DNA of 64,000 bases. Source: Haloplanus salinus. Lineage in GTDB: Archaea > Halobacteriota > Halobacteria > Halobacteriales > Haloferacaceae. Positions 1 to 64,000 of the stretch are shown here, piece after piece. The stretch is taken from the NCBI RefSeq assembly GCF_003336245.1, contig NZ_QPHM01000003.1, forward strand, positions 62,001 to 126,000, in the 5' to 3' direction. Positions within the stretch are counted from its first letter, which is position 1. Each line of letters opens with the position of its first letter. The position numbers and the translations under genes were made by a program. A model generated the notes under the pieces. That model saw only the letters and a list, made by a program, of their open reading frames with translations, was not told where the DNA came from and did no database searches.

Positions 1-95
1 GTGTGGTAGCGCTCTCGGGCGACGAATCACGACCACATCGTGCCGTCCCCGTCGAACGGGATCCCCTCGCGACCGTCGCAGCCGACGGGCCAATG

Positions 96-3000
96 TCAGG
101 CGTGGACGCTACGCAGCCGTGCGAGTTGGGTCCGCAGCCACTCCCGATCGACGACGCCCAGTACCTCCAGTTCGTCCCGCTCACTGTTCCGGCCGGCCGG
201 CGCGGTCAGCGGCCCGTCGTCGACCGCTCGTTCGGCATACTGGCGCGCCTCACCGACTACCGCCCTAACCCCTTCGGCGTCGCCCTCCGTGGCCCGTTTC
301 GCGGCCTCGTCGGCGAGCGCGGCTACCCGTTCGTCGAGGGCATCGTCGATGACGAGTTCGTCCGGGACACGCCTGAACAGGTCGCGAAGCATCGTCGACG
401 CGAGCGGGAGTTCGAGCGTCTCGTCGGGGTGGTCGACGCGGAGATTCGTGACCCCGGACGGCGCGCCGAGCGCGAGCGGGGCGAGGGGGACGCGCTCGCG
501 CCCGTGGGACACCGCTCCCGATTCGTGGTCGTATCCGTCGTCGCCGGGAGCGACGAGTGAGGTGGACGGGACGAGTCGCCGGGCGAGCGTCTCGTCGGTC
601 GCCTCGTTCCGGAGCGCGACCTCCATCTCCCCTTCGGCCATCGGCCCGGGGGGAACCGAGTGCAACAGATCGAGGTGGTGGACCGCGACGGCGCCGTCAT
701 CGGCCGTGATCATCCCGACCAGTTTGTAGGTCGCGTCGGGGGCCGCACTCGCGGGACCGCCGGGGGCGTCCTGGGTCCTCGACGCGAGATGGACGCCACT
801 CGGGTAGCCACCGAGGCGTGGCGCGTACAGTCCTTCGAGCAGCGCCTGCCGCATCCGGGCGTCCATCCAACTCGCCCCGCCGTAGGACATGGTCGACTCC
901 ACGCGCGGGGCCGTCTGCCCGATCGTGTCGTACGTCAGCGTGCCCCCGGGTTGGGTGGACGCTCGCTGTGTCGTGGTGACGACCCTGAACCCGCCGTCGC
1001 GGAGGTCGTACCCGATCAGCTCCACGCCCGGTGTGTCGGTGACGTTGAACCCGCTGTAGGTGAACGGCCCCTTCGTCCGTGCGTGGTCGGGTTGCACGAA
1101 CCAGGTGCCGTCCCGTCCGACCGACTTGTCCGCGATGCGGTCCTCGTTCGGGTGGCGACGCTGCGCGAGCGGCCACGGTGACCCGCTGCGCGCGTACGCG
1201 TCGTTCACGAAGAAATGCTGGACCTCGTGTGACAGCACCTGCGCCGTCCCGAACGCGAGCGACGCGTTGCCGGCGTGTGCCTCCGCCGACGGAGCCGTGA
1301 TGCTGTTCGTGTACGTGAGCCCCCCGGCCGAGATGTCGTGGTAGTCGTAGTAGTCCGGGCCGCCATTCTGGTTGCCCGCGGCCTGATACGTGGAGACGTC
1401 GAAGTTCACCTTCCCGCCTTTCAGGTCGATCACCGCGTCCGTGGACATGTACAGGCTCGCGTTGAATCGTCCCCGTCGGCCGACCTTCGCGACGTTGTGG
1501 GCGTCGACGCCCGGTCCGGTCAGTTTGACCCGTCCGTCTCTGGTCGTCGTGCCCTCCTCGACGCCGCGAACGGCGGCGCCGCCGACGTAAAAGAGCGCGA
1601 CCGGTCCCGGAAACGTCGCCCGGAGGAGCTGAAAGACGTTCCGTGCGTAGGTACGGGGCTGCAGTGGGAGCCCGTTGTTCGCCGGGCCGTAGTTACTCCC
1701 CCCGTCCGGGTCGCGAACTTGGAAGAGACAGATGTTGAGTGTCTTGGGCTTTCGAACGACGAATCCCGAACTGCCGACCGACGGCTGATCACCGATGCGG
1801 GCGAACGTCGGGGTGAGCGTCTTCCCACCGAGCGGATGGCCGACGAACGTCGAGACGAACACCCGGACGGCGCTCACGTCGTCGGGGAGTCTGAACACCG
1901 GGAGCGCGTCCGTGCGCCCGTCGTCGCTCGGGACGTTTCCGCCGGTCAGTCGCCCCCACGTCGCGACGTCTTCAGTCCCGGACTTCGCGAACTCCGCGAC
2001 GTCCTGCGGGTCGAGCAACGTCCGATGGTACCGGGTCGGACCCCCGTCGCGCTCGAGGGCGACGGTACAGGTCACCTGTGGCGGCAGAGCCGCCGGACTC
2101 GCACTCCCGGCGACGCGGGGTTCGAAGATGGCAGTCGTCCAGTCGCCGGCAGCGAGATCCGGATCGTCGAGTCCGACCGACGGCGAGGTCGTGACCCGGT
2201 TCTGCTCGCTCGTTTGGACGAGTCGCAGGCCGGCCACCTCGACCGATGGCGGCGGCGCCGGCACCGTCGGACGCGTTCGCTCGGCAGCGCCGAGCCCCGT
2301 CGCGAGCGGATCGACCGCCCCGAACGCGGTCGTCGGGTCGAACACGCCGTCGAAGTCCGAAAGCAGTTGCGCTAGCCCACCGCCTTCGAGGTCGGCTAGG
2401 AGGGCGTCGTCGACCGCCGGCCCGAGCCCCCGAACGTCGACCTCCCCCGCGTCGTCCACTACCTCGACAGCGAGGTCTCCGTCCCCAGTCGGCGTGAGTC
2501 GGACGTTCTCGACGACCACGTCGTCCTGGGGGGGAGCCGGAGCGACGAGCGGGCCGTCGTACGCCGCCGGAACCGCCGTCTTCCGAACGGCGGCCGCGAT
2601 CACGACGTCACCCCGATGTTCGACTCGTGCGGCGTGGATCAGGAGCGCGTCCCGCCCGTCTGCGTACTCGATGAGGCCGCCGAAGGTCCGTAGCGTCGTC
2701 TCCGTCCCGAGCATCGTTACCGGCGCCGTCGGCGCGGGGCCGTCGCCGACGGGGTCGAGCGCCGCCGGGCGCCGCGCCCACGACGGCTCGTCGGCGTCGT
2801 CGTACGCGCCGAGTTCGACCAGCAACTCCAAGACGTCGTTCCGCCCGACGACCGCTTCGAGCGGTTCCGACGCGAGGGGGTTGTACTGCCGCCCCTCGAA
2901 CTCCGGGGCCGGACTCGCGACCAGCCCGAGGTGGAGCTTCCCGGCCGAGTCGTCGTCACCAGACACGGAGTAGTACGCGTACTCGTTGCTGACGGTGGCC

Positions 3001-3260
3001 GTCCCCGCCGATACCTCGCGTTCGACCGTGACCGTCTCGCTCGTGACGTCGGCGTACCCCAGACGCCCGGCCGCTCGTGACGGTAGGGCGATGGGGTCCG
3101 CGGCGAACGTCAACGGACCGCTGCAGCCAGCCAGCGATACCAGTCCTGCTCCCAGTGCCGTCAGTACCGTCCGACGTGAGCGTCCGTGCGGACGCTCCAG
3201 CATCGCGTCGATCCGACGGCGCCCGGTCTCGTCGTCTCTTTCGTCTCTACGCGACGTCAT
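96..3260 (-). CDS. Secreted lipoprotein with HEVQH zinc-protease-like motif
   Basis: About 1054 residues, likely anchored to the outer face of the membrane. The chosen ATG (3260) gives a short polar N-terminus, then a twin-arginine signal (SRRTVLTALGAG) ending in a lipobox (LAGC), typical of haloarchaeal Tat lipoproteins. The longer upstream frame adds 21 residues ahead of this signal and is unlikely. A HEVQH motif sits in the middle of the protein (sequence LSHEVQHFF), the HEXXH signature of zincin metallopeptidases. No third ligand could be assigned with certainty. The C-terminal 200 residues are rich in Glu/Asp and Ala and look helical. Family known: HEXXH is common and not proof of protease activity. 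Inference: a cell-surface hydrolase or a large surface protein with a zincin-like domain. No operon partner; it points away from the next gene. Confidence 0.7.
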   Translation of the reverse strand: MTSRRDERDDETGRRRIDAMLERPHGRSRRTVLTALGAGLVSLAGCSGPLTFAADPIALPSRAAGRLGYADVTSETVTVEREVSAGTATVSNEYAYYSVSGDDDSAGKLHLGLVASPAPEFEGRQYNPLASEPLEAVVGRNDVLELLVELGAYDDADEPSWARRPAALDPVGDGPAPTAPVTMLGTETTLRTFGGLIEYADGRDALLIHAARVEHRGDVVIAAAVRKTAVPAAYDGPLVAPAPPQDDVVVENVRLTPTGDGDLAVEVVDDAGEVDVRGLGPAVDDALLADLEGGGLAQLLSDFDGVFDPTTAFGAVDPLATGLGAAERTRPTVPAPPPSVEVAGLRLVQTSEQNRVTTSPSVGLDDPDLAAGDWTTAIFEPRVAGSASPAALPPQVTCTVALERDGGPTRYHRTLLDPQDVAEFAKSGTEDVATWGRLTGGNVPSDDGRTDALPVFRLPDDVSAVRVFVSTFVGHPLGGKTLTPTFARIGDQPSVGSSGFVVRKPKTLNICLFQVRDPDGGSNYGPANNGLPLQPRTYARNVFQLLRATFPGPVALFYVGGAAVRGVEEGTTTRDGRVKLTGPGVDAHNVAKVGRRGRFNASLYMSTDAVIDLKGGKVNFDVSTYQAAGNQNGGPDYYDYHDISAGGLTYTNSITAPSAEAHAGNASLAFGTAQVLSHEVQHFFVNDAYARSGSPWPLAQRRHPNEDRIADKSVGRDGTWFVQPDHARTKGPFTYSGFNVTDTPGVELIGYDLRDGGFRVVTTTQRASTQPGGTLTYDTIGQTAPRVESTMSYGGASWMDARMRQALLEGLYAPRLGGYPSGVHLASRTQDAPGGPASAAPDATYKLVGMITADDGAVAVHHLDLLHSVPPGPMAEGEMEVALRNEATDETLARRLVPSTSLVAPGDDGYDHESGAVSHGRERVPLAPLALGAPSGVTNLRVDHPDETLELPLASTMLRDLFRRVPDELVIDDALDERVAALADEAAKRATEGDAEGVRAVVGEARQYAERAVDDGPLTAPAGRNSERDELEVLGVVDREWLRTQLARLRSVHA

Positions 3261-3587
3261 CGGTATGCGGTTCGACAACTCCCGATATAACTGTATCTGC
3301 AAAATTTCAATGTTGATACACACAGCGCGGCCGAAAACGAACGGTTCCGGAACGTCGCCACAACGACGCCGACACGGCGGTCGGCCGATCGGGTCTCGAA
3401 CGGTGCCGCCCCACGTCCGCCACGGCCCGAACGAACCGTCGACCGCGAATATCGCCCTCTAATTTATCAGCTGACAAGGCGAATACACGGGGCTTGACCT
3501 CGGGGATGAAGCCGACAACCCGTGATACAAACGGTTACCTCAACACGTCCCCGAGGCACCACGAAAGATTCAGTATCGCGCGGCGTG

Positions 3588-4616
3588 ATGCCGGCGCAAT
3601 GGACACGTCTGGGATCGTTCACCCGAAGCCGACGGGATGCCCCGGACCGTCGTCTGTGGGGGCTGACGGTGGCTGACGCGCTCCGGATCGGTGGCGCGTT
3701 GTTCGTCGGACTCGGAGCCCTGCTGGCGCTCGGCCTCGCACCGAACGTCCGGCGGTGGGTGGCCGCTCGCTCGTGGCCGACGACGAACGGGACGATCACG
3801 TCGTCGGCCGTCCTCGCCGGCGAGGCGGCGGACGACTACCGTGGCGAACTGCTCACCGGGACGGACGAGCGAGCGAACATCGGCGGCACCGGCGAGTACG
3901 TCCCGAGAGTCGAGTACGAGTACCGGGTCGACGGCATCCGGTACGAGGGCGACCGGATCTCTTGGACCGACGGTGCCTTCTCCCGGCGGTCGATGGCGGC
4001 CACGCTCGTCGGTCAGTACCCCCCTGGAACGATCGTTGAAGTACGATACGATCCGGCAGACCCGGGCGAGGCGGTGCTCCGGTCGACGACACGCTCGAAC
4101 CGGTGGCTGCTGGCTCTGGCGGCCGTCGGGTCGGCCGCGTTCGGGGGCTACGTCGCCGCGGGCTACCCGGCGGTTTCGTATCTCCCCCTCGGTGTGGGCG
4201 CGGTCGTCACTGCCGTCGGCGTGTGGCTCCTGTTCCGGGCGGTCAGCGCACGCCGGTGGCCAACGGCGCCGGCGACGCTCCAGTCCGTCGGGGCGAGGGA
4301 GTCACACCGCGTCGACGATGGCGTTCGGCACGGCAAGCGGTGGTTCCCAACCGTCGAGTACACGTATCGCGTCGACGGGGCGACGTACGTCGGCCACCGA
4401 CTGTGGTTCGGGGGGCGACGGTTCGACACCGCCGACGAGGCGCGGTCGGCCGCCGTCGACGCCATCGGAACGAACGCGGCGGGAGCGACGTTCGCCGTCC
4501 GGTACGACCCCGAGAACCCCGACGTGGCGACCGTCGAACCCGGCGGGCTCGCGACCGTCGCGACGTATCTCCTCGTCGGGATCGGATTTCTCGTCGGCGG
4601 GGCGATGATCGTCTGA
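3588..4616 (+). CDS. DUF3592-family membrane protein, two repeats
   Basis: About 342 residues. Two DUF3592-like repeats can be seen, each with a hydrophobic helix or helix pair followed by a beta-rich soluble part containing V/P-x-VEYxYRVDG and a final RYDPxNPxxA motif (first copy around residues 90-165, second around 265-325). Membrane segments lie near residues 30-50, 175-220 and at the very C-terminus. The start was taken at the ATG at 3588, because the upstream extension shares none of these features; a start a little further downstream (near the first hydrophobic segment) is also possible. DUF3592 proteins are membrane proteins of unknown function. It is followed by two GIDE-like membrane proteins, which suggests a membrane-associated module. 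Confidence 0.75.
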   Translation: MPAQWTRLGSFTRSRRDAPDRRLWGLTVADALRIGGALFVGLGALLALGLAPNVRRWVAARSWPTTNGTITSSAVLAGEAADDYRGELLTGTDERANIGGTGEYVPRVEYEYRVDGIRYEGDRISWTDGAFSRRSMAATLVGQYPPGTIVEVRYDPADPGEAVLRSTTRSNRWLLALAAVGSAAFGGYVAAGYPAVSYLPLGVGAVVTAVGVWLLFRAVSARRWPTAPATLQSVGARESHRVDDGVRHGKRWFPTVEYTYRVDGATYVGHRLWFGGRRFDTADEARSAAVDAIGTNAAGATFAVRYDPENPDVATVEPGGLATVATYLLVGIGFLVGGAMIV

Positions 4617-4713
4617 TTACGGCCGGCGGCGGGGAGCATCGATAACGGGTCTCCCCGCAGTCGTCGGCAACGCCGTTCCGAACAGTTATGTAGGCTACTG
4701 AGAGCCGTATCGC

Positions 4714-5529
4714 ATGATAGCAACTCCCGTACAGACGGGCGTCCCGGCGACGCCGGTCGTGGCGACCATGGTGCTTTTCGTGCTCGTTGGAAGTCTCAGC
4801 GTCGCGCTCGGCGCGGCGAACCTGCGATCGTACTGGACGGTGCAGGCCCGCGAACGACGGCCGCCGGGCCAGATCCACGATGGACCTGTCGCCGTCGAGG
4901 GGACCGTCCGCGAGGGGACGGAGACGCTCGTCGCGCCGTTCTCGGGCGAGGAGTGCGTGGCGTACGCGGTGCGGATCGCCCAGCACTACACCGAGACGAC
5001 GTCAGACGGGTCGGAGTGGCGAACGAAGTTCAGCGATCGAGCAGCGGTCCCGTTCGTCGTCGAGGACGCGACGGGGGCGGTCGGCGTGCGACCGTCGGCC
5101 GAGACGCTCTCGCTGTCGGTCGCGATGCGCGGTGTCTTTGGCCCGGCCGACGCCCCCCCTGATCGCGTTCGGGAGTTCGTCGAACAGTACGACGCGAGCG
5201 ACGCGCCCGCGTTGAGCGTCGGGCCGATCGATTTCGCCTCACCGAACCACCGCTATCGCTACGTCGAGCGACGAATCGGGCTCGACGAGCGGGCGTACGC
5301 CGCCGGGAGTGCCGACCCGGACGAGGCGGTCGACGGCGTCGCACCAACCATCGTGGCGACACGGAACGACGGCCTGTTCGGCAGTAACGCTGGGTCGACC
5401 GCAGTCGTCAGCGACGGGGACGCCGAGGTGGCCGCCGGCACACAACTCAAGACGAGTCTGGCGTACATCGGTGTCGGGGCCGTCCTGGCCGGCATCCCGG
5501 CGTCCCTGCTCTGGGGCTGGTTCGGCTGA
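4714..5529 (+). CDS. GIDE-like membrane protein
   Basis: 271 residues. One hydrophobic segment near residues 12-35 and another at the C-terminus (about 245-265) flank a soluble domain. The soluble part follows the order seen in GIDE (MULAN-like) proteins: a V-x-VEGTV beta strand, LVAPFSGEECVAYAV (the choice/conversion step of the domain), a polar insertion, then PFVVED-x-TG-x-V-x-V. Bacterial and archaeal GIDE proteins have no RING finger and their function is not established. It lies 97 bases after the DUF3592 protein on the same strand and is a paralogue of the convergent gene at 5828-6583. The assignment is from pattern recognition only. Confidence 0.65.
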   Translation: MIATPVQTGVPATPVVATMVLFVLVGSLSVALGAANLRSYWTVQARERRPPGQIHDGPVAVEGTVREGTETLVAPFSGEECVAYAVRIAQHYTETTSDGSEWRTKFSDRAAVPFVVEDATGAVGVRPSAETLSLSVAMRGVFGPADAPPDRVREFVEQYDASDAPALSVGPIDFASPNHRYRYVERRIGLDERAYAAGSADPDEAVDGVAPTIVATRNDGLFGSNAGSTAVVSDGDAEVAAGTQLKTSLAYIGVGAVLAGIPASLLWGWFG

Positions 5530-5827
5530 TACGGATCGTCGTAGCCGTGCACCCGCGATTCGCCGGCCCGCTCCGGTGACCCACCGGCACCGACTCACAA
5601 CGACCCGTCTGCGTCGGGTGGAGAACTGACGGCAAATAGCGCGGCGAGTCGGGTCCCGAAGGGGTGAACCGTCTCCGGGATCGTATCGACGAATGGCTCT
5701 ACCGGTCCGTAGCGTGGCGGACGACTCCTCACGGTGCCGCGGTCGGACTGTCCGCCCGCGTCCCGCGGACGATGTCGTCCGGATTGCACGGATCACCCCG
5801 ATTCCTCATCGTCGACGTGGCAGGCTC

Positions 5828-6583
5828 TCATCCGAAGAACGCGAAATACGCCCCGATCCCGTAGAACAGCAGGGCGGCGCCGGCGAGCAGCCACTGGCTC
5901 GCACCGAGGCTCTCGCTGAGGGCGTCTCGACTCATGTCGGAGACGAGGAACTCGCCGTCGCCACCGATCGTGTACGTTCCGTCGCCGTCCGACCGGGCCG
6001 GGCCGAGGACGTACCCGGTATCCCCCGGCTGTAACGCTCGACTCTCGTACTGTATCCCGCCGGTGCCGTGGACCGTCGCCTCGTTGATGGGCGTGTTGTG
6101 AATCCGCTTGGTTCCCGTCCCGTGGCACCGGTGCTCGTTCCCCTGTACCCGCTCGATGAACGTCAGGGCCTGCTCCCCGGGAGCTCTCCCGGCGTTCACG
6201 AACATCTCGTAGTGGGCCGACGAGAGGTGGAGGTCGGCCTCCGTGGGATCGACGTCGACCGAACCGTCGTCGTCGACGAGTCGGAACGGCACGGTCTGTC
6301 GGCCACTGTCGTCCACATCGACCGTCTCCTCGTCCGCGTCGTCCGGTTCTTCGACGTCCCATCGGACTGCGAGCGCGTCGGCACCCGTAACCGGGTGGGT
6401 GAGCGTGCCCGCGGGCCCCGCCTCGACTGTTCCGGACACCGCGACGACGTCGTCGGTCAGCGACGCAGTCGAACGCGTCTCCGTCGACGAGACGGCTCGG
6501 CTCGCCCGCCTTGCCCGGACGAACAGATACGTGGGAATCAGTGCGACGACGGCGAAGATCAATCCCGTGCCAACCGATGCCAT
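5828..6583 (-). CDS. GIDE-like membrane protein, paralogue of the previous gene
   Basis: 251 residues. An N-terminal hydrophobic helix (about 5-25) and a C-terminal one (about 228-250) flank a domain with V-x-VSGTVEAGP, THPVTGADALAVRW and PFRLVDDDGSVDVDP, matching the layout of the convergent gene at 4714. Between the helices is a polar insertion with HRCHGTGTKRIHNTP, which could be a surface loop. A GIDE-type fold with unknown function is the best fit. The ATG at 6583 opens directly before the membrane helix. The two paralogues face each other across about 300 bases that hold no recognisable gene. Confidence 0.6.
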   Translation of the reverse strand: MASVGTGLIFAVVALIPTYLFVRARRASRAVSSTETRSTASLTDDVVAVSGTVEAGPAGTLTHPVTGADALAVRWDVEEPDDADEETVDVDDSGRQTVPFRLVDDDGSVDVDPTEADLHLSSAHYEMFVNAGRAPGEQALTFIERVQGNEHRCHGTGTKRIHNTPINEATVHGTGGIQYESRALQPGDTGYVLGPARSDGDGTYTIGGDGEFLVSDMSRDALSESLGASQWLLAGAALLFYGIGAYFAFFG

Positions 6584-6624
6584 GAGATGGTGGACGGTAT
6601 CGAACGCCGGTATTAAAGCTGCGT

Positions 6625-6942
6625 TCAGATGTTCTGACAGAACAGCGACCGACTGCCGGTGTAGTCGGTATGCTCCCCGCCGCCGCGCTTCGCGAGCCGT
6701 TGCAGCCCGTGGCAGTTCGCCGTGGACTGCAGGTCGCGACCCGCGTGTTGCTTGAGGCGGTCCTCGAACTGCGAGAGACTGTACTTCGTGTTCGCTCTCG
6801 TCTTCGTGCCGGCGCAGACCTTGCGGTTCTTTACCTCCCGGAGTTTTCGCGCCACGTCGTGCCAGTTGTCGCGTAGCGTTACCGCGATATGCTCGGCCGT
6901 CGAGAGTACGTACTCGGGTTTCTCGACGGACGCTACGATTCG
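6625..6942 (-). pseudogene. Unrecognised coding remnant, no good start
   Basis: An open frame of about 105 codons with protein-like composition (rich in Arg/Lys and polar residues, e.g. TAEHIAVTLRDNWHDVARKL). It begins right after an in-frame TAG and has no ATG; the only start is a GTG at 6855, which would give 76 residues and cut the apparent reading. Not recognised. It is basic, unlike most haloarchaeal proteins, which suits a nucleic-acid-binding or transposon-derived origin. It may be the 3' end of a lost gene. The 260 bases upstream of it (6943-7202) hold no recognisable gene. Confidence 0.3.
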
Positions 6943-7202
6943 CTACAACCCTCCTCAGTCGCTAACTATCACCGGTCACTCCTTGCAGCGTTTTGGATGA
7001 TCTTGGAGGGGCGTCTGCATGACGCCGATGAACGACTGCGTTCCGCGGCGGTGCGTCGGCATACTCTGCTCGTACGACGTGTATGCGTATCAGCGCGTTC
7101 CCCCCGTCGGCACTCTCGCAGCGCGTCCAGTTGACCCGTCCAGTAGCGAAGGAGTGACAGGAAGGACCGTTCATCCCGGTTCGGCGGCGACGTTCCGACC
7201 GT

Positions 7203-8192
7203 CTACTGCCCAGGGAACAACACTAGCCGGCCCGTCAAGAAAGCGAAGTACAGCCCCAGCATATACCCGCCCTCTGTCCGTGTGAACTCTCCCTTTCGCC
7301 AGTACAACGCCCAGCCGAGCAGTCCCACGCCGGCGATTAATTTGAACGGGAGGTCCCACAGGACGACGGCCGACGGGACGGAGTACGTCGAGAGAGCACC
7401 GCCGAGGCCGATGCCGACGAGAGGGTTGACGATGTTACTCCCGACGAGGGTCCCGAGCGCGACGTGGGGCGACCGCCGACGGATGGCGTCCATCACGGCC
7501 GTCAGCTCCGGCAATGCGGCGGCCACGCCGATCGTTACGACACCGACCATGGAGCCACCGATGGCAAGCGCATCGACGACTCCCTCGACGACCGAGAGCA
7601 AGAGCGAGGCGGAGAGCAAGACGAGGACGAGCAGCCCCGTGGCAACCACAGTGTCTCGACGGGGGTTTTTACTCGGGGCCTCTCTGAGTGATTGGGTTGA
7701 CCCTCGTCGAGTGATTATCGCGCCCACGTAGAGCAAGTAGAGACCCAGTAGCAGGACGCCGTCGAGTCGGCTAATCGTTCCATCCCAGGCGACCAACATG
7801 GTCGCACCGATCGCACCCAGCATCGGCAGATAGCTCTCGTAGACGAACGTCCGGGAGGCGTGAACGGTCCCATACCCGATGAGAAGAATACCGACGAGCA
7901 GGAACTGCTGGACGGTCGAAGAGCCGGTGTTCCCACCGATGACGACGGCCGAGGTAACCTGATACTCGAGGACGCCGGAGAGTATTCCGAGTGACGCGAC
8001 GAGGTGAGAGCTGAGTTCCGGAAGACTCGTTCCCAACGCAAGGACGGTCATCCCGACGAGGACCTCGTCGACGTCGTAGTACTCGGCGAGCGCCAGTAGC
8101 CGACCGATCGCCCGACTCGCTGCAGTCACGAGCGTGTACAACGCGACCGTCCCGATAGCAATCTGTGTCAGCAACCCGCTCGGGACAGGCAT
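7203..8192 (-). CDS. Calcium/sodium antiporter (CaCA family)
   Basis: 329 residues, about ten membrane segments, inner membrane. The two alpha repeats that bind the ions are visible: the first has ALGTSLPELSSHLVAS followed by GGNTGSSTVQQF, the second has AAALPELTAVMDAI followed by LVGSNIVNPLVGIG. These GTSLPE / ALPEL glutamates and the G(S/N)xxGS helices are the catalytic signature of cation/Ca2+ exchangers of the YrbG type. Known role: exchange of Ca2+ for Na+ or H+; the actual ion is not shown by sequence. The length is normal. It is transcribed after a small Cys-containing protein whose stop lies one base upstream of this ATG, so the two are probably co-transcribed. Confidence 0.85.
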   Translation of the reverse strand: MPVPSGLLTQIAIGTVALYTLVTAASRAIGRLLALAEYYDVDEVLVGMTVLALGTSLPELSSHLVASLGILSGVLEYQVTSAVVIGGNTGSSTVQQFLLVGILLIGYGTVHASRTFVYESYLPMLGAIGATMLVAWDGTISRLDGVLLLGLYLLYVGAIITRRGSTQSLREAPSKNPRRDTVVATGLLVLVLLSASLLLSVVEGVVDALAIGGSMVGVVTIGVAAALPELTAVMDAIRRRSPHVALGTLVGSNIVNPLVGIGLGGALSTYSVPSAVVLWDLPFKLIAGVGLLGWALYWRKGEFTRTEGGYMLGLYFAFLTGRLVLFPGQ

Positions 8193-8193
8193 A

Positions 8194-8367
8194 TCAACGC
8201 TCGGCCAGCCAGGTGTCGTCCCAGTCTCGTTCGTAGTCAGGATCGAAGGGCTCTAAGGTCCAGACCGGACAGTTCTCGCACTCCCAGACCCTGTAGACCG
8301 TTCCGTCCCGAATCACGACCCCGACAGACGCCCAGGTGTGGGTTTCACAGGTCGGGGCCTCGGACAT
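8194..8367 (-). CDS. Small Cys-containing protein upstream of the antiporter
   Basis: 57 residues from the ATG at 8367 (a longer in-frame reading to 8418 lacks similar composition). It has Cys near residue 7 and a C-x-x-C pair (CENC), with a very acidic C-terminus ending DPDYERDWDDTWLAER. This arrangement could bind a metal as a half zinc finger. The stop codon is separated by one base from the start of the Ca2+/Na+ antiporter gene, so translation is probably coupled. Function unknown. Confidence 0.55.
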   Translation of the reverse strand: MSEAPTCETHTWASVGVVIRDGTVYRVWECENCPVWTLEPFDPDYERDWDDTWLAER

Positions 8368-8488
8368 ATCTGGACCTACAAACGATCGCTGTCCGAAAAA
8401 GCCTTTCCGCAGGCCCAATCAGCCCGCGCTGGTCGGACACGTCGAGGGGGTCAAACCAACGTTGGATGAGACGTTGCTGGTCAGTCAT
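8345..8488 (-). CDS. Possible 47-residue ORF
   Basis: An ATG at 8488 opens a 47-codon frame beginning MTDQQRLIQRWFDPLDV and overlapping the start of the downstream small protein by 23 bases. The first 30 residues look protein-like; the last part is basic and not. It may be the N-terminal stub of a gene whose rest was lost when the downstream gene was joined to it, or it may be chance. Confidence 0.25.
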   Translation of the reverse strand: MTDQQRLIQRWFDPLDVSDQRGLIGPAERLFRTAIVCRSRYVRGPDL

Positions 8489-8704
8489 CGAAACGTTCCT
8501 CCTCGTGGACTGAGCGGCGAAACAGTTACCGGCCGGGCCACCCCGCAGAGTTGTTCCTGCTTGTCACTGTCGGGGCGCTTTTCGACTGGTCGTAGGTCTT
8601 CCTTTTGCGGAGTTGGCGTTCGACCGCGTTCGCGGCGAGTCGGAGGGCGTGGGAGGCGCCATACCTCTCGCCATCGGCCGTAAAGTAGCCACAGTCGGTT
8701 GTAG

Positions 8705-9190
8705 CTCTGGGAGGACAGCATCCGCTCGCGCGACGCGCTGTACACCCACGACCGCCGCGTCCGCGGCGGTCACCCCACGCTGTCACACGAAACCATCACG
8801 GGGAAGCCCGAGGACGCACAGACCCAACAGTAGACGACGAAGCGGTCCATCCCCGCCCACTTCCACGCAAAACGAGACGACATCCTGCCGATCGAGACAC
8901 GGCTCTGGATGACCCCCGGTTCGGGCGGAAGCGCAACGAAGCGCCACGGCAATGTGTGGCTGAAAGACGGGCAGGTGGTCGAAACCGAGATGTTTGAGTA
9001 CTCGTAGCGTGAAAACACGGATACGCACCTGACCGAGCTCTTGACGCGGTTCGTTCTAAAGATCGGAGTGTCTCTGCAGATGGTTGATCCGTACCGCAGC
9101 GACGGCTGGGACGCTGCAACGACCCCCCAACTCCGGGGGGAGAGGGTAATCGAGCAGCGCGAGGTATCCGGGCTGGAAACGGCCGAATAG
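8705..9190 (+). pseudogene. Unrecognised gene remnant interrupted by amber codons
   Basis: One frame reads as plausible protein throughout (e.g. DALYTHDRRVRGGHPTLS, AKRDDILPIETRLWMTP, RHGNVWLKDGQVVETEMF, KIGVSLQMVDPYRSDGW), but TAG codons interrupt it at 8831 and 9005. It ends at TAG 9188, and another TAG lies directly upstream at 8702. No frameshift is needed to follow the reading. TAG is the ordinary stop of several intact genes in this window (for example PhaC and the CobW-type GTPase), so recoding is unlikely and decay by point mutation is the simple explanation. The family was not recognised. Confidence 0.45.
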
Positions 9191-9219
9191 GTAGCTCGTG
9201 ACGTACCCCGCATCGTTTG

Positions 9220-9354
9220 ATGTGGACCGTCAAGAACGGTCTCTGGCGGCTCGTATCCCCGCTACGGTTCAGGGAATTCCAGGTGCGACCGATCGGTGAA
9301 CAGACTCGGAATAGAGAGGAGTGGGCACAGACACTCGTGAACTTATCAGCGTAG
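9220..9354 (+). CDS. Possible 44-residue protein or gene tail
   Basis: ATG at 9220 followed by 44 codons (starts MWTVKNGLWRLVSPLRF, ends EEWAQTLVNLSA). The composition is protein-like and it sits in otherwise gene-free DNA. Not recognised. It could be a genuine small protein or the 3' end of a deleted gene. Confidence 0.3.
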   Translation: MWTVKNGLWRLVSPLRFREFQVRPIGEQTRNREEWAQTLVNLSA

Positions 9355-9417
9355 ATTATGTGGGCTCCTGAACACCTGTCACACGCCCCACATAAAAACC
9401 AAGTCGTCAACACGTAG

Positions 9418-9726
9418 ATGTCGATCACCGAGACTGACGAGGCGACACGAGACGCGTGGGTCGCCGAGACGGCCGGCCAGACCCGCAAGCGCCTCGAGGC
9501 AGTCGAAACCGGCGGCGCTCCGTTCGGCGAGGAGGCAACTGTGGCCTACGGCGATGAGGTGAGCGTGATCGACGCAGCCATCGCGGCTGCGACCCCAAAG
9601 ACGCTACGCGAGCAGTTTTACTCCTTCCCTGTGGGTGAAGCTCTCCCAACGTTAGAGCGGTCTTCGATCTTCGCAGTTCCGACCGAGAGAGTTACCTTCC
9701 GCTCGACGCGGCCCCGGGTTCGCTAG
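9418..9726 (+). CDS. Small hypothetical protein
   Basis: 102 residues. The first 80 are acidic and helical in character (SITETDEATRDAWVAETAGQ) and typical of haloarchaeal proteins; the last 20 are basic and low in acidic residues, so the natural C-terminus may have been replaced after a rearrangement. An A/T-rich stretch (cataaaaacc) lies about 25-30 bases upstream of the ATG and could be the TATA element of a leaderless transcript. No domain recognised. Confidence 0.5.
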   Translation: MSITETDEATRDAWVAETAGQTRKRLEAVETGGAPFGEEATVAYGDEVSVIDAAIAAATPKTLREQFYSFPVGEALPTLERSSIFAVPTERVTFRSTRPRVR

Positions 9727-9869
9727 CTTGTCTGCCTGCTTTTCTCGGGTGACGACATACTTTCGTCTAGGATCTCGAGGCGGTCGGTGAACGGACATTG
9801 CCACGGCACTGGGCTACGAAGCACCGAGCTACGACAATCGATATCAGTACCGGACACTACCGTACTGGT

Positions 9870-10976
9870 ATGACTGATCCGCTTCCGATCACGCTCGTCA
9901 GTGGTCCTCTTGGCGCCGGCAAAACGACGCTCGTCAACAGCCTCCTGAACGATCCGGGTGACAGACGTATCGCCGTCGTGGTCAACGACATGGGAGAGGT
10001 GAACGTCGACGCCGAACTGCTGGAGGCGGAGAGCGATGATGGCGTAATCGACCTTTCGAACGGGTGTATCTGCTGTCGTCTGCAAGATGACCTCGTAACC
10101 GAGGTAACCCGCCTTGCCGACGAGCGCTCTTTCGAGTACCTCGTCGTGGAAGCCTCCGGGATCAGCGAGCCGATTCCCGTTGCGCGGACGCTGACGGCCG
10201 GGACGGACGACGCAAGCCTCCCCGATCGGTTCCGCCTCGACACGACCGTCTCGGTGATCGACGCCTACGGGTTCTGGAAGGCGTTCGACCCCGCTGAGTC
10301 GCTCCCCGACGCTGCGCCATCGCCCGAACGGCCGCTGACCGAGGTGCTCGTCGACCAGGTCGAGTTCTGCGACGTGCTGCTGTTAAATAAGTGTGATATG
10401 GTCCCGGACGACGAACTCGACGCAGTCGAGGCATCGATTCGGGAGCTCCAGCCCCGTGCGGAGCTCTATCGGACGACTTACTCCGAGGTCGATCCTGAAA
10501 CTGTTCTCGGCACAGGCTCGTTCGATTTCGAGGTGGCCCGCCGCCAACAGGGCTGGAAGCGGGCGCTCGCCGTAGCTGAGGAGGAAGGGCCCGATCACGA
10601 CGGCCATGATCATGGTGCTCAGTCGGCAGCCGCCGCACACGGCGTCGAGTCGTTCGTTTACCGCCGGGAACAGCCATTCGACGCCGACCGGTTCGACGCG
10701 TGGCTCGACGAGTGGGAGGGAAATGTAATCCGTCTGAAAGGATTCGCGTGGGTCGCGAGTCGTCCCGAGACTGTCCTCGGCGTGAGTCAGGCCGGGCCGG
10801 CCGTCCAGGCCGGTCCGCTCGGTGAGTGGGGTGCAGACGACCCCACGACGCGGCTCGTGATTATCGGCCGTGACCTCGACGGTGACACCATCACGGCCGC
10901 TCTCGACGGATGCTTGGCCGACGAATCCGCGGAGGCAGGGACGGCTGAAACCGACCCCTTTCCCCGCGAGAGTTAG
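9870..10976 (+). CDS. CobW/P47K-family GTPase, probable metallochaperone
   Basis: 368 residues, cytoplasmic. It is a G3E GTPase of the COG0523 group, with Walker A GPLGAGKTTLVNSL at the N-terminus, the family's metal-binding CICC motif (GCICCRL) near residue 68, LVVEASGISEP, and the NKCD guanine-specificity motif near residue 177. A His-rich stretch (DHDGHDHG) precedes the C-terminal CobW-C domain. Family members insert or deliver Zn2+, Co2+ or other metals; the presence of both CICC and a His loop fits zinc or cobalt handling, but the target metal is an inference. The ATG at 9870 was chosen because the P-loop then begins 12 residues in; the longer frame adds an unlikely leader. The stop overlaps the end of a convergent 50-residue gene. 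Confidence 0.9.
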   Translation: MTDPLPITLVSGPLGAGKTTLVNSLLNDPGDRRIAVVVNDMGEVNVDAELLEAESDDGVIDLSNGCICCRLQDDLVTEVTRLADERSFEYLVVEASGISEPIPVARTLTAGTDDASLPDRFRLDTTVSVIDAYGFWKAFDPAESLPDAAPSPERPLTEVLVDQVEFCDVLLLNKCDMVPDDELDAVEASIRELQPRAELYRTTYSEVDPETVLGTGSFDFEVARRQQGWKRALAVAEEEGPDHDGHDHGAQSAAAAHGVESFVYRREQPFDADRFDAWLDEWEGNVIRLKGFAWVASRPETVLGVSQAGPAVQAGPLGEWGADDPTTRLVIIGRDLDGDTITAALDGCLADESAEAGTAETDPFPRES

Positions 10977-11125
10977 ATACCGACGTCTTCGCGGAGGTCG
11001 TCCCAGGAGTCGTGAAAGCCGTACGTCGACTGCGAGGTGCCGCCAACCGCCGACTGATAGGTCTCGTCGTACGACAGCAGTTGCGTCCAGCCGTCGTGGT
11101 AGCGGTAACTACAGTACTGGCACAT
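10973..11125 (-). CDS. 50-residue protein with CQYC motif
   Basis: A short gene: ATG at 11125 and TAA at 10973. The protein starts MCQYCSYRYHDGWTQLL and ends DSWDDLREDVGI; it is acidic and aromatic-rich as expected for a real haloarchaeal small protein. The N-terminal CxxC could bind zinc alone or in a dimer. It is convergent with and overlaps the CobW-type GTPase by three bases. A link to metal homeostasis is only suggested by this position. Confidence 0.5.
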   Translation of the reverse strand: MCQYCSYRYHDGWTQLLSYDETYQSAVGGTSQSTYGFHDSWDDLREDVGI

Positions 11126-11191
11126 GGGACGGCATAGTCACGACGCCATCATAGGTCTATCGTCTACAAAGAACGGGAGCCGGAGTGCGGT

Positions 11192-12355
11192 CTACGGTTC
11201 CAGCAGGACCTTCGTCACACCCTCTTCGCGGTTATCGAAGGCTTCGTACATCTCCGGCGCCTCTTCCAGGCCAACGCGATGGGAGACGACCCAGCTGGGG
11301 TCGGCACGCCCTGAAATAATCATATCGCGGAGCTCGCGGTTGTAGGACTTGACGTTACACTGGCCGGTGCCGAGGGCCTGCCCTTTCTCGAACAGGAGGC
11401 CGAAGTCGATGCCAAGTCGACCTTGGGCGGCCATATCGTCGGGTGCGCCGGGGTCTTCCGGCACGTAGAGACCTGGAATTCCGAGTTCACCTGTCGGACG
11501 GACCGTCCGAATCAGGTTGTTGATGACGACCGCGGGGTTCTCGCGGGCCGGGTCGTACGCGGAGTCGGCCTCCTTCTCGGGGTCGACGGCCTGGTAGCCA
11601 ACGGCGTCGACGCCCTTGTCGACACCGCCGCCGTAGAGGTCCTTGATCTGCTCGACCGGGTCGCCATCCTCGAAGTTGATCGGCGTCGCGTCGCAGTGTT
11701 CTTCGGCGAGTTCGAGGCGGCTCGGCACGCGGTCGACGAAGTAGATGTCGGAGGCACCCTTGAGCTTCGCGCTGTATGCGGCCATCAGGCCGACCGGACC
11801 AGCACCGTAGATTGCCACGGAGTCGCCGGCTTCGAGGTTGGCGAGTTCGGTCCCGTGCCACCCCGTCGGGAAGATGTCGGCGAGGAGCGCGAACGAGTCC
11901 TCGTGTTCGTCGCCGTCGGGCAGTTTGAGTGCGTTGAAGTCGGCGTAGGGGATGCGGAGCTTCTCGGCCTGTCCTCCTTTGTACGGCCCCATAGCGACGT
12001 AGCCGTACGCCCCGCCGGCGAAGCCGGGGTTGACGTTCGTACAGAAGCCGGTGTACCCCTTCTCGCAGTTCTCGCAGTGTCCGCAGGCGACGTTGAACGG
12101 GGCGACGACGCGGTCACCAACTTCGAGGCTCGACACCGCCTCACCGACTTCAGTGACGATTCCCATGTTTTCGTGACCGAAGACGATACCCGGCTCCGCG
12201 GCCGTCCGCCCCTCGTACATGTGGAGGTCGGACCCGCAGATGCACGTCGTCGTGATGTCGATGAGGACATCGTTCGGGTGCTCAATCGCCGGTTCGTCGA
12301 CTTCTTCGACGGCGACGTCGTGTGGTCCCTTGTAGACCACGGCGTTCATTGACAT
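11192..12355 (-). CDS. Glutathione-independent formaldehyde dehydrogenase-type zinc alcohol dehydrogenase
   Basis: 387 residues, medium-chain dehydrogenase, cytoplasmic. The catalytic zinc site is seen in CICGSDLHMYEG and in GHENMG; the structural zinc lobe has four Cys (CGHCENCEKGYTGFC). The NAD(P) Rossmann motif is YGAGPVGLMAAYSA, followed by an acidic residue (VDR) that favours NAD. The insertion around PGFAGGAYGYVAMGPYKGGQAE and the long region after the Rossmann fold are typical of glutathione-independent formaldehyde dehydrogenase/dismutase (FdhA type). The natural substrate in haloarchaea is not established. An in-frame second Met (MSMNAVV) two codons in is also possible as start. It lies three bases after a GlcG/HbpS-type gene, so they form an operon. 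Confidence 0.85.
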   Translation of the reverse strand: MSMNAVVYKGPHDVAVEEVDEPAIEHPNDVLIDITTTCICGSDLHMYEGRTAAEPGIVFGHENMGIVTEVGEAVSSLEVGDRVVAPFNVACGHCENCEKGYTGFCTNVNPGFAGGAYGYVAMGPYKGGQAEKLRIPYADFNALKLPDGDEHEDSFALLADIFPTGWHGTELANLEAGDSVAIYGAGPVGLMAAYSAKLKGASDIYFVDRVPSRLELAEEHCDATPINFEDGDPVEQIKDLYGGGVDKGVDAVGYQAVDPEKEADSAYDPARENPAVVINNLIRTVRPTGELGIPGLYVPEDPGAPDDMAAQGRLGIDFGLLFEKGQALGTGQCNVKSYNRELRDMIISGRADPSWVVSHRVGLEEAPEMYEAFDNREEGVTKVLLEP

Positions 12356-12358
12356 TGA

Positions 12359-12784
12359 TCACTCACCTCGGATCTCTTCCCAACGGCTGACGCCGGCCTG
12401 CGCGACTTCCATGTCCTGTTCGACGGCGCCACCGGACACGCCGAACGCGCCGACGACGTCCCCGTCCTCGTCGGTCAGCGGATAGCCGCCGCCGAAGATG
12501 ACGATCCGTCCTTCGTCGGTCGTCTGAAGCCCGTATAGCGAGTTGCCGGGCTCGGACGGCTCGGCGAGTTCGTGTGTAGGCATGTCTAGCGCGGCCGACG
12601 TGTAAGCCTTGTTCCGTGAGATGGAGACCGACGCGAGCCACGCGTCGTCCATCCGGTGTTGCGCGATGAGGTTCCCCTCGCTGTTCGCGACGGCAATAAC
12701 CATCGGGTTGTCGATTTCTTCGGCTTTCCGTTCTGCCGCATTGATTAACTCCTTCGCCGTGTCAAGGGTGATAGATTGTACCAT
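12359..12784 (-). CDS. GlcG/HbpS-family (DUF336) protein
   Basis: 141 residues from ATG 12784. The whole length matches the GlcG/HbpS (DUF336) fold: an N-terminal helix (LDTAKELINAAERKAEEI), a strand pair with NSEGNLIAQHRMDDA, SRNKAYTSAALDM, then GRIVIFGGGYPLTDEDGDVVGAFGVSGG. Members bind haem or corrinoid-like ligands or act beside oxidoreductases; the exact role is unknown. It is the first gene of an operon with the FdhA-type dehydrogenase, suggesting a shared substrate or redox function. The start was chosen because a TATA-like element lies at the right distance for a leaderless transcript. Confidence 0.8.
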   Translation of the reverse strand: MVQSITLDTAKELINAAERKAEEIDNPMVIAVANSEGNLIAQHRMDDAWLASVSISRNKAYTSAALDMPTHELAEPSEPGNSLYGLQTTDEGRIVIFGGGYPLTDEDGDVVGAFGVSGGAVEQDMEVAQAGVSRWEEIRGE

Positions 12785-12805
12785 TCCAATCATATCTATC
12801 GATCC

Positions 12806-12814
12806 ACTATAATA
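12806..12814 (-). promoter_or_regulatory. TATA-box candidate for the GlcG-FdhA operon
   Basis: On the minus strand the sequence reads TTATTATAG centred about 26 bases before the ATG at 12784, the spacing expected for an archaeal promoter giving a nearly leaderless mRNA. Confidence 0.5.
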
Positions 12815-13183
12815 AGCGTTTGTTGTTGCCTCTTCGTGCTGAGTTTGTCTCCAAACGAGACGAGAGGGAGTCAATAGTATCAGTCAATGTTTTCCGTGTA
12901 TCCGTATCGATGTAATTCTAAGCAGTTGCTCTACGCCAGCTCTCGCCAGCTAAGTAACCGATGAATCGTGGCATTTGGTGTAACTAATTTAGGTTACTAT
13001 ACGTCGCAGGACGACTCACGGATCAACAGCCGTATACTTCAATTTTTGACAGTATCCGATTAACCTCCGCAACCGCTATTTGACCGTCCAGCGCTAGGTC
13101 TGATAGATGATAACGGGAGGTCGCACCGCTGGTTCATCGATCTGCTCGCAGTCCTCTGTGTGGCCTGAGATTTCACCGCTTAA

Positions 13184-13432
13184 AATCTCGAATTTCACTC
13201 TTCACGGACGTGTCCTGCCTCAGGTGGAGCGGCAACCGGGCACTACAGCGATGATCTCGGGCAGAGTGAGCACGCACTCACCGGTGCGATCGGCTGCGAA
13301 GTCGCTCAAATCGCCGGCAGTATCGTTGTGTCCGTCGGCAACGATCCGGTCGTAGTCGTGACCAGCAGCGCGAACCGCGTGAGTGCGCCGAAACTCGCCG
13401 CTCACTTTGACAGCCCGGAAGCGTCGGTGTTC
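13184..13432 (+). pseudogene. Coding-like remnant upstream of the RelE-like gene
   Basis: After an in-frame TAA at 13181 the plus frame is open and protein-like (YSDDLGQSEHALTGAIG, IVVSVGNDPVVVVTSS, VSAPKLAAHF) and continues into the RelE-like gene without a stop. No ATG precedes it. The strand-strand-helix flavour of VVSVGNDPVVVVT could come from a PIN-type toxin, but this is a guess. The sequence from 12815 to 13180 shows no recognisable gene. Confidence 0.25.
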
Positions 13433-13727
13433 ATGGCCGACGCCGAAGAGGTCAAAGACCGGATCCTCTCGAAACTCGACGAGGTGGTTGACTCGGAGTG
13501 GCGGGATCCGTCGGACTTCCTCGAACCGCTAACCGGTGGAGCCGTTCTCCAGACTCCCGGTGGGCCAGTACCGCCTCGTCTGCGTTCTCGATCACGGTAC
13601 ATCGGTCCTCGAAGTCCATCGAATCGAACATCGGAGAGGGGCCGATACAGCCGACGACTGGGAACGCTGGCTATCCACGGAGATCCGCGACGCGCTCGAA
13701 GCGAGGATACGGAACAAGCGGCAGTAG
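13433..13727 (+). pseudogene. RelE/ParE-family toxin, frameshifted
   Basis: The N-terminal half reads in one frame from ATG 13433 (KDRILSKLDEVVDSEWRDPSDFLEPLTG). The second half continues in another frame (EPFSRLPVGQYRLVCVLD, then VLEVHRIEHRRGAD). Joined, they give the RelE layout: a helix hairpin, LxPLxG-x-P-x-xLRVGxYR, and the final VxxIxHRRxxY-like strand. An extra G near 13538 (ggtggag in place of ggtgag) explains the frame change. RelE toxins are ribosome-dependent mRNA interferases; this copy should be inactive unless frameshifting rescues it. No intact antitoxin was found beside it. A 24-codon protein-like scrap follows (about 13748-13820). Confidence 0.6.
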
Positions 13728-13972
13728 ATCGACCGGCGGTGCTAGATGCCGGTGGAAGCGGGGTTCGTTGAGGCGTACGAACGAGGCGAGCGGGACAACC
13801 ACTACGAAATCACGGCGTAGGAGGGAGTATCGGGTCACACTTGCAGACGGGCGGCCGGGCCAGTCCTCCCCGCAAGTTTCGCTCCGACAAGAGAATGGAG
13901 CGTTCGAGTGCAGTCGGGTGACCGGTTCACCTGTCGCCTGCGGCACCGAACGCTCTTCATCCGAACCTGATC

Positions 13973-14278
13973 ATGGCTACTGACCGGTACACACAGGGAT
14001 GCGAGCGGAGCAACGACCCGACGAGAGACACCGAAGCGTCGGGCGATACTCCGGCATCCGACCACATCCCCGTCACGGCGCTCATCGCCGAAGAATACAC
14101 ACTCCGGTTCGCCTGACTCGCCGACGGCAACGCGGAGGCGGTCCCCGGGACCGACGAGCGTTCACCGGACGCCTGGTGTGGAGACGACGGCGTGACCTCG
14201 CTCGAACAGGCCATCGCGGTGCTCAAACTGTGGCGGACTGTCTATCATGCGGACTCGCTCAAGCCGCTCAACCTGTGA
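13973..14278 (+). pseudogene. Small acidic protein gene with an in-frame TGA
   Basis: ATG at 13973 opens a frame of 101 sense codons ending at TGA 14276, interrupted once by TGA at 14114. Both halves are acidic and protein-like (ASDHIPVTALIAEEYTL before, TSLEQAIAVLKLWRTVYH after). A single TGG to TGA change would explain the break, since the reading at that point is FA-stop-LADGN. Haloarchaea are not known to use selenocysteine and no such machinery is seen here, so nonsense decay is the likely cause. The family was not recognised. Confidence 0.5.
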
Positions 14279-14322
14279 AGGAACCCCGCTTGAGGCTGAG
14301 TTACCTCTTTAGTTGAGAACTC

Positions 14323-14550
14323 TCAGTCCGTCCCGTCAGGAACGAGCCGGTTCGCCGCCCGTTCCTCGTACGCCGACTGGTTCCGTGCCTCGATGGTACA
14401 CATCTCCTCGGGGTGGCAGAAGGCGTACGCGAGCGCGGCGTGGACCTCGGCAACCGGGATTTCGTAGCTCGCGGCGATCGCCTCTGGCGTGTCGTCCCCG
14501 TCGACGTACCGCTGGTAGGAGTCACTCCCGGCGCACGTCCGAGCCGACTT
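14323..14550 (-). pseudogene. DUF433 antitoxin-like C-terminal remnant
   Basis: The minus frame ending at TGA 14323 encodes YQRYVDGDDTPEAIAASYEI, PVAEVHAALAYAFCHPEEM and a charged tail, the core of DUF433 (VapB-type antitoxin) proteins with their helix-turn-helix (D-x-x-PEAIAxxY...VYAALAY). The N-terminal part of the family is missing: the frame loses its character around 14540, where an oppositely oriented HTH-like gene begins. It is therefore a truncated copy created by a rearrangement. Confidence 0.5.
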
Positions 14551-14572
14551 GGAACAGAACGGTGCCGTCCAG

Positions 14573-14854
14573 ATGTTTGCCTCGTACGACCGGGAACAGC
14601 ACCGATTCCAGGACGTTGAGCTCGCCTGGGAAGAACAGGAGTTCCTTGAACGAATTGCCGAACTCGTTGCCGGCGATTGTTCACTCCACGAGGCCGTCGA
14701 TTGGACCGTCGTCGAGGAGGCCGAGCGCTACACGGGTGCGCAGTGGGCTGATATCCGGGGTGTGACCGCGGACGCTGTCCGTTCGAACGTCAATCCGGCT
14801 CGCGAGAAGTTGCTCGCTGAGGAAGATCGTGAATCGAGTGGAGGTGCGCTTTAG
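14573..14854 (+). CDS. HTH-like protein, probably truncated at the N-terminus
   Basis: 93 residues from the ATG at 14573 (a TTG at 14549 is an alternative). Acidic, helical, with SLHEAVDWTVVEEAERYTG followed by QWADIRGVTADAVRSNVNPA, which has the spacing of a helix-turn-helix of the sigma-factor region 4 or MerR type. It abuts the broken DUF433 remnant head-to-head, so its natural N-terminus was probably lost at the same junction. DNA binding is an inference. Confidence 0.4.
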   Translation: MFASYDREQHRFQDVELAWEEQEFLERIAELVAGDCSLHEAVDWTVVEEAERYTGAQWADIRGVTADAVRSNVNPAREKLLAEEDRESSGGAL

Positions 14855-14908
14855 GTTGATTTTCGATAGACGATTCCCATCGGTATCGATAGAGCAGCGT
14901 CCGAAACC

Positions 14909-17056
14909 CTAGTCTGCCGGTCGCGCTTGCCCCGGCGCTGAGACGCCCGGGAGACTCGGAACGGAGAGGTCGATCCGTCGAAGCAACTGCGCGTTGATCG
15001 CGACGATGACCGTACTCAGAGACATCAACAGAGCACCGATAGCAGGCGACAGGAGAATCCCGACCGGAGCTAATACGCCCGCTGCCAGCGGAATCGCAAA
15101 GACGTTGTAGCCCGCGGCCCAGACGATGTTCTCCTGCATCTTCCGGTAGCTCGCTGTGCTCAGCTTCACGAGCCGGACGGCGTCCATCGGGTTGTTCTGG
15201 ACGAGGATGACATCAGCCGATTGGACGGCCACGTCCGTCCCGCTGCCGATGGCGATGCCGACGTCAGCCCGGGCCAACGCCGGCGCATCGTTGACGCCGT
15301 CACCGACCATCCCGACCAGTTTCCCCTGGCCCTGGAGTTCCTGAACCTTCTTGTCCTTGTCCTCGGGCAGCACCTCGGCGAAGACCGTGTCGATACCCAA
15401 TTCGTCGGCCACCGCGTCGGCCACGTCCTGGGAATCGCCGGTCAGCATCGCCACTTCGATGCCGAGTCCGTGGAGCGCGTCGACGACCCGGTAACTCTCC
15501 TCGCGGATCACGTCTGCCATGGCGAAGGCGGCGATCAGTTCACCCTCACGGACGAGGTACACGACCGTTTGCGCGTTCTCGCCGGCTTCGTCGGCGAAAC
15601 GTCGCAGATCGGACGGAATGTCACTGTCGAGGTGGTTCAGGAGGTTCGGACCGCCGACGTACACCTCGTCGCCGTCGACCATCGCCCGGACGCCCCGACC
15701 TTTCATCGCCTCGAAGTGGTCCGCTTCGGGCGCGTCGACACCCCGCTCGTGGGCCGCCTCGCGGATCGCCCGCGCGATCATGTGCTCGGAGTCGCTCTCG
15801 ACGGCGGCGGCCAGCGCCAACGCGTCCTCTTCGTCGACCCCGTCGATGGTCACCATCCCGACCACGCCGTGCTCGCCTTCGGTGAGCGTTCCCGTCTTGT
15901 CGAAGATGATCGCGTCGAGCTTACGAGCGTCCTCCATGGCGATCCGATCGCGGACGAGCATCCCGTTCTGGGCCGCAAGTGACGTGTTGATCGCAACGAC
16001 GAGCGGGATAGCGAGCCCGAGTGCGTGTGGGCACGCGATGACCAGAACGGTCACGACACGCTCGATCACCGTTGCGTCGAACGAGATCGCGACCGTCCAC
16101 GCAATCGCGGTCACGGCTGCTGCCGCAACGGCGACGTAGAACAGCCAGCCTGCCGCGCGGTCGGCCAGCACCTGGGTCTTGGACTTGCTCTCCTGAGCCT
16201 CCTCGACGAGGCGCATGATGCCCGCGAGCGTCGTCTCGTCACCTGTTGCGTCGATTCGGACCCGGAGACTCCCATCGCCGTTGACAGTGCCACCGATGAC
16301 CTCGTCGTCGGGTTCTTTCGAGACAGGCCTGGATTCGCCGGTAATCATCGCCTCGTTCACGTCGGAATCACCGTCCTCGACGACGCCGTCGGCCGGGACG
16401 CTCGCGCCGGGTCGAACGAGCACAAGGTCACCCTCCGATAGCTCGCTCACCGGTACCTCCTCGGTATCCCCACGTTCAGTGATCCGCTCTGCCGTGTCGG
16501 GCATGAGCTTCGCCAGCTCGTCGAGGGCGCTCGACGCTCGGCGGACGGAGCGCATCTCGATCCAGTGGCCCAACAGCATGATGTCGATCAGCGTCACCAA
16601 CTCCCAGAAAAACGCCGACTGCGTGGGGAAGACGACGCTCGCGAGGCTGTAGACGAACGCGACCGTGATCGCCATCGAAATGAGCGTCATCATCCCTGGC
16701 GAGCGATCCTCTAGTTCCGGACGAGCCATCCGGAGGAACGGCACGCCCCCGTAGGCGAAGACGATCACCGCGAAGACGGGGTTGATCCACTCGCTGCCCG
16801 GGAACGCCGGCATCGTGAATCCGAGCCACCCCTGAAGCGTTTCGCTGTACAGGAGGACGGGAATGGACAGGAGTGCCGAGACGAAAAAGCGCCGGCGGAA
16901 CATCTGCTCGTGGCCTTCGTGCATGCCACCGTGGTCGTCGTGCTGGTGGGGGTCGTGGTCACCAGCGCTCTCTCCGTCAGCGGAATCGATCTCAGTACTG
17001 TGATCGTAGGGATCGTGTGTGTCCGCCGAATGGTTTGGAGGGGTATCGGAATCCAT
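14909..17056 (-). CDS. copB: Copper-translocating P-type ATPase, CopB type (P1B-3)
   Basis: 715 residues, integral membrane pump. The N-terminal 50 residues are His-rich ([19 protein letters not shown]) and contain no CxxC heavy-metal domain, as in CopB. The sixth-helix metal motif is CPH ([14 protein letters not shown]), the CopB signature. Other motifs: MITGES in the actuator domain, [12 protein letters not shown] around the phosphorylated Asp, the HP-type nucleotide region, and [20 protein letters not shown]. Eight membrane helices are apparent. Known role of the group: efflux of Cu(I)/Cu(II). The length is normal and the reading is intact. Immediately upstream lies a small Cys-rich gene, likely related to metal handling. 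Confidence 0.92.
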
Positions 17057-17147
17057 CGTGGGTGCCTCGGAGCAACTTATCCCCTCTACCTACTCGGTCG
17101 AGCGTGAAATATCCCGTCGCCGCCCCGGGGCAGGCCGAGACGCTCGA

Positions 17148-17360
17148 TTAACAGCACTCGCTGTCGCCGGGGGTCCACTCACACGCGTCGCCCGCCGTAA
17201 GGCTGTTTTCGTCGATGTACACCGAAAGACAAGCGTAGTTGCAGAAGTACGCGGGCGAGCCACAGTCCGCCTCACAGTCGCGGACACAGATGGGGTGGTG
17301 AGCGAAGATACGTGACCACGATCTTCGCACTCCAGCGAACACGGACGCGTGGGTACGCAC
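17148..17360 (-). CDS. Small Cys-rich protein upstream of copB
   Basis: Up to 70 residues from a GTG at 17360; the true start is uncertain because no ATG is present and the first 20 residues look unlike the rest. The C-terminal 50 residues are rich in cysteine (ICVRDCEADCGSPAYFCNYACLSV, then DACEWTPGDSECC written in parts), with spacing reminiscent of TRASH/YHS-like metal-binding modules. It lies about 90 bases upstream of CopB on the same strand. Inference: a copper-binding or sensing partner, perhaps itself truncated. Confidence 0.45.
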   Translation of the reverse strand: MRTHASVFAGVRRSWSRIFAHHPICVRDCEADCGSPAYFCNYACLSVYIDENSLTAGDACEWTPGDSECC

Positions 17361-17498
17361 TCCTCGGATTCGGGCTCCTTGCGCTTCCCCCTCGGATCAC
17401 CAGCAGCGTACGAGGGCTCCCGCCGGATAGCATGAAGTTGGGCAGGAAAATCCCGGTCGACGACACCTTCGGAGTAATGTAGCTGAGCCCTGCCTCAT

Positions 17499-17870
17499 CT
17501 AGCCGCGGAATCCGAGCAATCGGAGTCCGTTCAGTGAAACGAGGACCGTCGATCCTTCGTGGCCGACCACGGCAAGGGGGAGCGGGATCCATTTGAGCAG
17601 GATCGTGCCGACCATGAGCGCGATCGCACCGAACGCGATGGCGAGATTGACGGTGAGCGTCCGGCGGGTCTTGCGTCCGAGACCGAAGACGTAGGGAATC
17701 TTGCTGAGATCGTCACCCATCAATACCACGTCGGCAGTATCGAGCGCGACGTCGGTCCCGGCGCCGCCCATCGCAATCCCGAGCGTCGCGGTCGCCAGCG
17801 CCGGCGCGTCGTTGACGCCGTCACCCACCATCGCCACGTTCTCGATACCTCTGGATTGGGTTGATTTCAC
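17499..17870 (-). pseudogene. C-terminal stub of a heavy-metal P-type ATPase
   Basis: 123 codons containing [39 protein letters not shown] and the C-terminal membrane pair ending [18 protein letters not shown]. This is the hinge and last two helices of a Zn/Cd/Co-type P1B ATPase (ZntA/CadA-like). The actuator, phosphorylation and nucleotide domains (about 500 residues) are missing, so the protein cannot pump. The stub sits between CopB and a broken USP gene. The 138 bases downstream (17361-17498) hold no recognisable gene. Confidence 0.7.
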
Positions 17871-17926
17871 AGTTTAAATATTCCCGCGAGCATGCGTCGG
17901 ACTACATAGACCTATCCACAGACCAC

Positions 17927-18400
17927 TCAGAACGCTCCTGAGTGTCGGCCCTCGAATAGAAGAGACCATCCAACGGTCGTCACTGGGAGCCGTGCTCGGC
18001 GGGTGATTGTCCCGGCGACGCTTCCGAGGAACGTCCGGTCTAGACCTGACCGACCGTGGCTACCCATAACGATCTGGTCGATACCATGGTCCTCAGGTAT
18101 TCGAGGATCGCTCGCGCAGGTTTCCCGACTTCTGTAACAGTATCGAGGTCAATACCGTGTTCTGCCGCGAGATCTGAAGCCGTTGTGTGCATTTCGGTCG
18201 CGCGTTCTTGGGCGTTATCGGACCAGTCCTTTGCGACCGGCAAGCCACCAGCCTCCACGTTGATCACCGATTCGACCGGATTGATGACGTAAATCGTGGT
18301 GATCGTTGCGTCGGGCAGAACGTTGTCGGGCGTACGCGTGGATTCGAGACGCGTCGAGAAGAGTGTAGTGCCGACAATTACGGCGGCTGGGAGTACGGTT
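17927..18400 (-). pseudogene. Universal stress protein, frameshifted
   Basis: The middle is clear USP sequence (ATITTIYVINPVESV, NAQERATEMHTTASDLAAEHG, VTEVGKPARAILEYL). After a one-base shift near 18098 the second half continues in another frame with HGIDQIVMGSHGRSGLDRTF and LGSVAGTITRRARLPVT, the ATP-binding G-x2-G-x9-G(S/T) signature. The N-terminus (where VLVPVDGS is expected) also needs a frame change and is poorly preserved. It stops at TGA 17927. The gene runs head-to-head with the CPBP protease gene at 18428. Confidence 0.65.
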
Positions 18401-18427
18401 AACTGCGATGTGCCCACAATCGGTAGT

Positions 18428-19324
18428 ATGTCTCGTCTCCGTACGTGGATCGACCAGCATCGCCTCCTGAGCTTCGTCGGGATCGCGTACGCGTTCACCT
18501 GGACCATCCAGGGTGGGCTCGCATACTCCGGTATGGATGCCTCCTGGACGCACTCCATTCTGATCGGTTTCGGTGGATTCGGCCCGCCGATCGGCGCGGC
18601 GGTCGTCATCTGGGCCTCCGGTGGGAGCCTCCGTACCTGGGTCGGGCAGATGTTCAAGTGGCGGATCGGTGTGGAGTGGTGGGTGCTCGCGATTGGACTC
18701 CCGTTCGTCATCCTCTCGCTCGGCGTCTTGTTGTTCGTCGTAGCTGGGGGTCCGATCGACCTCACGGAGTTCGAGTCACCGTTCATCTACCTCTTCGCGA
18801 TGGCGTGGGGGACCGTGTGGGGCGGCGGCCAGGAGGATCTCGGCTGGCGTGGGTTCATGCTCCCAATACTCCAGGATTCCTACAGCGCCCTGGCGTCGAG
18901 TGCCATCGTGGGCGTCACGTGGGCCGTCTGGCACCTCCCACTCTTCCTGAACGCGACGACCACCCACGGCGGCTGGCCGCTCTCCCAGCAACTCCTCTGG
19001 ATGGGCTCCATCCTCGCGGGGTCGATCCTCTGGACGTGGATGTACAACAGCACTGGCGGAAGCGTCCTCGCCGTCGCGGTGTTCCACGCCGGCATCAATG
19101 CCATGGGGATCTTCCACCCCGCCGATCCGGCGGCGCTCGTCCCGAACGGCGTGCCCGATCCCTGGCTGAACCTGCTCGCCGAAGTCACGGGCGCGCTCCC
19201 GCTCGTGGTGATCGCACTTCTCCTCGTCGTCGTCTACGGTTCGGATCGCCTCGCGAATCGCGATCCACCGACTCCCCAAGACGCTGGTCTTCCACCGAGA
19301 ACGGAATCAAACGCCGTACGGTGA
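18428..19324 (+). CDS. CPBP-family intramembrane protease
   Basis: 298 residues, about seven to eight membrane helices. The CPBP (CAAX protease / bacteriocin-processing) motifs are present: QEDLGWRGFMLP (the E-x3-R glutamate and arginine), WAVWHLPLF (FxxxH-type motif with its His), and AVFHAGIN (third motif with His). In the first motif the usual EE pair reads QED, a modest deviation. Family members are intramembrane metal-independent proteases with roles in prenyl-protein processing or immunity; the substrate here is unknown. The start at ATG 18428 places the first helix correctly; the longer frame to 18296 overlaps the USP remnant. Confidence 0.85.
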   Translation: MSRLRTWIDQHRLLSFVGIAYAFTWTIQGGLAYSGMDASWTHSILIGFGGFGPPIGAAVVIWASGGSLRTWVGQMFKWRIGVEWWVLAIGLPFVILSLGVLLFVVAGGPIDLTEFESPFIYLFAMAWGTVWGGGQEDLGWRGFMLPILQDSYSALASSAIVGVTWAVWHLPLFLNATTTHGGWPLSQQLLWMGSILAGSILWTWMYNSTGGSVLAVAVFHAGINAMGIFHPADPAALVPNGVPDPWLNLLAEVTGALPLVVIALLLVVVYGSDRLANRDPPTPQDAGLPPRTESNAVR

Positions 19325-19659
19325 AATCCAACGCAGGACGTCAATTGTACACGCCCAGTTGCTCCGGCTCGATCCGTTCGTCGACAGACCAGCCAAGGGA
19401 GCCTTGACGAATAATGAAGTAGGGTCCGTCACGTAATCTGAGGCCGCTGGAAGGTCATTCTCCTCATCGTGGACGCGCTTGCCGAACTGCTGTCCACACT
19501 GTCGGCAGCCGATGTGTCCGACGACACTAGGGCGCTTCCAGAACCGAAGAATCGCCAAAGACAGTCCACGTGGTCCGGTTGTTCTGAAACGAATGGTAAT
19601 CCTACCAATATCTGGGAATTGACAGCAGCTACAAAACGACTCATCGCGTCTTGAACAGT
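19325..19659. other. Intergenic region, no firm gene
   Basis: On the minus strand a stretch around 19420-19560 reads VVGHIGCRQCGQQFGKRVHD, a possible zinc-ribbon scrap, but without a start or matching length. Upstream of the USP gene at 19660 lies a CCACGTGG palindrome (about 19567-19574). Nothing else was recognised. Confidence 0.3.
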
Positions 19660-20082
19660 ATGTACGATACCATATTGGTCGCGACCGATGGAAGTGCCGA
19701 CGCGAACCGCGCAGCGACACACGCACTCGAACAAGCCGAACAGCACGAGGCTGAACTTCATGCGATCTTCGTCGTCGATACCGACCGATACGCCGAACCG
19801 GCCCTGAGTAGTACGGAACTGGAAACCATCGAGATCGAAGAGTGGGGCGATCAGGAACTCTCGGAGATTGCCGACCGGGGCGAAGAACTCGATATTGCGG
19901 TTACGACTCAGTGTTGTCACGGGAAGCCATATGTCGAGATTATCAACTACGCTGACAAGATTGATGCCGATCTGGTAGTTCTCGGCTACCACGGGCACTC
20001 CCACGCAAAGGGAGAGCAGATTGGGAGCGTGACCGACCGCGTCGTCCAGAATGCGGGAAGACCGGTCTTGGTCGCCACGTAA
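19660..20082 (+). CDS. Universal stress protein (UspA family)
   Basis: 140 residues, cytoplasmic alpha/beta fold. The N-terminal strand and nucleotide loop read ILVATDGSADANRAATHAL; the second strand is LHAIFVVDTDRYAEPALSS. The C-terminal loop is altered: GYHGHSHAKGEQIGSVTDRV in place of the usual G-x-HGRxG...GS(V/T), so ATP binding is uncertain. The start was taken at ATG 19660 because the family normally begins M-Y-D-x-IL. One of many USP copies in this region. Role: generic stress or energy sensing; no specific ligand can be given. Confidence 0.85.
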   Translation: MYDTILVATDGSADANRAATHALEQAEQHEAELHAIFVVDTDRYAEPALSSTELETIEIEEWGDQELSEIADRGEELDIAVTTQCCHGKPYVEIINYADKIDADLVVLGYHGHSHAKGEQIGSVTDRVVQNAGRPVLVAT

Positions 20083-20090
20083 ACTACCCC

Positions 20091-20182
20091 ACCCTACTCG
20101 CTCACGGCTCCACCGTTCGCTTCGTTGAGGGTGTCGTCAGAAGCGGAGCTTCTGACTGCTAACCAGAACCTTTGGTTCTGGT
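20091..20182 (-). ncRNA. Candidate guide (omega/re) RNA scaffold at tnpB 3' end
   Basis: Two perfect hairpins flank the tnpB stop: 20162-20170 pairs with 20174-20182 (9 bp, 3-base loop), and 20136-20144 pairs with 20148-20156 (9 bp, 3-base loop). An outer pairing (20091-20095 with 20128-20132) closes a third stem. Stacked hairpins overlapping the 3' end of tnpB are where the known guide RNA scaffolds lie. The guide itself would start beyond about 20090. Confidence 0.4.
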
Positions 20183-21433
20183 GATGGGGCTTTCGCGTGG
20201 ACTCCCGTTCTGGCCGCCGTCGGCGGCAGGCCGGTAATTGCCGTTCACGTTCAATGTCCCGCGATTCAAGCGCACGTTTACGGGTGCGCCTCCGCCCGAC
20301 GACTTTTGCGCCGAGCGGAGATACTTTAGACCGATATTCTTCGCCGCGTTGTAGTCCGCGTGTGGTGAGTACCCACATTTCAGGCACTCGAATACAGCCT
20401 GTCTGTCCGAGGCCGGGCGGTTGTTTTCGTGAGTGAAGCCGCACTTAGAACACCGCTGGCTCGTGTATGCGGGACTCACCTGTTCAACCGAGATGCCGAC
20501 GACTTCGGCTTTGTATTCGACGTACTCAAACAGGCGTCGGAACGCCCACGCGTGGAATTTCTTGGCGTTCGGCATCCGCTCACGAATCCCAGTCAGGTAC
20601 TCGAACGCGATCACGTCACAGTTGTTTTCGACGGCTTCCGCGACGAGTTCCTTCGAGACAGTGTGTAAGAAGTGGTCGTAGCGACCCGTCTCGGTGCATC
20701 CGATCGACTGGATGGTTTCGTGGGCGGCCCGTGTTCCATGCTGTTGGAGCGACCCACGCCGTTTCTCGAACTCGCGGTGCCAGTGGTTCAACTCCGACCC
20801 GTTCCAGAACTCGCCTGTCGAAGTGACGGCGACGTTCTCGATGCCGAGGTCAACGCCGAGGACTGTGCTGTGCTCGTCGTTGCCTTTGTCGGCGGTCTCG
20901 AACTCCACATCCGCCTTTGTTCGGACGTGAAGGTAGAACTCACCGTCGCGGTAGTGGAGTTCCCCGCCCGTCACTTCGTAGTCATCGTTGAACAGATACT
21001 CCGAGTGGGGCGTCTCGCGGCTCTCGTCGGGGAGGACGTACTTGGCGGTGATACGCCCTTCGACGGTTGAGAGCGTCGCGTGGTCGTCGTTGAACGTCGC
21101 ACACCGCTTGTCGTAGACGAGCGTCGGGGCGGTGAAGCGCGGCTTCCCCGCGCAGTCACCTTGCTTCCACCGAGCGACGACGCTCTGTACGGCGTCGGCG
21201 GCCTTGTTGCGAGCGTTCTGAACGAGGTTAGCTTGGAGCCTCGTTTCGGCCCGCACGTCGTCGTATGTTTCCCGTTGGAGCTCGGCTTTGCTCGTGGTCT
21301 TGTACTCGCCTTGCCACGCGTGGTCGACGACGTAGTTGGCGGCCCACAGGAACTCGGAGATGGTTTCGTGGAGAAGGTCGGCGTCGCTGTCGGCCACGTC
21401 GAGTTTAACGGGGACGGTGCGACGTATCTCCAT
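20159..21433 (-). CDS. tnpB: RNA-guided nuclease TnpB (IS1341 type)
   Basis: 424 residues, intact. RuvC-like nuclease motifs: [12 protein letters not shown] (first Asp), [15 protein letters not shown] (Glu), and [11 protein letters not shown] (last Asp). Between the last two is the zinc ribbon CSKCGFTHE ... CLKCGY. The N-terminal wedge/REC-like part is complete ([20 protein letters not shown]). The C-terminus runs about 60 residues beyond the last catalytic motif. Known role: TnpB cleaves DNA guided by an RNA (reRNA) encoded at the element's right end and promotes retention of the element. With all catalytic residues present it may be active. The gene's 3' end overlaps the hairpins expected for the guide RNA. 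Confidence 0.9.
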
Positions 21434-21535
21434 CCGTACTTCAGACGTGAGTCTATGTCTTTATATTAGTCACGATTCGGTGGGGGAGTCGGCCAGCCAT
21501 CGAGCGTAGTTAGTGTAGTACCGTGTCGGCTTCCT

Positions 21536-21578
21536 CTCCGACCTACTCGCTCGCGACGCTCGCTCCTTGAGGTCGGAG
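21536..21578. repeat. Solo TnpB-element right-end-like hairpin
   Basis: The arms at 21536-21544 and 21570-21578 are perfectly complementary (9 bp) around a 25-base loop. The loop contains actcgctcgc and ccttgagg, resembling the outer stem of the right end at 20091-20132 (actcgctcac, cgttgagg). It lies outside the tnpB gene on its left-end side and looks like the relic right end of a second, lost element. The surrounding 21481-21685 holds no gene. Confidence 0.4.
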
Positions 21579-21685
21579 GCTCCACCTTGAATTATGCTGA
21601 ATCTACCCGAAATGGGCTACTGAACACTTCCCAATCTCTCGTAATCGACGGGGTCCCTTTGTCCCTACGTTGAGGATAATTCGGT

Positions 21686-22131
21686 ATGTACGAGCAGATA
21701 CTGCTCCCGACGGATGGAAGTAACGGAACGCGAGGCGCCGTCGAACACGCAATTAATCTCGCAACGACCTACGACGCCACGCTTCACACAATTTACGTCG
21801 TCGATACGAACATCGGGGTCGATGCCTCAGTCCCCGGGACGCTTGATACCCTAGAAGAAGCTGGAGAGAACGCGATCGATGGGGTGATCCAGCAACAGAG
21901 GCGGCCGGCGTGAAAACGATCGAAGGCGTCGTTGCACAGGGCACACCTCACCAGGCAATTCTCGATTATATCGGCGAACACGATATCGATCTTGTCGTTA
22001 TGGGAACGCACGGCCGCACGGGGCTAGATCGATATCTCCTCGGCAGCATTACCGAAAAAGTCGTCCGCCTCTCCGATGCTCCGGTGTTGACGGTTCGTAT
22101 GCCTGCTGAATACTCCGGTGAGTCTTCGTAA
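21686..22131 (+). pseudogene. Universal stress protein, frameshifted
   Basis: The N-terminal part from ATG 21686 is standard USP (MYEQILLPTDGSNGTRGAV, LHTIYVVDTNIG) and ends at TGA 21911. In another frame the protein continues from about 21898 (EAAGVKTIEGVVAQGTPHQ) to the full ATP loop VVMGTHGRTGLDRYLLGSIT and C-terminus at 22131. The break is in agcaacagaggcg, where two extra bases or one missing base changes the frame. Without the shift the protein would have about 148 residues. A sequencing slip cannot be excluded; it would restore an intact gene. Confidence 0.7.
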
Positions 22132-23882
22132 TCGGACAGCGCATCGTTCGTACGGATTCTAATACAGAGTAGGAATAGTTGCGGCGATTGCGGTCGTTCA
22201 GATCACGAAACGACTCACTTTCGTGACCGAAATTACTTCACGTCCGTGACTCGAAGAGTCGGTTATTCGATGCGGATACGACCACGTTGAGCAGGAGGAA
22301 CACGACGAATCCAGCGGCGATCAACCCCCACTCGACGAGGGTGAGGGGAACGACCTGAAAAACGTCGTGAAGCGGGGTATACAGGACTGTGATGTGAACG
22401 AGGAGCGAGACACCGATAGCACCGACGAGCCACCGGTTCGAACGCAACGGCTGGTCGTACCGCGAGCGGATAACTTGGATACGGATCAACTCGACAACGA
22501 CGATGAACGTAAACAGTAGCGACTGGGCTCGCAGCAGCGACCCGGTGGTATCGAGGGCATAGAAGAAGAGCCCGAGGCCCGTCACTGCTAGCAGGGTTGC
22601 AATCGTCAGAATCGACACCAACACGCGAGTGTTAATCACGCCTTCGTCAGGGGGTCGTGGTGGCTGGTCCATGAGCCCATCAGCGTGTGGATCGGCCCCG
22701 AGTGCAAGCGCGGGAAGCGTATCCGCGACGAGGTTGATCCAGAGGATCAGAATCGGCGTCAAAATCAACGCTTGCGACGTCCCCGAGAACTGTGCGGGGA
22801 AGAGCAGACTCCCAAGCAGTACGCCGAGGAACACCACCAGTACCTCCCCGGTGTTGGTCGAGACCAGATAGTTGACGAACTTGCGCACGTTCTCGAAGAT
22901 GCCCCGCCCCTCCCGGATCGCGTCACGGATTGTCGCGAAGTTGTCGTCCCGCAGAATCATATCTGACGCCTGCCGAGCGACGTCGGTACCACGCTCTCCC
23001 ATCGCTACCCCAACGTCCGCCTGCGTGAGTGCTGGCGCATCGTTGACGCCGTCGCCAGTCATCACGACAGTGTGTCCATTGTCCTGAAGCGCGTTAAGCA
23101 GACGAACCTTGTGATCTGGCGTCACTCGAGCGAACACATCGATATCTTCGACCGTACTCGTGAACTGGTCGTCCGATTGGTCGTCGATGTCACTGCCCGT
23201 AACGGCACCATCGGGATCGAGCCCGACCTGCTCGCCGACAGCCTCGGCCGTGGTGAGGTTGTCTCCGGTCGCCAGTACAGTCCGGACACCGGCTGATTGG
23301 CAGTCGTCGATGGCCGCTTCGACCCCTTCTCGGGGTGGATCGAGCATCCCCTGCAGGCCGAGAAATACCATTTCGTCCTCGATCTGATCCGGTTCGGCCG
23401 ACGGATCGTCGATAGCCTTCGATGCGAATCCCAGCACTCGAAGCGCGTCCCCGGCAAACGACTCCGTTTGGTCGAGAATTTCCTGGCGTTCGTCGTCCGT
23501 AAGCTCGTGTGTCTCACCGTCCTTGCGAATAGTATTACATCGATCTAGGACGACTTCCGGTGCCCCCTTCATATAGGCCGTCACCGCTCCATCGTCGACG
23601 AGTACGGTCATCCGTTTTCGCTCCGAGGAGAACTGAGTTTCACGGAGCCGCTCTCCAGTTGGTTCGACATCTGCCTCGTCCGCGATCCGCTGGAGCGCGA
23701 CTTCGGTCGGCTCACCACGATACTCGTCGTCCGTCCGCTCTACGTTGTTACGGAAGTGCGAGGAGAAAGCCCCGTGCTTTAGCGCGGGGATGAATCCGAC
23801 AGTCGATGACACGAACCACCGACCATAGCGCGCCCGATATTTCACCAGATACATAATGATAGCATGTCCGATTACAAACGTA

Positions 23883-25222
<1,340 letters not shown>

Positions 25223-26580
25223 GAGCGCACCACATCGTAACAGTGGAACGAGTGCTGGAGTCGTCAGTTGGTCGCCCTCGGCGGTACTTTGCGCGCTTTC
25301 CCTGGGATCGCCCTCCGATTTCGTGGTCGAATCGGCTAGATCAACGACGGAGCCCGACGTGTACAGCCGCGTCACTGTCATCCGGTTTTCAGTGATCGTC
25401 CCGGTCTTGTCGGTGACGATGACATCGACGGAGCCGAGACTTTCGACGACCGGGAGTCGTCTGACCAACGCGTTCCGGTCGACCATCTCCCGTGCGCCCA
25501 ACGCCAGCGTGAACGTCACGACTGCAGGCAATCCCTCCGGGACGCCGGCAACGGCAAGGGTGATTCCAACGAGGAGGATGGCAACTGGATCCGTTGCGGT
25601 GAACAGAAATTGCACGGCGACGACCAGGACGATCAGCGCGACGACCAGCCCACCGATCTGTTTTCCGAGATGCTCGACCTCTGCCTGAAACGGTGTCTGT
25701 TGATCGTCAGCCTCCCCGAGTTGTGTCGCAATCCCACCGACCTCGGTCTCCATGCCGGTTTCGACAACGACCCCGCTTCCGCGACCTTTCACGACGGTCG
25801 TGTTCTTATAGGCCATGTTGCGGCGTTCGGCCAGCGGCGTCCCTTCGTCTACGGTCTCGGTCGCTTTCTCGACAGGTGCGCTTTCCCCAGTGAGCGGTGA
25901 TTCGCTCGTCCGCAACTCGTCACTCTCCAGTACTCGGGCGTCGGCTGGAACTGCATCCCCTTGTTCGAGGTAGATGATATCACCGGGGACGACCTGTTCG
26001 GCATCGATCGTCTGCTTCCGCCCGTCGCGGTAGACGGTCGCATCCGGGCTCGCGAGTTCACGAAGCGCTTCGATCGACCGTGTGGCCTGATAATCCTGAA
26101 CAAATCCGAACAGCCCGTTGACACCGATGATGAGGACGATGAACGCTGCTTCGGTGTAATTTGGTTCACCGCTAGGAATGAAGCCCACACCGAGAGACAG
26201 GAGTGCGGCTACGACGAGGAGATAGATGAGTGGGTCACGAAACTGTGAGACAAGTAGCTCGAGAAGCGACGTCTGCTCAGCGTCGTGGATGTCGTTCGTG
26301 CCGTACTCCGACAGTCTGCGAGCCGCTTCATCAGACGAAAGTCCCGTCTCGCCGGTCGCCAACGCCGAGAAGATGTCGTCAGTCGACATCGCGTGCCAGG
26401 GTTCCGAGATCTCCGAATCAGGCCGAGTCATACTGTTGGATGGCTTCTGGTAGGGGCACTGCACGCGGCTTCGTTCTATCTGTAAATTCGTGCCACGCCG
26501 ATCTGCCGCGTGTCATAGTCACGCGACGAAACACGGGCGATACCCAACACACTCCCGAAGAGCAGACACCGTTCTCAGCA

Positions 26581-27477
26581 CTATCCGGAAACGTCCTTTG
26601 TGTCACCTTCGGGTGCTCGGACCGTCAGTACCGGAATCGGTGATGTACGAACGAGATACTCGGTGACGCTTCCCAGCACGTACCGGCTGAAGCCCGTACG
26701 CCCGTGTGTGCCGACGACGACGAGGTCTATGTCGTAGTCGTCGATGTAGGTGAGGATCGCCTCGTGAATCGAGGGGGTGTATTCGACCGTCGTCGACGCT
26801 GTTTCGATACCAGCGTTTTCGGCGAACGCCGCAGCCTCGTCGAGCAGTTCGTGGGCATTCTCTTCTACCATCCCCATCCGGATATCGGGGCGAACATCGG
26901 CCCCCAACGCCGCGATAGCGATCACAGAGAGGAGGTGCAGTACTGCATCCTCACTGTCCGCGATGTCGGCGCCGAGGGCGAGCGCTTGGTTTGCACAGTC
27001 ACTCCCGTCGGTGGGGACGAGGACGTTCCGGTAGGGGTGAGTAACTCTGACGTCGTCGTCGGGTCGAATCGTGAGTACAGGAACGTCTGCCCGGCGGACG
27101 ACTCGCTCGCAGGTGCTACCGAGCAGAAACCGTTCGAGTCCCCGGCGTCCGTGCGTTGGCATGACGACGAGATCGAATCCGTGTGTTTCGGCGTAGTCGA
27201 CGATCTCGCGATACGGTTCCCCTTGGCGGACTTCCGTGACGGTGTCTATTCCACGCTGGTGTGCCCGGTTGGCAGCCTCGGTGACGATTCGGTCTCCCTC
27301 CTGTTCGAGGGTGTCGATGTCGTCGCCTCGAATCTGTAGAATACCGTTCCCCGTCGTATCTGCGACGTTGAGGATGTGGACTGTTGCGTCGTGGCCGTCT
27401 GCGAGATCTGCGACGTGATCGAAAGCGAATGCTGCTCCGTCACTCCCATCCGTGGGAAAGAGGATCTGTTCGAACAC
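26581..27477 (-). CDS. Tandem two-domain universal stress protein
   Basis: 298 residues with two USP domains. Domain 1 (1-145): VFEQILFPTDGSDGAAFAF to PTHGRRGLERFLLGSTCERV. Domain 2 (about 155-298): YRNVLVPTDGSDCANQALAL to GTHGRTGFSRYVLGSVTEYL. Both keep the nucleotide-binding G-x2-G-x9-G(S/T) loop, so both may bind ATP. The GTG at 27477 is the chosen start: it gives the usual family N-terminus and lies about 40 bases after a perfect inverted repeat. Tandem USPs act as internal dimers. It precedes the split P2 ATPase by 150 bases on the same strand and could have been co-transcribed with it. Confidence 0.88.
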   Translation of the reverse strand: MFEQILFPTDGSDGAAFAFDHVADLADGHDATVHILNVADTTGNGILQIRGDDIDTLEQEGDRIVTEAANRAHQRGIDTVTEVRQGEPYREIVDYAETHGFDLVVMPTHGRRGLERFLLGSTCERVVRRADVPVLTIRPDDDVRVTHPYRNVLVPTDGSDCANQALALGADIADSEDAVLHLLSVIAIAALGADVRPDIRMGMVEENAHELLDEAAAFAENAGIETASTTVEYTPSIHEAILTYIDDYDIDLVVVGTHGRTGFSRYVLGSVTEYLVRTSPIPVLTVRAPEGDTKDVSG

Positions 27478-27515
27478 GCCTTCGATGACGGCGCACGCAC
27501 ACAAAAATCGGGGGT

Positions 27516-27537
27516 AATGGTCCACGCGAGGACCATT
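27516..27537. promoter_or_regulatory. Perfect inverted repeat, operator candidate
   Basis: aatggtcc (27516-27523) and ggaccatt (27530-27537) are perfect 8-bp arms around a 6-base spacer, 39-60 bases upstream of the GTG of the tandem USP. Size and symmetry fit a dimeric repressor or activator site overlapping or just upstream of the promoter. Confidence 0.5.
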
Positions 27538-27640
27538 CCGACATCTGGTACGACGCGGGCCTTCACTGATCCGGTTTACAGGACCGATATCGAGACGGGG
27601 GACCACGTCCCAGCCTCGAACGAAAAGCGGACATTGGCAG

Positions 27641-29040
27641 TCAGATCCCCCAGAACGCGGCGATTCCGAGCGTCGTTACGATTCCCAGAATCATTTGGAG
27701 CGGTCCGCCGACGCGAGCGTAGTCACTGAAATCGTACCCTCCCGGACCGTAGACAAAGAGGTTGGTCTGATACCCGACCGGCGACATGAACGCTGTGCTG
27801 GCGGCGAACGTGACCGCGAGAACGAACGCGAACGCGTTCGCGTTCAATCGGGCGGCCGCGTCGACGGCAACGGGGACGAGCAACACGACGCTGGCCTGGT
27901 TGCTGATGAGGTTAGTCATCGCAGCGGCCAGCAGATAGAAGAGGCCGAGAACGGCGATTTCGGGCAGGAAGTTAGCCGTGGAGACGACGAACGTACCGAG
28001 CAGATCGGCACCGCCCGTCTCCGACAGCGCCCGGCCGAGTGGGATGACGCCGGCCAGGAGGAAGATCACGTCCCACTGGACGGCCTCGTAGGCCTCCGCT
28101 GGCTTGACTTCCAGTCACGATCATCACCATGACGCCGCCGAGTGCTGCGACCATGACCGACAGGAGACCGAGTGCTGCCACTCCAACGACCGAGAGCACG
28201 ACGCCGACTGCGACCGGGAGTTTCGACGACCGGTGATTCCTCGCCCACGATCACCTCGGTGAGAAACTCCTCCTTCTGTGTCGTTTCGAGCTTACTGCGG
28301 GGCGTCACGTGAGACGGAGCAAGCCAGTATCCGACCGTAAGGAGGTACACCCCGGTGACGAGAAATACCACGAGACCGAGGTGGGTGAACCCGAACATCG
28401 AGAACGCGTGCAAGGAGGGTAGTCGGTGGCGAGTCGACTCGCCACGTCGCTGGCCAGAAGGTTCGTGGACGTTCCGATGAACGTGAGCATCCCACCAGCC
28501 ATCGACGCGTAGGAAAGCGGAATGAGCAACTTTGACGGCGACGTCCCGTTCTCGTGAGCAAGATCGCTCACCATCGGCAGCAAGACGGCGACGGCCGCGG
28601 TGTTGTTGATGATTCCCGAGAGCGGACCGACGAGCCCGACCGTCGCGCCGAGTTGCTTGTGTTCGCTTTCGCCCGTGTAGGAGGCGACTGTCTGTTCGAG
28701 ACGCTGAATCGCACCCGTCCGACGGACGCCTTCGCTCAGGATCATCATCGCGAGAATCGTGATCGTTGCGGGATTCGAGAAGCCGGAGACGCCCTCACGT
28801 GGCGAAACACCCGTCCACGGACCGAGTATCATAAGCGTGACCATGATCCCGACCGCCGTGACGTCGATCGGGACGGGCTCGGTGACGAACAAAACGAGAG
28901 CGGCGAGGATAATCAGAAAGACGAGGAACGTCCCAACGGTCGCTGCAGGCCTCGATATATGCTGATATAACGATGGGAGTTGGATGTACTGGTCGACGAT
29001 TACTATCGAGCGGGAATAGCTGTCAAGATATTTGGATATC
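27641..29040 (-). pseudogene. SLC13-family anion permease with RCK-C-like insert, three frameshifts
   Basis: Four overlapping frames together spell one protein. The N-terminal helices include FSNPATITILAMMILSEGV and GIINNTAAVAVLLPMVSD. Next comes a soluble insert with TTQKEEFLTEVIVGEESPVV (TrkA-C/RCK-C-like), then VLSVVGVAALGLLSVM, and last MTNLISNQASVVLLVPVA and GYQTNLFVYGPGGYDFSDYA at the C-terminus. The two NxA/T helices are the Na+/substrate signature of DASS/SLC13 carriers of dicarboxylates or sulfate. Frame changes are needed near 28425, 28225 and 28115. The apparent N-terminus also lacks a start codon (in-frame TAG near 29060). Decayed; not functional. Confidence 0.7.
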
Positions 29041-29081
29041 GTCTACGACGAAGAAGACGTCGAAACAGGACTTCCCCGATC

Positions 29082-29231
29082 ATGACCTACACGCTCGAAA
29101 TCAGCGACGACCTCAAAGACCGACTGGACGACCACCTCGAGGAGGACGAATCGTACGAGGAGTTCATCACGGAGTTAGTTTCCATCTACGAGACGGAAGG
29201 GGAATTCCTCCAAGAGGGATATTCGGAGTGA
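29082..29231 (+). CDS. Small antitoxin-like protein
   Basis: 49 residues from ATG 29082: a short strand (TYTLEISDDLKDRLDDHL) followed by acidic helices (EEDESYEEFITELVSIYE). This is the form of haloarchaeal VapB-like/DUF7557-type small proteins: a ribbon then a helix for dimerisation. No toxin partner is next to it. The longer upstream frame is basic and improbable. Followed by DUF5828 27 bases later on the same strand. Confidence 0.6.
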   Translation: MTYTLEISDDLKDRLDDHLEEDESYEEFITELVSIYETEGEFLQEGYSE

Positions 29232-29257
29232 ATCACCGTTCGAGGTGAACGTCCGCT

Positions 29258-29854
29258 ATGGAAGAACGCGTCTCCGGCTTTCGTGTCCGCGGATCGTGGG
29301 AAGATGTCGTCGCACACGGTGGGCGGATCACCCGTGCGTTGCGGGAGAGCGATGCCGATGAGGACGCACTCGCCGAGTGGGACGACTGGCGGCCGAAAGC
29401 CCACGAAGACCTCGGTGAGGAAGTGAGCGAGAAGGCCGTCGAGAAGGCCAGTCTCGAACGAGGTGCTGGCGAACGGGCCGGACAGGCTGCCACGGAGGAT
29501 CTCGAACGGGCGAGCGAGCACGCTCTCGAATCGATCGAGAAAGCCGAAGGGGACGGCCCCGAGGACATACTCGAGAAGCGGGAGGACGCCCTCGAATATG
29601 GGCTCCGTGCGGTCGACACGACCACGCGGAAGGCCATCCGCACGCTCGAAACAGCTGTCTACGAGCGAGTGATGACTCGATTTGCACCATATTACTTCGA
29701 TAACGAACTCGTGAGTGCGAACCTTCGAGAGACGACACGGCTGGAAGATGGAGGCGAGTTCGTATTCCAGGTGAACAGTCACGACGACCAACTCAAAGAG
29801 AAAGCCAGCCAGCGACTCGACATGGTCGGAGAGGCCGGCCGAGGGGACGTATGA
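29258..29854 (+). CDS. DUF5828-family haloarchaeal protein
   Basis: 198 residues, very acidic, largely helical, cytoplasmic. It starts EERVSGFRVRGSWEDVVAHG, continues with WDDWRPKAHEDLGEEVSEKA and ends with FAPYYFDNELVSANLRET, all of which I recall as conserved in the halobacterial DUF5828 family. Function is unknown. The middle of the protein (about 60-120) has heptad-like charged helices and may form a coiled coil. The stop overlaps the start of the erythromycin-esterase-like gene (ATGA), implying translational coupling, so the two may act together. Confidence 0.75.
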   Translation: MEERVSGFRVRGSWEDVVAHGGRITRALRESDADEDALAEWDDWRPKAHEDLGEEVSEKAVEKASLERGAGERAGQAATEDLERASEHALESIEKAEGDGPEDILEKREDALEYGLRAVDTTTRKAIRTLETAVYERVMTRFAPYYFDNELVSANLRETTRLEDGGEFVFQVNSHDDQLKEKASQRLDMVGEAGRGDV

Positions 29855-30609
29855 CACTCCAGGATCGCACGTCGTGGATCGAACCGGGCGACATCGACGC
29901 GGCCGTCGCCGACGTCCGCTCGACGGCACACGGACTGGAACAGCCCTCCGATCTGGATCGTCTCGTCGAGCAATTCGGAGATCGAAAGTACGTGTTGCTG
30001 GGGGAAGCTTCGCACGGCACCTCGGAGTACTACCGCTGGCGTACACGGCTGACGGCCCGACTCGTCCAAGAGAAAGATTTCTCGTTCGTCGCTGTAGAGG
30101 GTGACTGGACGGACTGGTACGAGATCAATCGGTACGTCAAGGGTCTCCCGGACTCCCCCGAGACGATCCGCGATGCGCTCGAAGCGTTCGAACGGTGGCC
30201 GACATGGATGTGGGCGAACTGGGAGACCCTCGCATTCCTCGACTGGCTGGAGTTTCACAACCAGAGTCTCCCCGAAGACGACCGAATCGGGGTCTACGGC
30301 CTCGACGTGTACAGCCTGTTCGAGTCGATGGACGCAGTCGTGGATTATCTCGAGGACGTAGACCCGGATGCAGCAGCCGAAGCCAGGGCCGCCTACCGGT
30401 GTTTCGAACCGTACGGTGAAGACGCACAGGAGTACGCGCGGGCGCTCCGAATGGTTCCCGAGACCTGCGAGGACGAGGTGGTGGAACTGTTGACGCGGCT
30501 CCGCGAACAGGTCGCAGCGTACGATCACAGCCGCGACGACTACTTCAACGCCGAACAGAACGCCCTGGTCGGAGAACCTGCCTCATCTACTTTGTTTTGG
30601 CTGTTGTAA
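29851..30609 (+). pseudogene. Erythromycin esterase family, C-terminally truncated
   Basis: The first 240 residues are those of the Ere-like family: LLGEASHGTSEYYRWR with the active-site Glu and His, FVAVEGDWTDWYEINRYV with the second Glu, RWPTWMWANWETLAFLDWL, and YGLDVYSLFESMDAVVDYL. The family usually has about 420 residues. Here the reading leaves the family at EQNALV and runs 12 unrelated codons (GEPASSTLFWLL) to a stop. The C-terminal third, including further active-site residues, is missing. The natural role of non-resistance members is unknown. It is coupled to DUF5828 upstream. Confidence 0.75.
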
Positions 30610-30624
30610 TATGATCGAGAAACG

Positions 30625-31356
30625 ATGCAATTAGATGGGAAAACCGCGATCGTCACTGGTGGGGCATCGGGCATCGGGAAAGCCATTGCGACTGCGTACG
30701 TCAAGGAAGGAGCGGATGTCGTCATCGCGAGCCGTACCGAGTCGGCGGGAACCGAGGTTGCCGACGAAATCGGATGCGCGTACGTCCAGACCGACGTTCG
30801 GGAGTACGACCAGGTCGAGGAACTCGTCGAAACGACCGTCGACGAGTTCGGCAAGCTCGACGTGATGGTGAACAACGCCGGCATCGCGAGCGAAGCTCCC
30901 GTCGAGGAGATGGATTTAGACGAGTGGAGGAATGTCGTTCAGACCGACCTCGACGGCGTCATGCACGGGACGAAAGCGGCACTCCCACATCTGGAGGAGA
31001 CAGACGGCTGTATCATCAATACGGCCTCGATCTACGGACTGGTTGGGGGCAAAGGCGCAGCGGCCTACTCCGCGGCGAAGGGGGGTGTCGTGAACTTCAC
31101 CCAGCAGGTCGCCGTCGACTACGCCGACGAGGGCGTCCGCGTCAACAGCATCTGTCCGGGATTCGTCGAAACCCCGATGACCGAGGAGTTGCTCGAAACC
31201 GAGCGATTCTACAGTTACGTCCGGGACAACACGCCGATGAACCGGCCGGCACAGCCCGAGGAGATCGCCCCACTCACAGTGTTTCTGGCCTCCGACGGAG
31301 CGGGTTACATGACCGGCGCGAACATCCCGATCGACGGCGGGTGGACGGCCCACTGA
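30625..31356 (+). CDS. Short-chain dehydrogenase/reductase
   Basis: 243 residues, NAD(P)-dependent, cytoplasmic. The nucleotide motif is TGGASGIGKAIA; NNAG is present (VMVNNAGIASE); the catalytic Ser-Tyr-Lys lie in NTASIYG and YSAAKGG; the C-terminus MTGANIPIDGGWTAH is typical of the classical SDR (FabG/glucose dehydrogenase-like) group. The residue after the Gly motif region (ASRTE) favours NADP over NAD. Substrate not determinable; a 3-ketoacyl/acetoacetyl-CoA reductase role (PHA monomer supply) would fit the neighbourhood but is inference. It is convergent with the P2 ATPase, with only 13 bases between the stops. Confidence 0.85.
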   Translation: MQLDGKTAIVTGGASGIGKAIATAYVKEGADVVIASRTESAGTEVADEIGCAYVQTDVREYDQVEELVETTVDEFGKLDVMVNNAGIASEAPVEEMDLDEWRNVVQTDLDGVMHGTKAALPHLEETDGCIINTASIYGLVGGKGAAAYSAAKGGVVNFTQQVAVDYADEGVRVNSICPGFVETPMTEELLETERFYSYVRDNTPMNRPAQPEEIAPLTVFLASDGAGYMTGANIPIDGGWTAH

Positions 31357-31369
31357 AGCCCACCGGTCG

Positions 31370-34111
31370 TCAGTCGTTCGAGCGCTCCGCCCCGAGTAGC
31401 CGATCGGCGGCCATCGACAGCAGGTAGTTGCCGACGACGACGACCGACACCGCGGCGACGATATTTACCCACCCAGAGAGGCCGATGCCGTAGACGCCGA
31501 AGAGTCCGGCGATCGGGGTGTAGAGAACGAGCAACTGGAGGATCAACGAGGTCACGACAGCGCCCACGAGCCACCGATTCGAGAGCAACCCTTGGCCGAA
31601 CCGGCGTCGGATGACTTGGATGATTCCCATCTCCGAGACGACGAAGAAGGTGAACAGGAGCGTCTGGGCGACGAGTAGCTCCTCGAACGTCGCCAGTGCC
31701 TCGAAGAAGACCACGAGACCGACTGCGGTCAGGGTCACGCCGATCGTGAGGATGGACACGAGAACACGCGTGTCGATGACTGGTTCGTTCGACTCCCGGG
31801 GCTCCCGTTCGAGGACGTCCGGCGACTTCGGGTCGACTCCGAGGGCGAGCGCCGGCAGGCCGTCAGTGACGAGATTTATCCACAGTAGCATGACCGGCGT
31901 GAGGATGAGCGCCTCCGACTGGGCTGCGAACAGTTCGGGGAAGAGAATACTGCCGACGAGAACGCCGGCGAAGACGGTGAGGACTTCCCCGGCGTTCGCC
32001 GACAGTAACAGATTGACGAATTTCCGGATGTTGTCGAAGATGCCGCGACCCTCCGCGATTGCATCCCTGATCGTCACGAAGTTGTCGTCTTGGAGTACCA
32101 TGTCGGACGCTTCCTGGGTGACATCAGTCCCCCGGATGCCCATGGCGATGCCGACGTCGGCATTGCGAACTCCGGGCGCATCATTGACACCGTCGCCCGT
32201 CATCGCCACGCGGTGGCCGTTCGCCTGCAGCGCCTCGAGGATACGGACCTTGTGGTCGGGGGAGACTCGGGCAAACACCTCGATATCCTCGACGGCTTTC
32301 TGGAGTTCCTCGTCGCTCAGCCCCTCTACGTCGGCACCGGTCATCGCACCATCGGGGTCGAATCCGATCTCCTCACCGATCGCCTTCGCCGTCTCGAGAT
32401 TGTCGCCAGTCGCCATGACGACGCGAATACCAGCGTCCCGACAGTCGGTGACGGCTTCGTCGACTTCCGCACGTGGTGGGTCGATCATGCCCTGCAAACC
32501 GAGAAAGACCAGTCCTCGTTCGAGCGAATCCTCGTCGGCGTCCGGATCGTCGACCGCTTTCCGGGCGAACCCGATCACTCGAAGTGCGTCGCCGGCGAAC
32601 GATTCGGTCCGTTCGAGGATCTGCCGTCGCGTCTCGTCGGTTAGCTCCCGCATCTCGCCGTCGACGAGGACGCGATCACACCGCTCCAACACGGTTTCGG
32701 GAGCGCCTTTCGTGTAGGCGACGTGGTCGCCCCCAGCCTCGACGACGACGGTCATCCGTTTTCGCTCGGACGAGAACGGAACCTCACGGACGCGCTCCGC
32801 GTCATTTTTGATACCTGCTTTCTCTGCCGAGACGAGCAACGCCACTTCCGTCGGATCACCGTAGTACTCCTCGTCCTCCGAGTCGGGAGCTCGCTCGGCG
32901 TTGTTGCAGAACGCACCACATCGCAACACCGGTTCGAGCGTCTCCGGGTCGACCGTCTCGTCGTCACGTCTAAATTCGCCCTCGAGGTCGAGTCCAGCAC
33001 CCGACACCTGGTACACGTCGTCGCCGAACGCGATTCGTTTGACCGTCATCCGGTTCTCGGTGAGCGTCCCCGTCTTGTCGGTTAGAATGACATCGACCGA
33101 TCCGAGACTCTCGACGACGGCGAGGCGGCGAACCAGCGCGTTCTTCTCGACCATCTTCTTCGACCCGAGCGCGAGCGTCAGCGTCACCACTGCGGGGAGG
33201 CCTTCGGGAACGGCGGCCACAGCGAGGGTGACGGCCGTCAGGAGAATCGCAATTCCGTCGGCCTCGGTGAAGAGGAACTGCACGACGACGACGAGAGCGA
33301 TGAGCGCCCCGACACCGTAGCCGATACGCCGTCCGAGTTCGTCGACCTCCTCTTGAAACGGCGTCTTTCCCTCTTTTGCTTCCTGGATTCGGGACGCGAT
33401 CCCACCGACTTCGGTGTTCATCCCCGTCTCCACGACGACGGCCTTACCGTGGCCTTTGACCGCGTCCGTGTTCATATAGACCATGTTGGACCGCTCTGCG
33501 AGCGGCGTCGCCGCGTCGAGTGCGCCGGTCTCCTTGGCGACGCCGGCGCTCTCGCCCGTCAGCGGGGCTTCCATCGTCTCCAGGTTCGTGACCTCGATGA
33601 GTCGGGCGTCCGCGGGAATCGCGTCACCCTGTTCGATGACGACGATATCACCGGGGACGACTCGGGTAGCGGCTACTGTCCGTTTCTCTCCGTCCCGCAG
33701 TACGGCCGTCTCCGGGGCGGAAAGCTCCCGTAATTTCTCCATGGCCTGTTCGGCGCGGTAGTCCTGCACGAAGCCGAAAATTCCGTTCCCGAGCAGGATG
33801 AGGAGGATGAGTCCCGCGTCGACGTAGTTCGGGTCCTCACCCGGAAGGAACCCAACGGCGAGCGAGAGGAGAGCCGCGAATATCAGGATGTAGATGAGAA
33901 CGTCCCGAAACTGCGAAACGAAGAGTTCGACCGGCGAGACGCCCTCTCCCTCGTGTATTTCGTTTTTCCCGTGCTCCTCCAGTCGACTCTCGGCCGCCGC
34001 CTGTGTGAGGCCGTCCTCGTTCGTGTCGAGGTCGTCGAGGACTCGGTCGACGGAACGCGTGTGCCAGTCGTCCCCGCTCGTGTCTCGCTCAGCTTCGGTT
34101 TCGGTACTCAT
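31370..34111 (-). CDS. P2-type cation-transporting ATPase (Ca2+/Na+ pump like), intact
   Basis: 913 residues. Domains in order: N-terminal cation-ATPase segment (HTRSVDRVLDDLDTNEDGL), first helix pair, actuator with PLTGESAG, helices 3-4 with AVPEGLPAVVTLTLALGSKK (the PEGLP ion-site motif), [16 protein letters not shown] around the phosphorylated Asp, the nucleotide domain with SSERKRMTVVV and YTKGAPETVLERC, the hinge [19 protein letters not shown], and six C-terminal helices. The PEGLP motif and layout are those of SERCA/PMR1/PacL and Na+-pump relatives; the ion cannot be told from sequence with confidence. It is a close paralogue of the split ATPase at 22238-26431. A USP relic lies just upstream. 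Confidence 0.9.
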   Translation of the reverse strand: MSTETEAERDTSGDDWHTRSVDRVLDDLDTNEDGLTQAAAESRLEEHGKNEIHEGEGVSPVELFVSQFRDVLIYILIFAALLSLAVGFLPGEDPNYVDAGLILLILLGNGIFGFVQDYRAEQAMEKLRELSAPETAVLRDGEKRTVAATRVVPGDIVVIEQGDAIPADARLIEVTNLETMEAPLTGESAGVAKETGALDAATPLAERSNMVYMNTDAVKGHGKAVVVETGMNTEVGGIASRIQEAKEGKTPFQEEVDELGRRIGYGVGALIALVVVVQFLFTEADGIAILLTAVTLAVAAVPEGLPAVVTLTLALGSKKMVEKNALVRRLAVVESLGSVDVILTDKTGTLTENRMTVKRIAFGDDVYQVSGAGLDLEGEFRRDDETVDPETLEPVLRCGAFCNNAERAPDSEDEEYYGDPTEVALLVSAEKAGIKNDAERVREVPFSSERKRMTVVVEAGGDHVAYTKGAPETVLERCDRVLVDGEMRELTDETRRQILERTESFAGDALRVIGFARKAVDDPDADEDSLERGLVFLGLQGMIDPPRAEVDEAVTDCRDAGIRVVMATGDNLETAKAIGEEIGFDPDGAMTGADVEGLSDEELQKAVEDIEVFARVSPDHKVRILEALQANGHRVAMTGDGVNDAPGVRNADVGIAMGIRGTDVTQEASDMVLQDDNFVTIRDAIAEGRGIFDNIRKFVNLLLSANAGEVLTVFAGVLVGSILFPELFAAQSEALILTPVMLLWINLVTDGLPALALGVDPKSPDVLEREPRESNEPVIDTRVLVSILTIGVTLTAVGLVVFFEALATFEELLVAQTLLFTFFVVSEMGIIQVIRRRFGQGLLSNRWLVGAVVTSLILQLLVLYTPIAGLFGVYGIGLSGWVNIVAAVSVVVVGNYLLSMAADRLLGAERSND

Positions 34112-34117
34112 GTTCGT

Positions 34118-34219
34118 CTACCCCACGACGACGAGGTCGACGGCAGTGGCGTACTCGACGGTGGCCCGATGCGCGCCCCCGTCAAGAACGTCGGTCGTCA
34201 CGAGGGAATCCTCGTACAT
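34118..34219 (-). pseudogene. USP relic
   Basis: A 33-codon frame from an ATG at 34219: MYEDSLVTTDVLDGGAH then VEYATAVDLVVVG and a TAG. The beginning and the last strand match USP proteins (MYxxILVPTD and YAxxxDLVVVG), while the middle is missing, so this is an internally deleted, 3'-truncated copy. The region 34220-34511 between it and the thiolase has no recognisable gene; it must contain divergent promoters. Confidence 0.45.
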
Positions 34220-34511
34220 GTGGTGACAGTTATGACGGCCCCCCCTAACTTTCCTCGTCGTTCCCGTTCGCTGGGAAGTGTTCATCCGTGGGCGGGAGAT
34301 GCCCTCGCGACGACATCCGCTCGTCCGTCGCTGACATCGCCGAATCGTGGCGGGATCGATGCTCGCCCGAGTCACTGGATTCGAGAGTCGTCGCGATGCG
34401 CCGGTCGCACTCCTCGGCCACTCGGGCGCATCGCGGAGTACGGTTCCGACCCGCGCCGGTTCTCTTGCACTGGAAATCGTCGCCGGACTTAATGATTGGA
34501 AGATTAACACG

Positions 34512-35675
34512 ATGACCATGCCGCCGAAGATAGCGAGCGTTGCGAGTACGAAATACGACGAACACCCCGACTCGTCCTCGCGGGAACTGTTCGTCGAAGC
34601 CGCCATCGACGCATTCGCGGAGACGGACCTCGGTCCGAGCGACCTCGACGCCGTCTACGTAGGGAACTTCATGGGCGACCTCATCGAAGATCAAGGGCAC
34701 ATGGGTGCGCTCCTCGCGGACCACGTCGGCGCACGCGAGGCGGCGTCGATCCGCATCGAGAGCGCGTGTGCCTCCGGCGGCGCGACGTTTCGACAGGCGG
34801 TACACGCCGTCGAGTCGGGGGCCGCGGATGCGGTCCTCGCGGGAGGCGTCGAGCAGATGTCCATCGCTAACATCGAACACGTAACCGACGCGCTCGCCAA
34901 CGCTGCCGACGATGTCTACGAGAACGAACAGGGGCTGACGTTTCCAGGGATCTACGCCCTCATGGCCCGGCGCTACATGCACGAGTTCGGCGCGAGAAAA
35001 GAGGATCTCGCTGCAGTGTCGGTCAAAAACCACAACAACGCCGTCGAAAATCCTCTCGCACAGTTTCAGAAAAAACTCACCGTGGACGACGTACTGACAT
35101 CGAAACCGATTGCCACTCCGCTCGTCCTCTACGACGCGTGTCCCGTTTCGGACGGTGCGAGCGTGGTCATCGTCGTCAGCGAGGCGTTCGCCGCCGAGCA
35201 CAGCCTCGACACGTCGGCCAGGGTTCTGGGAACGGGCCAATCGAGTGACGCTGTCGCGCTTCAGGACCGAGCAACCATCACGCGAACTCCTGCAGCCGAG
35301 CGCGCGGCCGAGGAAGCGTACGACGAGGCCGATACTGCCCCCGAAGACATCGATGTCGTCGAAGTCCACGACTGTTTCACCATCGCCGAAATTCTCGCAC
35401 TGGAAGCGCTCGGGTTCTACGACCGAGGAGAAGGCACTCGCGGCGCAGTCGACGGCGAGACGGCACTTGACGGGAAGCTCCCAGTCAATACGTCGGGCGG
35501 CCTCCTCGGGAAAGGCCATCCGGTCGGTGTGACAGGTATCGGACAGATAGTCGAGCTGACGAAGCAAATCGACGGACGACACCCGAATCAGGTCGAGGGT
35601 GTAAATGCCGCCCTCGCCCACAACGTTGGCGGAAGCGGCGCGAGTACGACAGTGACCATCCTCGGAGGTGAGTGA
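34512..35675 (+). CDS. Thiolase-family acetyl-CoA acyltransferase (archaeal type)
   Basis: 387 residues from ATG 34512 (a second ATG two codons later is possible). The active-site Cys lies in ESACASGGATFRQA (residue about 85), and the C-terminal His in LGKGHPVGVTG near residue 340; HDCFTIAEILALE is the archaeal thiolase/SCP2-like motif. The archaeal group works with an OB-fold DUF35 partner and HMG-CoA synthase; here the DUF35 gene follows immediately (two bases between the stop and its ATG), and an ADP-forming acyl-CoA ligase completes the operon. Role: condensation or cleavage of acyl-CoAs (acetoacetyl-CoA or 3-ketoacyl-CoA). Direction in vivo is unknown. Confidence 0.88.
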   Translation: MTMPPKIASVASTKYDEHPDSSSRELFVEAAIDAFAETDLGPSDLDAVYVGNFMGDLIEDQGHMGALLADHVGAREAASIRIESACASGGATFRQAVHAVESGAADAVLAGGVEQMSIANIEHVTDALANAADDVYENEQGLTFPGIYALMARRYMHEFGARKEDLAAVSVKNHNNAVENPLAQFQKKLTVDDVLTSKPIATPLVLYDACPVSDGASVVIVVSEAFAAEHSLDTSARVLGTGQSSDAVALQDRATITRTPAAERAAEEAYDEADTAPEDIDVVEVHDCFTIAEILALEALGFYDRGEGTRGAVDGETALDGKLPVNTSGGLLGKGHPVGVTGIGQIVELTKQIDGRHPNQVEGVNAALAHNVGGSGASTTVTILGGE

Positions 35676-35677
35676 TC

Positions 35678-36058
35678 ATGCCGAAATGGTTCGATAGCTT
35701 CACGGACACGATCGGGTCGGACGAACAGCAATACCTCGCCTGCGAGACGTGCGGACACGGGACGCTTCCGCCTCGCCAGCTGTGTCCGGCGTGTGGGTCG
35801 ACCGACCTAACCCGAGAGCCACTCTCCAAACGCGGCAAGGTTCTCTCGTTCACCGAGATCTCGGTCACGATTCCGAAATTCCACGGTGAGACGCCCTACA
35901 CCGTTGCACTCGTCGAACTAGACGAGGAGATCACACTCACCGGACAACTCCGGGATGCAACTGCCGACGATATCGCCATCGGCGATGCGGTCGTACTCGG
36001 GACGGAACCACGCGACGCGGGAACGGCTGTCCTCACGTTCCGACCGGCGGAGGAATGA
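35678..36058 (+). CDS. DUF35 OB-fold/zinc-ribbon acyl-CoA-binding partner
   Basis: 126 residues. The rubredoxin-like zinc ribbon is CETCGHGTLPPRQLCPACGS, followed by the OB-fold (GKVLSFTEISVTIP, TPYTVALVELDE, DAVVLGTEP). In archaea this family bridges thiolase and its partner in one complex and channels acetoacetyl-CoA. Two bases separate its ATG from the thiolase stop (a GTG-ATC reading two codons earlier overlaps the stop). It forms an operon with the thiolase upstream and the ligase downstream. Confidence 0.88.
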   Translation: MPKWFDSFTDTIGSDEQQYLACETCGHGTLPPRQLCPACGSTDLTREPLSKRGKVLSFTEISVTIPKFHGETPYTVALVELDEEITLTGQLRDATADDIAIGDAVVLGTEPRDAGTAVLTFRPAEE

Positions 36059-36062
36059 ATTG

Positions 36063-38195
36063 ATGCCAGACCTATCGGGGCTGTTCACTCCGGATCGCGT
36101 CGCCATCATCGGTGCGAACGACGAGGAGGGCTCGGTCGGGCGTGCGCTGCTGAAGAATCTCTCGTCGTTCGATGGCGACGTGATCCCAGTCAATCCGAAC
36201 CTAGAAACGGTGCTCGGCTGCGAGTGCTATTCGGCGATCGGCGACGTTCCCGACGCCGCATCGATCGACCTCGCCGTTGTTGCCGTTCCGGCGACGGTTG
36301 CCGTTGACGTCGTTCGCCAGATCGGAAACGCTGGGATTACCGATGTCGTCATTATTACCGCTGGGTTCAGCGAAACCGGAGGGGAGGGCGAAAAGCGGGA
36401 ACAGGAGTTGATCGACATCGCCGAGGAGTACGATCTCAACCTCGTCGGGCCGAACTGTATCGGCATCATCAGTACCCCGTCTGGACTCAACGCGACCTTC
36501 GTACGAGGTGAGCCTCCGGTGGGTTCGATCTCGTTTATGAGCCAGTCCGGCGCGCTCATCGCGGCAGTACTCGGCTGGGCGGCCCAGCACGGCGTCGGAT
36601 TCAAAGACATCGCTTCCCTGGGAAACGAGGCCGTGCTCGACGAGATCGATTTTATCGAAGAGTGGGGCGACGACCCGGATACCGACGTCATCCTAGCGTA
36701 TCTCGAGGACATCGACGACGGCCAGCGATTCATCAAAACGGCCCGCGACGTGACGAGGGAGACGCCCATCGTGGTCATCAAATCGGGCCGGACGGAAGCC
36801 GGAGCTGAAGCCGCAGCCTCTCATACCGGATCGATCGCCGGGAGTGAGGACGCTTACGAGGCCGGTCTTCACCAAGCTGGGATCCTCCGGGCAATGAACA
36901 TCGAAGAGGTCTTCGACTACGGGCAGGTGCTCGCCGGACAACCGCTACTCGAAGACGACGACATCGCAGTAGTCACGAACGGTGGCGGGCCTGGCGTTCT
37001 CACAACCGACGCCGTCAGTGATTCCCGACTGAGGATAGCGGAGTTCGGCGACGGCGTTGGGGCCGAGCTTGCAGACGTGCTTCCAGGCGAAGCCGACGTG
37101 GCGAATCCCCTCGACATCATCGGCGATGCGGACATCGACCGATTTCGCGAGTCCCTCGACATCGTACTGAGTGGCGAGAGCGTCGCTGGAGCTATCGTCC
37201 TCTGTGTGCCAACAGAAACGCTCGGGTTCGATGACCTGGCCGACGCCATCGGCGATCTCCAGGGCCGACACGAGAAGCCGGTCGTGACCTGTCTGATGGG
37301 TGGCGAGGAAGCGGATCGTGCAGCCAATACGCTGGAATCGTACGGTATCCCCAACTATTTCGACCCAGAGAGGGCGGTCTCCAGCCTCGAGGTGCTCGCG
37401 AAGTATCGGGACGTCACGGAACGCGAGTACGAATCTCCCGAAGCATTCGATATCGAGAAAGAGCGCGCCCGAGAGATTCTGTTGCAGGCGGCCGAGCGTG
37501 ACGTGGCTCATCTGGGGGTCGAGGCGGTGGAGTTACTCGACGCCTACGGGATCCCCATTCCACCAAGTGACCTCGCCGAGAGTGCTTCAGAAGCCGAATC
37601 GATCGCCGAGGAGATCGGTGGCCCGGTCGCCATGAAGATCGTCAGTCCAGATATCCTCCACAAGTCCGACATCGGTGGCGTCGAAGTGGACGTTCCAATC
37701 GAGGCGGTTCGTGGCACCTACCGGACCCTCCGCGAGCGGGCGATCGATCACGATTCAGATGCGACCGTTCTCGGGGTACAGATCCAGGAGTTCGTCGATC
37801 CGGACGAGAGTACGGAGACGATCGTCGGTGTGAAGCGCGATCCGCAGTTCGGCCATCTCATGATGTTTGGACTGGGAGGAATCTTCGTCCAGGTTTTCGA
37901 TGACACGGCGTTTCGCGTAGCTCCCATCAGCGAACGGGAGGCACGCGAAATGACCGAGGAGATCCAGGCAGCGCCGATGCTCCAAGGAGCACGCGGACGC
38001 ACTCCGGCCGATGTCGACGGCGTCGTGGAGATCATCCAACGAATATCCCAACTCGTCACTGATTTCCCCGCGATTACCGAACTCGACATCAATCCGCTCG
38101 TCGTTTCCCCGGAGGGCGTGCATGCCATCGATCTGCGGTTGACTGTCGACAGGGAGGCGCTACCAGTCGGGAAACTGCGGGAGACCGACGGATGA
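36063..38195 (+). CDS. acdA: ADP-forming acetate/acyl-CoA ligase, fused alpha-beta
   Basis: 710 residues. The alpha part comes first: a CoA-binding Rossmann domain with VAIIGANDEEGSVGRALL, then GPNCIGIIS and ASHTGSIAGSEDAY with the phosphorylated His. The beta ATP-grasp part follows: AHLGVEAVELLDAYGIPIPP, GGPVAMKIVSPDILHKSDIG, GGIFVQVFDD and ELDINPLVV. Known reaction: acyl-CoA + ADP + Pi to acid + ATP + CoA, used by haloarchaea and other archaea for energy conservation from acetyl-CoA; it also runs in reverse. The start at ATG 36063 lies four bases after the DUF35 stop. In this operon it could harvest ATP from the thiolase products. Confidence 0.92.
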   Translation: MPDLSGLFTPDRVAIIGANDEEGSVGRALLKNLSSFDGDVIPVNPNLETVLGCECYSAIGDVPDAASIDLAVVAVPATVAVDVVRQIGNAGITDVVIITAGFSETGGEGEKREQELIDIAEEYDLNLVGPNCIGIISTPSGLNATFVRGEPPVGSISFMSQSGALIAAVLGWAAQHGVGFKDIASLGNEAVLDEIDFIEEWGDDPDTDVILAYLEDIDDGQRFIKTARDVTRETPIVVIKSGRTEAGAEAAASHTGSIAGSEDAYEAGLHQAGILRAMNIEEVFDYGQVLAGQPLLEDDDIAVVTNGGGPGVLTTDAVSDSRLRIAEFGDGVGAELADVLPGEADVANPLDIIGDADIDRFRESLDIVLSGESVAGAIVLCVPTETLGFDDLADAIGDLQGRHEKPVVTCLMGGEEADRAANTLESYGIPNYFDPERAVSSLEVLAKYRDVTEREYESPEAFDIEKERAREILLQAAERDVAHLGVEAVELLDAYGIPIPPSDLAESASEAESIAEEIGGPVAMKIVSPDILHKSDIGGVEVDVPIEAVRGTYRTLRERAIDHDSDATVLGVQIQEFVDPDESTETIVGVKRDPQFGHLMMFGLGGIFVQVFDDTAFRVAPISEREAREMTEEIQAAPMLQGARGRTPADVDGVVEIIQRISQLVTDFPAITELDINPLVVSPEGVHAIDLRLTVDREALPVGKLRETDG

Positions 38196-38485
38196 GAGAT
38201 CGTATCGGGCGTGAGCACCGACTGACTTGCGAGATCGACCAACCTCGACGGGGAGTCCCCTGTGAACGCAGTCGCTGTGGCGGTCCGGCGGCTGAATTAC
38301 CCTGTCTCGACGGTGATCTCTCGTGAGTCACGAGGTATTCTGTCAGATCGGCGGGGGTGCCGTCACTGGATATCAGCGCCGAAGGTCCCTCGTCAGTGCG
38401 AGCCACCCAGACGCGTCGACAGGGCTCTGTACCGACAGTGTTGGCATCTCCCCGGACCACGGAAGGATCTGGTGACCACGAATAC

Positions 38486-39604
38486 ATGACCGGATCGGAT
38501 GAGACATCTGAGGCGGCTACGCGGGCCACGGGATTGCTCGAATTCATATCCGAGTCGGGATCTCTCTGGGCCGGTTCGCTCGCGGCGGTTCTCCTGTTTC
38601 TGTTCGCCGTCCAGTTACTCGGGACGGCAACGGAAGCGGCGGAGCCCCTCATCGAGCGAATCCTCAGGACGATCATCGTCGACAACGGCTCCGCGCTCGG
38701 ACTGAGCTGGCTGACGACCTACGGGGTGACTAACGGATCGGTGGTGGCGGCACTCACGCTCTCGCTGCTCCGGTCCGGTATTGTCTCCGCGTCGGAGGCG
38801 TTCCTGATGATCGCTGGTTCCCGTCTCGGTGCGGGCGCTATCGTCGTCCTCGTCGGCACGCTGGACTATTTTCAGAAGCGCCGTACGCGTACTCTGAGGG
38901 AGAGAACGAGCCTCGGACTGCTAACCTTCGTGGTGACGTTCACCGTCTACCTCCCGGTGACCGCGCTCGGGATCGTCGTCCTGAGGACGTTCCAATCGGA
39001 ACTGTTCGCCGCAACCGGCGGACTGTCTCTGCCCGTCCGATCGCTGCGATTTTTCGAGCCAGTCACCGAGGCCGTCACACGTTCGTCCGGACCGGAGATA
39101 GCACTCGTCGTCGCGATCGCGTTGCTATTGGGGAGCCTCTGGCTGTTCGACGAGGTGTTGGAGCGCGTGGAGACGGAATCAGTCCGGACATACCTGTTCC
39201 GGCACTTCGAAGGGAAGTGGACGGCCTTCGGAATCGGATTCCTGATCACGGGCGTCACGACGAGCATCGCCTTCTCCCTGGGTGTGGTCGTGCCGTTGTA
39301 CAACCGCCAGTTCGTCCGGCGTGACGAGATCGTGCCGTACATCCTCGGTGCGAACATCGGGACGCTGTTCGACACGCTCGTCGTGGCGTTCGTGCTGGAG
39401 ACGACCGTCGGCGTCGCTATCGTCCTGCTTCTGATGGCTCTCGGGACGTTACTCACGCTTACGGTACTCGTCGGGTACGAGCCCTACACCCAGATCGTGG
39501 ACGGCACACAGGACAGGCTCCTCACGGATCGCCGGTTCTTCGTCGGATTCGCCGTTCTGTTAGTCGCCGTACCACTCGCACTGTTACTCGTCCCGCACCT
39601 CTGA
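38486..39604 (+). CDS. Na+/phosphate cotransporter-like membrane protein
   Basis: 372 residues, about nine membrane helices. The Na/Pi cotransport repeats appear as TNGSVVAALTLSLLRSGIVS and TGVTTSIAFSLGVVVPLYN, with the hallmark GANIGT (ILGANIGTLFDTLVVAFV). The Q-S-S-S-type motif of typical NptA proteins is not seen in full, so the substrate could differ. The PhoU-like C-terminal domain is absent. The start ATG 38486 was chosen because the upstream extension is basic and unlike a transporter N-terminus. It is preceded by 290 bases with no firm gene and followed by a USP gene 42 bases away, a likely co-transcribed pair. Confidence 0.75.
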   Translation: MTGSDETSEAATRATGLLEFISESGSLWAGSLAAVLLFLFAVQLLGTATEAAEPLIERILRTIIVDNGSALGLSWLTTYGVTNGSVVAALTLSLLRSGIVSASEAFLMIAGSRLGAGAIVVLVGTLDYFQKRRTRTLRERTSLGLLTFVVTFTVYLPVTALGIVVLRTFQSELFAATGGLSLPVRSLRFFEPVTEAVTRSSGPEIALVVAIALLLGSLWLFDEVLERVETESVRTYLFRHFEGKWTAFGIGFLITGVTTSIAFSLGVVVPLYNRQFVRRDEIVPYILGANIGTLFDTLVVAFVLETTVGVAIVLLLMALGTLLTLTVLVGYEPYTQIVDGTQDRLLTDRRFFVGFAVLLVAVPLALLLVPHL

Positions 39605-39646
39605 CCGACGCACCACAACAATACTGACGGATCCGCACGAAAACCC

Positions 39647-40069
39647 ATGACAGACCACCTCCTCGTTCCGATGGACAGTTCGCCGATGGCGAAACGGGCG
39701 CTCGAACACGCCCTCTCGACACGGCCCGATGCACGGGTCACAGTCCTCTACGTCATCGACTATATCGAAGAGAGCTATAGCGCCCGAGCGCTGATCGGGA
39801 CCGAGAAACTCCGGGAGCGAGCCCAGCAGCGGGCCGAGCAACTCTTCGAGGAGGCAACGGAAATCGCCGACGAGTTCGACGAATCGATCGAGACCGAGGC
39901 CGTCGTCGGCGACCCAGCACGTGAAATCGTCGCCTACGCCGAAGACCACGACATCGACCAGATCGTCATCGGAAGCCACGGTCGGTCGCCGATGTCACGC
40001 ATCCTGCTCGGGAGCGTCGCCGAGGACGTCACTCGACGGGCGCCAGTTCCCGTCACCGTCGTCAGATAG
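39647..40069 (+). CDS. Universal stress protein
   Basis: 140 residues, complete fold: HLLVPMDSSPMAKRALEHAL at the start, VTVLYVIDYIEESY as second strand, and IVIGSHGRSPMSRILLGSVAEDV as the ATP loop, with a Pro-Met in place of Gly-Leu after HGRS. Ends VPVTVVR as usual. Located 42 bases after the Na/Pi-type transporter. Presumed ATP-binding stress protein; partner unknown. Confidence 0.88.
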   Translation: MTDHLLVPMDSSPMAKRALEHALSTRPDARVTVLYVIDYIEESYSARALIGTEKLRERAQQRAEQLFEEATEIADEFDESIETEAVVGDPAREIVAYAEDHDIDQIVIGSHGRSPMSRILLGSVAEDVTRRAPVPVTVVR

Positions 40070-40189
40070 GCCGAGCGATGGTCGGGCTTCAAAACAGGTG
40101 ATCGCCGGAGGCCAATCGACCCTGCCCCGAATGTCGCCGGTGACCGGTGCAGAGTCGGTCGCCGCCGAACGTTCCCGCTGATCGCGTAC

Positions 40190-41830
40190 CTATTTCTCCG
40201 TCGGCCCGACCAGTTCCCGTGCCCGGGTGATCCAGGTCCCGGCGAGTTCCTCGGTTACCGCGGCGGCCTCCGCGACGCGTGCGTCGTCGGCGACAGCGAG
40301 TTCGGAGACCGAATCGATCCCCGCGACTCGAAGCCGCTTGGCATACGTAGCTCCAATTCCATTGACATTTTCGAGGTCGTACGAGCCGGCGACGGCGACC
40401 TCTTCAGCGGCCTCTTCGACTTCGGTGCGAATCGCTTCGCCGATGTCCTTGACGACCGTCGTCACGACGCCCTCGTCGGTTTCGACCTCGACAGCGATCC
40501 CCTCCGGGCCGGTGTCCAGGCCGATTTCGACGCCGAGGGTGTGCTCGAGAAACGTTTCGATAGCCGTCGCATCCCGCGTTATTACCTCACGCGCGATCTC
40601 ACCGTCGTCGTCTGCAAGGACGACTTCCACTTCGTCGACATCTCCGACCGTGACGTCGGTTTCGACATCGACACCGAGTGTTTCCTCGATGCCATCCCCG
40701 ATGACATCCGCGAGGGTCGGCCGCTCGGAGTGCTCGAGGAACCACTCCGCGACTTCGGGCCAGAGGTCCCGGTGCGCCCCATTAGACATCGCGAGACCGA
40801 CGTGCCCGCTCGGATATTCGATGGTCGAAACGTCATCCGTGCCCACGACGTCGTTGAACGGTTTGCTTGCTTCTGGCGGAACGAGATTGTCATAGTCACC
40901 GAGGATCTGCAGCAGCGGCATATCGATATTCGTTACGTCGACGTGTTCGCCGTCGATGGTCAGTTCGTTCTCGTAGAGGCGATTGTCCTGATAGATGTCC
41001 TCGAGGAATTGGGCGTAAACCCCACCCGCCACGTCGACGCTATCCGAGAGCCACTGCTCCATTCGGGCGAAGTTCTTGACGAAATCCTCGTTTTCGAGGC
41101 GGTCGTAGAGATTTACGTACTTCGTGACGTTGTTTGGCACCGGATCCATCTGGTCGAATCCGGCGGCGAGAAATTCGCCGGGGACGTTCCCGAACGTCTC
41201 GGTCACTGACCGGGGATCGTAGTGCTCCTCGTCGCCCCACAGTTCGAGAATACCGCCGGTATCGTCGAAGTACAATCCGGTCGCCATCAGGCCGAGTGCG
41301 TTCACCTTCTCGGGGTAGAGAGCAGCGTACACGACTGACATCGTCCCCCCCATGCAGTATCCGAGGACGTTGATTGCGTCCTGGCTCGATCGCTCGCACA
41401 CTTCGTCGACGCAGTTGCGAACGTAGCGATTGACGTAGTCATGCAGCGAGAGGGACGTATCGAGTTCGGAGGGTTCGTGCCAGTCGATGAGGTACACGTC
41501 GTGACCGGCTTCCAGCAACCGACGAACGATCGATCGGTCCGGCTGAAGGTCGAGGATATACGGCCGATTGATCAGGGCGTAGACGATGAGAATCGGAACC
41601 CGGTGTTGGTGCTCGGTGACCGACTCGTAGCGAAGCAATTCGAGTTTGTTCTCCGTGTAGACGACCTCGGAGGGAGTCTGACCGACGTCGGCAGACGCGG
41701 CGTCTTCGAGACGATCCGGGACGAGCGTCGTCTTGTGAAGCCCCTCAGTAGCCGTCTGGAGTACGGTCCGGTGGGCTGAGAGAAGGGTCTCGAAAGGGAG
41801 CCGTAGGTCAGGCCGTCGGTCAGTAAGCAT
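40190..41830 (-). CDS. phaC: PHA synthase class III PhaC with helix-hairpin-helix tail
   Basis: 546 residues. The catalytic core (1-365) has VLGYCMGGTMSVVYAALYPE, whose Cys is in the lipase-like G-x-C-x-GG box, LQILGDYDNLVPPEA with the catalytic Asp, and YPSGHVGLAMS with the catalytic His. Known role: polymerises 3-hydroxyacyl-CoA to polyhydroxyalkanoate with a PhaE partner, which is not in this window. The C-terminal extension of about 180 residues is acidic and contains repeated beta/acidic segments, then a helix-hairpin-helix-like end (ENVNGIGATYAKRLRVAGID, SVSELAVADDARVAEA) known from DNA-binding or oligomerising proteins. The start ATG 41830 follows the USP gene by 55 bases; they likely form an operon. 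Confidence 0.9.
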   Translation of the reverse strand: MLTDRRPDLRLPFETLLSAHRTVLQTATEGLHKTTLVPDRLEDAASADVGQTPSEVVYTENKLELLRYESVTEHQHRVPILIVYALINRPYILDLQPDRSIVRRLLEAGHDVYLIDWHEPSELDTSLSLHDYVNRYVRNCVDEVCERSSQDAINVLGYCMGGTMSVVYAALYPEKVNALGLMATGLYFDDTGGILELWGDEEHYDPRSVTETFGNVPGEFLAAGFDQMDPVPNNVTKYVNLYDRLENEDFVKNFARMEQWLSDSVDVAGGVYAQFLEDIYQDNRLYENELTIDGEHVDVTNIDMPLLQILGDYDNLVPPEASKPFNDVVGTDDVSTIEYPSGHVGLAMSNGAHRDLWPEVAEWFLEHSERPTLADVIGDGIEETLGVDVETDVTVGDVDEVEVVLADDDGEIAREVITRDATAIETFLEHTLGVEIGLDTGPEGIAVEVETDEGVVTTVVKDIGEAIRTEVEEAAEEVAVAGSYDLENVNGIGATYAKRLRVAGIDSVSELAVADDARVAEAAAVTEELAGTWITRARELVGPTEK

Positions 41831-41885
41831 GGTAAAGAGCCATCTCGAACGAGGCATCAATTTGGAGTGTGACGATCATCAGCTT

Positions 41886-42323
41886 TCACTCTCCCTCTGT
41901 CTCTTGCTCCTCGGCCTCGATGACGCGAACTTCACGGTCACTCTCTTCGAGAAGCTTCCGTCCAACGCCCGAGAAGTGCTCCTCGTGGCTCCCATGTTCC
42001 CCCACGACGACGAGTTCTGCATCTATCTCGTCGGCGTACTCGCGAATGACTTCGTGCGGAGTTCCGTGTCGAGTGTCCCCTTCCACACGAACGTCGTGCT
42101 CCTCTGCCATATCCGTTACCTCGCCCACACAGACTGCGGCATGATCCTCCGCATAGATGGTCGCCAGTTCCGACGAACTAAGCGCAGGGTCGCCAAATCG
42201 TCGCTGGTCAACGACACAGATGACGTGCAGCGTTGCGCCCCGTTCCTCCGCGAGTTCGATGGCTCGTTCGGCCGCCTGCCGTGCGTACTCACTCCCATCG
42301 GTGGCCAACAGAATAGTTCCCAT
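41886..42323 (-). CDS. Universal stress protein upstream of phaC
   Basis: 145 residues from ATG 42323. The N-terminus (TILLATDGSEYARQAAERAI) and second strand (LHVICVVDQRRFGDPALSS) are normal. The ATP loop is degenerate: VVVGEHGSHEEHFSGVGRKLL in place of GxHGRxG...GSV, so this copy may not bind ATP in the usual way. It resembles the altered USP at 19660 (both share a PALSS loop). First gene of a USP-PhaC unit, which hints that PHA synthesis is tied to this stress protein. Confidence 0.85.
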   Translation of the reverse strand: MGTILLATDGSEYARQAAERAIELAEERGATLHVICVVDQRRFGDPALSSSELATIYAEDHAAVCVGEVTDMAEEHDVRVEGDTRHGTPHEVIREYADEIDAELVVVGEHGSHEEHFSGVGRKLLEESDREVRVIEAEEQETEGE

Positions 42324-42650
42324 AGCCAAGGATTTGGATGCGGAAGGATTAACAGTTTGTCATGGTTCCCGGCGAATCAGAACGGGTTCCGAGTGCCCAC
42401 CATGCTGCTTCGAGGGATGCTGAATCGGACCAGCCGAAGAAGTCTGCCGCTAACCGATCCGTATACAGACAGAACTCACCAAAGGAACGGCGGGGGAGAG
42501 TGTAGTCCGAATTAAGTGCTCTCTCACGTGGATTCGCCCGGGCAACGACACTGAACGCCGTTGGTCGCAGCTTTCCCAGAAAGCAGGAAATATTATAGAC
42601 CACTATGATCAACTCTCTGAAACATTTTGGTCCGGGGAACCGGATCCGCC
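42324..42650. other. Divergent intergenic region between USP-phaC and the HTH gene
   Basis: About 327 bases without a gene. A TATA-like tattatag around 42590-42597 could serve the HTH gene. On the other side, the minus-strand sequence cgggaaccatgacaaactg is followed by gttaatcc about 20-30 bases from the USP start. A gaacccgttc palindrome lies near 42385-42394. Confidence 0.35.
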
Positions 42651-43202
42651 ATGATCCAAGAATTCGATCAGCAACTGACCACCGACCTCTACGTTCGAGC
42701 AGACGCGCCCACCGTGGAACGCAGAGACGCCGTTATCGATCGACTGAAACGCCTCGAACGGCAGAACCGAATAGCTGAATTTCGCATCCACCCCTGTCCT
42801 CGCGCGATTAGCCTCGGCCTCGTGAAGCAGCTCGAAGGCGAGGGAATCCACGAACTCGTTCGATCGGTCCAAACGTGGGCAGCTCAGCACGACCGCCATA
42901 TTAGTCCGCCTTTCGACATCCATACCTCCCACTCCGCGATCACCGGCGAGTCAGACGAACTACTCGTCATGCCAGTGATGTGGATCGCCGCATATGTTTC
43001 CGGAGACCTCGTCGGAGTGGCACCGTCCAGCGAGGAGGAATCGGCCCACACCCTAGAGAACGCCCGCGGCGACATCGAAGCAGGAAACACACCTATTCAG
43101 GGGACGCATCCTGAAGCAGAGACCTCGACTCCGAGAGACGAACAACGGAAATCGTCGCGGAATGACACAGATGACATCACGCCTGACCACACAGGGCAAT
43201 AA
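42651..43202 (+). CDS. Haloarchaeal HTH-domain protein
   Basis: 183 residues. The N-terminal part (EFDQQLTTDLYVRADAPTVE, RRDAVIDRLKRLERQNRIAE) is typical of a halobacterial family annotated as HTH proteins: a domain with RLxRLExxxRI helices. A central strand region has ITGESDELLVMPVMWIAAYV. The last 45 residues are a polar, low-complexity tail. Possibly a regulator of the divergent USP-phaC unit, which is inference. The ATG at 42651 is chosen because the family starts with this segment. Confidence 0.65.
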   Translation: MIQEFDQQLTTDLYVRADAPTVERRDAVIDRLKRLERQNRIAEFRIHPCPRAISLGLVKQLEGEGIHELVRSVQTWAAQHDRHISPPFDIHTSHSAITGESDELLVMPVMWIAAYVSGDLVGVAPSSEEESAHTLENARGDIEAGNTPIQGTHPEAETSTPRDEQRKSSRNDTDDITPDHTGQ

Positions 43203-43440
43203 GTGACGAGAGGCGCCGAACTCTCATCTCGCACCGAGGGCGAACAGATAACCGCGGCCACGAAGTCGTTACCCGACAAGACGTTTTGTCGAACGCGATG
43301 GTACGAAGTACAGCTGCTCGACGGAAAGCGACGATTGATTTCGGTTCTAATTATTCGCGAGGGACGGTCTGAGAGGGTAGTGATTCCGCCTAAAACGGGC
43401 GGGCATGCTCGAACCCGAAGCCGTTGGCGTCGGCGTCCGA

Positions 43441-44481
43441 CTAGCCATCTGCATCGCGATTCTCCCACCGTCGGAATATGAACGGAATTACGCTGCCGCC
43501 GAGGACGACCGGGAGCCAGTAGGTGGTGCCGCGGTGGACGAGGATGCCGGCCGTAGCCGGAGGTGGCGAGATACCGCCGAGCGCCACCAGCAGCGCCACG
43601 AACGCCGACTCGTAGCCGCCCATGCCTCCTGGTAACGGAAGCAGTTCGAGGACGGTCACGAGCGGGACGAGAAACAGCGCCAGACTCACGGGGACTTCGT
43701 GGCCGACGGCGTAGAGCGATAGCCACAGCGTAGCGGCGAGCAATCCCCACCCGGACGTTGCGAGCGCGAGCACGGCGAGCAGTGTCCGCCGATCGCTCGC
43801 CATCGTCTCGAGGTGGGTGATCATGTCCTCGAGACGCCGATCGACATCGGACTCCGAGAGGGGAGACACATGGGGGAAGAAATTGCCAGCTCGAGAAGTG
43901 GTCGCTACGATTTTCGCCCCGACGGCTCCGATTCGGTATCGGTAGCGCCACCCCAGATATCCGGCGATGGAGAGACCGACGAGGAGGGCGACAAGCGAGA
44001 GCGTGAGCGGCCTCATCGTTTCGTCGACCGACCCACCGACGAACAGGTAGACGAGCCCCACGATGCCAAAGACCGGTGCGGGAACGAAGTTGAGGAAGTC
44101 CACCGTGATCACGGTCGCGAGGCTCGTCTCGTACTCGGAGTCAGTCGCCGTCGCAACCGCGAGTGCGGCGAACGGATCGGCGCTGATCGACGAGAACGGA
44201 ACGACGTTGTCCAGAAACATCATGTGTACGTAGACGAGAAACGAGTCCAGAGGGGTAATATTCACACCGAAAGTTCGTGATGTCAAGTAGAGCGATCCGC
44301 TCCACGTGGCCATCCAGAGAACGGCGACGCAAAGAAGGGCGACAAGAAGCGACGGGTCGAGCGTCGACACCGCGGTCAGAACGTCCCCAACACCGACGAC
44401 GGCGAGCAAAACTAACAGGATGCCGACTCCGACGACGAACCCCACGACCGTCACCCACGTGACTCCGTTTGAGGTACGCAT
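43441..44481 (-). CDS. UPF0104/LPG-synthase-type flippase membrane protein
   Basis: 346 residues, about eight membrane helices. It matches the lysylphosphatidylglycerol synthase transmembrane (YbhN/AglD, UPF0104) group: a start with VGFVVGVGILLVLLAVVGVG, LWMATWSGSLYLTSRTFG, VHMMFLDNVVPFSSISADPF (the N-x-x-P-F/S region) and PLPGGMGGYESAFVALLVA (G-G-x-G-x-x-E/D motif near the end). Members flip or move lipid-linked compounds. The family function here is unknown. 43203-43440 holds no gene. Confidence 0.8.
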   Translation of the reverse strand: MRTSNGVTWVTVVGFVVGVGILLVLLAVVGVGDVLTAVSTLDPSLLVALLCVAVLWMATWSGSLYLTSRTFGVNITPLDSFLVYVHMMFLDNVVPFSSISADPFAALAVATATDSEYETSLATVITVDFLNFVPAPVFGIVGLVYLFVGGSVDETMRPLTLSLVALLVGLSIAGYLGWRYRYRIGAVGAKIVATTSRAGNFFPHVSPLSESDVDRRLEDMITHLETMASDRRTLLAVLALATSGWGLLAATLWLSLYAVGHEVPVSLALFLVPLVTVLELLPLPGGMGGYESAFVALLVALGGISPPPATAGILVHRGTTYWLPVVLGGSVIPFIFRRWENRDADG

Positions 44482-44722
44482 CTACGACGTGGTTCACCAC
44501 CCGTGTCGTTAATGCTTGCGCAGCATCGCCTTCCTGCGACTGGTTTGTCCGGAGAGCGCGAGTACACATCTCCATCTTCGGGTTGCAGTGGTGCAGACGT
44601 TTCCTCCAGTTTCCACAACCGGTGGCTCGTCGGGGCGGTCCACGGAAATCGAGGCTTTGTAGCCCAGAGTACGATGATCCGCCACGGGTGAGAGTTAACT
44701 TCCCGTCTGACGAATGGCAGGT

Positions 44723-45742
44723 ATGGAGATAATCGAAGGGTACGATCACCAATCTGGCGGACACTGCGGAGCGATGGCGCTCCGGAACGTTGCGGAGTAC
44801 TACGGATGGAACTACAGCGAGGCTGCCTGTTTCGGTATCGGTGGCGGCCCGGCGTTCGTCCTCTACGAGTACCCGGACGAGTCCTGGGTCACGTTCCGGG
44901 CCAGTCCAACCTGGCTGGAACGGGCCTTCTTCGAGCGACTCGGCATCCCGCATTCGTATCGGCGGGGAGATGACTTCGAGACGGCTTGGGACGGCGTGAC
45001 CGGACACATCGACGAAGATGATCCGGTAGTCCTGTTTCTCGACCCGACGTCCCTAGACTATTTCTCCGAAGAACCGGATCACGTCCCACCGCACGTCGCC
45101 GTGTTGATCGGGTACGAGGACGAGACCGTACAGCTCTCGGACGGGACAATGGAAAACCGCCAGACGATTTCCCGCTCGACGCTCGCGGACGCCTGGGTCG
45201 ATGAGCGGTTCGTGTCTCTGCAGAACGAATATCTCGTCGTGACGCGAGCCGCACGCACCGAAGACGAAACTGACGCAACCGCAGCCGGCCTCAGACAGGC
45301 CGCAACGTACATGCTGAATCCACTCGACGTGAAACGGGATGCGCGCGGTCCCGGCGAGGAAGGACTCCCCGCACTACGGTCGTTTGCGGACTATCTCGGC
45401 AGGTGGCCGGACCTTCCGGACGCGGACAGGCCGGTACGTGCGGCCCGTCGAGCTATCGACGAGCACGGAGAGGGCGCAGCGTTCCGCAGCCTCTACGCCG
45501 AAGCACTCGGGGAACTGGGACAGCAGACCGACCTCACCCCCGATCTCGCCGACCGGATGCAGCTCGTCAGTAGAGAGTGGCAAACCGTCGCGGAGCATCT
45601 GGCCGAGATTCCGGAACGGGATGAGCCCCAGCCGGAACTCTTCGCTGAGGCTGCGAGCATGGTTAGTGACATCGCCGACCGCGAGGAGAGCATTTTCGCG
45701 GATCTCGGCGACGAACTGGGATACCGCGGCGGTCGCGAGTGA
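44723..45742 (+). CDS. BtrH/DUF4872-like peptidase-fold protein
   Basis: 339 residues from ATG 44723; an ATG three codons earlier is equivalent. The N-terminal domain (IIEGYDHQSGGHCGAMALRN) has the GxHC-x-x-x-ALRN motif of the BtrH N-terminal domain, a papain-like acyltransferase fold with a Cys nucleophile, and later DHVPPHVAVLIGYEDE supplies a His. The C-terminal part (from about 185) is helical and corresponds to DUF4872. Known relatives transfer acyl groups in secondary metabolism (butirosin) or are of unknown role. The catalytic Cys/His pair suggests activity, but the substrate is unknown. Confidence 0.7.
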   Translation: MEIIEGYDHQSGGHCGAMALRNVAEYYGWNYSEAACFGIGGGPAFVLYEYPDESWVTFRASPTWLERAFFERLGIPHSYRRGDDFETAWDGVTGHIDEDDPVVLFLDPTSLDYFSEEPDHVPPHVAVLIGYEDETVQLSDGTMENRQTISRSTLADAWVDERFVSLQNEYLVVTRAARTEDETDATAAGLRQAATYMLNPLDVKRDARGPGEEGLPALRSFADYLGRWPDLPDADRPVRAARRAIDEHGEGAAFRSLYAEALGELGQQTDLTPDLADRMQLVSREWQTVAEHLAEIPERDEPQPELFAEAASMVSDIADREESIFADLGDELGYRGGRE

Positions 45743-45897
45743 AGGAACACAGCCGTGTTGTCGGCACGTCCACCGGCCGAACACGGCGGAATCTCTGGAG
45801 TGGTCTCTCCGTCGGCGAGGCCCGCGACCCCGCGGAGTTTCTTCTTTCAGAGTCCGGTAATGTACTCGTCGGAGCGAGTCGGAAAAGAGACGAACTG

Positions 45898-46368
45898 ATG
45901 CCCTACGAAACGTTCCTCGAACAGGTGGGAGGCGAGGCTGACATCGCCGATAGTGATGTCGAGCGGTGCGCACGGGCGGTCGTCGCTGTCGTCGCGGGGC
46001 GTGTTGGTGTCGACGAACTCGAAGACGCACAGGCCCAGCTCCCCTCGAACTACGGACGCCTCTTGGCCGTGGAGCCCGTGCCGGTCGGACGACCGTTCGT
46101 GACCCTCGTCGCCGAACGTGCCGCCTTCCCCCCGGACGTCGAGGCAGAAACAGTCGTCCGTGCCGTCATCGAAACGCTGGGCGAGCGGCTCACTCGGGGG
46201 GAGGCCGAGGATCTCTCGCGCTATCTCGAGGGTGAGGCGGGGACGTGGGTGATCGATCAAGAGTCTCCCAACGCGGCAGCGTCCTCGGCGGACGAGTTCG
46301 TCGACCGAGTCGTCGGTTACCGCCCGACAGCCACCGTTCACCACCTCCAGCGAGACATCAAAGAGTGA
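45898..46368 (+). CDS. DUF2267-family protein
   Basis: 156 residues from ATG 45898: two helical DUF2267 units, the first PYETFLEQVGGEADIADSDV followed by ARAVVAVVAGRVGVDELEDA, the second VIETLGERLTRGEAEDLSRY. The upstream in-frame extension to 45739 is less convincing. Function unknown; in bacteria such proteins often sit in stress clusters. It follows the BtrH-like gene and precedes a USP relic. Confidence 0.7.
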   Translation: MPYETFLEQVGGEADIADSDVERCARAVVAVVAGRVGVDELEDAQAQLPSNYGRLLAVEPVPVGRPFVTLVAERAAFPPDVEAETVVRAVIETLGERLTRGEAEDLSRYLEGEAGTWVIDQESPNAAASSADEFVDRVVGYRPTATVHHLQRDIKE

Positions 46369-46401
46369 ACCCGACTCGATTCAACGAGGCAGCCGAAGGG
46401 G

Positions 46402-46500
46402 ATGTTCGACGCGAATCCGCACGAAGTCGTTCTCAACTACCCCGAGGAGATGGACGTTGATATCGTGCGTATCGGCGAACACGGGGTTCTCGGAGGTCAG
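46402..46500 (+). pseudogene. USP relic
   Basis: About 33 codons with FDANPHEVVLNYPEEMDVDI followed by VRIGEHGVLGG, the penultimate part of a USP domain (xPHExIxxYAExxDxDLIVIGxHG). The N-terminal domain half is missing and no family-like sequence follows. A deleted copy. Confidence 0.4.
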
Positions 46501-46988
46501 GCGGAAGGGACTCGAGGAGAGAGGGAGGGACGTTCACGTCGTCGGAACGGGGCCCCGCCGAACTATCCACGGACTCGGTCACTGGCCCCGCATCGGCCAC
46601 TATAAAGTATAAATTTCTAATATGTATATTTTAGTAACATTTCTTGTAACATCTATACTCTTGTTACGGGAAAATCCAAACACAGGCAACTATCGCATCT
46701 CCCACCACATCTGATCGACACGTAACGGGTTCTGCGGAGTCACGGCCCGGGGTGGCCGTCGAGACACGTACGGTGAAGGCAGATTGGTCCGTTGTCCCGG
46801 CTACTGTGGCAGCAGAGTTCGCTGTGGATCCATGCAGGGTCGTTTCGCGTCCAGATAGACCTGAAAGACGTGCGTTGCCCAATCACGACCTGGCGGCCAC
46901 CCCGTTCCCGGCACTGTGATCGGCCTCGCTGCGCGTCGGTCCCCTCGAACGCGGTGTTTTTTATGTCGTCTACGAGACAGGGTGACTG
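46501..46988. other. Intergenic region with an A/T-rich core and a promoter
   Basis: No gene. 46600-46680 is unusually A/T-rich and contains repeats of gtaacat and gttac. A TATA-like ttttttatg at about 46957-46965 lies 24-32 bases before the ATG at 46989, fitting a leaderless APC-permease transcript. Confidence 0.35.
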
Positions 46989-48200
46989 ATGCCGGAGTTG
47001 CGTCGGGAACTCGGACTCCTCGAAGCGATCGTCTACGGCGTTGGCCTGATCCTCGGCGCCGGTATTTACGCGATTCTCGGCGAGGCGACGGGCGTGACCG
47101 GCGGCTCGATCGCGATATCGTTTCTGCTGGCTGCCCTGATCGCGTCATTGACGGGCTTGAGCTATGCCGAACTCGCCTCGATTTTCCCCAAAGCGGAAGG
47201 TGATTACATCTACGTTCGCGAGGCGTTCGACCGAGAAATTATCTCAGACGTGACAGCCCTCGGCCGGTTGTCAATGGGCGCCATCTCGTCCGCGGCGGTG
47301 GCATTGGCCTTCTCGGGCTATCTCTCTTCTTTCGTCGACGCGCCGTCGATCCCGATCGCCGTTCTCCTCGTCGTAGTCATGACCGGCGTCAACTACTGGG
47401 GGATCGAACTATCCACCAAAATAAATATCCTCTTTACCGGGATCGAGGTCGCCGGACTGGTGATAATCATCTGGATCGCGAGTGGTTCTTGGGGTAACGC
47501 CGAGGTCCTCCACGCCCCGAACGGCGTATTCGGCGTCATCCACGCGGCGTTTCTGATCTTCTTCGCCTATCTTGGCTTCGGATCGATCGTCAATCTCTCC
47601 GAGGAGACCGAGGACGCGACCGTGACGATCCCGCGCGCTATCCTCCTCTCTATCGGTATTACGACGCTCCTGTACGTACTGGTCGGGTTATCCGCGGTCG
47701 CGCTGGTCGACTGGCGCGTTCTAGGCCGTTCGGCGTCGCCGCTGGCAGAGGTTGCCCGGGTCGGTTGGGGACCGCTCGGGTCAACAGTGCTCGGCGCAAT
47801 CGCTCTCTTCTCGACGACGAACACTGTACTCATCCTCCAGATCTCGACCTCGCGCCTGTTCTACGGCGTGTCGAAATCGGAGTACCACGTATTTCCGGAG
47901 ATGTTCTCTCGTGTTCACTCGTCCCGTCAAACACCACACTATGCAGTGGTGGTAGTCGGACTCATCACGATTCCCTTCATTTTCCTCGGCGATATCGGAC
48001 TCGTGGCAGGATTGGCCAATCTCATGCTATTAATTGTCTTCGTGCTGGTGAACGCCGCGTTACTGAAACTCCGGTATTCACGACCAGATCTGGAACGGGG
48101 GTTTCGAACGCCGCTTAACGTCGGCCAACTGTCGATCACCGCAGTTGCAGGGCTGGTTTCGTGTCTCGGGCTGATCGTGTTCTACGTACTCACGTGGTAA
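46989..48200 (+). CDS. APC-family amino-acid/polyamine permease
   Basis: 403 residues, 11-12 membrane helices. The first helix has the APC signature VYGVGLILGAGIYAILGEAT (G-x-x-x-G-x-G-I-Y), then SYAELASIFPKAEGDYIYVR in helix 2-3 and FLIFFAYLGFGSIVNLSEET in helix 6. The C-terminal half contains ISTSRLFYGVSKSEY. Proton- or sodium-coupled uptake or exchange of amino acids is known for the family; the substrate is not predictable. It starts at ATG 46989. Not obviously in an operon. Confidence 0.85.
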   Translation: MPELRRELGLLEAIVYGVGLILGAGIYAILGEATGVTGGSIAISFLLAALIASLTGLSYAELASIFPKAEGDYIYVREAFDREIISDVTALGRLSMGAISSAAVALAFSGYLSSFVDAPSIPIAVLLVVVMTGVNYWGIELSTKINILFTGIEVAGLVIIIWIASGSWGNAEVLHAPNGVFGVIHAAFLIFFAYLGFGSIVNLSEETEDATVTIPRAILLSIGITTLLYVLVGLSAVALVDWRVLGRSASPLAEVARVGWGPLGSTVLGAIALFSTTNTVLILQISTSRLFYGVSKSEYHVFPEMFSRVHSSRQTPHYAVVVVGLITIPFIFLGDIGLVAGLANLMLLIVFVLVNAALLKLRYSRPDLERGFRTPLNVGQLSITAVAGLVSCLGLIVFYVLTW

Positions 48201-48327
48201 CATGACTGCCGATTCGAACGGCCACTCCGGAGACCCCATCTACTACGGGAAGCACGGTAGTGCTTGGTGGTCACGAAAGCAGGTAACGCTCCCTATCACC
48301 GCCCAGGATTGGAGTGAATCGGCCGAA

Positions 48328-48490
48328 TCACGAGAGCAGCGGCTTGAGAAATGTGATGCCGTACATGATCCCGATACCTCCGAGGATGATGGCGAGCTGG
48401 AGCAGCGAATTAGACTCTTCGGTGCGTATCTCGGGCAACAGATCGGCACCGGCGTGCGTCGGAACGGTCACACTCGTCTGCGTAACCGGA
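48328..48490 (-). pseudogene. C-terminal fragment of a membrane protein
   Basis: A minus frame ending at TGA 48328 reads VTVPTHAGADLLPEI then ESNSLLQLAIILGGIGIMYG and ITFLKPLLS: one hydrophobic helix at the C-terminus of a transporter-like protein. Its upstream part is missing; the frame runs into the thiL remnant at about 48490. The plus-strand frame between 48202 and 48325 (starts MTADSNGHSGDPIYYGKHG) is of uncertain status. Confidence 0.4.
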
Positions 48491-48718
48491 GTCGATAGCC
48501 GTCGGCCCCCATTGCGGCGACGTCGGACAGGGAGGCACCCACGGCCCGCCAGCCGGCCGTATATCGTGTCGTCCCCGACGGAAAATCGGCCCGCTGGTGG
48601 AGCATGTCGGTCGTGAATATCAGATCATCGACGACGGCAGCGTCGTCACCGGCATCGGGGAGCCACTCGTGAATCGCCTCGGGGTCAAGCCCCGGGGCAT
48701 TTTCCGATACCGCTTGTA
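48468..48718 (-). pseudogene. Thiamine-monophosphate kinase (ThiL) N-terminal fragment
   Basis: The frame reads LDPEAIHEWLPDAGDDAAVV, DDLIFTTDMLHQRADFP and AGWRAVGASLSDVAAMGADG. These are the N-terminal ThiL motifs: GDDAAVV and the DML-H-x-R-x-DF metal and ATP binding region, then the A-W-R-x-x-x-x-SLSDxAAMGA helix. No start codon precedes it (TAG upstream). After MGADGY the family sequence ends and the frame runs into unrelated basic residues. It is thus truncated at both ends and joined to a membrane-protein tail. Confidence 0.6.
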
Positions 48719-48777
48719 AAGAGGGTTTCTACAAAGCCATCTCCACGGATTCGTCCCCGGTTCTGATCCGTCCCGTT

Positions 48778-49668
48778 TTATTCGCTATTTGAGGCTGGTG
48801 ACTCGGACCTCCTGTCTGTCACGGTGACGCCCCCCGAAAGCAACTGCGCGGATGGGGGAGCGAGCGTAATATCCTCCTCATCGAAGTGCCGTTTCACTGA
48901 TCGGCGGAAGTCAGAACGAATCGTTAGAATATCCGCGCGTCTCGGATTCTCGGTCCAGAATTCTGCTTGTATCGTGATTGCATTCTCCCCGAGTTTGACG
49001 ATACGTGTGTTCGGCGCTGGATCACCAAGAACCGATTCGAGGTTCGTGGCGATCTGCTGTAACTCCAGCAGGGCCCGCTCGGTGTCCTCGTAATAGGCGA
49101 CGTATACCTGTTCGGTCAGTCGATACCTGTTCCGACCGTAGGGCCGGGTGATCGCGTTGGTTGTGAGTTCAGTGTTAGGGACCGAGATCGTTTCGTGGTT
49201 TGGTGTCCGGATACGGGTGACGCGAAAATCGACTGCTTCAACAGTACCTTCCCCGCCCGGCCACTCGATCCAGTCGCCGACATTGAAGTCCGGATCGGCG
49301 ACGAGGAACATCCCACTGATAAGCGACCCGAACACTTTCTGGCCAGCGATGCCGAGGGCGAAGGTGAGGGCGGCGATGATGATCGCTGACTCGGTGAGTA
49401 TCCGTCCGTAGCCAGCGGCGATGATACCCGTTAGCGTGGCGAATCCGATCAGAACGACCCGAAGGTACGTTTTTGTCGCTGTCTCAATTGTTGGGTTATT
49501 ACGATTACGCGATCTGACGACCTGGGTCGCGAGTGGAATGAGAAAAGCCCGGCTTATGAGATACACGACGCCGAATCCCACGATGAACCAGAACAATTCC
49601 GACAACACCTGCTCGTACGCCGCTAGGATGTCTATCAACCACTTGGGTGGAGAAACCTGGCCGATCAT
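48778..49668 (-). CDS. Small-conductance mechanosensitive channel (MscS family)
   Basis: 296 residues. Two to three N-terminal helices, then the pore helix with ALTFALGIAGQKVFGSLISG (the A/G-rich gate segment) and the MscS beta domain (PDFNVGDWIEW, GTVEAVDFRVTRIRTPNHET, SVPNTELTTNAITRPYG). The C-terminal alpha/beta domain is present. Known role: release of solutes on hypo-osmotic shock, of obvious use to a halophile. The length is normal and the reading intact. Confidence 0.9.
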   Translation of the reverse strand: MIGQVSPPKWLIDILAAYEQVLSELFWFIVGFGVVYLISRAFLIPLATQVVRSRNRNNPTIETATKTYLRVVLIGFATLTGIIAAGYGRILTESAIIIAALTFALGIAGQKVFGSLISGMFLVADPDFNVGDWIEWPGGEGTVEAVDFRVTRIRTPNHETISVPNTELTTNAITRPYGRNRYRLTEQVYVAYYEDTERALLELQQIATNLESVLGDPAPNTRIVKLGENAITIQAEFWTENPRRADILTIRSDFRRSVKRHFDEEDITLAPPSAQLLSGGVTVTDRRSESPASNSE

Positions 49669-49759
49669 ACACCCCGTGTCGGAGCAGACCGATAAAAAGC
49701 CTCATCGCTTGCCGCTCACGTCGTGTTAGTTAGTATAAAGAGGTATTGTCGGTGTGCAT

Positions 49760-50458
49760 GGGCGGTGTTCAAATAAGGATCAAGGATGAGGCGGTGCGAT
49801 TTTTGAGTGGTCAATGCTCGAAATCGCACGTCTCATCGGCGGTAGTGCCCGCTTCGAGTTAGGATTTGTGGAGCGAGAGTCGACACCCGAGCCAGCGATG
49901 AAGCTCGGTATTCGACTCCATTTGGCTTGATTATCACTTTCGAATACAATCTTGATTCTTGATAGTTTGGGTGTCGAGCGTTGTCGGTCCACCGTTCACA
50001 ACTGGGTGCAGAAGGCAGATCTACAGCCCACCGATGGTGCCGACCCGGATCACGTTGCGGTCGACGAGACCGTGATCCAGCTCAATGACGAACGGTTCTG
50101 GCTGTACGCTGCGGTCGATCCCGAAACGAACCGCTTGCTGCACGTTAAGCTTTCTCCGACGAGAAATCAAGCGACTACCGAGATGTTCCTTTCCGAACTC
50201 CGCGAGAAATATCTCGTCGATGACGCGCTCTTTCTCGTCGATTCTGCACCGTGGCTGTGAGCGGCGCTTCACCGACATGGCCTCGATTACAGATACGAAA
50301 AGCATGGTAATCGGAATGCCGCTAAACGTGTCTTTCGAGAACTAAAACGTCGAACAAACTAGTTCTCAAACTGTTTCAGTCACGCCGAAGCAGACACCGT
50401 CGAAAATTGGCTTCGAGCGTTCGCCTTCGCATGGAACCAGTGTATCTGAACACTACCC
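49760..50458 (+). mobile_element. IS6-family (ISH-type) element, decayed
   Basis: About 699 bp. Terminal inverted repeats: left gggcggtgttcaaata (49760-49775), right, read on the minus strand, gggtagtgttcagata (50458-50443), matching at 13 of 16 positions. The single transposase frame is broken by three stops. No 8-bp target duplication is apparent. Confidence 0.6.
49814..50449 (+). pseudogene. IS6-family transposase with three nonsense codons
   Basis: ATG 49814 opens MLEIARLIGGSARFELGFVE, followed by the helix-turn-helix (GVERCRSTVHNWVQKADL), the first DDE Asp in HVAVDETVIQLND, the second in DALFLVDSAPWL, and HGNRNAAKRVFRELKRRT with the last Glu; the tail is NWLRAFAFAWNQ. One frame throughout, 211 codons, but TGA after LHLA (about 49928), TGA after APWL (about 50258) and TAG after RRTN (about 50357). 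Inactive by point mutation, without frameshifts. Confidence 0.75.
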
Positions 50459-50535
50459 AGTGAGGGAACCCCACGACATTACTCGTGGGAGAAGTCAGAA
50501 ACAGATAAAGCTCTGCTCTGAGTAACAATCAGAGA

Positions 50536-52290
50536 GTGGGCCCTGTATACCAGCTAACCCCGTCTATGCTTTTGTTTGCGCTTGTCTTTTTCATAGCGGC
50601 GGGGCTGTGTATCTATGCAGTAGTGCGGTATTTACGGCACGACCGGCGACCAGTCATTCTCGTTTTCGCCGTGTATATGACAGCAATTGGGTCGTGGGAG
50701 TTACTGAACTTTCTTATTGATGCCGTCACTGCCGAACAGCTGAAGCTCCTTGGCAAGAACATTGTGAACGCCGTCTCCGTGCCAGTGACCATCTACGCGA
50801 TTATCTCGTTCACGTTCATCTACACCGATCACAAACGGTGGATTAGGTGGGTCGTCCTCGCATGTGCCGTCCACATAACTTGTCTAAGTGTTGCACTCTT
50901 CGTCGCACCGGAACTGCTGTACGAGTCCAACGGGCTGGTGACGCAGGGCCCGTTCACCGTTGCCGGGTTCGTTTTTGAGCGGTTTGTCGTACTAGATCGG
51001 ACACTCAAGCCGGCGTTCTTGATTTATTGGCTGTACACTGTCTTGCTCGAATCGACTGCTATCGCGCTTCTCGTCCGATACACTCTTCAGAACCGACAAG
51101 ACGTAGTCCGCGGTCAGATGAGTGCGGTGCTGGTCGGCATCAGTGCCCCTTTGTTTGCCAGCGCTCTGCTTTTTGCTGGTGTTGTGCCGCCAGCATGGAA
51201 CCCGACAGACCTTTCATATATCGTGACCGCCGTCGCCTTCACGCTCGCAGTATTCCGGTACCGTCTATTTCGACTGATTCCAGTGGGACGCCAGCAACTC
51301 GTTCGAATTATGGGCGACCCCGTCATCCTGATTGATGACGCAAACAGGGTCGTCGATAGTAACCCGACGGCACGTGACCTGTTTGGTGTCGGGCCGAACT
51401 GGCAAGGCATAGCCGCTTCGGATTTTTTCACACCCCTTCTCGACGACGTAAATCGAATACTTGACATTACAGCTGCGGACACTGAAATTAGTATCGCAAT
51501 CGGTGACACGATACATCATTTTAGCCTGAATATTTCTCCTATTCAGAACGGTGGTAGCGTCGAGACAGGCCAATTAATCGTGATGCGTAACATCACAGAA
51601 CAGAAAGACCGCCAGCAGAAACTCGAAGAAACGACACAGGAACTTGAGCTGTCCAACGAGAAACTCAGTCGATTCGCCGGTATGGTGAGTCACGATTTGC
51701 GGAACCCACTGAACGTGATCTCGGGTCGGGCAGAACTTCTCCGGGGCGAGGCACCGACCGAACACGTCGAGCCGATCGTGAGAAGCACTGAACGGATGGA
51801 CGCAATGATTGAAGAATTATTGACACTGTCTAAAGCGGGCAAGAGTGTTGAAAAGTCGGAGTCCATCCCATTGGCGGGCGTCGCCGCTGACAGTTGGGGC
51901 GCTGTTGAAGATGACACTGTAAGTCTTGAACTGGACATCCCGGAGGACGTGGAAGTGCGAGCGGATGCGAACCGTCTCCAACATATCTTCGAGAACTTCT
52001 TTCGCAACGCCGGAGAGCATAACGACTCACCGGTCACGATCCGTGTCGGTACCCTCCAAGGTGGGGAAGAATCTATTTCTGGATTTTTCGTCGAGGACGA
52101 CGGCATCGGCATCCCGGAGTCGGATAGTACAGATATTTTCGAACAAGGTTATACAACCCACACCGACGGAACAGGATTTGGCCTTTCGATTGTTGAGGAA
52201 ATCGTCACGGCTCATGGTTGGACTGTCACAGTTGCCGAGAGCGATATGGGTGGTGTACGTTTTAATATCGATATGACCGATCCTGTGTGA
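50536..52290 (+). CDS. 7TM-PAS histidine kinase
   Basis: 584 residues, membrane. The N-terminal 7TM histidine-kinase sensing domain covers about 1-240 with seven hydrophobic helices (e.g. LLFALVFFIAAGLCIYAVV, VTIYAIISFTFIYTDHKRW). A PAS domain follows at about 245-350 (RIMGDPVILIDDANRVVDSN), then HisKA with SRFAGMVSHDLRNPLNVIS (His-phosphate site) and HATPase_c with IFENFFRNAGEHN (N box), FFVEDDGIGIPE (G1) and GTGFGLSIVEEIVTAHGW (G2). A GTG start at 50536 precedes the first helix; an ATG 30 bases later is also possible. No response regulator is adjacent, as is common in haloarchaea. It may sense an input at the membrane, such as a small molecule or redox state. Confidence 0.9.
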   Translation: MGPVYQLTPSMLLFALVFFIAAGLCIYAVVRYLRHDRRPVILVFAVYMTAIGSWELLNFLIDAVTAEQLKLLGKNIVNAVSVPVTIYAIISFTFIYTDHKRWIRWVVLACAVHITCLSVALFVAPELLYESNGLVTQGPFTVAGFVFERFVVLDRTLKPAFLIYWLYTVLLESTAIALLVRYTLQNRQDVVRGQMSAVLVGISAPLFASALLFAGVVPPAWNPTDLSYIVTAVAFTLAVFRYRLFRLIPVGRQQLVRIMGDPVILIDDANRVVDSNPTARDLFGVGPNWQGIAASDFFTPLLDDVNRILDITAADTEISIAIGDTIHHFSLNISPIQNGGSVETGQLIVMRNITEQKDRQQKLEETTQELELSNEKLSRFAGMVSHDLRNPLNVISGRAELLRGEAPTEHVEPIVRSTERMDAMIEELLTLSKAGKSVEKSESIPLAGVAADSWGAVEDDTVSLELDIPEDVEVRADANRLQHIFENFFRNAGEHNDSPVTIRVGTLQGGEESISGFFVEDDGIGIPESDSTDIFEQGYTTHTDGTGFGLSIVEEIVTAHGWTVTVAESDMGGVRFNIDMTDPV

Positions 52291-52399
52291 GAGTTACTGT
52301 CGTTGGGCTATCCGAGTTGCCTAACTCGATGAAAATACAATTGATAGGGTTGACGACAGTAGTTCGGCTCCAGTATCACCGTTTACTGGCATCGAATAG

Positions 52400-53101
52400 A
52401 TGCCGTCGGTTGCCGACCTCATAGATCCCGTCTTCAGATTGTTCGCGGTCGCCGAGCTGACGGCCCGGTATCTCTCACTCGTTCTGCTGGTTGTCGGCCT
52501 CCTCGGCTATTTCACCGCCAGGGCGAACTCCCGCAGGGCGGTTCGATATCGTGGGATGATCACCGGCTCGGCTGCAGCGTTGGTCGCGATCATCGGCCTC
52601 TCCGCGTTTTACGACCTCGTCGCGTTCGTGACGGGTGGCTCCGGATTTCTCCCGCCTAGCTGGCCCTGCGGGTCGGCCGGCAGCGCTGGACTACTTGCGA
52701 TCGCTCGGGCTGCCTCGGGAATGCTGTCGTACCTCGGCCTCGCGTGCTTTTCACTGGGTGACGCGCTTTGGGCAGCGGGGACGCCTCGAGGACGGACGTG
52801 GACCCGCGGCTACCATGGAATCACGTGGGGGCTCGTGATGGACTATACCGGTCACCCGTACTACGTTTCGGGAAATGCCATCCTCCACGCGCTCGGCCAG
52901 CGACTCTCATACGACGTCCATCGCTACCTCCACTCGAGCTACGGCGTGTTCGTGCCTGGCCAGTTCGATCGGTTCCCCGACGAGCACTCCCAGACCGGCG
53001 TTCGTCCCTATCTCGGCAGCGGGCTTCCGGCTGTGGAGTCCTACAACGACCTGTTCCTGCTACGCCAAGCGTCGCACTCGTGGCTTCTCGGTGAGCTGTA
53101 G
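52400..53101 (+). CDS. Chimaeric hypothetical: membrane-protein N-part joined to another protein's N-part
   Basis: 233 residues with two different halves. Residues 1-135 have three hydrophobic segments (LSLVLLVVGLLGYFTARANS, AAALVAIIGLSAFYDLVAF, ASGMLSYLGLACFSLGDAL). From about residue 142 (ITWGLVMDYTGHPYYVSGN) the sequence looks like the N-terminal start of a different, soluble protein that has its own ATG at 52838; it continues with SSYGVFVPGQFDRFPDEHS and PYLGSGLPAVESYNDLFLL and stops soon after. The two parts were probably joined by deletion. Neither was recognised with certainty. Confidence 0.45.
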   Translation: MPSVADLIDPVFRLFAVAELTARYLSLVLLVVGLLGYFTARANSRRAVRYRGMITGSAAALVAIIGLSAFYDLVAFVTGGSGFLPPSWPCGSAGSAGLLAIARAASGMLSYLGLACFSLGDALWAAGTPRGRTWTRGYHGITWGLVMDYTGHPYYVSGNAILHALGQRLSYDVHRYLHSSYGVFVPGQFDRFPDEHSQTGVRPYLGSGLPAVESYNDLFLLRQASHSWLLGEL

Positions 53102-53109
53102 CTCCGCGA

Positions 53110-53693
53110 CGGCGATCAGTCCCTCCGACGACGTCGTGGCGGCAAGCGACGGGAGCGTCGCGGTCGTCGGAAGCATCGTCGATATCCAGGAGGGTTCGGG
53201 ACTGATCAAGCGATGTGGGGCCGACGACCGCACGCGCGTCCTCCGCAACGGCCGGTGTGCGGAGCACGGCCAGCGCGACGGTGAGTTCGACCTCCGCATC
53301 AAGGCGATCCTCGACGACGGTGAGCGCTCGCTGAGCGACGCGACCGACATGGCGATGGACGCGCTCTCGACGGACGTGGTCGCCGAGGAGATCAGCGCGC
53401 AGCTGCTCGGCCGGCGGTACCGCCTGACCGGGAGCGTCGTGGGCACGTACTTCCTCGTGAATGACGCCGAAGAGACGACCGACGGTCCGAACGGGTTCGA
53501 CGCCGACGCGGTCGAACCGGCGCTCACGGCCCGCCAGCCGGCTCGGCGGCTGTTCGCCGAAGAACTCAAGGGGACGACGGAAACCTTCCAGGAGTCCGAC
53601 GAGGAGCGAGCGCCTGTCTACGGCCTGACCCCAACCGGCGTGGACGTCAACCACGTGTTCGTCGTGGGGGCGCTCGTAGGGACTTCTATCTGA
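53110..53693 (+). pseudogene. RPA-associated protein fragment with internal deletion
   Basis: The frame reads VVGSIVDIQEGSGLIKRC, CAEHGQRDGEFDLRIKAILD, SDATDMAMDALSTDVVAEEI, LGRRYRLTGSVVGTYFLVND and LTPTGVDVNHVFVVGALVG, the second half of haloarchaeal RPA-associated proteins (Rpap), including the C-x-xH zinc-binding part. It lacks the N-terminal region, an internal piece between ILDDGE and the MAMDAL helix, and the C-terminus beyond FVVGALVG, and no start codon is present. Rpap works with RPA in single-stranded DNA binding; this copy is dead. Confidence 0.6.
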
Positions 53694-53731
53694 CTCGGGG
53701 ACACCGGCGTTAGCGTCGGAGTCATCATCTA

Positions 53732-53932
53732 TCACGGATCGAAATCCTTCTCGTCGCGGTCCACCGGCGCCGGGATCGTCACGTCCTCCCGGTCGGCGTC
53801 AATGCCCATGATCCTGAGCGGACCGAGCACTTGACTGATGTTCTCGCGGACCCAAGCGGCGCCTTTCCGATCAACGGCCGAATTAACGACATCCTGTGCA
53901 GTGGTTCGGTCTGTAGGGAGATCATCAGTCAT
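53732..53932 (-). CDS. Small acidic hypothetical protein
   Basis: 66 residues: MTDDLPTDRTTAQDVVNSAV then VRENISQVLGPLRIMGIDA and an acidic end (PVDRDEKDFDP). The composition is that of a genuine small haloarchaeal protein; it could be a helical antitoxin or virus-type protein, but no domain was recognised. It stands alone between the Rpap remnant and broken toxin genes. Confidence 0.45.
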   Translation of the reverse strand: MTDDLPTDRTTAQDVVNSAVDRKGAAWVRENISQVLGPLRIMGIDADREDVTIPAPVDRDEKDFDP

Positions 53933-54097
53933 CGCTACTGCGCTCCGTTGGATAAGTATAGAGATAAAGACTTTTATCTTGTCTCTCCAGCCCTCGGCCG
54001 CAGGAGCGACAATTCTTACCTGTGTTTCGCCTCATAAGAAGTCCCACGACTGATCGCCCAGGGCTACATATGCGTAGAAGTATAATTCAACCATGAG

Positions 54098-54292
54098 ATG
54101 ACAAAACACACCGCTCGAGATGAAGTGTGGAATCATGCCCTCCGGTATGCACTGCTTGAGGAATCTTTCAGCATACAGCGCATTAGAAGCGACATGACAA
54201 CTAGAGCCAGTTTCCGGACCATTCGCGATACGCTGAATTTCTCCGACCAACTCAAGCAAATGCAATACATCGGCTTGGGCCAGATGAATTAG
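54098..54292 (+). pseudogene. Winged-helix-like protein, 3' part replaced
   Basis: 64 codons. The first 45 are protein-like (DEVWNHALRYALLEESFSIQRI, RASFRTIRDTL; each given in part) and resemble a small winged-helix regulator, while the last 18 codons are the reverse complement of the vapC fragment on the opposite strand. A TATA-like tataatt lies about 15-20 bases upstream. The break is near 54232, so the natural C-terminus is lost. Confidence 0.4.
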
Positions 54293-54325
54293 CGGCCCTG
54301 TATCGGTGACAACGAGTCTGCTCAA
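54233..54325 (-). pseudogene. VapC-type PIN toxin, N-terminal fragment
   Basis: Starting at TTG 54325, which overlaps the antitoxin stop (TTGA), the frame reads RLVVTDTGPLIHLAQADVL then HLLELVGEI: the first PIN strand with its catalytic Asp (TDTGPLIHL). After about 30 residues the PIN sequence ends at the junction near 54232 and only random codons follow to 54032. The toxin is therefore dead. Confidence 0.55.
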
Positions 54326-54576
54326 GCGTGGAGTCCCCACTCCACGTCTTCTTCGATCGCGTCGCGAGCGGAGTCGACTTGGTCGACAACATCTGCGCCG
54401 AGTTCGTCGACCGCCGCCTCGCGTGTGAGGTCGCCATCGAGGTATCGACTGATAATCATATCGCGGTAGAGCGTCTCGACGCCCGTTTCGACGGCCTGTT
54501 GAATCACCTCGGATTCATCAATACCGAGGTGCTGGGCGAGTTCCCGCACCCGGTCGGAGACGCTATCGGTTGCCAT
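54322..54576 (-). CDS. VapB-like antitoxin
   Basis: 84 residues: SDRVRELAQHLGIDESEVIQQ, AVETGVETLYRDMIISRYLD and LTREAAVDELGADVVDQVD, the helical family of UPF0175-like/VapB antitoxins with HTH-like repeats, often paired with PIN toxins. The toxin gene overlaps it in the next frame but is truncated. The ATG 54576 is preceded about 20-30 bases upstream (minus strand) by a TATA-like tttatac. Confidence 0.65.
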   Translation of the reverse strand: MATDSVSDRVRELAQHLGIDESEVIQQAVETGVETLYRDMIISRYLDGDLTREAAVDELGADVVDQVDSARDAIEEDVEWGLHA

Positions 54577-54611
54577 ACGTCCGTGTTAGGTCCCAACCGG
54601 TATAAATGTCA

Positions 54612-54804
54612 TAGCGAGGCTGCCCGGGTTGTTGACCGAGACGTAAAGAACGTCCACGAGGAACTCAGTTGGCTTGCCCAACTGGGAATCATCTTTTTCA
54701 AAGAAGATGGTCAGAGCAAGCGTCCGGTCGTCTGGTTCGACGAACTCGTCATCAGCCTCCTGTTCGATCCCGACACTGGAGATACAGCGGCTGCAGCACC
54801 GTAG
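54612..54804 (+). pseudogene. C-terminal fragment of an HTH regulator
   Basis: The frame encodes EAARVVDRDVKNVHEELSWL, AQLGIIFFKEDGQSKRPVVW and FDELVISLLFD: the recognition helix and wing of MarR/HVO_A0114-type transcriptional regulators (VGRDxKxVHxELxxLxELG). The N-terminal part is absent, with a sharp end near 54605 at the promoter of the antitoxin gene. Truncated, non-functional. Confidence 0.5.
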
Positions 54805-54887
54805 TGGCACTCACGATGCTCTATGGGTGTCACCGAGAGTGCTAACCTGTGCCTCGGATAAGATAATCTGGATTTAGTTAGGGTGGG

Positions 54888-54911
54888 CTATCTTAGCCTC
54901 AACTAAGATAG
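54888..54911. repeat. Perfect inverted repeat
   Basis: ctatcttag (54888-54896) and ctaagatag (54903-54911) pair perfectly over 9 bp with a 6-base loop. It lies in a gene-free stretch (54805-55189) upstream of the TFB-like gene and could be an operator or a transcription terminator-like stem. The rest of that stretch shows no firm gene. Confidence 0.45.
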
Positions 54912-55149
54912 GTCAGGTGCCTTTTCAGTTGGGTACAGTCGGAGCGGATTCAAACAATCCGTAGTGGAAGTCGCTGAGGAGCGTGATGACCTCCGGCTGT
55001 CTACCGTCGACGATCTCGTTCGAACTCTCTCTGATCGATCCCGCATTCACAGGCCAGCCGTTCGAGCAGCGGATTATCTAGGTTATCGTCATCGCTTAAA
55101 TACTGAACCGAACTATTCCTTATTGCCTCACATATTGCGGATCCTATAA

Positions 55150-55163
55150 TTCGATTTTTATCG
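55150..55163 (+). promoter_or_regulatory. TATA-box candidate for the TFB-like gene
   Basis: The sequence tcgatttttatcg lies 27-39 bases before the ATG at 55190, consistent with an archaeal TATA element; an agggggcgagg purine run follows just upstream of the start. Confidence 0.35.
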
Positions 55164-55189
55164 ACTCAAAGGGGGCGAGGAACGGCAAT

Positions 55190-55993
55190 ATGCACATGCT
55201 CATACACGTACTCGTCCCTGCAGCCGACGCGATCGAGGCGGTCGGCACCGCACGATTCGCGCTCGACCGATTGATCGGGATCGGTGAGGGCGCGAGTACT
55301 GCGTTCGACTACTACAAAACCCTGGACGAATCGACCGCACGGTATCGCGACCACCCTCGCTACGGTGGGCTCGATCCCGCGCATCGGCTGTCGTCAGTGA
55401 CCGGTGAACAACTGCTGGACGACGCGGTCGAGGCACAGACGACGTGGTTCGTCGAGACCGTCGCGACGCTTCGTGAGAAGCTCGACACGCTCGACCCGGC
55501 CGAGCTGATGGATGATGTCGACCTAGCCCGGTATGACTGCTACCGGCTTGGACAGTTCGCTGGGCCGTCGGTCTGGGTCTACGACGAACACGGCGCCGGG
55601 CTCCATTCCCGGAGTGCAGTCGACCGCTACATCGAGGACCGTGGCTCCGATTCGCTCTGGGTGGTGCCCGCCGACTTTCTCCCCCGGCTGGCCAGTGCCG
55701 TCGACGCCTCGGAGCGGGTCCGAGAGCGAGCGGCGCACCTCTGTGACTCGGAGGCCGTTGCCAGCCTCGCGAACGGACGCAAGCCCGCCGGCGTCGCCGC
55801 TGGCTGTCTATACTTCGCAGCGCGAGAACTGGATGGCTACGGGGCAGTTACGCAGTCGGAGCTCGCGGCGGCCGCTCGAATCTCCGATGTCAGTCTCCAG
55901 CACGTCTGGCAGAATCTCCAGGAACTCGCTCTGCCGGCGTGGCCCACTCCCGAGTCCAGTGCTCGGACCGATACAGAACGGAGGTCCCCATGA
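55190..55993 (+). CDS. Unknown N-terminal domain fused to a TFB-like cyclin repeat
   Basis: 267 residues. The first 165 belong to a haloarchaeal domain I cannot name: MLIHVLVPAADAIEAVGTAR, FDYYKTLDE, VETVATLREKLDTLDPAELM, DCYRLGQFAGPSVWVYDEHG. Residues 170-250 match the second cyclin fold of TFB/TFIIB (SLANGRKPAGVAAGCLYFAA, TQSELAAAARISDVSLQHVW), which in TFB contacts the BRE through its recognition helix. The zinc ribbon, B-finger and first cyclin repeat are absent. Inference: a DNA-binding modulator of transcription with the first domain as sensor. The stop overlaps the next ATG (ATGA), so the zinc-ribbon protein is coupled. Confidence 0.75.
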   Translation: MHMLIHVLVPAADAIEAVGTARFALDRLIGIGEGASTAFDYYKTLDESTARYRDHPRYGGLDPAHRLSSVTGEQLLDDAVEAQTTWFVETVATLREKLDTLDPAELMDDVDLARYDCYRLGQFAGPSVWVYDEHGAGLHSRSAVDRYIEDRGSDSLWVVPADFLPRLASAVDASERVRERAAHLCDSEAVASLANGRKPAGVAAGCLYFAARELDGYGAVTQSELAAAARISDVSLQHVWQNLQELALPAWPTPESSARTDTERRSP

Positions 55994-56226
55994 CTACCGG
56001 AGACTCCTGTCACGAGGGAGGTACGGAGATGATACTTGATCTGGCCGCCGCCGGATGGCAACCGGGAGATCCCTGTCTAGAATGTGGCCACTCGGTCGTT
56101 CACGCCATCGTCCGGGCTGGAGTCACCTTCCGGTCGGATGGGTCGTGGGCGTTGAAGGAGACGCTCGGCGTGTACGAAGCGTTCTGTTCGGAGTGTGACT
56201 GGCTCCCCCCGGTTTACTCTCCGTAA
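55990..56226 (+). CDS. Small zinc-ribbon protein coupled to the TFB-like gene
   Basis: 78 residues. Two CxxC pairs, CLECGH and CSECDW, about 40 residues apart, form a zinc-ribbon. Between them is a beta-rich part (SVVHAIVRAGVTFRSDGSW). The ATG overlaps the stop of the TFB-like gene. The pair could be a two-part regulator or RNA/DNA-binding complex. Not similar to any family I can name. Confidence 0.6.
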   Translation: MTTGDSCHEGGTEMILDLAAAGWQPGDPCLECGHSVVHAIVRAGVTFRSDGSWALKETLGVYEAFCSECDWLPPVYSP

Positions 56227-56375
56227 GACCACTGGCCGTTACACGTCTACTCATGCGGGGCGGGTCGTAAAGTCGACTCAGTGGTGGTTCAAGTCTCAAC
56301 CTGCGAGTTCGTTCTTCCATCAACGGGCAGATGGCATCGGCTCCTGACAGAAACAGCGTGCGAGATGCAGAGGAT

Positions 56376-56700
56376 CTATTCAGCACTGCACTCAACGCCG
56401 GTGATTTCGAAGCGTGCGTCACTGTCAGGCCCCTCAGTCACTCGAATATCCCAGCCGTGCGCGTCGGCAATCTCCTCCACGATATTCAGGCCGAACCCTG
56501 TACCGTCCTTTGTAGTCGAGTACCCTGCCTCAAACACATCCTCGCGCTTACCGGTGGGAACCACGGTCACAGTTACGTCGTCGCCACCGTGCTCAATGGC
56601 GTTGCGATACAGGTTTTCCAGAAGCTGTTGAAGCTGGCTCTGGTCGGCGCGTGTTGTCCGACTAATCTCAACCGAGAGCGTTGCCTACCGGGTGCTCCAC
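56376..56700 (-). pseudogene. Histidine-kinase HATPase fragment
   Basis: The frame encodes QQLLENLYRNAIEHGGDDVT (N box) and, after a deletion of the G1 region, FEAGYSTTKDGTGFGLNIVE (G2 box) followed by EIADAHGWDIRVTEGPDSDA to the stop at 56376. Upstream the frame has an in-frame TAG near 56690. It is a deleted C-terminal part of a kinase. Confidence 0.55.
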
Positions 56701-57069
56701 GAAGAGGCAGGGCAAACACTCTACGATGTTCGAAATCAGCTTAGACATCGAAGCCTGCAGACGACCGAGTGTGTCTACAACCAATTCAAAAAAGTATAGT
56801 GGTGAATTGTTCACACCTGTTGGTAAATCATAGATCGTGAGTAGTTGGGGCTCTCATTGACGTTGGTGTAAATCTAATGAATCGCCATCCAGAGATGCGT
56901 CCCTGCACAAATGGAGGTATTTGTCGCTCTCTGTCTTTCGACTATCGTTGCGATCACCAATTATGAACATGAAAATGAGACTACCCCCGAAAAATTCATA
57001 CTATGAGACTATTTTTATAACACGCTAGCCGACCGGAATACAATACGTTTTCTTCACTATCTCTCGTGG
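56701..57069. other. Intergenic region upstream of the ComB-like gene
   Basis: No gene. It is A/T-rich compared with the rest of the window. A TATA-like tttttataa at 57011-57019 lies about 105 bases upstream of the ATG at 57124, leaving either a leader of about 80 bases or an earlier start at a GTG (57070). Confidence 0.35.
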
Positions 57070-57123
57070 GTGGGATATAGCCCTCATAGTCACAGTAATA
57101 CACCGGATCTTAGAAGATATGGC

Positions 57124-57864
57124 ATGGGTATTCATGCAACTTCGACGACAGAACCGATCCCCGTCGATCAAATGATCCCTGCACGTTCGCAGATCCCCAC
57201 CGACCCCGACCCAGGAAACTACGTCGTTGTTGATGTCACACAGTTCTCAACAACCGTGCCGGAGCTGTTTGCCAACGGGGCAAAATACGTCCACATCACC
57301 GAGAACCGTGGCGAGGAACCCGAATTCCAACAGGAGCATCCAGAGGCAAAGATCGGCGGCGGTTCCGGCCCCGAGTACCGTGGCGAACCCGGCTATGACT
57401 TTTTTAATTCTCCGAGCTTCGTCCAAGATATTCCTCTCGATGGTCGCCCGACGGCAATGACCTCAACGAACGGGGGTAACGCGGTGACGGATCTCCGGTT
57501 AGCCGGCGATGACACCGTCACGGTCTATGTTGGTGGGTTAACCAATAGTGCCGCGCTGGCGGAACATCTCCGGAAACAGACGGAACCGACATACTTTGTC
57601 GCTGCTGGCTCCGACGGAAATCCTTCACCCGAGGACATAGCGGGGGCAATGTATATTGCTCGACATCTCTATGGAGATCCGCCGACTGATCACCACCGGA
57701 CGATCTACCGTGAGATAGTCGAGTATTCGAAGGGAGCCAAGTACGAACACAAACCACAGATCAAACAAACTGACCTCTATGAATACGCCCTAAATTTCGA
57801 CAGTCGTAATGTTATCCCGAAGCTGGAGGGTCAGAAGCTCTACGACGTGTCAGAGGGCGAGTGA
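57124..57864 (+). CDS. 2-phosphosulfolactate phosphatase (ComB)-like protein
   Basis: 246 residues from ATG 57124. ComB-family features: VVVDVTQFSTTVPELFANGA near the N-terminus (matching the D-V-x-R/Q-x-S/T-T-x-x-x-A/L-x-NGA signature), a central GEPGYDFFNSPS and RPTAMTSTNGGNAVTDL, and a C-terminal AGAMYIARHLYGDP. ComB hydrolyses 2-phospho-3-sulfolactate in coenzyme M synthesis; haloarchaea do not make methane, so the natural substrate here is unknown. The stop overlaps the PHP gene start (TGATG), showing translational coupling. First gene of a compact set with a PHP phosphoesterase and an ECF transporter. Confidence 0.75.
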   Translation: MGIHATSTTEPIPVDQMIPARSQIPTDPDPGNYVVVDVTQFSTTVPELFANGAKYVHITENRGEEPEFQQEHPEAKIGGGSGPEYRGEPGYDFFNSPSFVQDIPLDGRPTAMTSTNGGNAVTDLRLAGDDTVTVYVGGLTNSAALAEHLRKQTEPTYFVAAGSDGNPSPEDIAGAMYIARHLYGDPPTDHHRTIYREIVEYSKGAKYEHKPQIKQTDLYEYALNFDSRNVIPKLEGQKLYDVSEGE

Positions 57865-58634
57865 TGCAAACGGATATCCACACACATACGACGTTCTCCG
57901 ACGGGTCAGACCTGTCCGCAATGATCGATGCGGCCGAGACGGCAGGGCTTGACGCGCTTGGACTCACCGATCACTGTATTGTAACCGACGACGCCTTCGG
58001 TCGCCGTGCGACATACGACCTCGTCAAAACGTACGAGCAGCGTCGGGAGGCTGTGGACGCTGCCCGCGAAGAGACGACCCTTACGCTGTACGACGCTGCT
58101 GAGGTGAGTTACGTTGCCAGTGAGGCGGACGCGATCCGGGAATTTCTGTCGACAGCTGACTTCGAGTACACCATTGGCAGCGTCCACTTTGCCGATCAGT
58201 ATGACTACACCGCTAACGCGCAGTACGCCGAGGCGGAGGACGAGACGTGCCGAGCGGCGGTCGAACGCTACTACGACGCCGTCGTTGAGCTCGTTGAATC
58301 CGAACTGTTCGACGTGCTCGGTCATCTCGACCTACCCGAACGACTACCCACCCTGCGTGGGTTCTCAATCCCCGACGACTACGAGCGCGTCGCCGCCGCA
58401 CTGGCGGACTCCCGAACGGTTCCTGAAATCAATGCCGGTCGAGTGAATCGATCGCTGAACCGGGTGCACCCGGATCCGGGGATGATCGCTTCGTTCTCCA
58501 ATCACGGTATCAAATTCGTCCTCGGCACCGACAGTCACAGGCCCGACGAAATCGTTACACGAGTGCCGGCTCTCGAAGCGGTCGTCGATCGGTCGACGAT
58601 CGATATAATCGAATTCGATTCTCTTCTGTCGTAG
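57864..58634 (+). CDS. PHP-domain phosphoesterase (HisJ/PolC-like)
   Basis: 256 residues. The PHP metal motifs are complete: DIHTHTTFSDG at the start (H-x-H), LGLTDHC (third His), the Glu in AAEVSYV, IGSVHFAD (further His), LGHLDLPERLP and LGTDSHRPDE (Asp and His near the end). Family members are metal-dependent phosphatases such as histidinol-phosphate phosphatase. It overlaps the ComB-like gene by one base (TGATG). Inference: a second phosphatase step on the same compound. Confidence 0.85.
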   Translation: MQTDIHTHTTFSDGSDLSAMIDAAETAGLDALGLTDHCIVTDDAFGRRATYDLVKTYEQRREAVDAAREETTLTLYDAAEVSYVASEADAIREFLSTADFEYTIGSVHFADQYDYTANAQYAEAEDETCRAAVERYYDAVVELVESELFDVLGHLDLPERLPTLRGFSIPDDYERVAAALADSRTVPEINAGRVNRSLNRVHPDPGMIASFSNHGIKFVLGTDSHRPDEIVTRVPALEAVVDRSTIDIIEFDSLLS

Positions 58635-58780
58635 CGGATGTGACTGCCGTGGTCGTATCTGTACCACCGTTCGCTGGGAGTATCAGCCGTATGTATATAC
58701 GCAACTATGAGCTCTATTGCATCAAAATAGGATTATTGCTGTGTTTGCTCTCTTATGATCGTTCTGAATCGGGATAGAAA

Positions 58781-58790
58781 TCACATATAA
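58781..58790 (+). promoter_or_regulatory. TATA-box candidate for the ECF genes
   Basis: cacatataag lies 36-45 bases before the ATG at 58826, in a 190-base A/T-rich gap after the PHP gene. The ECF genes may thus have their own promoter in addition to read-through. Confidence 0.4.
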
Positions 58791-58825
58791 GCGATTAAAA
58801 TGGATTCTCTACCGTTTGCACCTGC

Positions 58826-59689
58826 ATGGCAAGCTACACATCGGCTGAGTCGCGCAGTCCGTTCAGCTTCGACCACAGGGACATGATGGCGTTCATACTC
58901 ATCATGTCTCTGCATGGTATGCAAAGTATGATCACGGAGCTATTACCGAGTATATCCGGGGTGCTGGACGTCCAGATCGGACCGTTCTGGTTCGTCGCAA
59001 TGTCGGTAGCACTGTTGTTCCGGTCGTTCTGGGCGTGTCTGGCAATTCCCGTTGGGATCACCGTCTTCGGTGAGATCCTGATCGGGGACTTCAACGCCCT
59101 TGGGACGGTCGAAGGGCTAATCGTGATCACTCTGTCGTGGTTCTTTGCAATGTCGCTCATCACGGATCCGATGGATCCGAAACAGATCGCTGTGGTCGGC
59201 TTCATAGCGAAGGCCATGGAAGAGATCGGTGCGTGGTTCATCGACGTCGGGAAATTCTACGTTGGTGTCGAAGAGATCGACGCAATTGCGTGGCTACCCG
59301 AAACCGTCTGGGTGACTGAGGGTGTCGGTGCGTTCACCCAGATCATCGTTGCCGGGATCATCTTTGGGGCGATCCCGACCTACTTCCTCTACCCACGGCT
59401 GCGTGGGAAGATCGAACCGCTGCTGGGGATGACGCCTGTCGAAGGCCGTGACGGCCCAATGTTCACGCGCACCTCGGCGAAGCGATTGCTCGCGTGGGTA
59501 GTGTTCCTCCCGTTGGCCTTCGTCATCGAGGCCTTCAGCGAGACCAGCGGTGGACTCATCACCTTCACCCCGCAGTTCGTCGAGACCTACGGCCAAGAGT
59601 TCCTGTTCGTCCCGATTCTGGCCGCCGCGGTGGTCGCCTTCAGCGTGGTCGCCTACCGTCAGCGCAAGACGGACTCGCTGAACAACTAA
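58826..59689 (+). CDS. Candidate ECF transporter S component
   Basis: 287 residues with about seven hydrophobic segments, e.g. SMITELLPSISGVLDVQIG, FWFVAMSVALLFRSFWACLA, TVEGLIVITLSWFFAMSLI and GVGAFTQIIVAGIIFGAIPT. The size and layout are those of a substrate-binding S component, and the fused ECF ATPases start 22 bases downstream. It does not clearly match any S family I know (RibU, ThiT, BioY, NikM), so the substrate is unknown. The alternative is an unrelated membrane partner of the complex. Confidence 0.6.
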   Translation: MASYTSAESRSPFSFDHRDMMAFILIMSLHGMQSMITELLPSISGVLDVQIGPFWFVAMSVALLFRSFWACLAIPVGITVFGEILIGDFNALGTVEGLIVITLSWFFAMSLITDPMDPKQIAVVGFIAKAMEEIGAWFIDVGKFYVGVEEIDAIAWLPETVWVTEGVGAFTQIIVAGIIFGAIPTYFLYPRLRGKIEPLLGMTPVEGRDGPMFTRTSAKRLLAWVVFLPLAFVIEAFSETSGGLITFTPQFVETYGQEFLFVPILAAAVVAFSVVAYRQRKTDSLNN

Positions 59690-59711
59690 CTGGCTGCCGA
59701 TTTTTTATTTT

Positions 59712-61526
59712 ATGAGCGCACACAGCATCATCGTTGACGACCTGACATTCCAGTACCCCGGTGGCGACGAATCGGTCCTACGGGGGGCGGATCTGCGTAT
59801 CGATTCGGGCGAGTTCACCGCTGTCGTCGGCGGGAACGGCAGCGGGAAAACGACGCTCTGTAAAACGTTCAACGGACTGATTCCCCACTTTTTCGACGGG
59901 ACGTTCGAGGGGTCAGTCCGTGTCGGCGGCACTGACACCCGCGAGTCCAATGTCGGGGAGCTCTCCCGTCAGGTTGGCTACGTGTTCCAGGACTTCGAAA
60001 ACCAACTCGTCCAAGAGACGGTACGAGACGACGTCGAGTTTGCACCGCTGAACTACGGGTTCGACGACTATGAGGAACGGGCCACACGTGCTCTCGAGAT
60101 GGTTGGCCTCGCCGGGCTCGAAGATCGGTTCATTTGGGAATTAAGCGGTGGCCAGCAACACCTCGTTGCACTTGCGGGAGTCCTTGCGATGGATCCCGAA
60201 TTCGTATTGGTTGACGAACCGGCTGCCCAACTAGACCCACGAAACGCCCGCGAGGCATACGAACGACTCCGCTGGCTGCACGAAGAGCGAAATAAGACGA
60301 TCGTCGTGATCGAACACCACTCGGAATTCATAGCGGAGTATTGCGACGAGATGGTGTTGGTCTCGGACGGCAGTGTCGCCTGGAAGGAGCCAGTTAGGAT
60401 CGGTCTCAATCGACTCGACGATCTGCATGCGGAAAATATTCATCCACCACAGGTCACCCAGATCGCCGATGCTGTCCCCGCCAGGATGGCGACTGTCTCG
60501 GGTGACCGCTATCCGGTGACCGTTGAGGAGGCTGAATCGGCGCTGCCGAACGAAGACCGATCGGTGACGACCGAGCCGGCACCAGACAGTCGATCAAGTG
60601 GGATAGCAGCCGATAACGACGACCGTGCATCGGTCATCACGCTCCGGAACGTCGGTCACGGATACCCGACGCTTCGCGAAGGGCACAACCAGGTACTCGA
60701 GGGGTTAGACCTCGATCTGTACGCAGGCGACCGCGTTGCACTCGTCGGGGCGAACGGGTCGGGAAAATCGACGCTACTTCGCCTGCTTACTGGTCTCGAG
60801 TCACCGGATGAAGGCACGGTTACCGTGTTGGGGCAGGAGACGAACGACGCATTGCCCGAAGAACTCGCGGACGACACGGTCTACATTCACCAGAATCCGG
60901 AGAAGATGTTCGTCGAGGATACTGTGCGTAAGGATATCGGCTACTATCTCAAAAATCGTGGTACGGACGATGTCGAAGATCGTGTTGAGGAAATACTGAC
61001 GTACCTTGATCTGGAGGAACTGGCCGATCGCGACGGGCGACTAATGAGCCTGGGCCAGCAGCGGCGCGCCTCGCTTGGGATCGGATTAGCGACCGATCCA
61101 ACGGTCGTTTTGCTCGACGAACCGACCGGAAGTCTCGATCTACAGAGCCGCCAAGAGGTTACAGGGATCCTCCAGAAAGCCGAGAGCCGCGTCGAGACGG
61201 TCGTCATCGCGTCCCATGATCTTCAACTGGTCGCTGAGTGGGCCGATCGGGTGATCGTGCTTGACGAGGGGAACGTGATTGCGGATGCGCTGCCGAAAAC
61301 GGTGTTCGACGATTCCGAACTCCTCGCGGCGGCAGACCTCAGGCAGCCGCAAGTGGTCGCGTTGAGCGAGCGGCTCGGGTTTGATTCGCCGGTACTCACT
61401 ACTGACGCGATGGTTGAAGCGATTACGAAAGAAACGGATTCGGCTATCGCACCTGCAATCGACGAGGATAGAGTACCCGACAGCGAGACCCCGAACGGAG
61501 CCCAGAGGCCCATGGAGGAACAATGA
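59712..61526 (+). CDS. ECF transporter ATPase, fused EcfA-EcfA'
   Basis: 604 residues with two ABC domains. Domain 1: Walker A GGNGSGKTTLC (residues 40-50), Q-loop VFQDFENQLV, signature ELSGGQQHLVALAG, Walker B VLVDEPAAQLDPRN. Domain 2: Walker A GANGSGKSTLL (about 345), signature MSLGQQRRASLGIG, Walker B VLLDEPTGSLDLQ. Between them is a polar linker (about 270-310). ECF modules normally use two separate ATPases; the fused form is frequent in archaea. The stop overlaps EcfT (ATGA), so translation is coupled. Confidence 0.92.
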   Translation: MSAHSIIVDDLTFQYPGGDESVLRGADLRIDSGEFTAVVGGNGSGKTTLCKTFNGLIPHFFDGTFEGSVRVGGTDTRESNVGELSRQVGYVFQDFENQLVQETVRDDVEFAPLNYGFDDYEERATRALEMVGLAGLEDRFIWELSGGQQHLVALAGVLAMDPEFVLVDEPAAQLDPRNAREAYERLRWLHEERNKTIVVIEHHSEFIAEYCDEMVLVSDGSVAWKEPVRIGLNRLDDLHAENIHPPQVTQIADAVPARMATVSGDRYPVTVEEAESALPNEDRSVTTEPAPDSRSSGIAADNDDRASVITLRNVGHGYPTLREGHNQVLEGLDLDLYAGDRVALVGANGSGKSTLLRLLTGLESPDEGTVTVLGQETNDALPEELADDTVYIHQNPEKMFVEDTVRKDIGYYLKNRGTDDVEDRVEEILTYLDLEELADRDGRLMSLGQQRRASLGIGLATDPTVVLLDEPTGSLDLQSRQEVTGILQKAESRVETVVIASHDLQLVAEWADRVIVLDEGNVIADALPKTVFDDSELLAAADLRQPQVVALSERLGFDSPVLTTDAMVEAITKETDSAIAPAIDEDRVPDSETPNGAQRPMEEQ

Positions 61527-62482
61527 GTTATCTCGACGCCCTTACCGATATCTCGATCGCCGATCTCAAGGTCGACTTGATGCGGACGGCCTACGACAAC
61601 GAGGACGCCTTGCTGAACACGTTCGATCCACGGGTAGTGCTGTTGTGGACGATACTGTTCATGATCATTCCGTGGTTATTCTACGATACGCTGTCCCTGG
61701 TCGTACTGCTGGCGGCAGCGTTCGTTCTTGCAGCCCTCTCACAGGTGAGCAAGTATCTGCTCGCATTGCTCCTGTTCGGCCAGCTCACAAACATTGGCTT
61801 CTTTGTCGTATTGGTCCCGCTGATGGGTGGATTGCTCACCGGGTGGGGATACCTCGGTAGCAATTCCTCACGATTGGTCGACGGAGTCGTAGCACTTGAT
61901 CCGTCGGTGTTCGTTGAGGCTAGCGGTATTGTTGCCGGTGCTGTCGGGGAGGGGATCAACACGGCACTGACAAGTCAGCAGGCCGGGATCGACGCCGTCG
62001 GTGCCGTCGTGCCGTTTTTCCTCAAGCTTACCATCATCTCGGTGATCAGCTTAGCAGTCTTCTCAGCGATGAGCCCCCAAAAAATCAGTCAAGGAATGCT
62101 CCGGCTTGGGGTCCCTCGCCAGCTTACGTTTGCAATCGCCTACGGCTACCGAATGATGCCGCTGCTCGTTGAGGAGTATCACGCACTTATCAATTCGTTC
62201 CGGCTTCGAAGCAAAGTTCCCGAAGACAAGGGTATACTGAATTGGCGGTATTTGTACTACCTGCTGAAACTTTCCATCAAAGCGTTCTATCCGCTCATTT
62301 TCAATGTCGCTAAACGCTCTCGGGTCACTGTCGAAGCGATGGAAACGAAGGGATTTTCTCAGTCTCTGGGCGACCCGAAAAGCCGCGAACTACGAACTGA
62401 CGATATGATGATTCGGACCCGTGATGTTTCGTTCGTCTTCGGTTCGTTGTTGTTTGTTTTGGGGGTTTGGATGTTCCTCTGA
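61523..62482 (+). CDS. ecfT: ECF transporter transmembrane component EcfT
   Basis: 319 residues. Membrane helices are at about 35-75, 85-120, 165-195 and near the end, plus the cytoplasmic coupling region containing SFRLRSKVPEDKGI and AKRSRVTVEAMETKGF, the site of the two conserved Arg motifs that contact the ATPases. The CbiQ/EcfT topology is complete. Starts within the stop of the ATPase gene (ATGA overlap). With the S component and ATPases it makes a complete ECF importer. Confidence 0.85.
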   Translation: MSYLDALTDISIADLKVDLMRTAYDNEDALLNTFDPRVVLLWTILFMIIPWLFYDTLSLVVLLAAAFVLAALSQVSKYLLALLLFGQLTNIGFFVVLVPLMGGLLTGWGYLGSNSSRLVDGVVALDPSVFVEASGIVAGAVGEGINTALTSQQAGIDAVGAVVPFFLKLTIISVISLAVFSAMSPQKISQGMLRLGVPRQLTFAIAYGYRMMPLLVEEYHALINSFRLRSKVPEDKGILNWRYLYYLLKLSIKAFYPLIFNVAKRSRVTVEAMETKGFSQSLGDPKSRELRTDDMMIRTRDVSFVFGSLLFVLGVWMFL

Positions 62483-62801
62483 TCACTCTGCGCTCAGTTA
62501 TTAATAATTAAAAACGTACTATCCTACATTTTCGCCTGGATCGTAGTAGAACTCACGTGTGTCGTTCGTTTATATAGTTTAGACTGCTCACGGAAAAGTC
62601 AATTATTACTGTTATATGTCCAGATGGTTACTTGCAGCCACCCGTTTAAGCTGTCCACTGACTTTTCTGTACTGACTTGCTCTGACCGAAGCAACGTGCA
62701 AGATATGCGCTGTGCATCTTGCACGGCGTTAAGGAAGTTCGTCGAATTTGGTATTTGAACTCGGGAGTCCACAACTCGCATCTTCAGACTTGACGCACCA
62801 C
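62483..62801. other. Intergenic region with a long inverted repeat
   Basis: No gene. cgtgcaagat (62695-62704) pairs perfectly with atcttgcacg (62716-62725) around an 11-base loop. Upstream are A/T-rich patches (taataattaaaaac near 62500, tttatatag near 62569). A terminator for the ECF operon or a small element relic are both possible. Confidence 0.35.
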
Positions 62802-63233
62802 TCAGGGCGAATCGGCGAGTTCCTCGCGGAGGATGGTTCGATGGCAGCGTTTCGTCTCGGTGTTCTCGTCACAGACGAGCACGAGATCCTCACCATCCAG
62901 CAACCGGGTGCGGAGGGCCTCGAAGGCCGTTTGTGCATCGTCGTCCGTGTTCAGGTGCTCACGATACCGCTGTTCGAAGTCGATATCGTCCCACGCCGTG
63001 TTGTGTGCTTCTGCATCGCTGAGCCCATCCGCCTCAAGCTCCTCGGTCCGTCGTTTGATCTGCTCGAGCAGGGTTTGTGGTGGGCCCAGTGCTGGGTGGT
63101 TCCCGTCGACAGCCGGAGCGAACCAGGACATTGGCGATCTGACGACTCCGACCAAGGCTGCTTGATCGGGTAGGTCTACTAAGTCGTGCTGGAGCGCAGC
63201 GACGTAGGTGTCCTGCAGTGTTCCCCGCGTCAT
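62802..63233 (-). CDS. DUF488-family protein
   Basis: 143 residues from ATG 63233. The family's C-terminal motif is LVLVCDENTETKRCHRTILR (C-x-E-x-x-x-x-x-CHR), here with the two Cys and the His-Arg; the N-terminal part has VDLPDQAALVGVVRSPMSWF, and the middle has WDDIDFEQRYREHL. DUF488 proteins are of unknown function, often with conserved Cys that may bind metal or act in catalysis. Divergent from the PCNA-like gene. Confidence 0.75.
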   Translation of the reverse strand: MTRGTLQDTYVAALQHDLVDLPDQAALVGVVRSPMSWFAPAVDGNHPALGPPQTLLEQIKRRTEELEADGLSDAEAHNTAWDDIDFEQRYREHLNTDDDAQTAFEALRTRLLDGEDLVLVCDENTETKRCHRTILREELADSP

Positions 63234-63408
63234 GTTTCGAGGTAGTTCGTAATCGGCCTTCAAATCAGTCGCAGCGCGGCTTCTTGCTTACCTTGGCGTA
63301 TTCGCGAATTTACCGTCCCGAAGGGGGTGAGGGAGAGTTGGAGTCGACACGGTACCGCTCCAATCGACTCTTACCTCTCACTCTTAGTTGCTGCTCTTAC
63401 CACCAACC

Positions 63409-64000
63409 ATGAGTACAGAAACACCCCCAGAGAGCGCAGATAGCGACGAACTCGAAGATTCATCGACCGATCCGTCGTCGACCAGTCCGCAAGAGGGTCC
63501 GACACCTGACCAATCGCCGGATGATAAGGCGGCATCGACGTCCGAAGAAGGTGAGTCTGACACGCCTGACGCCACCGGTCCGCCGTCGACGTTCCGGGCG
63601 GCGATTCAGTCGGACCCGCTGAAGGATATCCTGCGGGCACTCAGGGCGACCGTCGACGAGGCCCGCGTGAAAATTGACGAGACGGGCATCCGCGTCCGGG
63701 CGGTCGACCCCGCGAACGTCGCGATGGACGACCTCAACCTCTCGGCGAGCGCGTTCGAGTCCTACGACGCGACTCCCGGCGTCATCGGAGTCGATCTCGA
63801 CCGACTCTGGGATCCGGTTTCGCTCGCAAACAAAGGCGATCTCGTCCAACTTCACCTCGACACTGAGAGTCGGAAGCTGGTCGTGGCCGTCACTGGTCTC
63901 GAGTTCCAGATGGCCTGTCTGGATCCGGCGACGATTCGGTCGGAACCGACGCTTCCCGAGCTGGAGCTACCAGCGAGCGTCACCGTCGATCGCGACACGC
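63409..64000 (+). CDS. PCNA-like sliding clamp with acidic N-terminal extension, partial
   Basis: The window ends within the gene; 197 codons are present. Residues 1-60 are a Ser/Glu/Asp-rich low-complexity extension. From about 62 the clamp starts: FRAAIQSDPLKDILRALRAT, EARVKIDETGIRVRAVDPAN (classical IRAVDPANV), LSASAFESYDATPGVIGVDL and FQMACLDPATIRSEP. Normal haloarchaeal PCNA begins directly at the fold, and the helix residues here differ from it (for example MDDLNLSA for MVDLTLDA), so this is probably a divergent second clamp. Clamp roles: processivity platform for polymerases and other DNA enzymes. Confidence 0.8.
   Translation, partial: MSTETPPESADSDELEDSSTDPSSTSPQEGPTPDQSPDDKAASTSEEGESDTPDATGPPSTFRAAIQSDPLKDILRALRATVDEARVKIDETGIRVRAVDPANVAMDDLNLSASAFESYDATPGVIGVDLDRLWDPVSLANKGDLVQLHLDTESRKLVVAVTGLEFQMACLDPATIRSEPTLPELELPASVTVDRDT

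Follow-up and report, generated by a model that had tools for sequence, protein, structure and literature searches.

A gene of the archaeon Haloplanus salinus that joins the greater part of one plasmid protein to a single repeat of the transcription factor TFB is, with a probability that we put at about 87%, a deletion chimera of two plasmid genes that now survives as a nonfunctional, decaying remnant. It lies in a stretch of 64,000 nucleotides (here called the window; positions 62,001 to 126,000 of contig NZ_QPHM01000003.1). An ancestor carried a plasmid cluster with the order gene A, gene B, a complete TFB and a small zinc-ribbon gene. On this large plasmid a deletion of some 1.39 kb between short matching stretches, one where gene A ends and the other where the second TFB repeat begins, took out the final codons of gene A, the whole of gene B and all that precedes the second repeat in the TFB (zinc ribbon, B-finger region and first repeat), the reading frame being kept across the join by chance.

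The fused open reading frame (55190-55993, forward strand) encodes 267 amino acids, and consists of codons 1-160 of gene A (55190-55669) followed on the same strand by the second cyclin repeat and C-terminal tail of a TFB (55670-55993). The preliminary description of this DNA had recognized the second TFB cyclin fold in residues about 170-250, and two checks that it proposed, a profile comparison with TFB and a structure prediction of the fused protein alone, bear this out. Residues 159-244 match the TFIIB repeat of Pfam (PF00382) with E=1e-11, which exceeds the gathering score and is far above chance, and phmmer aligns residues 155-245 with the second repeat of the Pyrococcus woesei TFB (1d3u_B, E=1.1e-13) but no more than weakly with its first. 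The claim was to be abandoned if no cyclin fold could be matched; it stands because the top structural matches of the AlphaFold model (mean pLDDT 72) are TFIIB cyclin folds (1d3u_B, E=3.8e-4; 1vol_A, 1.9 A over 84 columns). The repeat spans about residues 159-249, and its last two predicted helices (residues 222-228 and 233-245; 55853-55924, forward strand) form the region in which TFB has its recognition helix. The fused protein thus shares with haloarchaeal TFBs the second cyclin repeat and its helix-turn-helix, both in sequence and in predicted fold, but it lacks their zinc ribbon (PF08271, for which a Pfam search gave no match), B-finger region and first repeat, just as had been supposed. 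The second TFB repeat alone, deprived of these three elements, cannot act as a normal TFB.

The N-terminal 165 residues had been set apart as a domain without an assigned identity, and residues 1-162 indeed match nothing in Pfam, NCBIfam or the PDB. Weak matches to DUF2460, to a designed bundle and to HARP RNase P (from Pfam, the PDB and Foldseek) were judged to be due to chance. These 162 residues do, however, align with the gene A family, and this part of the protein is present in 75 of the 148 genomes of the taxonomic family that were searched; it also accounts for most of the 165 plasmid records that match the fused protein. The 38 other members of the gene A family that were read through are all separate proteins, usually of 163-165 amino acids, and nearly all of them end in VPADVHY or VPADVHF. 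The fused protein diverges from them exactly at VPAD, where the final VHY and the stop codon have been exchanged for TFB sequence. A standalone member, modelled with a pLDDT of 86, has this conserved C-terminus in its last beta strand, and Foldseek found no match in the PDB for the modelled fold. Plasmids of haloarchaea widely carry gene A, often near genes for TFB, a sliding clamp and DUF6166 (loci L064, 7001-11905, and L066, 7001-7492), and it also occurs on the Halobacterium salinarum R1 plasmids (NC_010366.1 and NC_010369.1). About 30 bases upstream of the start codon lies a TTTATC element (55157-55162, forward strand), a probable promoter box of gene A that is conserved in nine of nine sequences, the window included; the chimera could therefore still be transcribed, and its expression from this promoter is possible.

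In every relative found, the two halves of the fused frame are two separate genes, and the intact order is that of gene A, gene B, the complete TFB and the zinc-ribbon gene. The cluster was seen on plasmids of Haloplanus sp. GX21 (NZ_CP147875.1), Haloplanus rubicundus (NZ_CP031151.1) and Halorarius halobius (NZ_CP101162.1), in the last of which an annotated transposase gene separates the TFB from the ribbon sequence; the genomes G074 and G075 have the same gene order, with A-B-TFB intact. Its complete TFB measures about 337-343 amino acids, with a zinc ribbon and two cyclin repeats. On these Haloplanus and Halorarius plasmids and in the Haloglomus irregulare contig NZ_QMDX01000007.1 (L062), the genes are of ordinary form, with 165 amino acids ending in VPADVHY for gene A, about 179 for gene B and about 342 for the TFB. 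The TFB of L062 matches the TFIIB zinc ribbon (PF08271) with E=1e-9 and has two repeats (E=6e-29), as against the single repeat of the fused protein. The DNA identity of the window to the L062 contig is 91% in gene A, 92% in the TFB end and 94% in the ribbon gene. An apparent mixed origin, suggested by identities to relatives of 75% in the TFB part and 92% in the A part, was discarded once this contig, with all parts at 91-94%, had removed the difficulty. The window has the same gene order as the plasmid clusters, at about 90% DNA identity in A and up to 94% in the TFB end and ribbon gene, but gene B is absent between A and TFB, and with it two thirds of the TFB. Descent from a virus or a plasmid had been offered as an alternative to a split factor. 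The plasmid half of that suggestion holds, both parts of the protein coming from a haloarchaeal plasmid cluster; the viral half was dropped, as a search of phage records with the fused protein returned no match.

The deletion, its junction and its rarity are shown by what follows, while the route of repair, the lack of function and any expression are inferred. Window positions 54938-55674, which include the gene A portion, align with L062 at 3749-4486 (90.8% identity), and positions 55665-56281, which include the TFB portion, align with 5865-6481 of the same contig (93.5%), colinearly with the upstream match; the 1,388 bp of L062 that separate the two flanking matches are missing from the window. 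It is not the relatives that are in the derived state: their extra 1.39 kb contains the regular end of A, the whole of B and the front part of an ordinary TFB. The breakpoint falls within a short direct repeat, TGCCC(A/G)CCGA (55665-55674), and the sites that distinguish the two sources are of the A type through 55664 and of the TFB type from 55670; between them stands the TGCCC, identical in both sources and contained in the near-repeat of 10 bases. The join looks seamless because gene A and TFB both encode PAD at this place in most relatives. A degenerate pattern of the junction occurs in one of 170 genomes of the family, that of the window itself, and no second full-length fused match was seen across 392 genomes of the order, in each of which the best candidates were scored.

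Loss of the DNA between short repeats is what would be expected of microhomology-mediated end joining or of replication slippage. The former is active in Haloferax volcanii, where it is always tied to deletions (PMC7776575); there, as here, the sequence between short matches is lost and one copy of the match is kept, the difference being that the event in the window is inferred from its product and was not observed. Since the deletion spared both gene A's promoter and the ATGA coupling to the zinc-ribbon gene, the fused protein may still be made. Such a protein is without the parts of TFB that are required to recruit RNA polymerase and without the conserved end of protein A, and most likely the gene is a nonfunctional remnant in a portion of a large replicon that is itself decaying.

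Signs of decay surround the fusion. Upstream of it are the tail of an ATPase gene (54938-55035, forward strand), of which about 32 codons are left from the 469 amino acids encoded in L062; a 3' remnant of another plasmid gene (54615-54804, forward strand), whose counterpart in L046 (2790-3248) encodes 152 amino acids; and what remains of a two-gene unit (54236-54667, reverse strand) that is 98% identical to Haloplanus plasmids and includes a gene, annotated there as a nucleic acid-binding protein, that is shortened in the window. The counterparts of the last two segments stand well apart in relatives. A further sign of decay lies on the 3' side, where a short piece of the ATPase domain of a histidine kinase is left (56376-56570). 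The cluster decays elsewhere too, as follows from frameshifts in gene A of L062 and in the ribbon gene of G074. Beyond these remnants the window holds an apparently intact gene set (57070-62482) resembling an ECF-type transporter operon and encoding a 2-phosphosulfolactate phosphatase-like protein, a PHP-domain protein, a membrane protein, a double ABC ATPase and a CbiQ-like protein.

The cell can presumably do without this TFB, since nine other loci in the genome match the TFB repeat and a paralogous B-TFB cluster is found on contig C4. That second cluster (L077, 1570-5431) contains the sole relative of gene B in the H. salinus genome, a paralogue at 53% identity, together with a TFB of 426 amino acids, a sliding-clamp-like gene and an uncharacterized gene. 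At another TFB-like locus (L005; G000:C1:1621257-1621520) a TGA stands inside the match, which may mark either a damaged TFB or the end of the match. A plasmid of Haloplanus sp. GDY1 carries a gene annotated as TFIIB family whose product has about 271 amino acids (L073, 5500-6315) and which may be another shortened TFB or one with a wrongly placed start.

Changes assigned to the window branch number 18 synonymous and 10 nonsynonymous in the A part, against 3 and 10 in the TFB and ribbon parts (Fisher p=0.02, a weak difference). This skew hints at a relaxed constraint on the TFB and ribbon parts, the polarity of the changes being weak because the outgroups are distant. Counting against a remnant is a pairwise dN/dS of 0.22 between the TFB part and its counterpart in L062, although this value may mostly record evolution that preceded the deletion or took place on the branch of L062.

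It is against this background that a working chimera has to be judged. One could imagine an expressed new protein that has found a job at promoter elements beside TBP, as a regulator or competitor that does not recruit the polymerase; its frame is open, its cyclin fold is intact down to the region of the recognition helix, the upstream promoter box is conserved and the coupling to the next gene has been kept. An open frame is not, however, evidence of function, since about one in three unconstrained frames would be expected to stay open after some 35 changes. Moreover, the chimera is confined to one genome, nonsynonymous changes predominate in its TFB and ribbon parts along the window branch, the genes nearby are decaying and the conserved C-terminal strand of A has been severed. 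We consider a functional protein improbable on these grounds. Its more elaborate form, in which the promoter of gene A drives a newborn one-repeat regulator that sits beside TBP and rivals the full TFBs, with domain A contributing a new partner or signal, is a shade less probable again.

An error in the assembly of the H. salinus genome could in principle have produced the same junction, but we regard this as very unlikely. The joining repeat, of about 10 bp, should be too short by itself to mislead an assembler; the assembly comprises 4 contigs and is 99.9% complete; and the sequence diverges from L062 by about 7-9% on either side of the junction, so that a stray read from L062 is not its source.

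There remains the zinc-ribbon gene, which encodes 78 amino acids (55990-56226, forward strand) with two CxxC motifs (CLEC and CSEC) and was the original partner of the complete TFB. The preliminary description was right that it overlaps the fused frame by an ATGA stop/start (55990-55993, forward strand). The same overlap follows the complete TFB in L062 and on the GX21 plasmid, where the ribbon gene likewise begins 4 bases ahead of the TFB end, and the window has thus retained the coupling of ribbon gene to TFB end that belongs to the cluster. The proposal built on this overlap, that a transcription factor has been split or reassigned and that the 78-residue protein provides the missing ribbon of the lone repeat in trans, has the adjacency of the genes, the ATGA and the CxxC motifs in its favor but is rejected as the least credible of all, because in relatives the homologous gene is coupled to complete TFBs that have a ribbon of their own and so did not originate as a substitute for one, because a profile search places the 78-residue protein below every TFIIB zinc-ribbon model and because the first repeat and B-finger are absent from both proteins alike.

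Once the gene is read as a deletion chimera, a tempting but mistaken instance of a basal transcription factor in two pieces falls away. In its place stands a clear illustration of how the loss of DNA between short repeats, when the frame is kept, makes a chimeric gene that domain annotation would label as a member of the TFIIB family; the event is ordinary in kind, and the product is neat. In a literature search of incomplete coverage we found no description of the fusion, of an archaeal TFB with one repeat or of the plasmid cluster. The more lasting value of the analysis lies in the recognition of that cluster, a conserved set of gene A, gene B, TFB and zinc-ribbon gene, with a sliding-clamp gene nearby, on the plasmids of the haloarchaea.

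Follow-up and report, generated by a model that had tools for sequence, protein, structure and literature searches.

A predicted ECF importer with an S component outside the named families, encoded beside phosphoesterases in haloarchaea and bacteria

Organization of the locus

Some S components of ECF transporters still await their substrates. A locus of the haloarchaeon Haloplanus salinus raises this question in a particular form. It is contained in a stretch of 64,000 nucleotides (contig NZ_QPHM01000003.1, positions 62,001 to 126,000), here called the window, in which two genes for phosphoesterase-like proteins are followed by the genes for an ECF transporter. What does the transporter take up, and what is the role of the phosphoesterases beside it? 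All five genes named in the original prediction are present in the order and on the strand described there:

57124 to 57864, + strand: ComB-like protein of 246 amino acids, a divergent subfamily of the PF04029 superfamily (ATG at 57124, TGA at 57862-57864)
57864 to 58634, + strand: HisJ-like PHP-domain phosphoesterase of 256 amino acids (PF02811; ATG at 57864)
58785 to 58790, + strand: TATA-like stretch read from the sequence, a candidate second promoter 36-41 bases before the start of the S gene
58826 to 59689, + strand: ECF S component of 287 amino acids, with the S fold at about residues 14-206 and two C-terminal helices
59712 to 61526, + strand: fused EcfA-EcfA' ATPase of 604 amino acids (TIGR04521, TIGR04520, PF00005 in two stretches)
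61523 to 62482, + strand: EcfT transmembrane coupling protein of 319 amino acids (PF02361)

The genes had been described as joined by overlaps or short gaps, which is correct for the TGATG shared by the ComB-like stop and the PHP start (bases 57862-57866) and for the four bases by which the EcfT start overlaps the EcfA-A' stop, but not for the 191 bases between the PHP and S genes (58635-58825). As this gap carries the TATA-like stretch in front of the S gene, ComB-PHP and S-A-T may form two transcription units. The fused ATPase reached 371.1 bits with TIGR04521 (cut-off 330) and 365.2 bits with TIGR04520 (cut-off 315) and contains two ABC stretches in the NCBIfam and Pfam models, which identifies it as the ATPase of an ECF transporter. 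The match of EcfT to PF02361 (E 7.2e-19, 68.7 bits, cut-off 25) places it among the EcfT/CbiQ-type proteins; as it stays below the CbiQ equivalog TIGR02454 (17.9 versus 111.8 bits), it is not a cobalt-type T protein by that model. A search of window positions 50000-64000 with Rfam at the gathering cut-off yielded nothing.

The S component

The sequence of the S component gave no Pfam or NCBIfam match at E values up to 1 and no match to PDB chains at E values up to 10. For its bacterial relatives no Pfam match was obtained up to 0.1 (loci L171 and L157) and no NCBIfam match at 0.01 (L157). Two AlphaFold (AF2) models with pLDDT values of 77.8 and 82.9 contain the six S-component helices followed by two long C-terminal helices, about eight in all, and so correct the seven helices counted earlier. 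When the models were compared to known structures with VIA-align, where Z scores under about 13 can be unspecific with helical bundles, ranks 1-14 for the first model were all ECF S components (Z 9.2-11.3, next row 5.5), as were ranks 1-8 for the second (Z 9.6-11.6, followed by Lnt with 8.2 and then by 5.4), with an rmsd of 3.0-3.9 over 155-172 aligned residues. Plain Foldseek found nothing at E 0.001 or better; its top row was a GPCR (E 0.28), and ThiT came third (E 0.45, probability 0.93). The assignment of the S fold stands because of the gap in Z score to unrelated rows and because of the neighbouring EcfA and EcfT genes. According to the structural models the protein has the six-helix S fold and is an ECF S component of a family without a name in Pfam or NCBIfam. 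The claim of a complete ECF importer with an S component outside the modelled families was thus borne out by the Pfam, NCBIfam and PDB sequence comparisons, and no strong match to a known vitamin S family emerged. The locus shares with the ECF transporters for which FolT, ThiT, RibU, PanT, and BioY are the S components the S fold, the A-A' ATPase and a CbiQ/EcfT-type T protein encoded together. It differs from them in the two extra C-terminal helices of its 287 residue S component, in the lack of a Pfam, NCBIfam or PDB sequence match, and in being tied to phosphoesterase-family genes.

On the face of the protein that is predicted to be extracellular, most residues conserved across phyla are acidic, with glutamate 38, aspartate 140, and glutamate 165 invariant and glutamates 96, 149, 152, and 159 as well as lysine 143 nearly so. 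Such a face is a poor fit for an anionic phosphate ester and argues against a simple anion as substrate.

Distribution and gene neighbourhood in haloarchaea

The S component was found in 40 of 391 halobacterial genomes. In the comparison loci, where genes were called by a codon score and names were partly assigned by eye, S-AA'-T is contiguous in all 39 other haloarchaeal loci, and each of these carries phosphoesterase-family genes on the stretch compared, which is at most 19 kb long. The partners are ComB and PHP in 20 loci, ComB and an EndoIV/CbiR-like protein (fam5) in 12, an inositol-phosphatase-like and a CehA-like protein in four, ComB only in two, and fam5 only in one. In relation to S, the ComB gene is located downstream on the same strand in 21 of 34 loci, upstream on the same strand in six, downstream on the opposite strand in five, and upstream on the opposite strand in two; only one of the 34 ComB genes (L061) is more than 5 kb away from S. 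ComB occurs in 37 of 40 genomes with the S component as compared to 21 of 351 without it, and, counted by genus, in 16 of 18 versus 11 of 68. The predicted co-inheritance with the importer was therefore confirmed for ComB, and for PHP it is seen in 20 of the 39 loci. Since the gene order recurs in other genomes and ComB and S occur together, a chance adjacency of the five genes is very unlikely.

The EndoIV-like gene takes the place of PHP in 12-13 haloarchaeal loci, and the two are never found together (0 of 39 loci, Fisher p 3e-6 with kinship ignored), as is expected if the enzymes are interchangeable. Mantel correlations of sequence identity, likewise calculated with kinship ignored, were high between S and T (r 0.96), ComB and PHP (0.88), and ComB and fam5 (0.95), and lower between S and ComB (0.64) and S and PHP (0.70), although S and fam5 reach 0.87; the value of 0.72 for S and A is too low, since a wrong A copy was taken for L066. 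This pattern of tight correlations within and looser ones between modules indicates that the modules reassort yet remain together.

A ComB-PHP or ComB-fam5 pair without a linked ECF transporter was encountered in eight of 22 further ComB loci (L100-L121), which means that the enzymes have a use in the absence of this importer too. In two of the 22 loci, L100 and L104, the PHP gene is some kb away. In L113-L115 and L117 ComB comes after what were read as Pst phosphate-uptake genes, which counts in favour of phosphate ester handling. An ATP-grasp-like neighbour (fam10) of ECF-free ComB loci matched nothing in Pfam, NCBIfam or the PDB in the one copy searched. Such ECF-free pairs would be expected if the enzymes served an endogenous pathway to which the importer is optional. 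In that case the transporter would import a micronutrient that carries no phosphate and is probably cationic or polyhydroxylated, while the phosphoesterases would belong to an internal pathway for the same compound, a division of labour that we regard as possible but doubtful. That the compound is made or recycled inside the cell via phosphorylated intermediates is an equally doubtful part of this explanation. The acidic face of S and its patchy distribution among the halobacterial genomes fit it. Against it speaks that no kinase, ligase or pathway gene was found to recur beyond one or two lineages, either among the clustered neighbours or in the 26 of 39 loci read by eye.

The ComB-like protein

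The ComB-like protein is a member of PF04029 (E 3.5e-21) and matches the solved ComB-family protein 1vr0 with an E value of 6.5e-15. These similarities favour a sulfonate such as sulfolactate, or some other compound resembling coenzyme M, as the cargo, the ComB-like protein being a phosphatase of the phosphosulfolactate type, and the original prediction had leaned this way. With TIGR00298, however, the protein scores 38.3 bits against a cut-off of 175.05, and it remains far below the cut-off in all eight ComB equivalog models, TIGR00298 and PRK00886 included. Measured against the solved proteins 1vr0, 2yyv, and 2z0j, with the motifs D-x-[LI]-R-A, G-E, and N-G-T, it retains aspartate 37 and the NSP, N-G, and [ED]-D positions. 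In all 36 cassette-type copies the arginine of the first motif is replaced by glutamine or histidine and the alanine by phenylalanine (35 copies) or tyrosine (one), the glutamate of G-E by glycine or serine, and the threonine of N-G-T by glycine. In seven more typical haloarchaeal copies (L123-L129) the arginine is absent too, and the glutamate and threonine are mostly kept. By equivalog scores and motifs the protein thus falls outside 2-phosphosulfolactate phosphatase, and to attach this label to these haloarchaeal proteins would be unsafe. Moreover, ComB was not found in 54 bacterial loci searched by tblastn over up to 17 kb each, nor in four haloarchaeal loci carrying the importer. A sulfonate is therefore hardly credible as the substrate. 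The original interpretation is partly supported, for the importer with its unmodelled S component and for the co-inheritance.

ComB is not obligatory, since bacteria pair the importer with PHP and an RpiR-type regulator and some haloarchaea use an EndoIV/CbiR-like or inositol-phosphatase-like enzyme. Judged from the gene families present, the constant of the loci is phosphoesterase chemistry and not ComB.

PHP, EndoIV/CbiR-like and CehA-like partners

The PHP protein of the window matches PF02811 (E 7.7e-16) and the HisJ-type histidinol phosphatase 2yxo (E 1.9e-15), with which it shares the PHP domain and its stretches HTH, DH, AAEVS, SVH, GHLD, and GTDSH. It is below both HisJ cut-offs, narrowly for TIGR01856 (88.7 versus 90.2 bits) and clearly for PRK07328 (104.9 versus 202 bits). 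The PHP of the bacterial cassettes, which leans weakly to CehA/McbA in NCBIfam, is distantly homologous to it (97 percent probability in hhalign). As cross-HMM scores are 15-22 bits against 250-470 within a subfamily, the two belong to different subfamilies, so that different phosphoesterases were recruited. The CehA-like partner of four haloarchaeal loci (fam30) reached 48.9 bits where the cut-off is 80 and had no Pfam match in the one copy scanned; its comparison with the bacterial cassette PHP gave no convincing alignment (probability 4 percent). Some members of the PHP and TIM-barrel families catalyse other reactions, which counts against the reading of the partners as phosphoesterases.

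The EndoIV-like proteins have CbiR (NF041277) as their best NCBIfam match in eight of eight cases scanned (68-84 bits). CbiR splits cobamides into cobinamide-phosphate and alpha-ribazole (PMC7733943), which suggests salvage of a cobamide, of alpha-ribazole or of its phosphate, with the EndoIV-like enzyme as a CbiR relative. This is nevertheless unlikely, as all eight proteins are under the CbiR cut-off of 105 bits, no recurring cobamide gene was noticed in the neighbourhoods read by eye, and the two cobalamin riboswitches detected among the eight of 54 bacterial loci searched with Rfam precede genes read as ribonucleotide reductase and not the cassette.

The bacterial cassette and its regulator

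The S family is present in haloarchaea, Bacillota, a few Actinomycetota, and one Chloroflexi metagenome bin. Bacteria, mostly Bacillales, account for 54 of the best 80 GTDB loci, which were kept from 415 relatives, so that the bacterial counts favour close relatives. Their unit is S-AA'-T-PHP: the PHP gene follows T in 52 of the 54 loci, and 49 of 54 have an RpiR-type regulator gene. These five genes recur in L222-L224, three genomes from the phylum to which L195 belongs. No further recurrent partner was found in the 54 loci, which is a second argument against the combination of micronutrient salvage and internal synthesis. Of 47 bacterial intergenic regions, 44 share a palindromic operator, ATGWAA-N6-TTWCAT, with at least 11 of its 12 positions matched, as compared to 0.6 regions expected from base shuffles. 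Genome-wide, the pattern occurs at 76 sites on one strand versus 38 control sites (13 genomes, without L169). Six of eight operator-like sites read outside the cassette are inside open reading frames and two are intergenic, with no recurring gene, and the regulator looks as if it acts locally. Its SIS part is below the Pfam cut-off (20.5 versus 25, one copy scanned), so that phosphosugar sensing is not secured. The Rfam search of the eight loci, again at the gathering cut-off, placed no element before the cassette; besides the two cobalamin riboswitches it gave one SAM riboswitch and two tRNAs.

EslABCR of Listeria monocytogenes is likewise an operon of an ABC-type transporter with an RpiR regulator. 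EslA and EslB are described as weak homologues of YtrB and YtrC-YtrD (PMC7847544, PMC7828314), and the word 'php' is absent from both texts. It was rejected as the same system on the basis of this description, being a different ABC type.

Potential function

The locus is best regarded, tentatively, as a dedicated ECF importer with a new S family, accompanied by cytosolic enzymes which process its cargo. With the same reservation, the cargo would be a small compound which the cell cleaves or dephosphorylates by means of interchangeable phosphoesterases. The S component would bind a small polar compound outside, and EcfAA'T would drive its release into the cell. The first cut, of a phosphodiester or of a first phosphate, would fall to an enzyme of the phosphodiesterase type, which is PHP in the window and bacteria and the EndoIV/CbiR-like protein in Haloferax and Natrinema. 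The remaining phosphate would be taken off by a monoesterase-type enzyme, ComB-like or in some genomes inositol-phosphatase-like. In bacteria the local RpiR-type regulator is predicted to bind ATGWAA-N6-TTWCAT and to switch the unit on and off. The kind of substrate that fits best is a zwitterionic or polyol phosphodiester. That an undescribed ECF family reaching from haloarchaea to Bacillota imports a phosphodiester-type organophosphate, cut in two steps, is conceivable but questionable, and so is a zwitterionic headgroup-like or nucleotide-like compound as its example. Known ECF substrates are mostly unphosphorylated vitamins and metals, which counts against organophosphate import. Such import, if true, would make the ECF system serve organophosphate nutrition and not the supply of a classical vitamin. 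No description of an S-AA'-T phosphoesterase cassette was found in the open-access papers searched, subscription papers being mostly outside the scope of this search.

One S family without a Pfam or NCBIfam model thus spans archaea and bacteria, and its phosphoesterase partner is exchanged among four or more kinds. This convergence on phosphoesterases makes an anonymous membrane protein a testable substrate class. The bacterial form is compact, five genes with their own regulator and operator, and with the operator a reporter is at once available to screen ligands.

Uptake of thiamine or of a pyruvate dehydrogenase cofactor is quite improbable. It is suggested by ThiT, which is among the best fold matches of S, tied with other S components, by genes resembling pyruvate dehydrogenase E1/E2 and lipoyl synthase which, named by eye, flank the cassette in five loci (L037, L039, L043, L044, L048), and by a ThiD-like gene, also named by eye, near that of L038. 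However, S matches no S-component model, the eight bacterial loci searched contain no TPP riboswitch, and ThiC was found in 35 of 40 genomes with the S component as compared to 18 of 40 without it, the latter hand-chosen and not random (same genus or family, and ComB-bearing). ThiC being commoner where S is present, the importer is no substitute for thiamine synthesis. Vitamin auxotrophy was rejected on these ThiC counts and on the presence of SOR_SNZ (vitamin B6) in all 80 genomes. The genome of the window itself is one of the five with the S component and without ThiC; on this evidence by itself, thiamine would stay possible there.

Organization and Distribution of the Locus

As originally predicted, a ComB-like gene, a PHP gene and the three genes of an ECF importer are present in the window in this order, and their coordinates were confirmed:

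57124-57864, (+), ComB-like protein, PF04029
57864-58634, (+), PHP protein, PF02811, overlapping the ComB-like gene at TGATG
58826-59689, (+), S component (S), no Pfam or NCBIfam match at E up to 1
59712-61526, (+), fused EcfA-A' ATPase (AA'), TIGR04521/TIGR04520, two ABC stretches
61523-62482, (+), EcfT (T), PF02361

A gap of 191 bases with a TATA-like stretch, seen on reading the sequence, lies between PHP and S and suggests that ComB-PHP and S-AA'-T are two transcription units. Also encoded in the window are a short TFB-like protein (55190-55993, (+)) with a single TFIIB repeat (PF00382, E 1e-11) and no reported zinc ribbon, a PCNA-like sliding clamp whose N-terminus carries a long acidic extension and whose gene continues past the window end (63388-64000, (+)), and, by eye only, a small antitoxin-like reading frame followed by an apparent PIN-domain toxin start soon diverging from the expected sequence (54032-54576, (-)).

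The distribution of S is widespread but patchy. It is present in 40 of 391 halobacterial genomes (18 of 86 genera), including two of the eight listed for the genus of the window; the closest named relative among the matches listed is from Halonotius pteroides (94 percent), which probably places the genome near Halonotius. A scan of GTDB contigs yielded 415 relatives among 512 pattern matches. The best 80 of these 415 comprise 26 archaeal and 54 bacterial entries, the latter mostly Bacillales by name, with one each from Nocardiopsis, Chloroflexi, Eisenbergiella, and Gracilibacter. In three sampled phyla S is rare, with 1/201, 5/296, and 5/299 genomes, counts to which the seed genomes and two incomplete or weak matches (genomes G649 and G936) contribute.

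The S Component

The claim that S fits no recognised family held when the window protein was profiled against Pfam and NCBIfam at E up to 1, and a profile from 29 haloarchaeal S sequences found no match in a PDB sequence search. Two AlphaFold models were compared by fold, model 1 from 29 haloarchaeal rows (pLDDT 77.8) and model 2 from 31 mixed rows (pLDDT 82.9). With VIA-align, ranks 1-14 for model 1 were ECF S components of folate, thiamin, riboflavin, pantothenate, biotin and other types (Z 9.2-11.3; next row 5.5); for model 2 they filled ranks 1-8 (Z 9.6-11.6), followed by an acyltransferase (Z 8.2) and then Z 5.4. Plain Foldseek alone did not decide, and VIA-align itself cautions on helical folds. 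Since the S-component rows stand apart and the gene adjoins EcfA and EcfT, the modelled protein is credible as an ECF S component. As matches, the various S families come out equal or almost equal, so the fold is silent on the substrate. In the models the match spans residues 14 to 206 approximately, and two additional long helices follow (215-240 and 257-286).

Twenty-three aligned bacterial S proteins are 31-36 percent identical to that of the window. The mixed archaeal and bacterial alignment has 21 invariant columns, and the residues conserved on one face are largely acidic (E38, E96, D140, E149, E152, E159, E165, together with K143). By analogy with the topology of known S components, this acidic face would be extracellular.

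Partner Genes in Haloarchaea

S, A, and T are contiguous in all 39 other haloarchaeal loci, and the five-gene combination of the window recurs, with ComB+PHP near the importer in 20 of them. The others have ComB with fam5, an EndoIV/CbiR-like TIM barrel protein (the one copy given to Pfam matched PF01261), in 12; an inositol-monophosphatase-like protein (PF00459, one copy scanned) with a companion weakly resembling CehA in four; ComB alone in two; and fam5 alone in one. A PHP remnant and a fam5-like piece of 90 residues were seen in the two ComB-alone loci (L041 and L062, respectively). The contig of the fam5-alone locus, L056, ends just beyond EcfT, and a ComB gene of that genome sits at the end of a different contig. 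None of the 39 loci contains both PHP and fam5, and ComB is found in four orientations relative to S.

The presumed co-inheritance of ComB and importer was borne out: close-type ComB (150 bits or more, 58 genomes) occurs in 37 of 40 S-positive versus 21 of 351 S-negative genomes, a count which ignores phylogeny and leaves out 18 S-negative genomes with weaker matches; by genus the figures are 16/18 and 11/68. Pairwise identities run in parallel for S-T (r 0.96), ComB-PHP (0.88), and ComB-fam5 (0.95), less so for S-PHP (0.70) and S-ComB (0.64), with S-fam5 at 0.87; this pattern fits re-paired modules better than one frozen operon. Re-pairing is plain in Haloferax, where S is 78-79 percent identical to that of the window, ComB just 50-51 percent, and fam5 takes the place of PHP.

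The window ComB-like protein scores 38 bits against TIGR00298 (cut-off 175). Compared with three solved family members, all 36 cassette-type copies have replaced the arginine of D-x-[LI]-R-A by Q (25) or H (11), the glutamate of G-E by G (22) or S (14), and the threonine of N-G-T by G; the Asp, NSP, N-G, and [ED]-D positions are retained. The arginine is likewise absent from seven haloarchaeal copies of a more typical kind, which mostly retain the E and T. On the score and the motif residues the protein does not qualify as a true ComB, and it is probably still a metal-dependent phosphatase.

In four haloarchaeal loci without linked ECF genes (L113-L115, L117) the ComB-like gene comes immediately after apparent PstSCAB-PhoU genes, a position compatible with a phosphate-releasing role; in L114, L115, and L117 an inositol-monophosphatase-like gene adjoins it. 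The L117 copy (G318:C4:108616-109278) has one in-frame TGA, and the ECF cassette of the same genome (L069) is partnered by an inositol-phosphatase-like gene instead of ComB; this copy is possibly decaying after replacement. An ATP-grasp-like protein of about 260 amino acids, assigned by eye, recurs in the ECF-free loci L105, L108-L111, L116, and L119 and is accompanied by an EndoIV/CbiR-like gene in four of them; one copy gave no match in Pfam, NCBIfam, or PDB.

The Bacterial Cassette

Genes were called and clustered in the 54 bacterial loci. A PHP protein follows S-AA'-T in 52 of them, the exceptions being L174 (contig end) and L195 (Nocardiopsis); the complete S-AA'-T-PHP-RpiR set is found in three genomes of the phylum of L195 (L222-L224), and also in L225 and L226. 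An RpiR-type regulator is present in 49 loci, divergent from S in 47. Pfam supports PHP and the RpiR helix-turn-helix in one protein of each, the SIS domain staying under the cut-off. A palindrome agreeing with ATGWAA-N6-TTWCAT in at least 11 of its 12 positions is found in 44 of 47 RpiR-S intergenic regions (base shuffles: 0.6), and no wider regulon was found among the portion of sites inspected. Cobalamin riboswitches at L162:6462-6693 and L164:6549-6780 (-) adjoin the cassette but precede apparent ribonucleotide reductase genes.

The PHP protein of the window tends toward HisJ (PRK07328, 104.9 bits; 2yxo, E 1.9e-15), the bacterial one weakly toward CehA/McbA, with one of the three copies scanned favouring a different PHP model instead. 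Their profiles cross-score at 15-22 bits versus 250-470 within groups, and profile-profile comparison gave 97 percent; they are different genes, distantly related.

Substrate and Proposed Mechanism

The cassette is real; it is conserved across both archaea and bacteria and falls within a known class, that of the ECF transporters. It was not recognised in the open-access literature searched. Two PHP subfamilies, EndoIV/CbiR-like, ComB-like, and inositol-phosphatase-like proteins adjoin the same importer. Of all the evidence, this diversity of phosphoesterases argues most strongly for a phosphate ester in the imported compound or in its first product. From predicted fold, composition, linkage, and operator we infer uptake, cleavage, dephosphorylation, and regulation: S and EcfAA'T would take up the compound, a phosphodiesterase-type enzyme would cleave it, a ComB-like or IMPase-like enzyme would dephosphorylate it, and in bacteria RpiR would give local control. 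Alternatively, the importer may take an unphosphorylated compound whose pathway runs via phosphorylated intermediates, which is favoured by ComB+PHP or ComB+fam5 pairs without linked ECF in 8 of 22 ComB loci and by the acidic conserved S residues, which speak against a plain phosphate ester. Both the acidic face and the phosphoesterase partners would fit a zwitterionic or polyol diester. A phosphate-ester-type compound is put forward tentatively, at somewhat less than even chances.

The originally proposed sulfonate finds no backing other than the ComB family name. Thiamine and B6 auxotrophy do not account for the distribution of S, though the genome of the window is itself without ThiC. CbiR was the best match for all eight fam5 proteins scanned, always under the cut-off, and no recurring cobamide genes were noticed among neighbours read by eye in 26 of the 39 haloarchaeal loci. 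Genes resembling those for pyruvate dehydrogenase E1-alpha, E1-beta, and E2, together with a lipoyl-synthase-like gene, flank the cassette in five loci (L037, L039, L043, L044, L048), which come from only two genera and two S clades.
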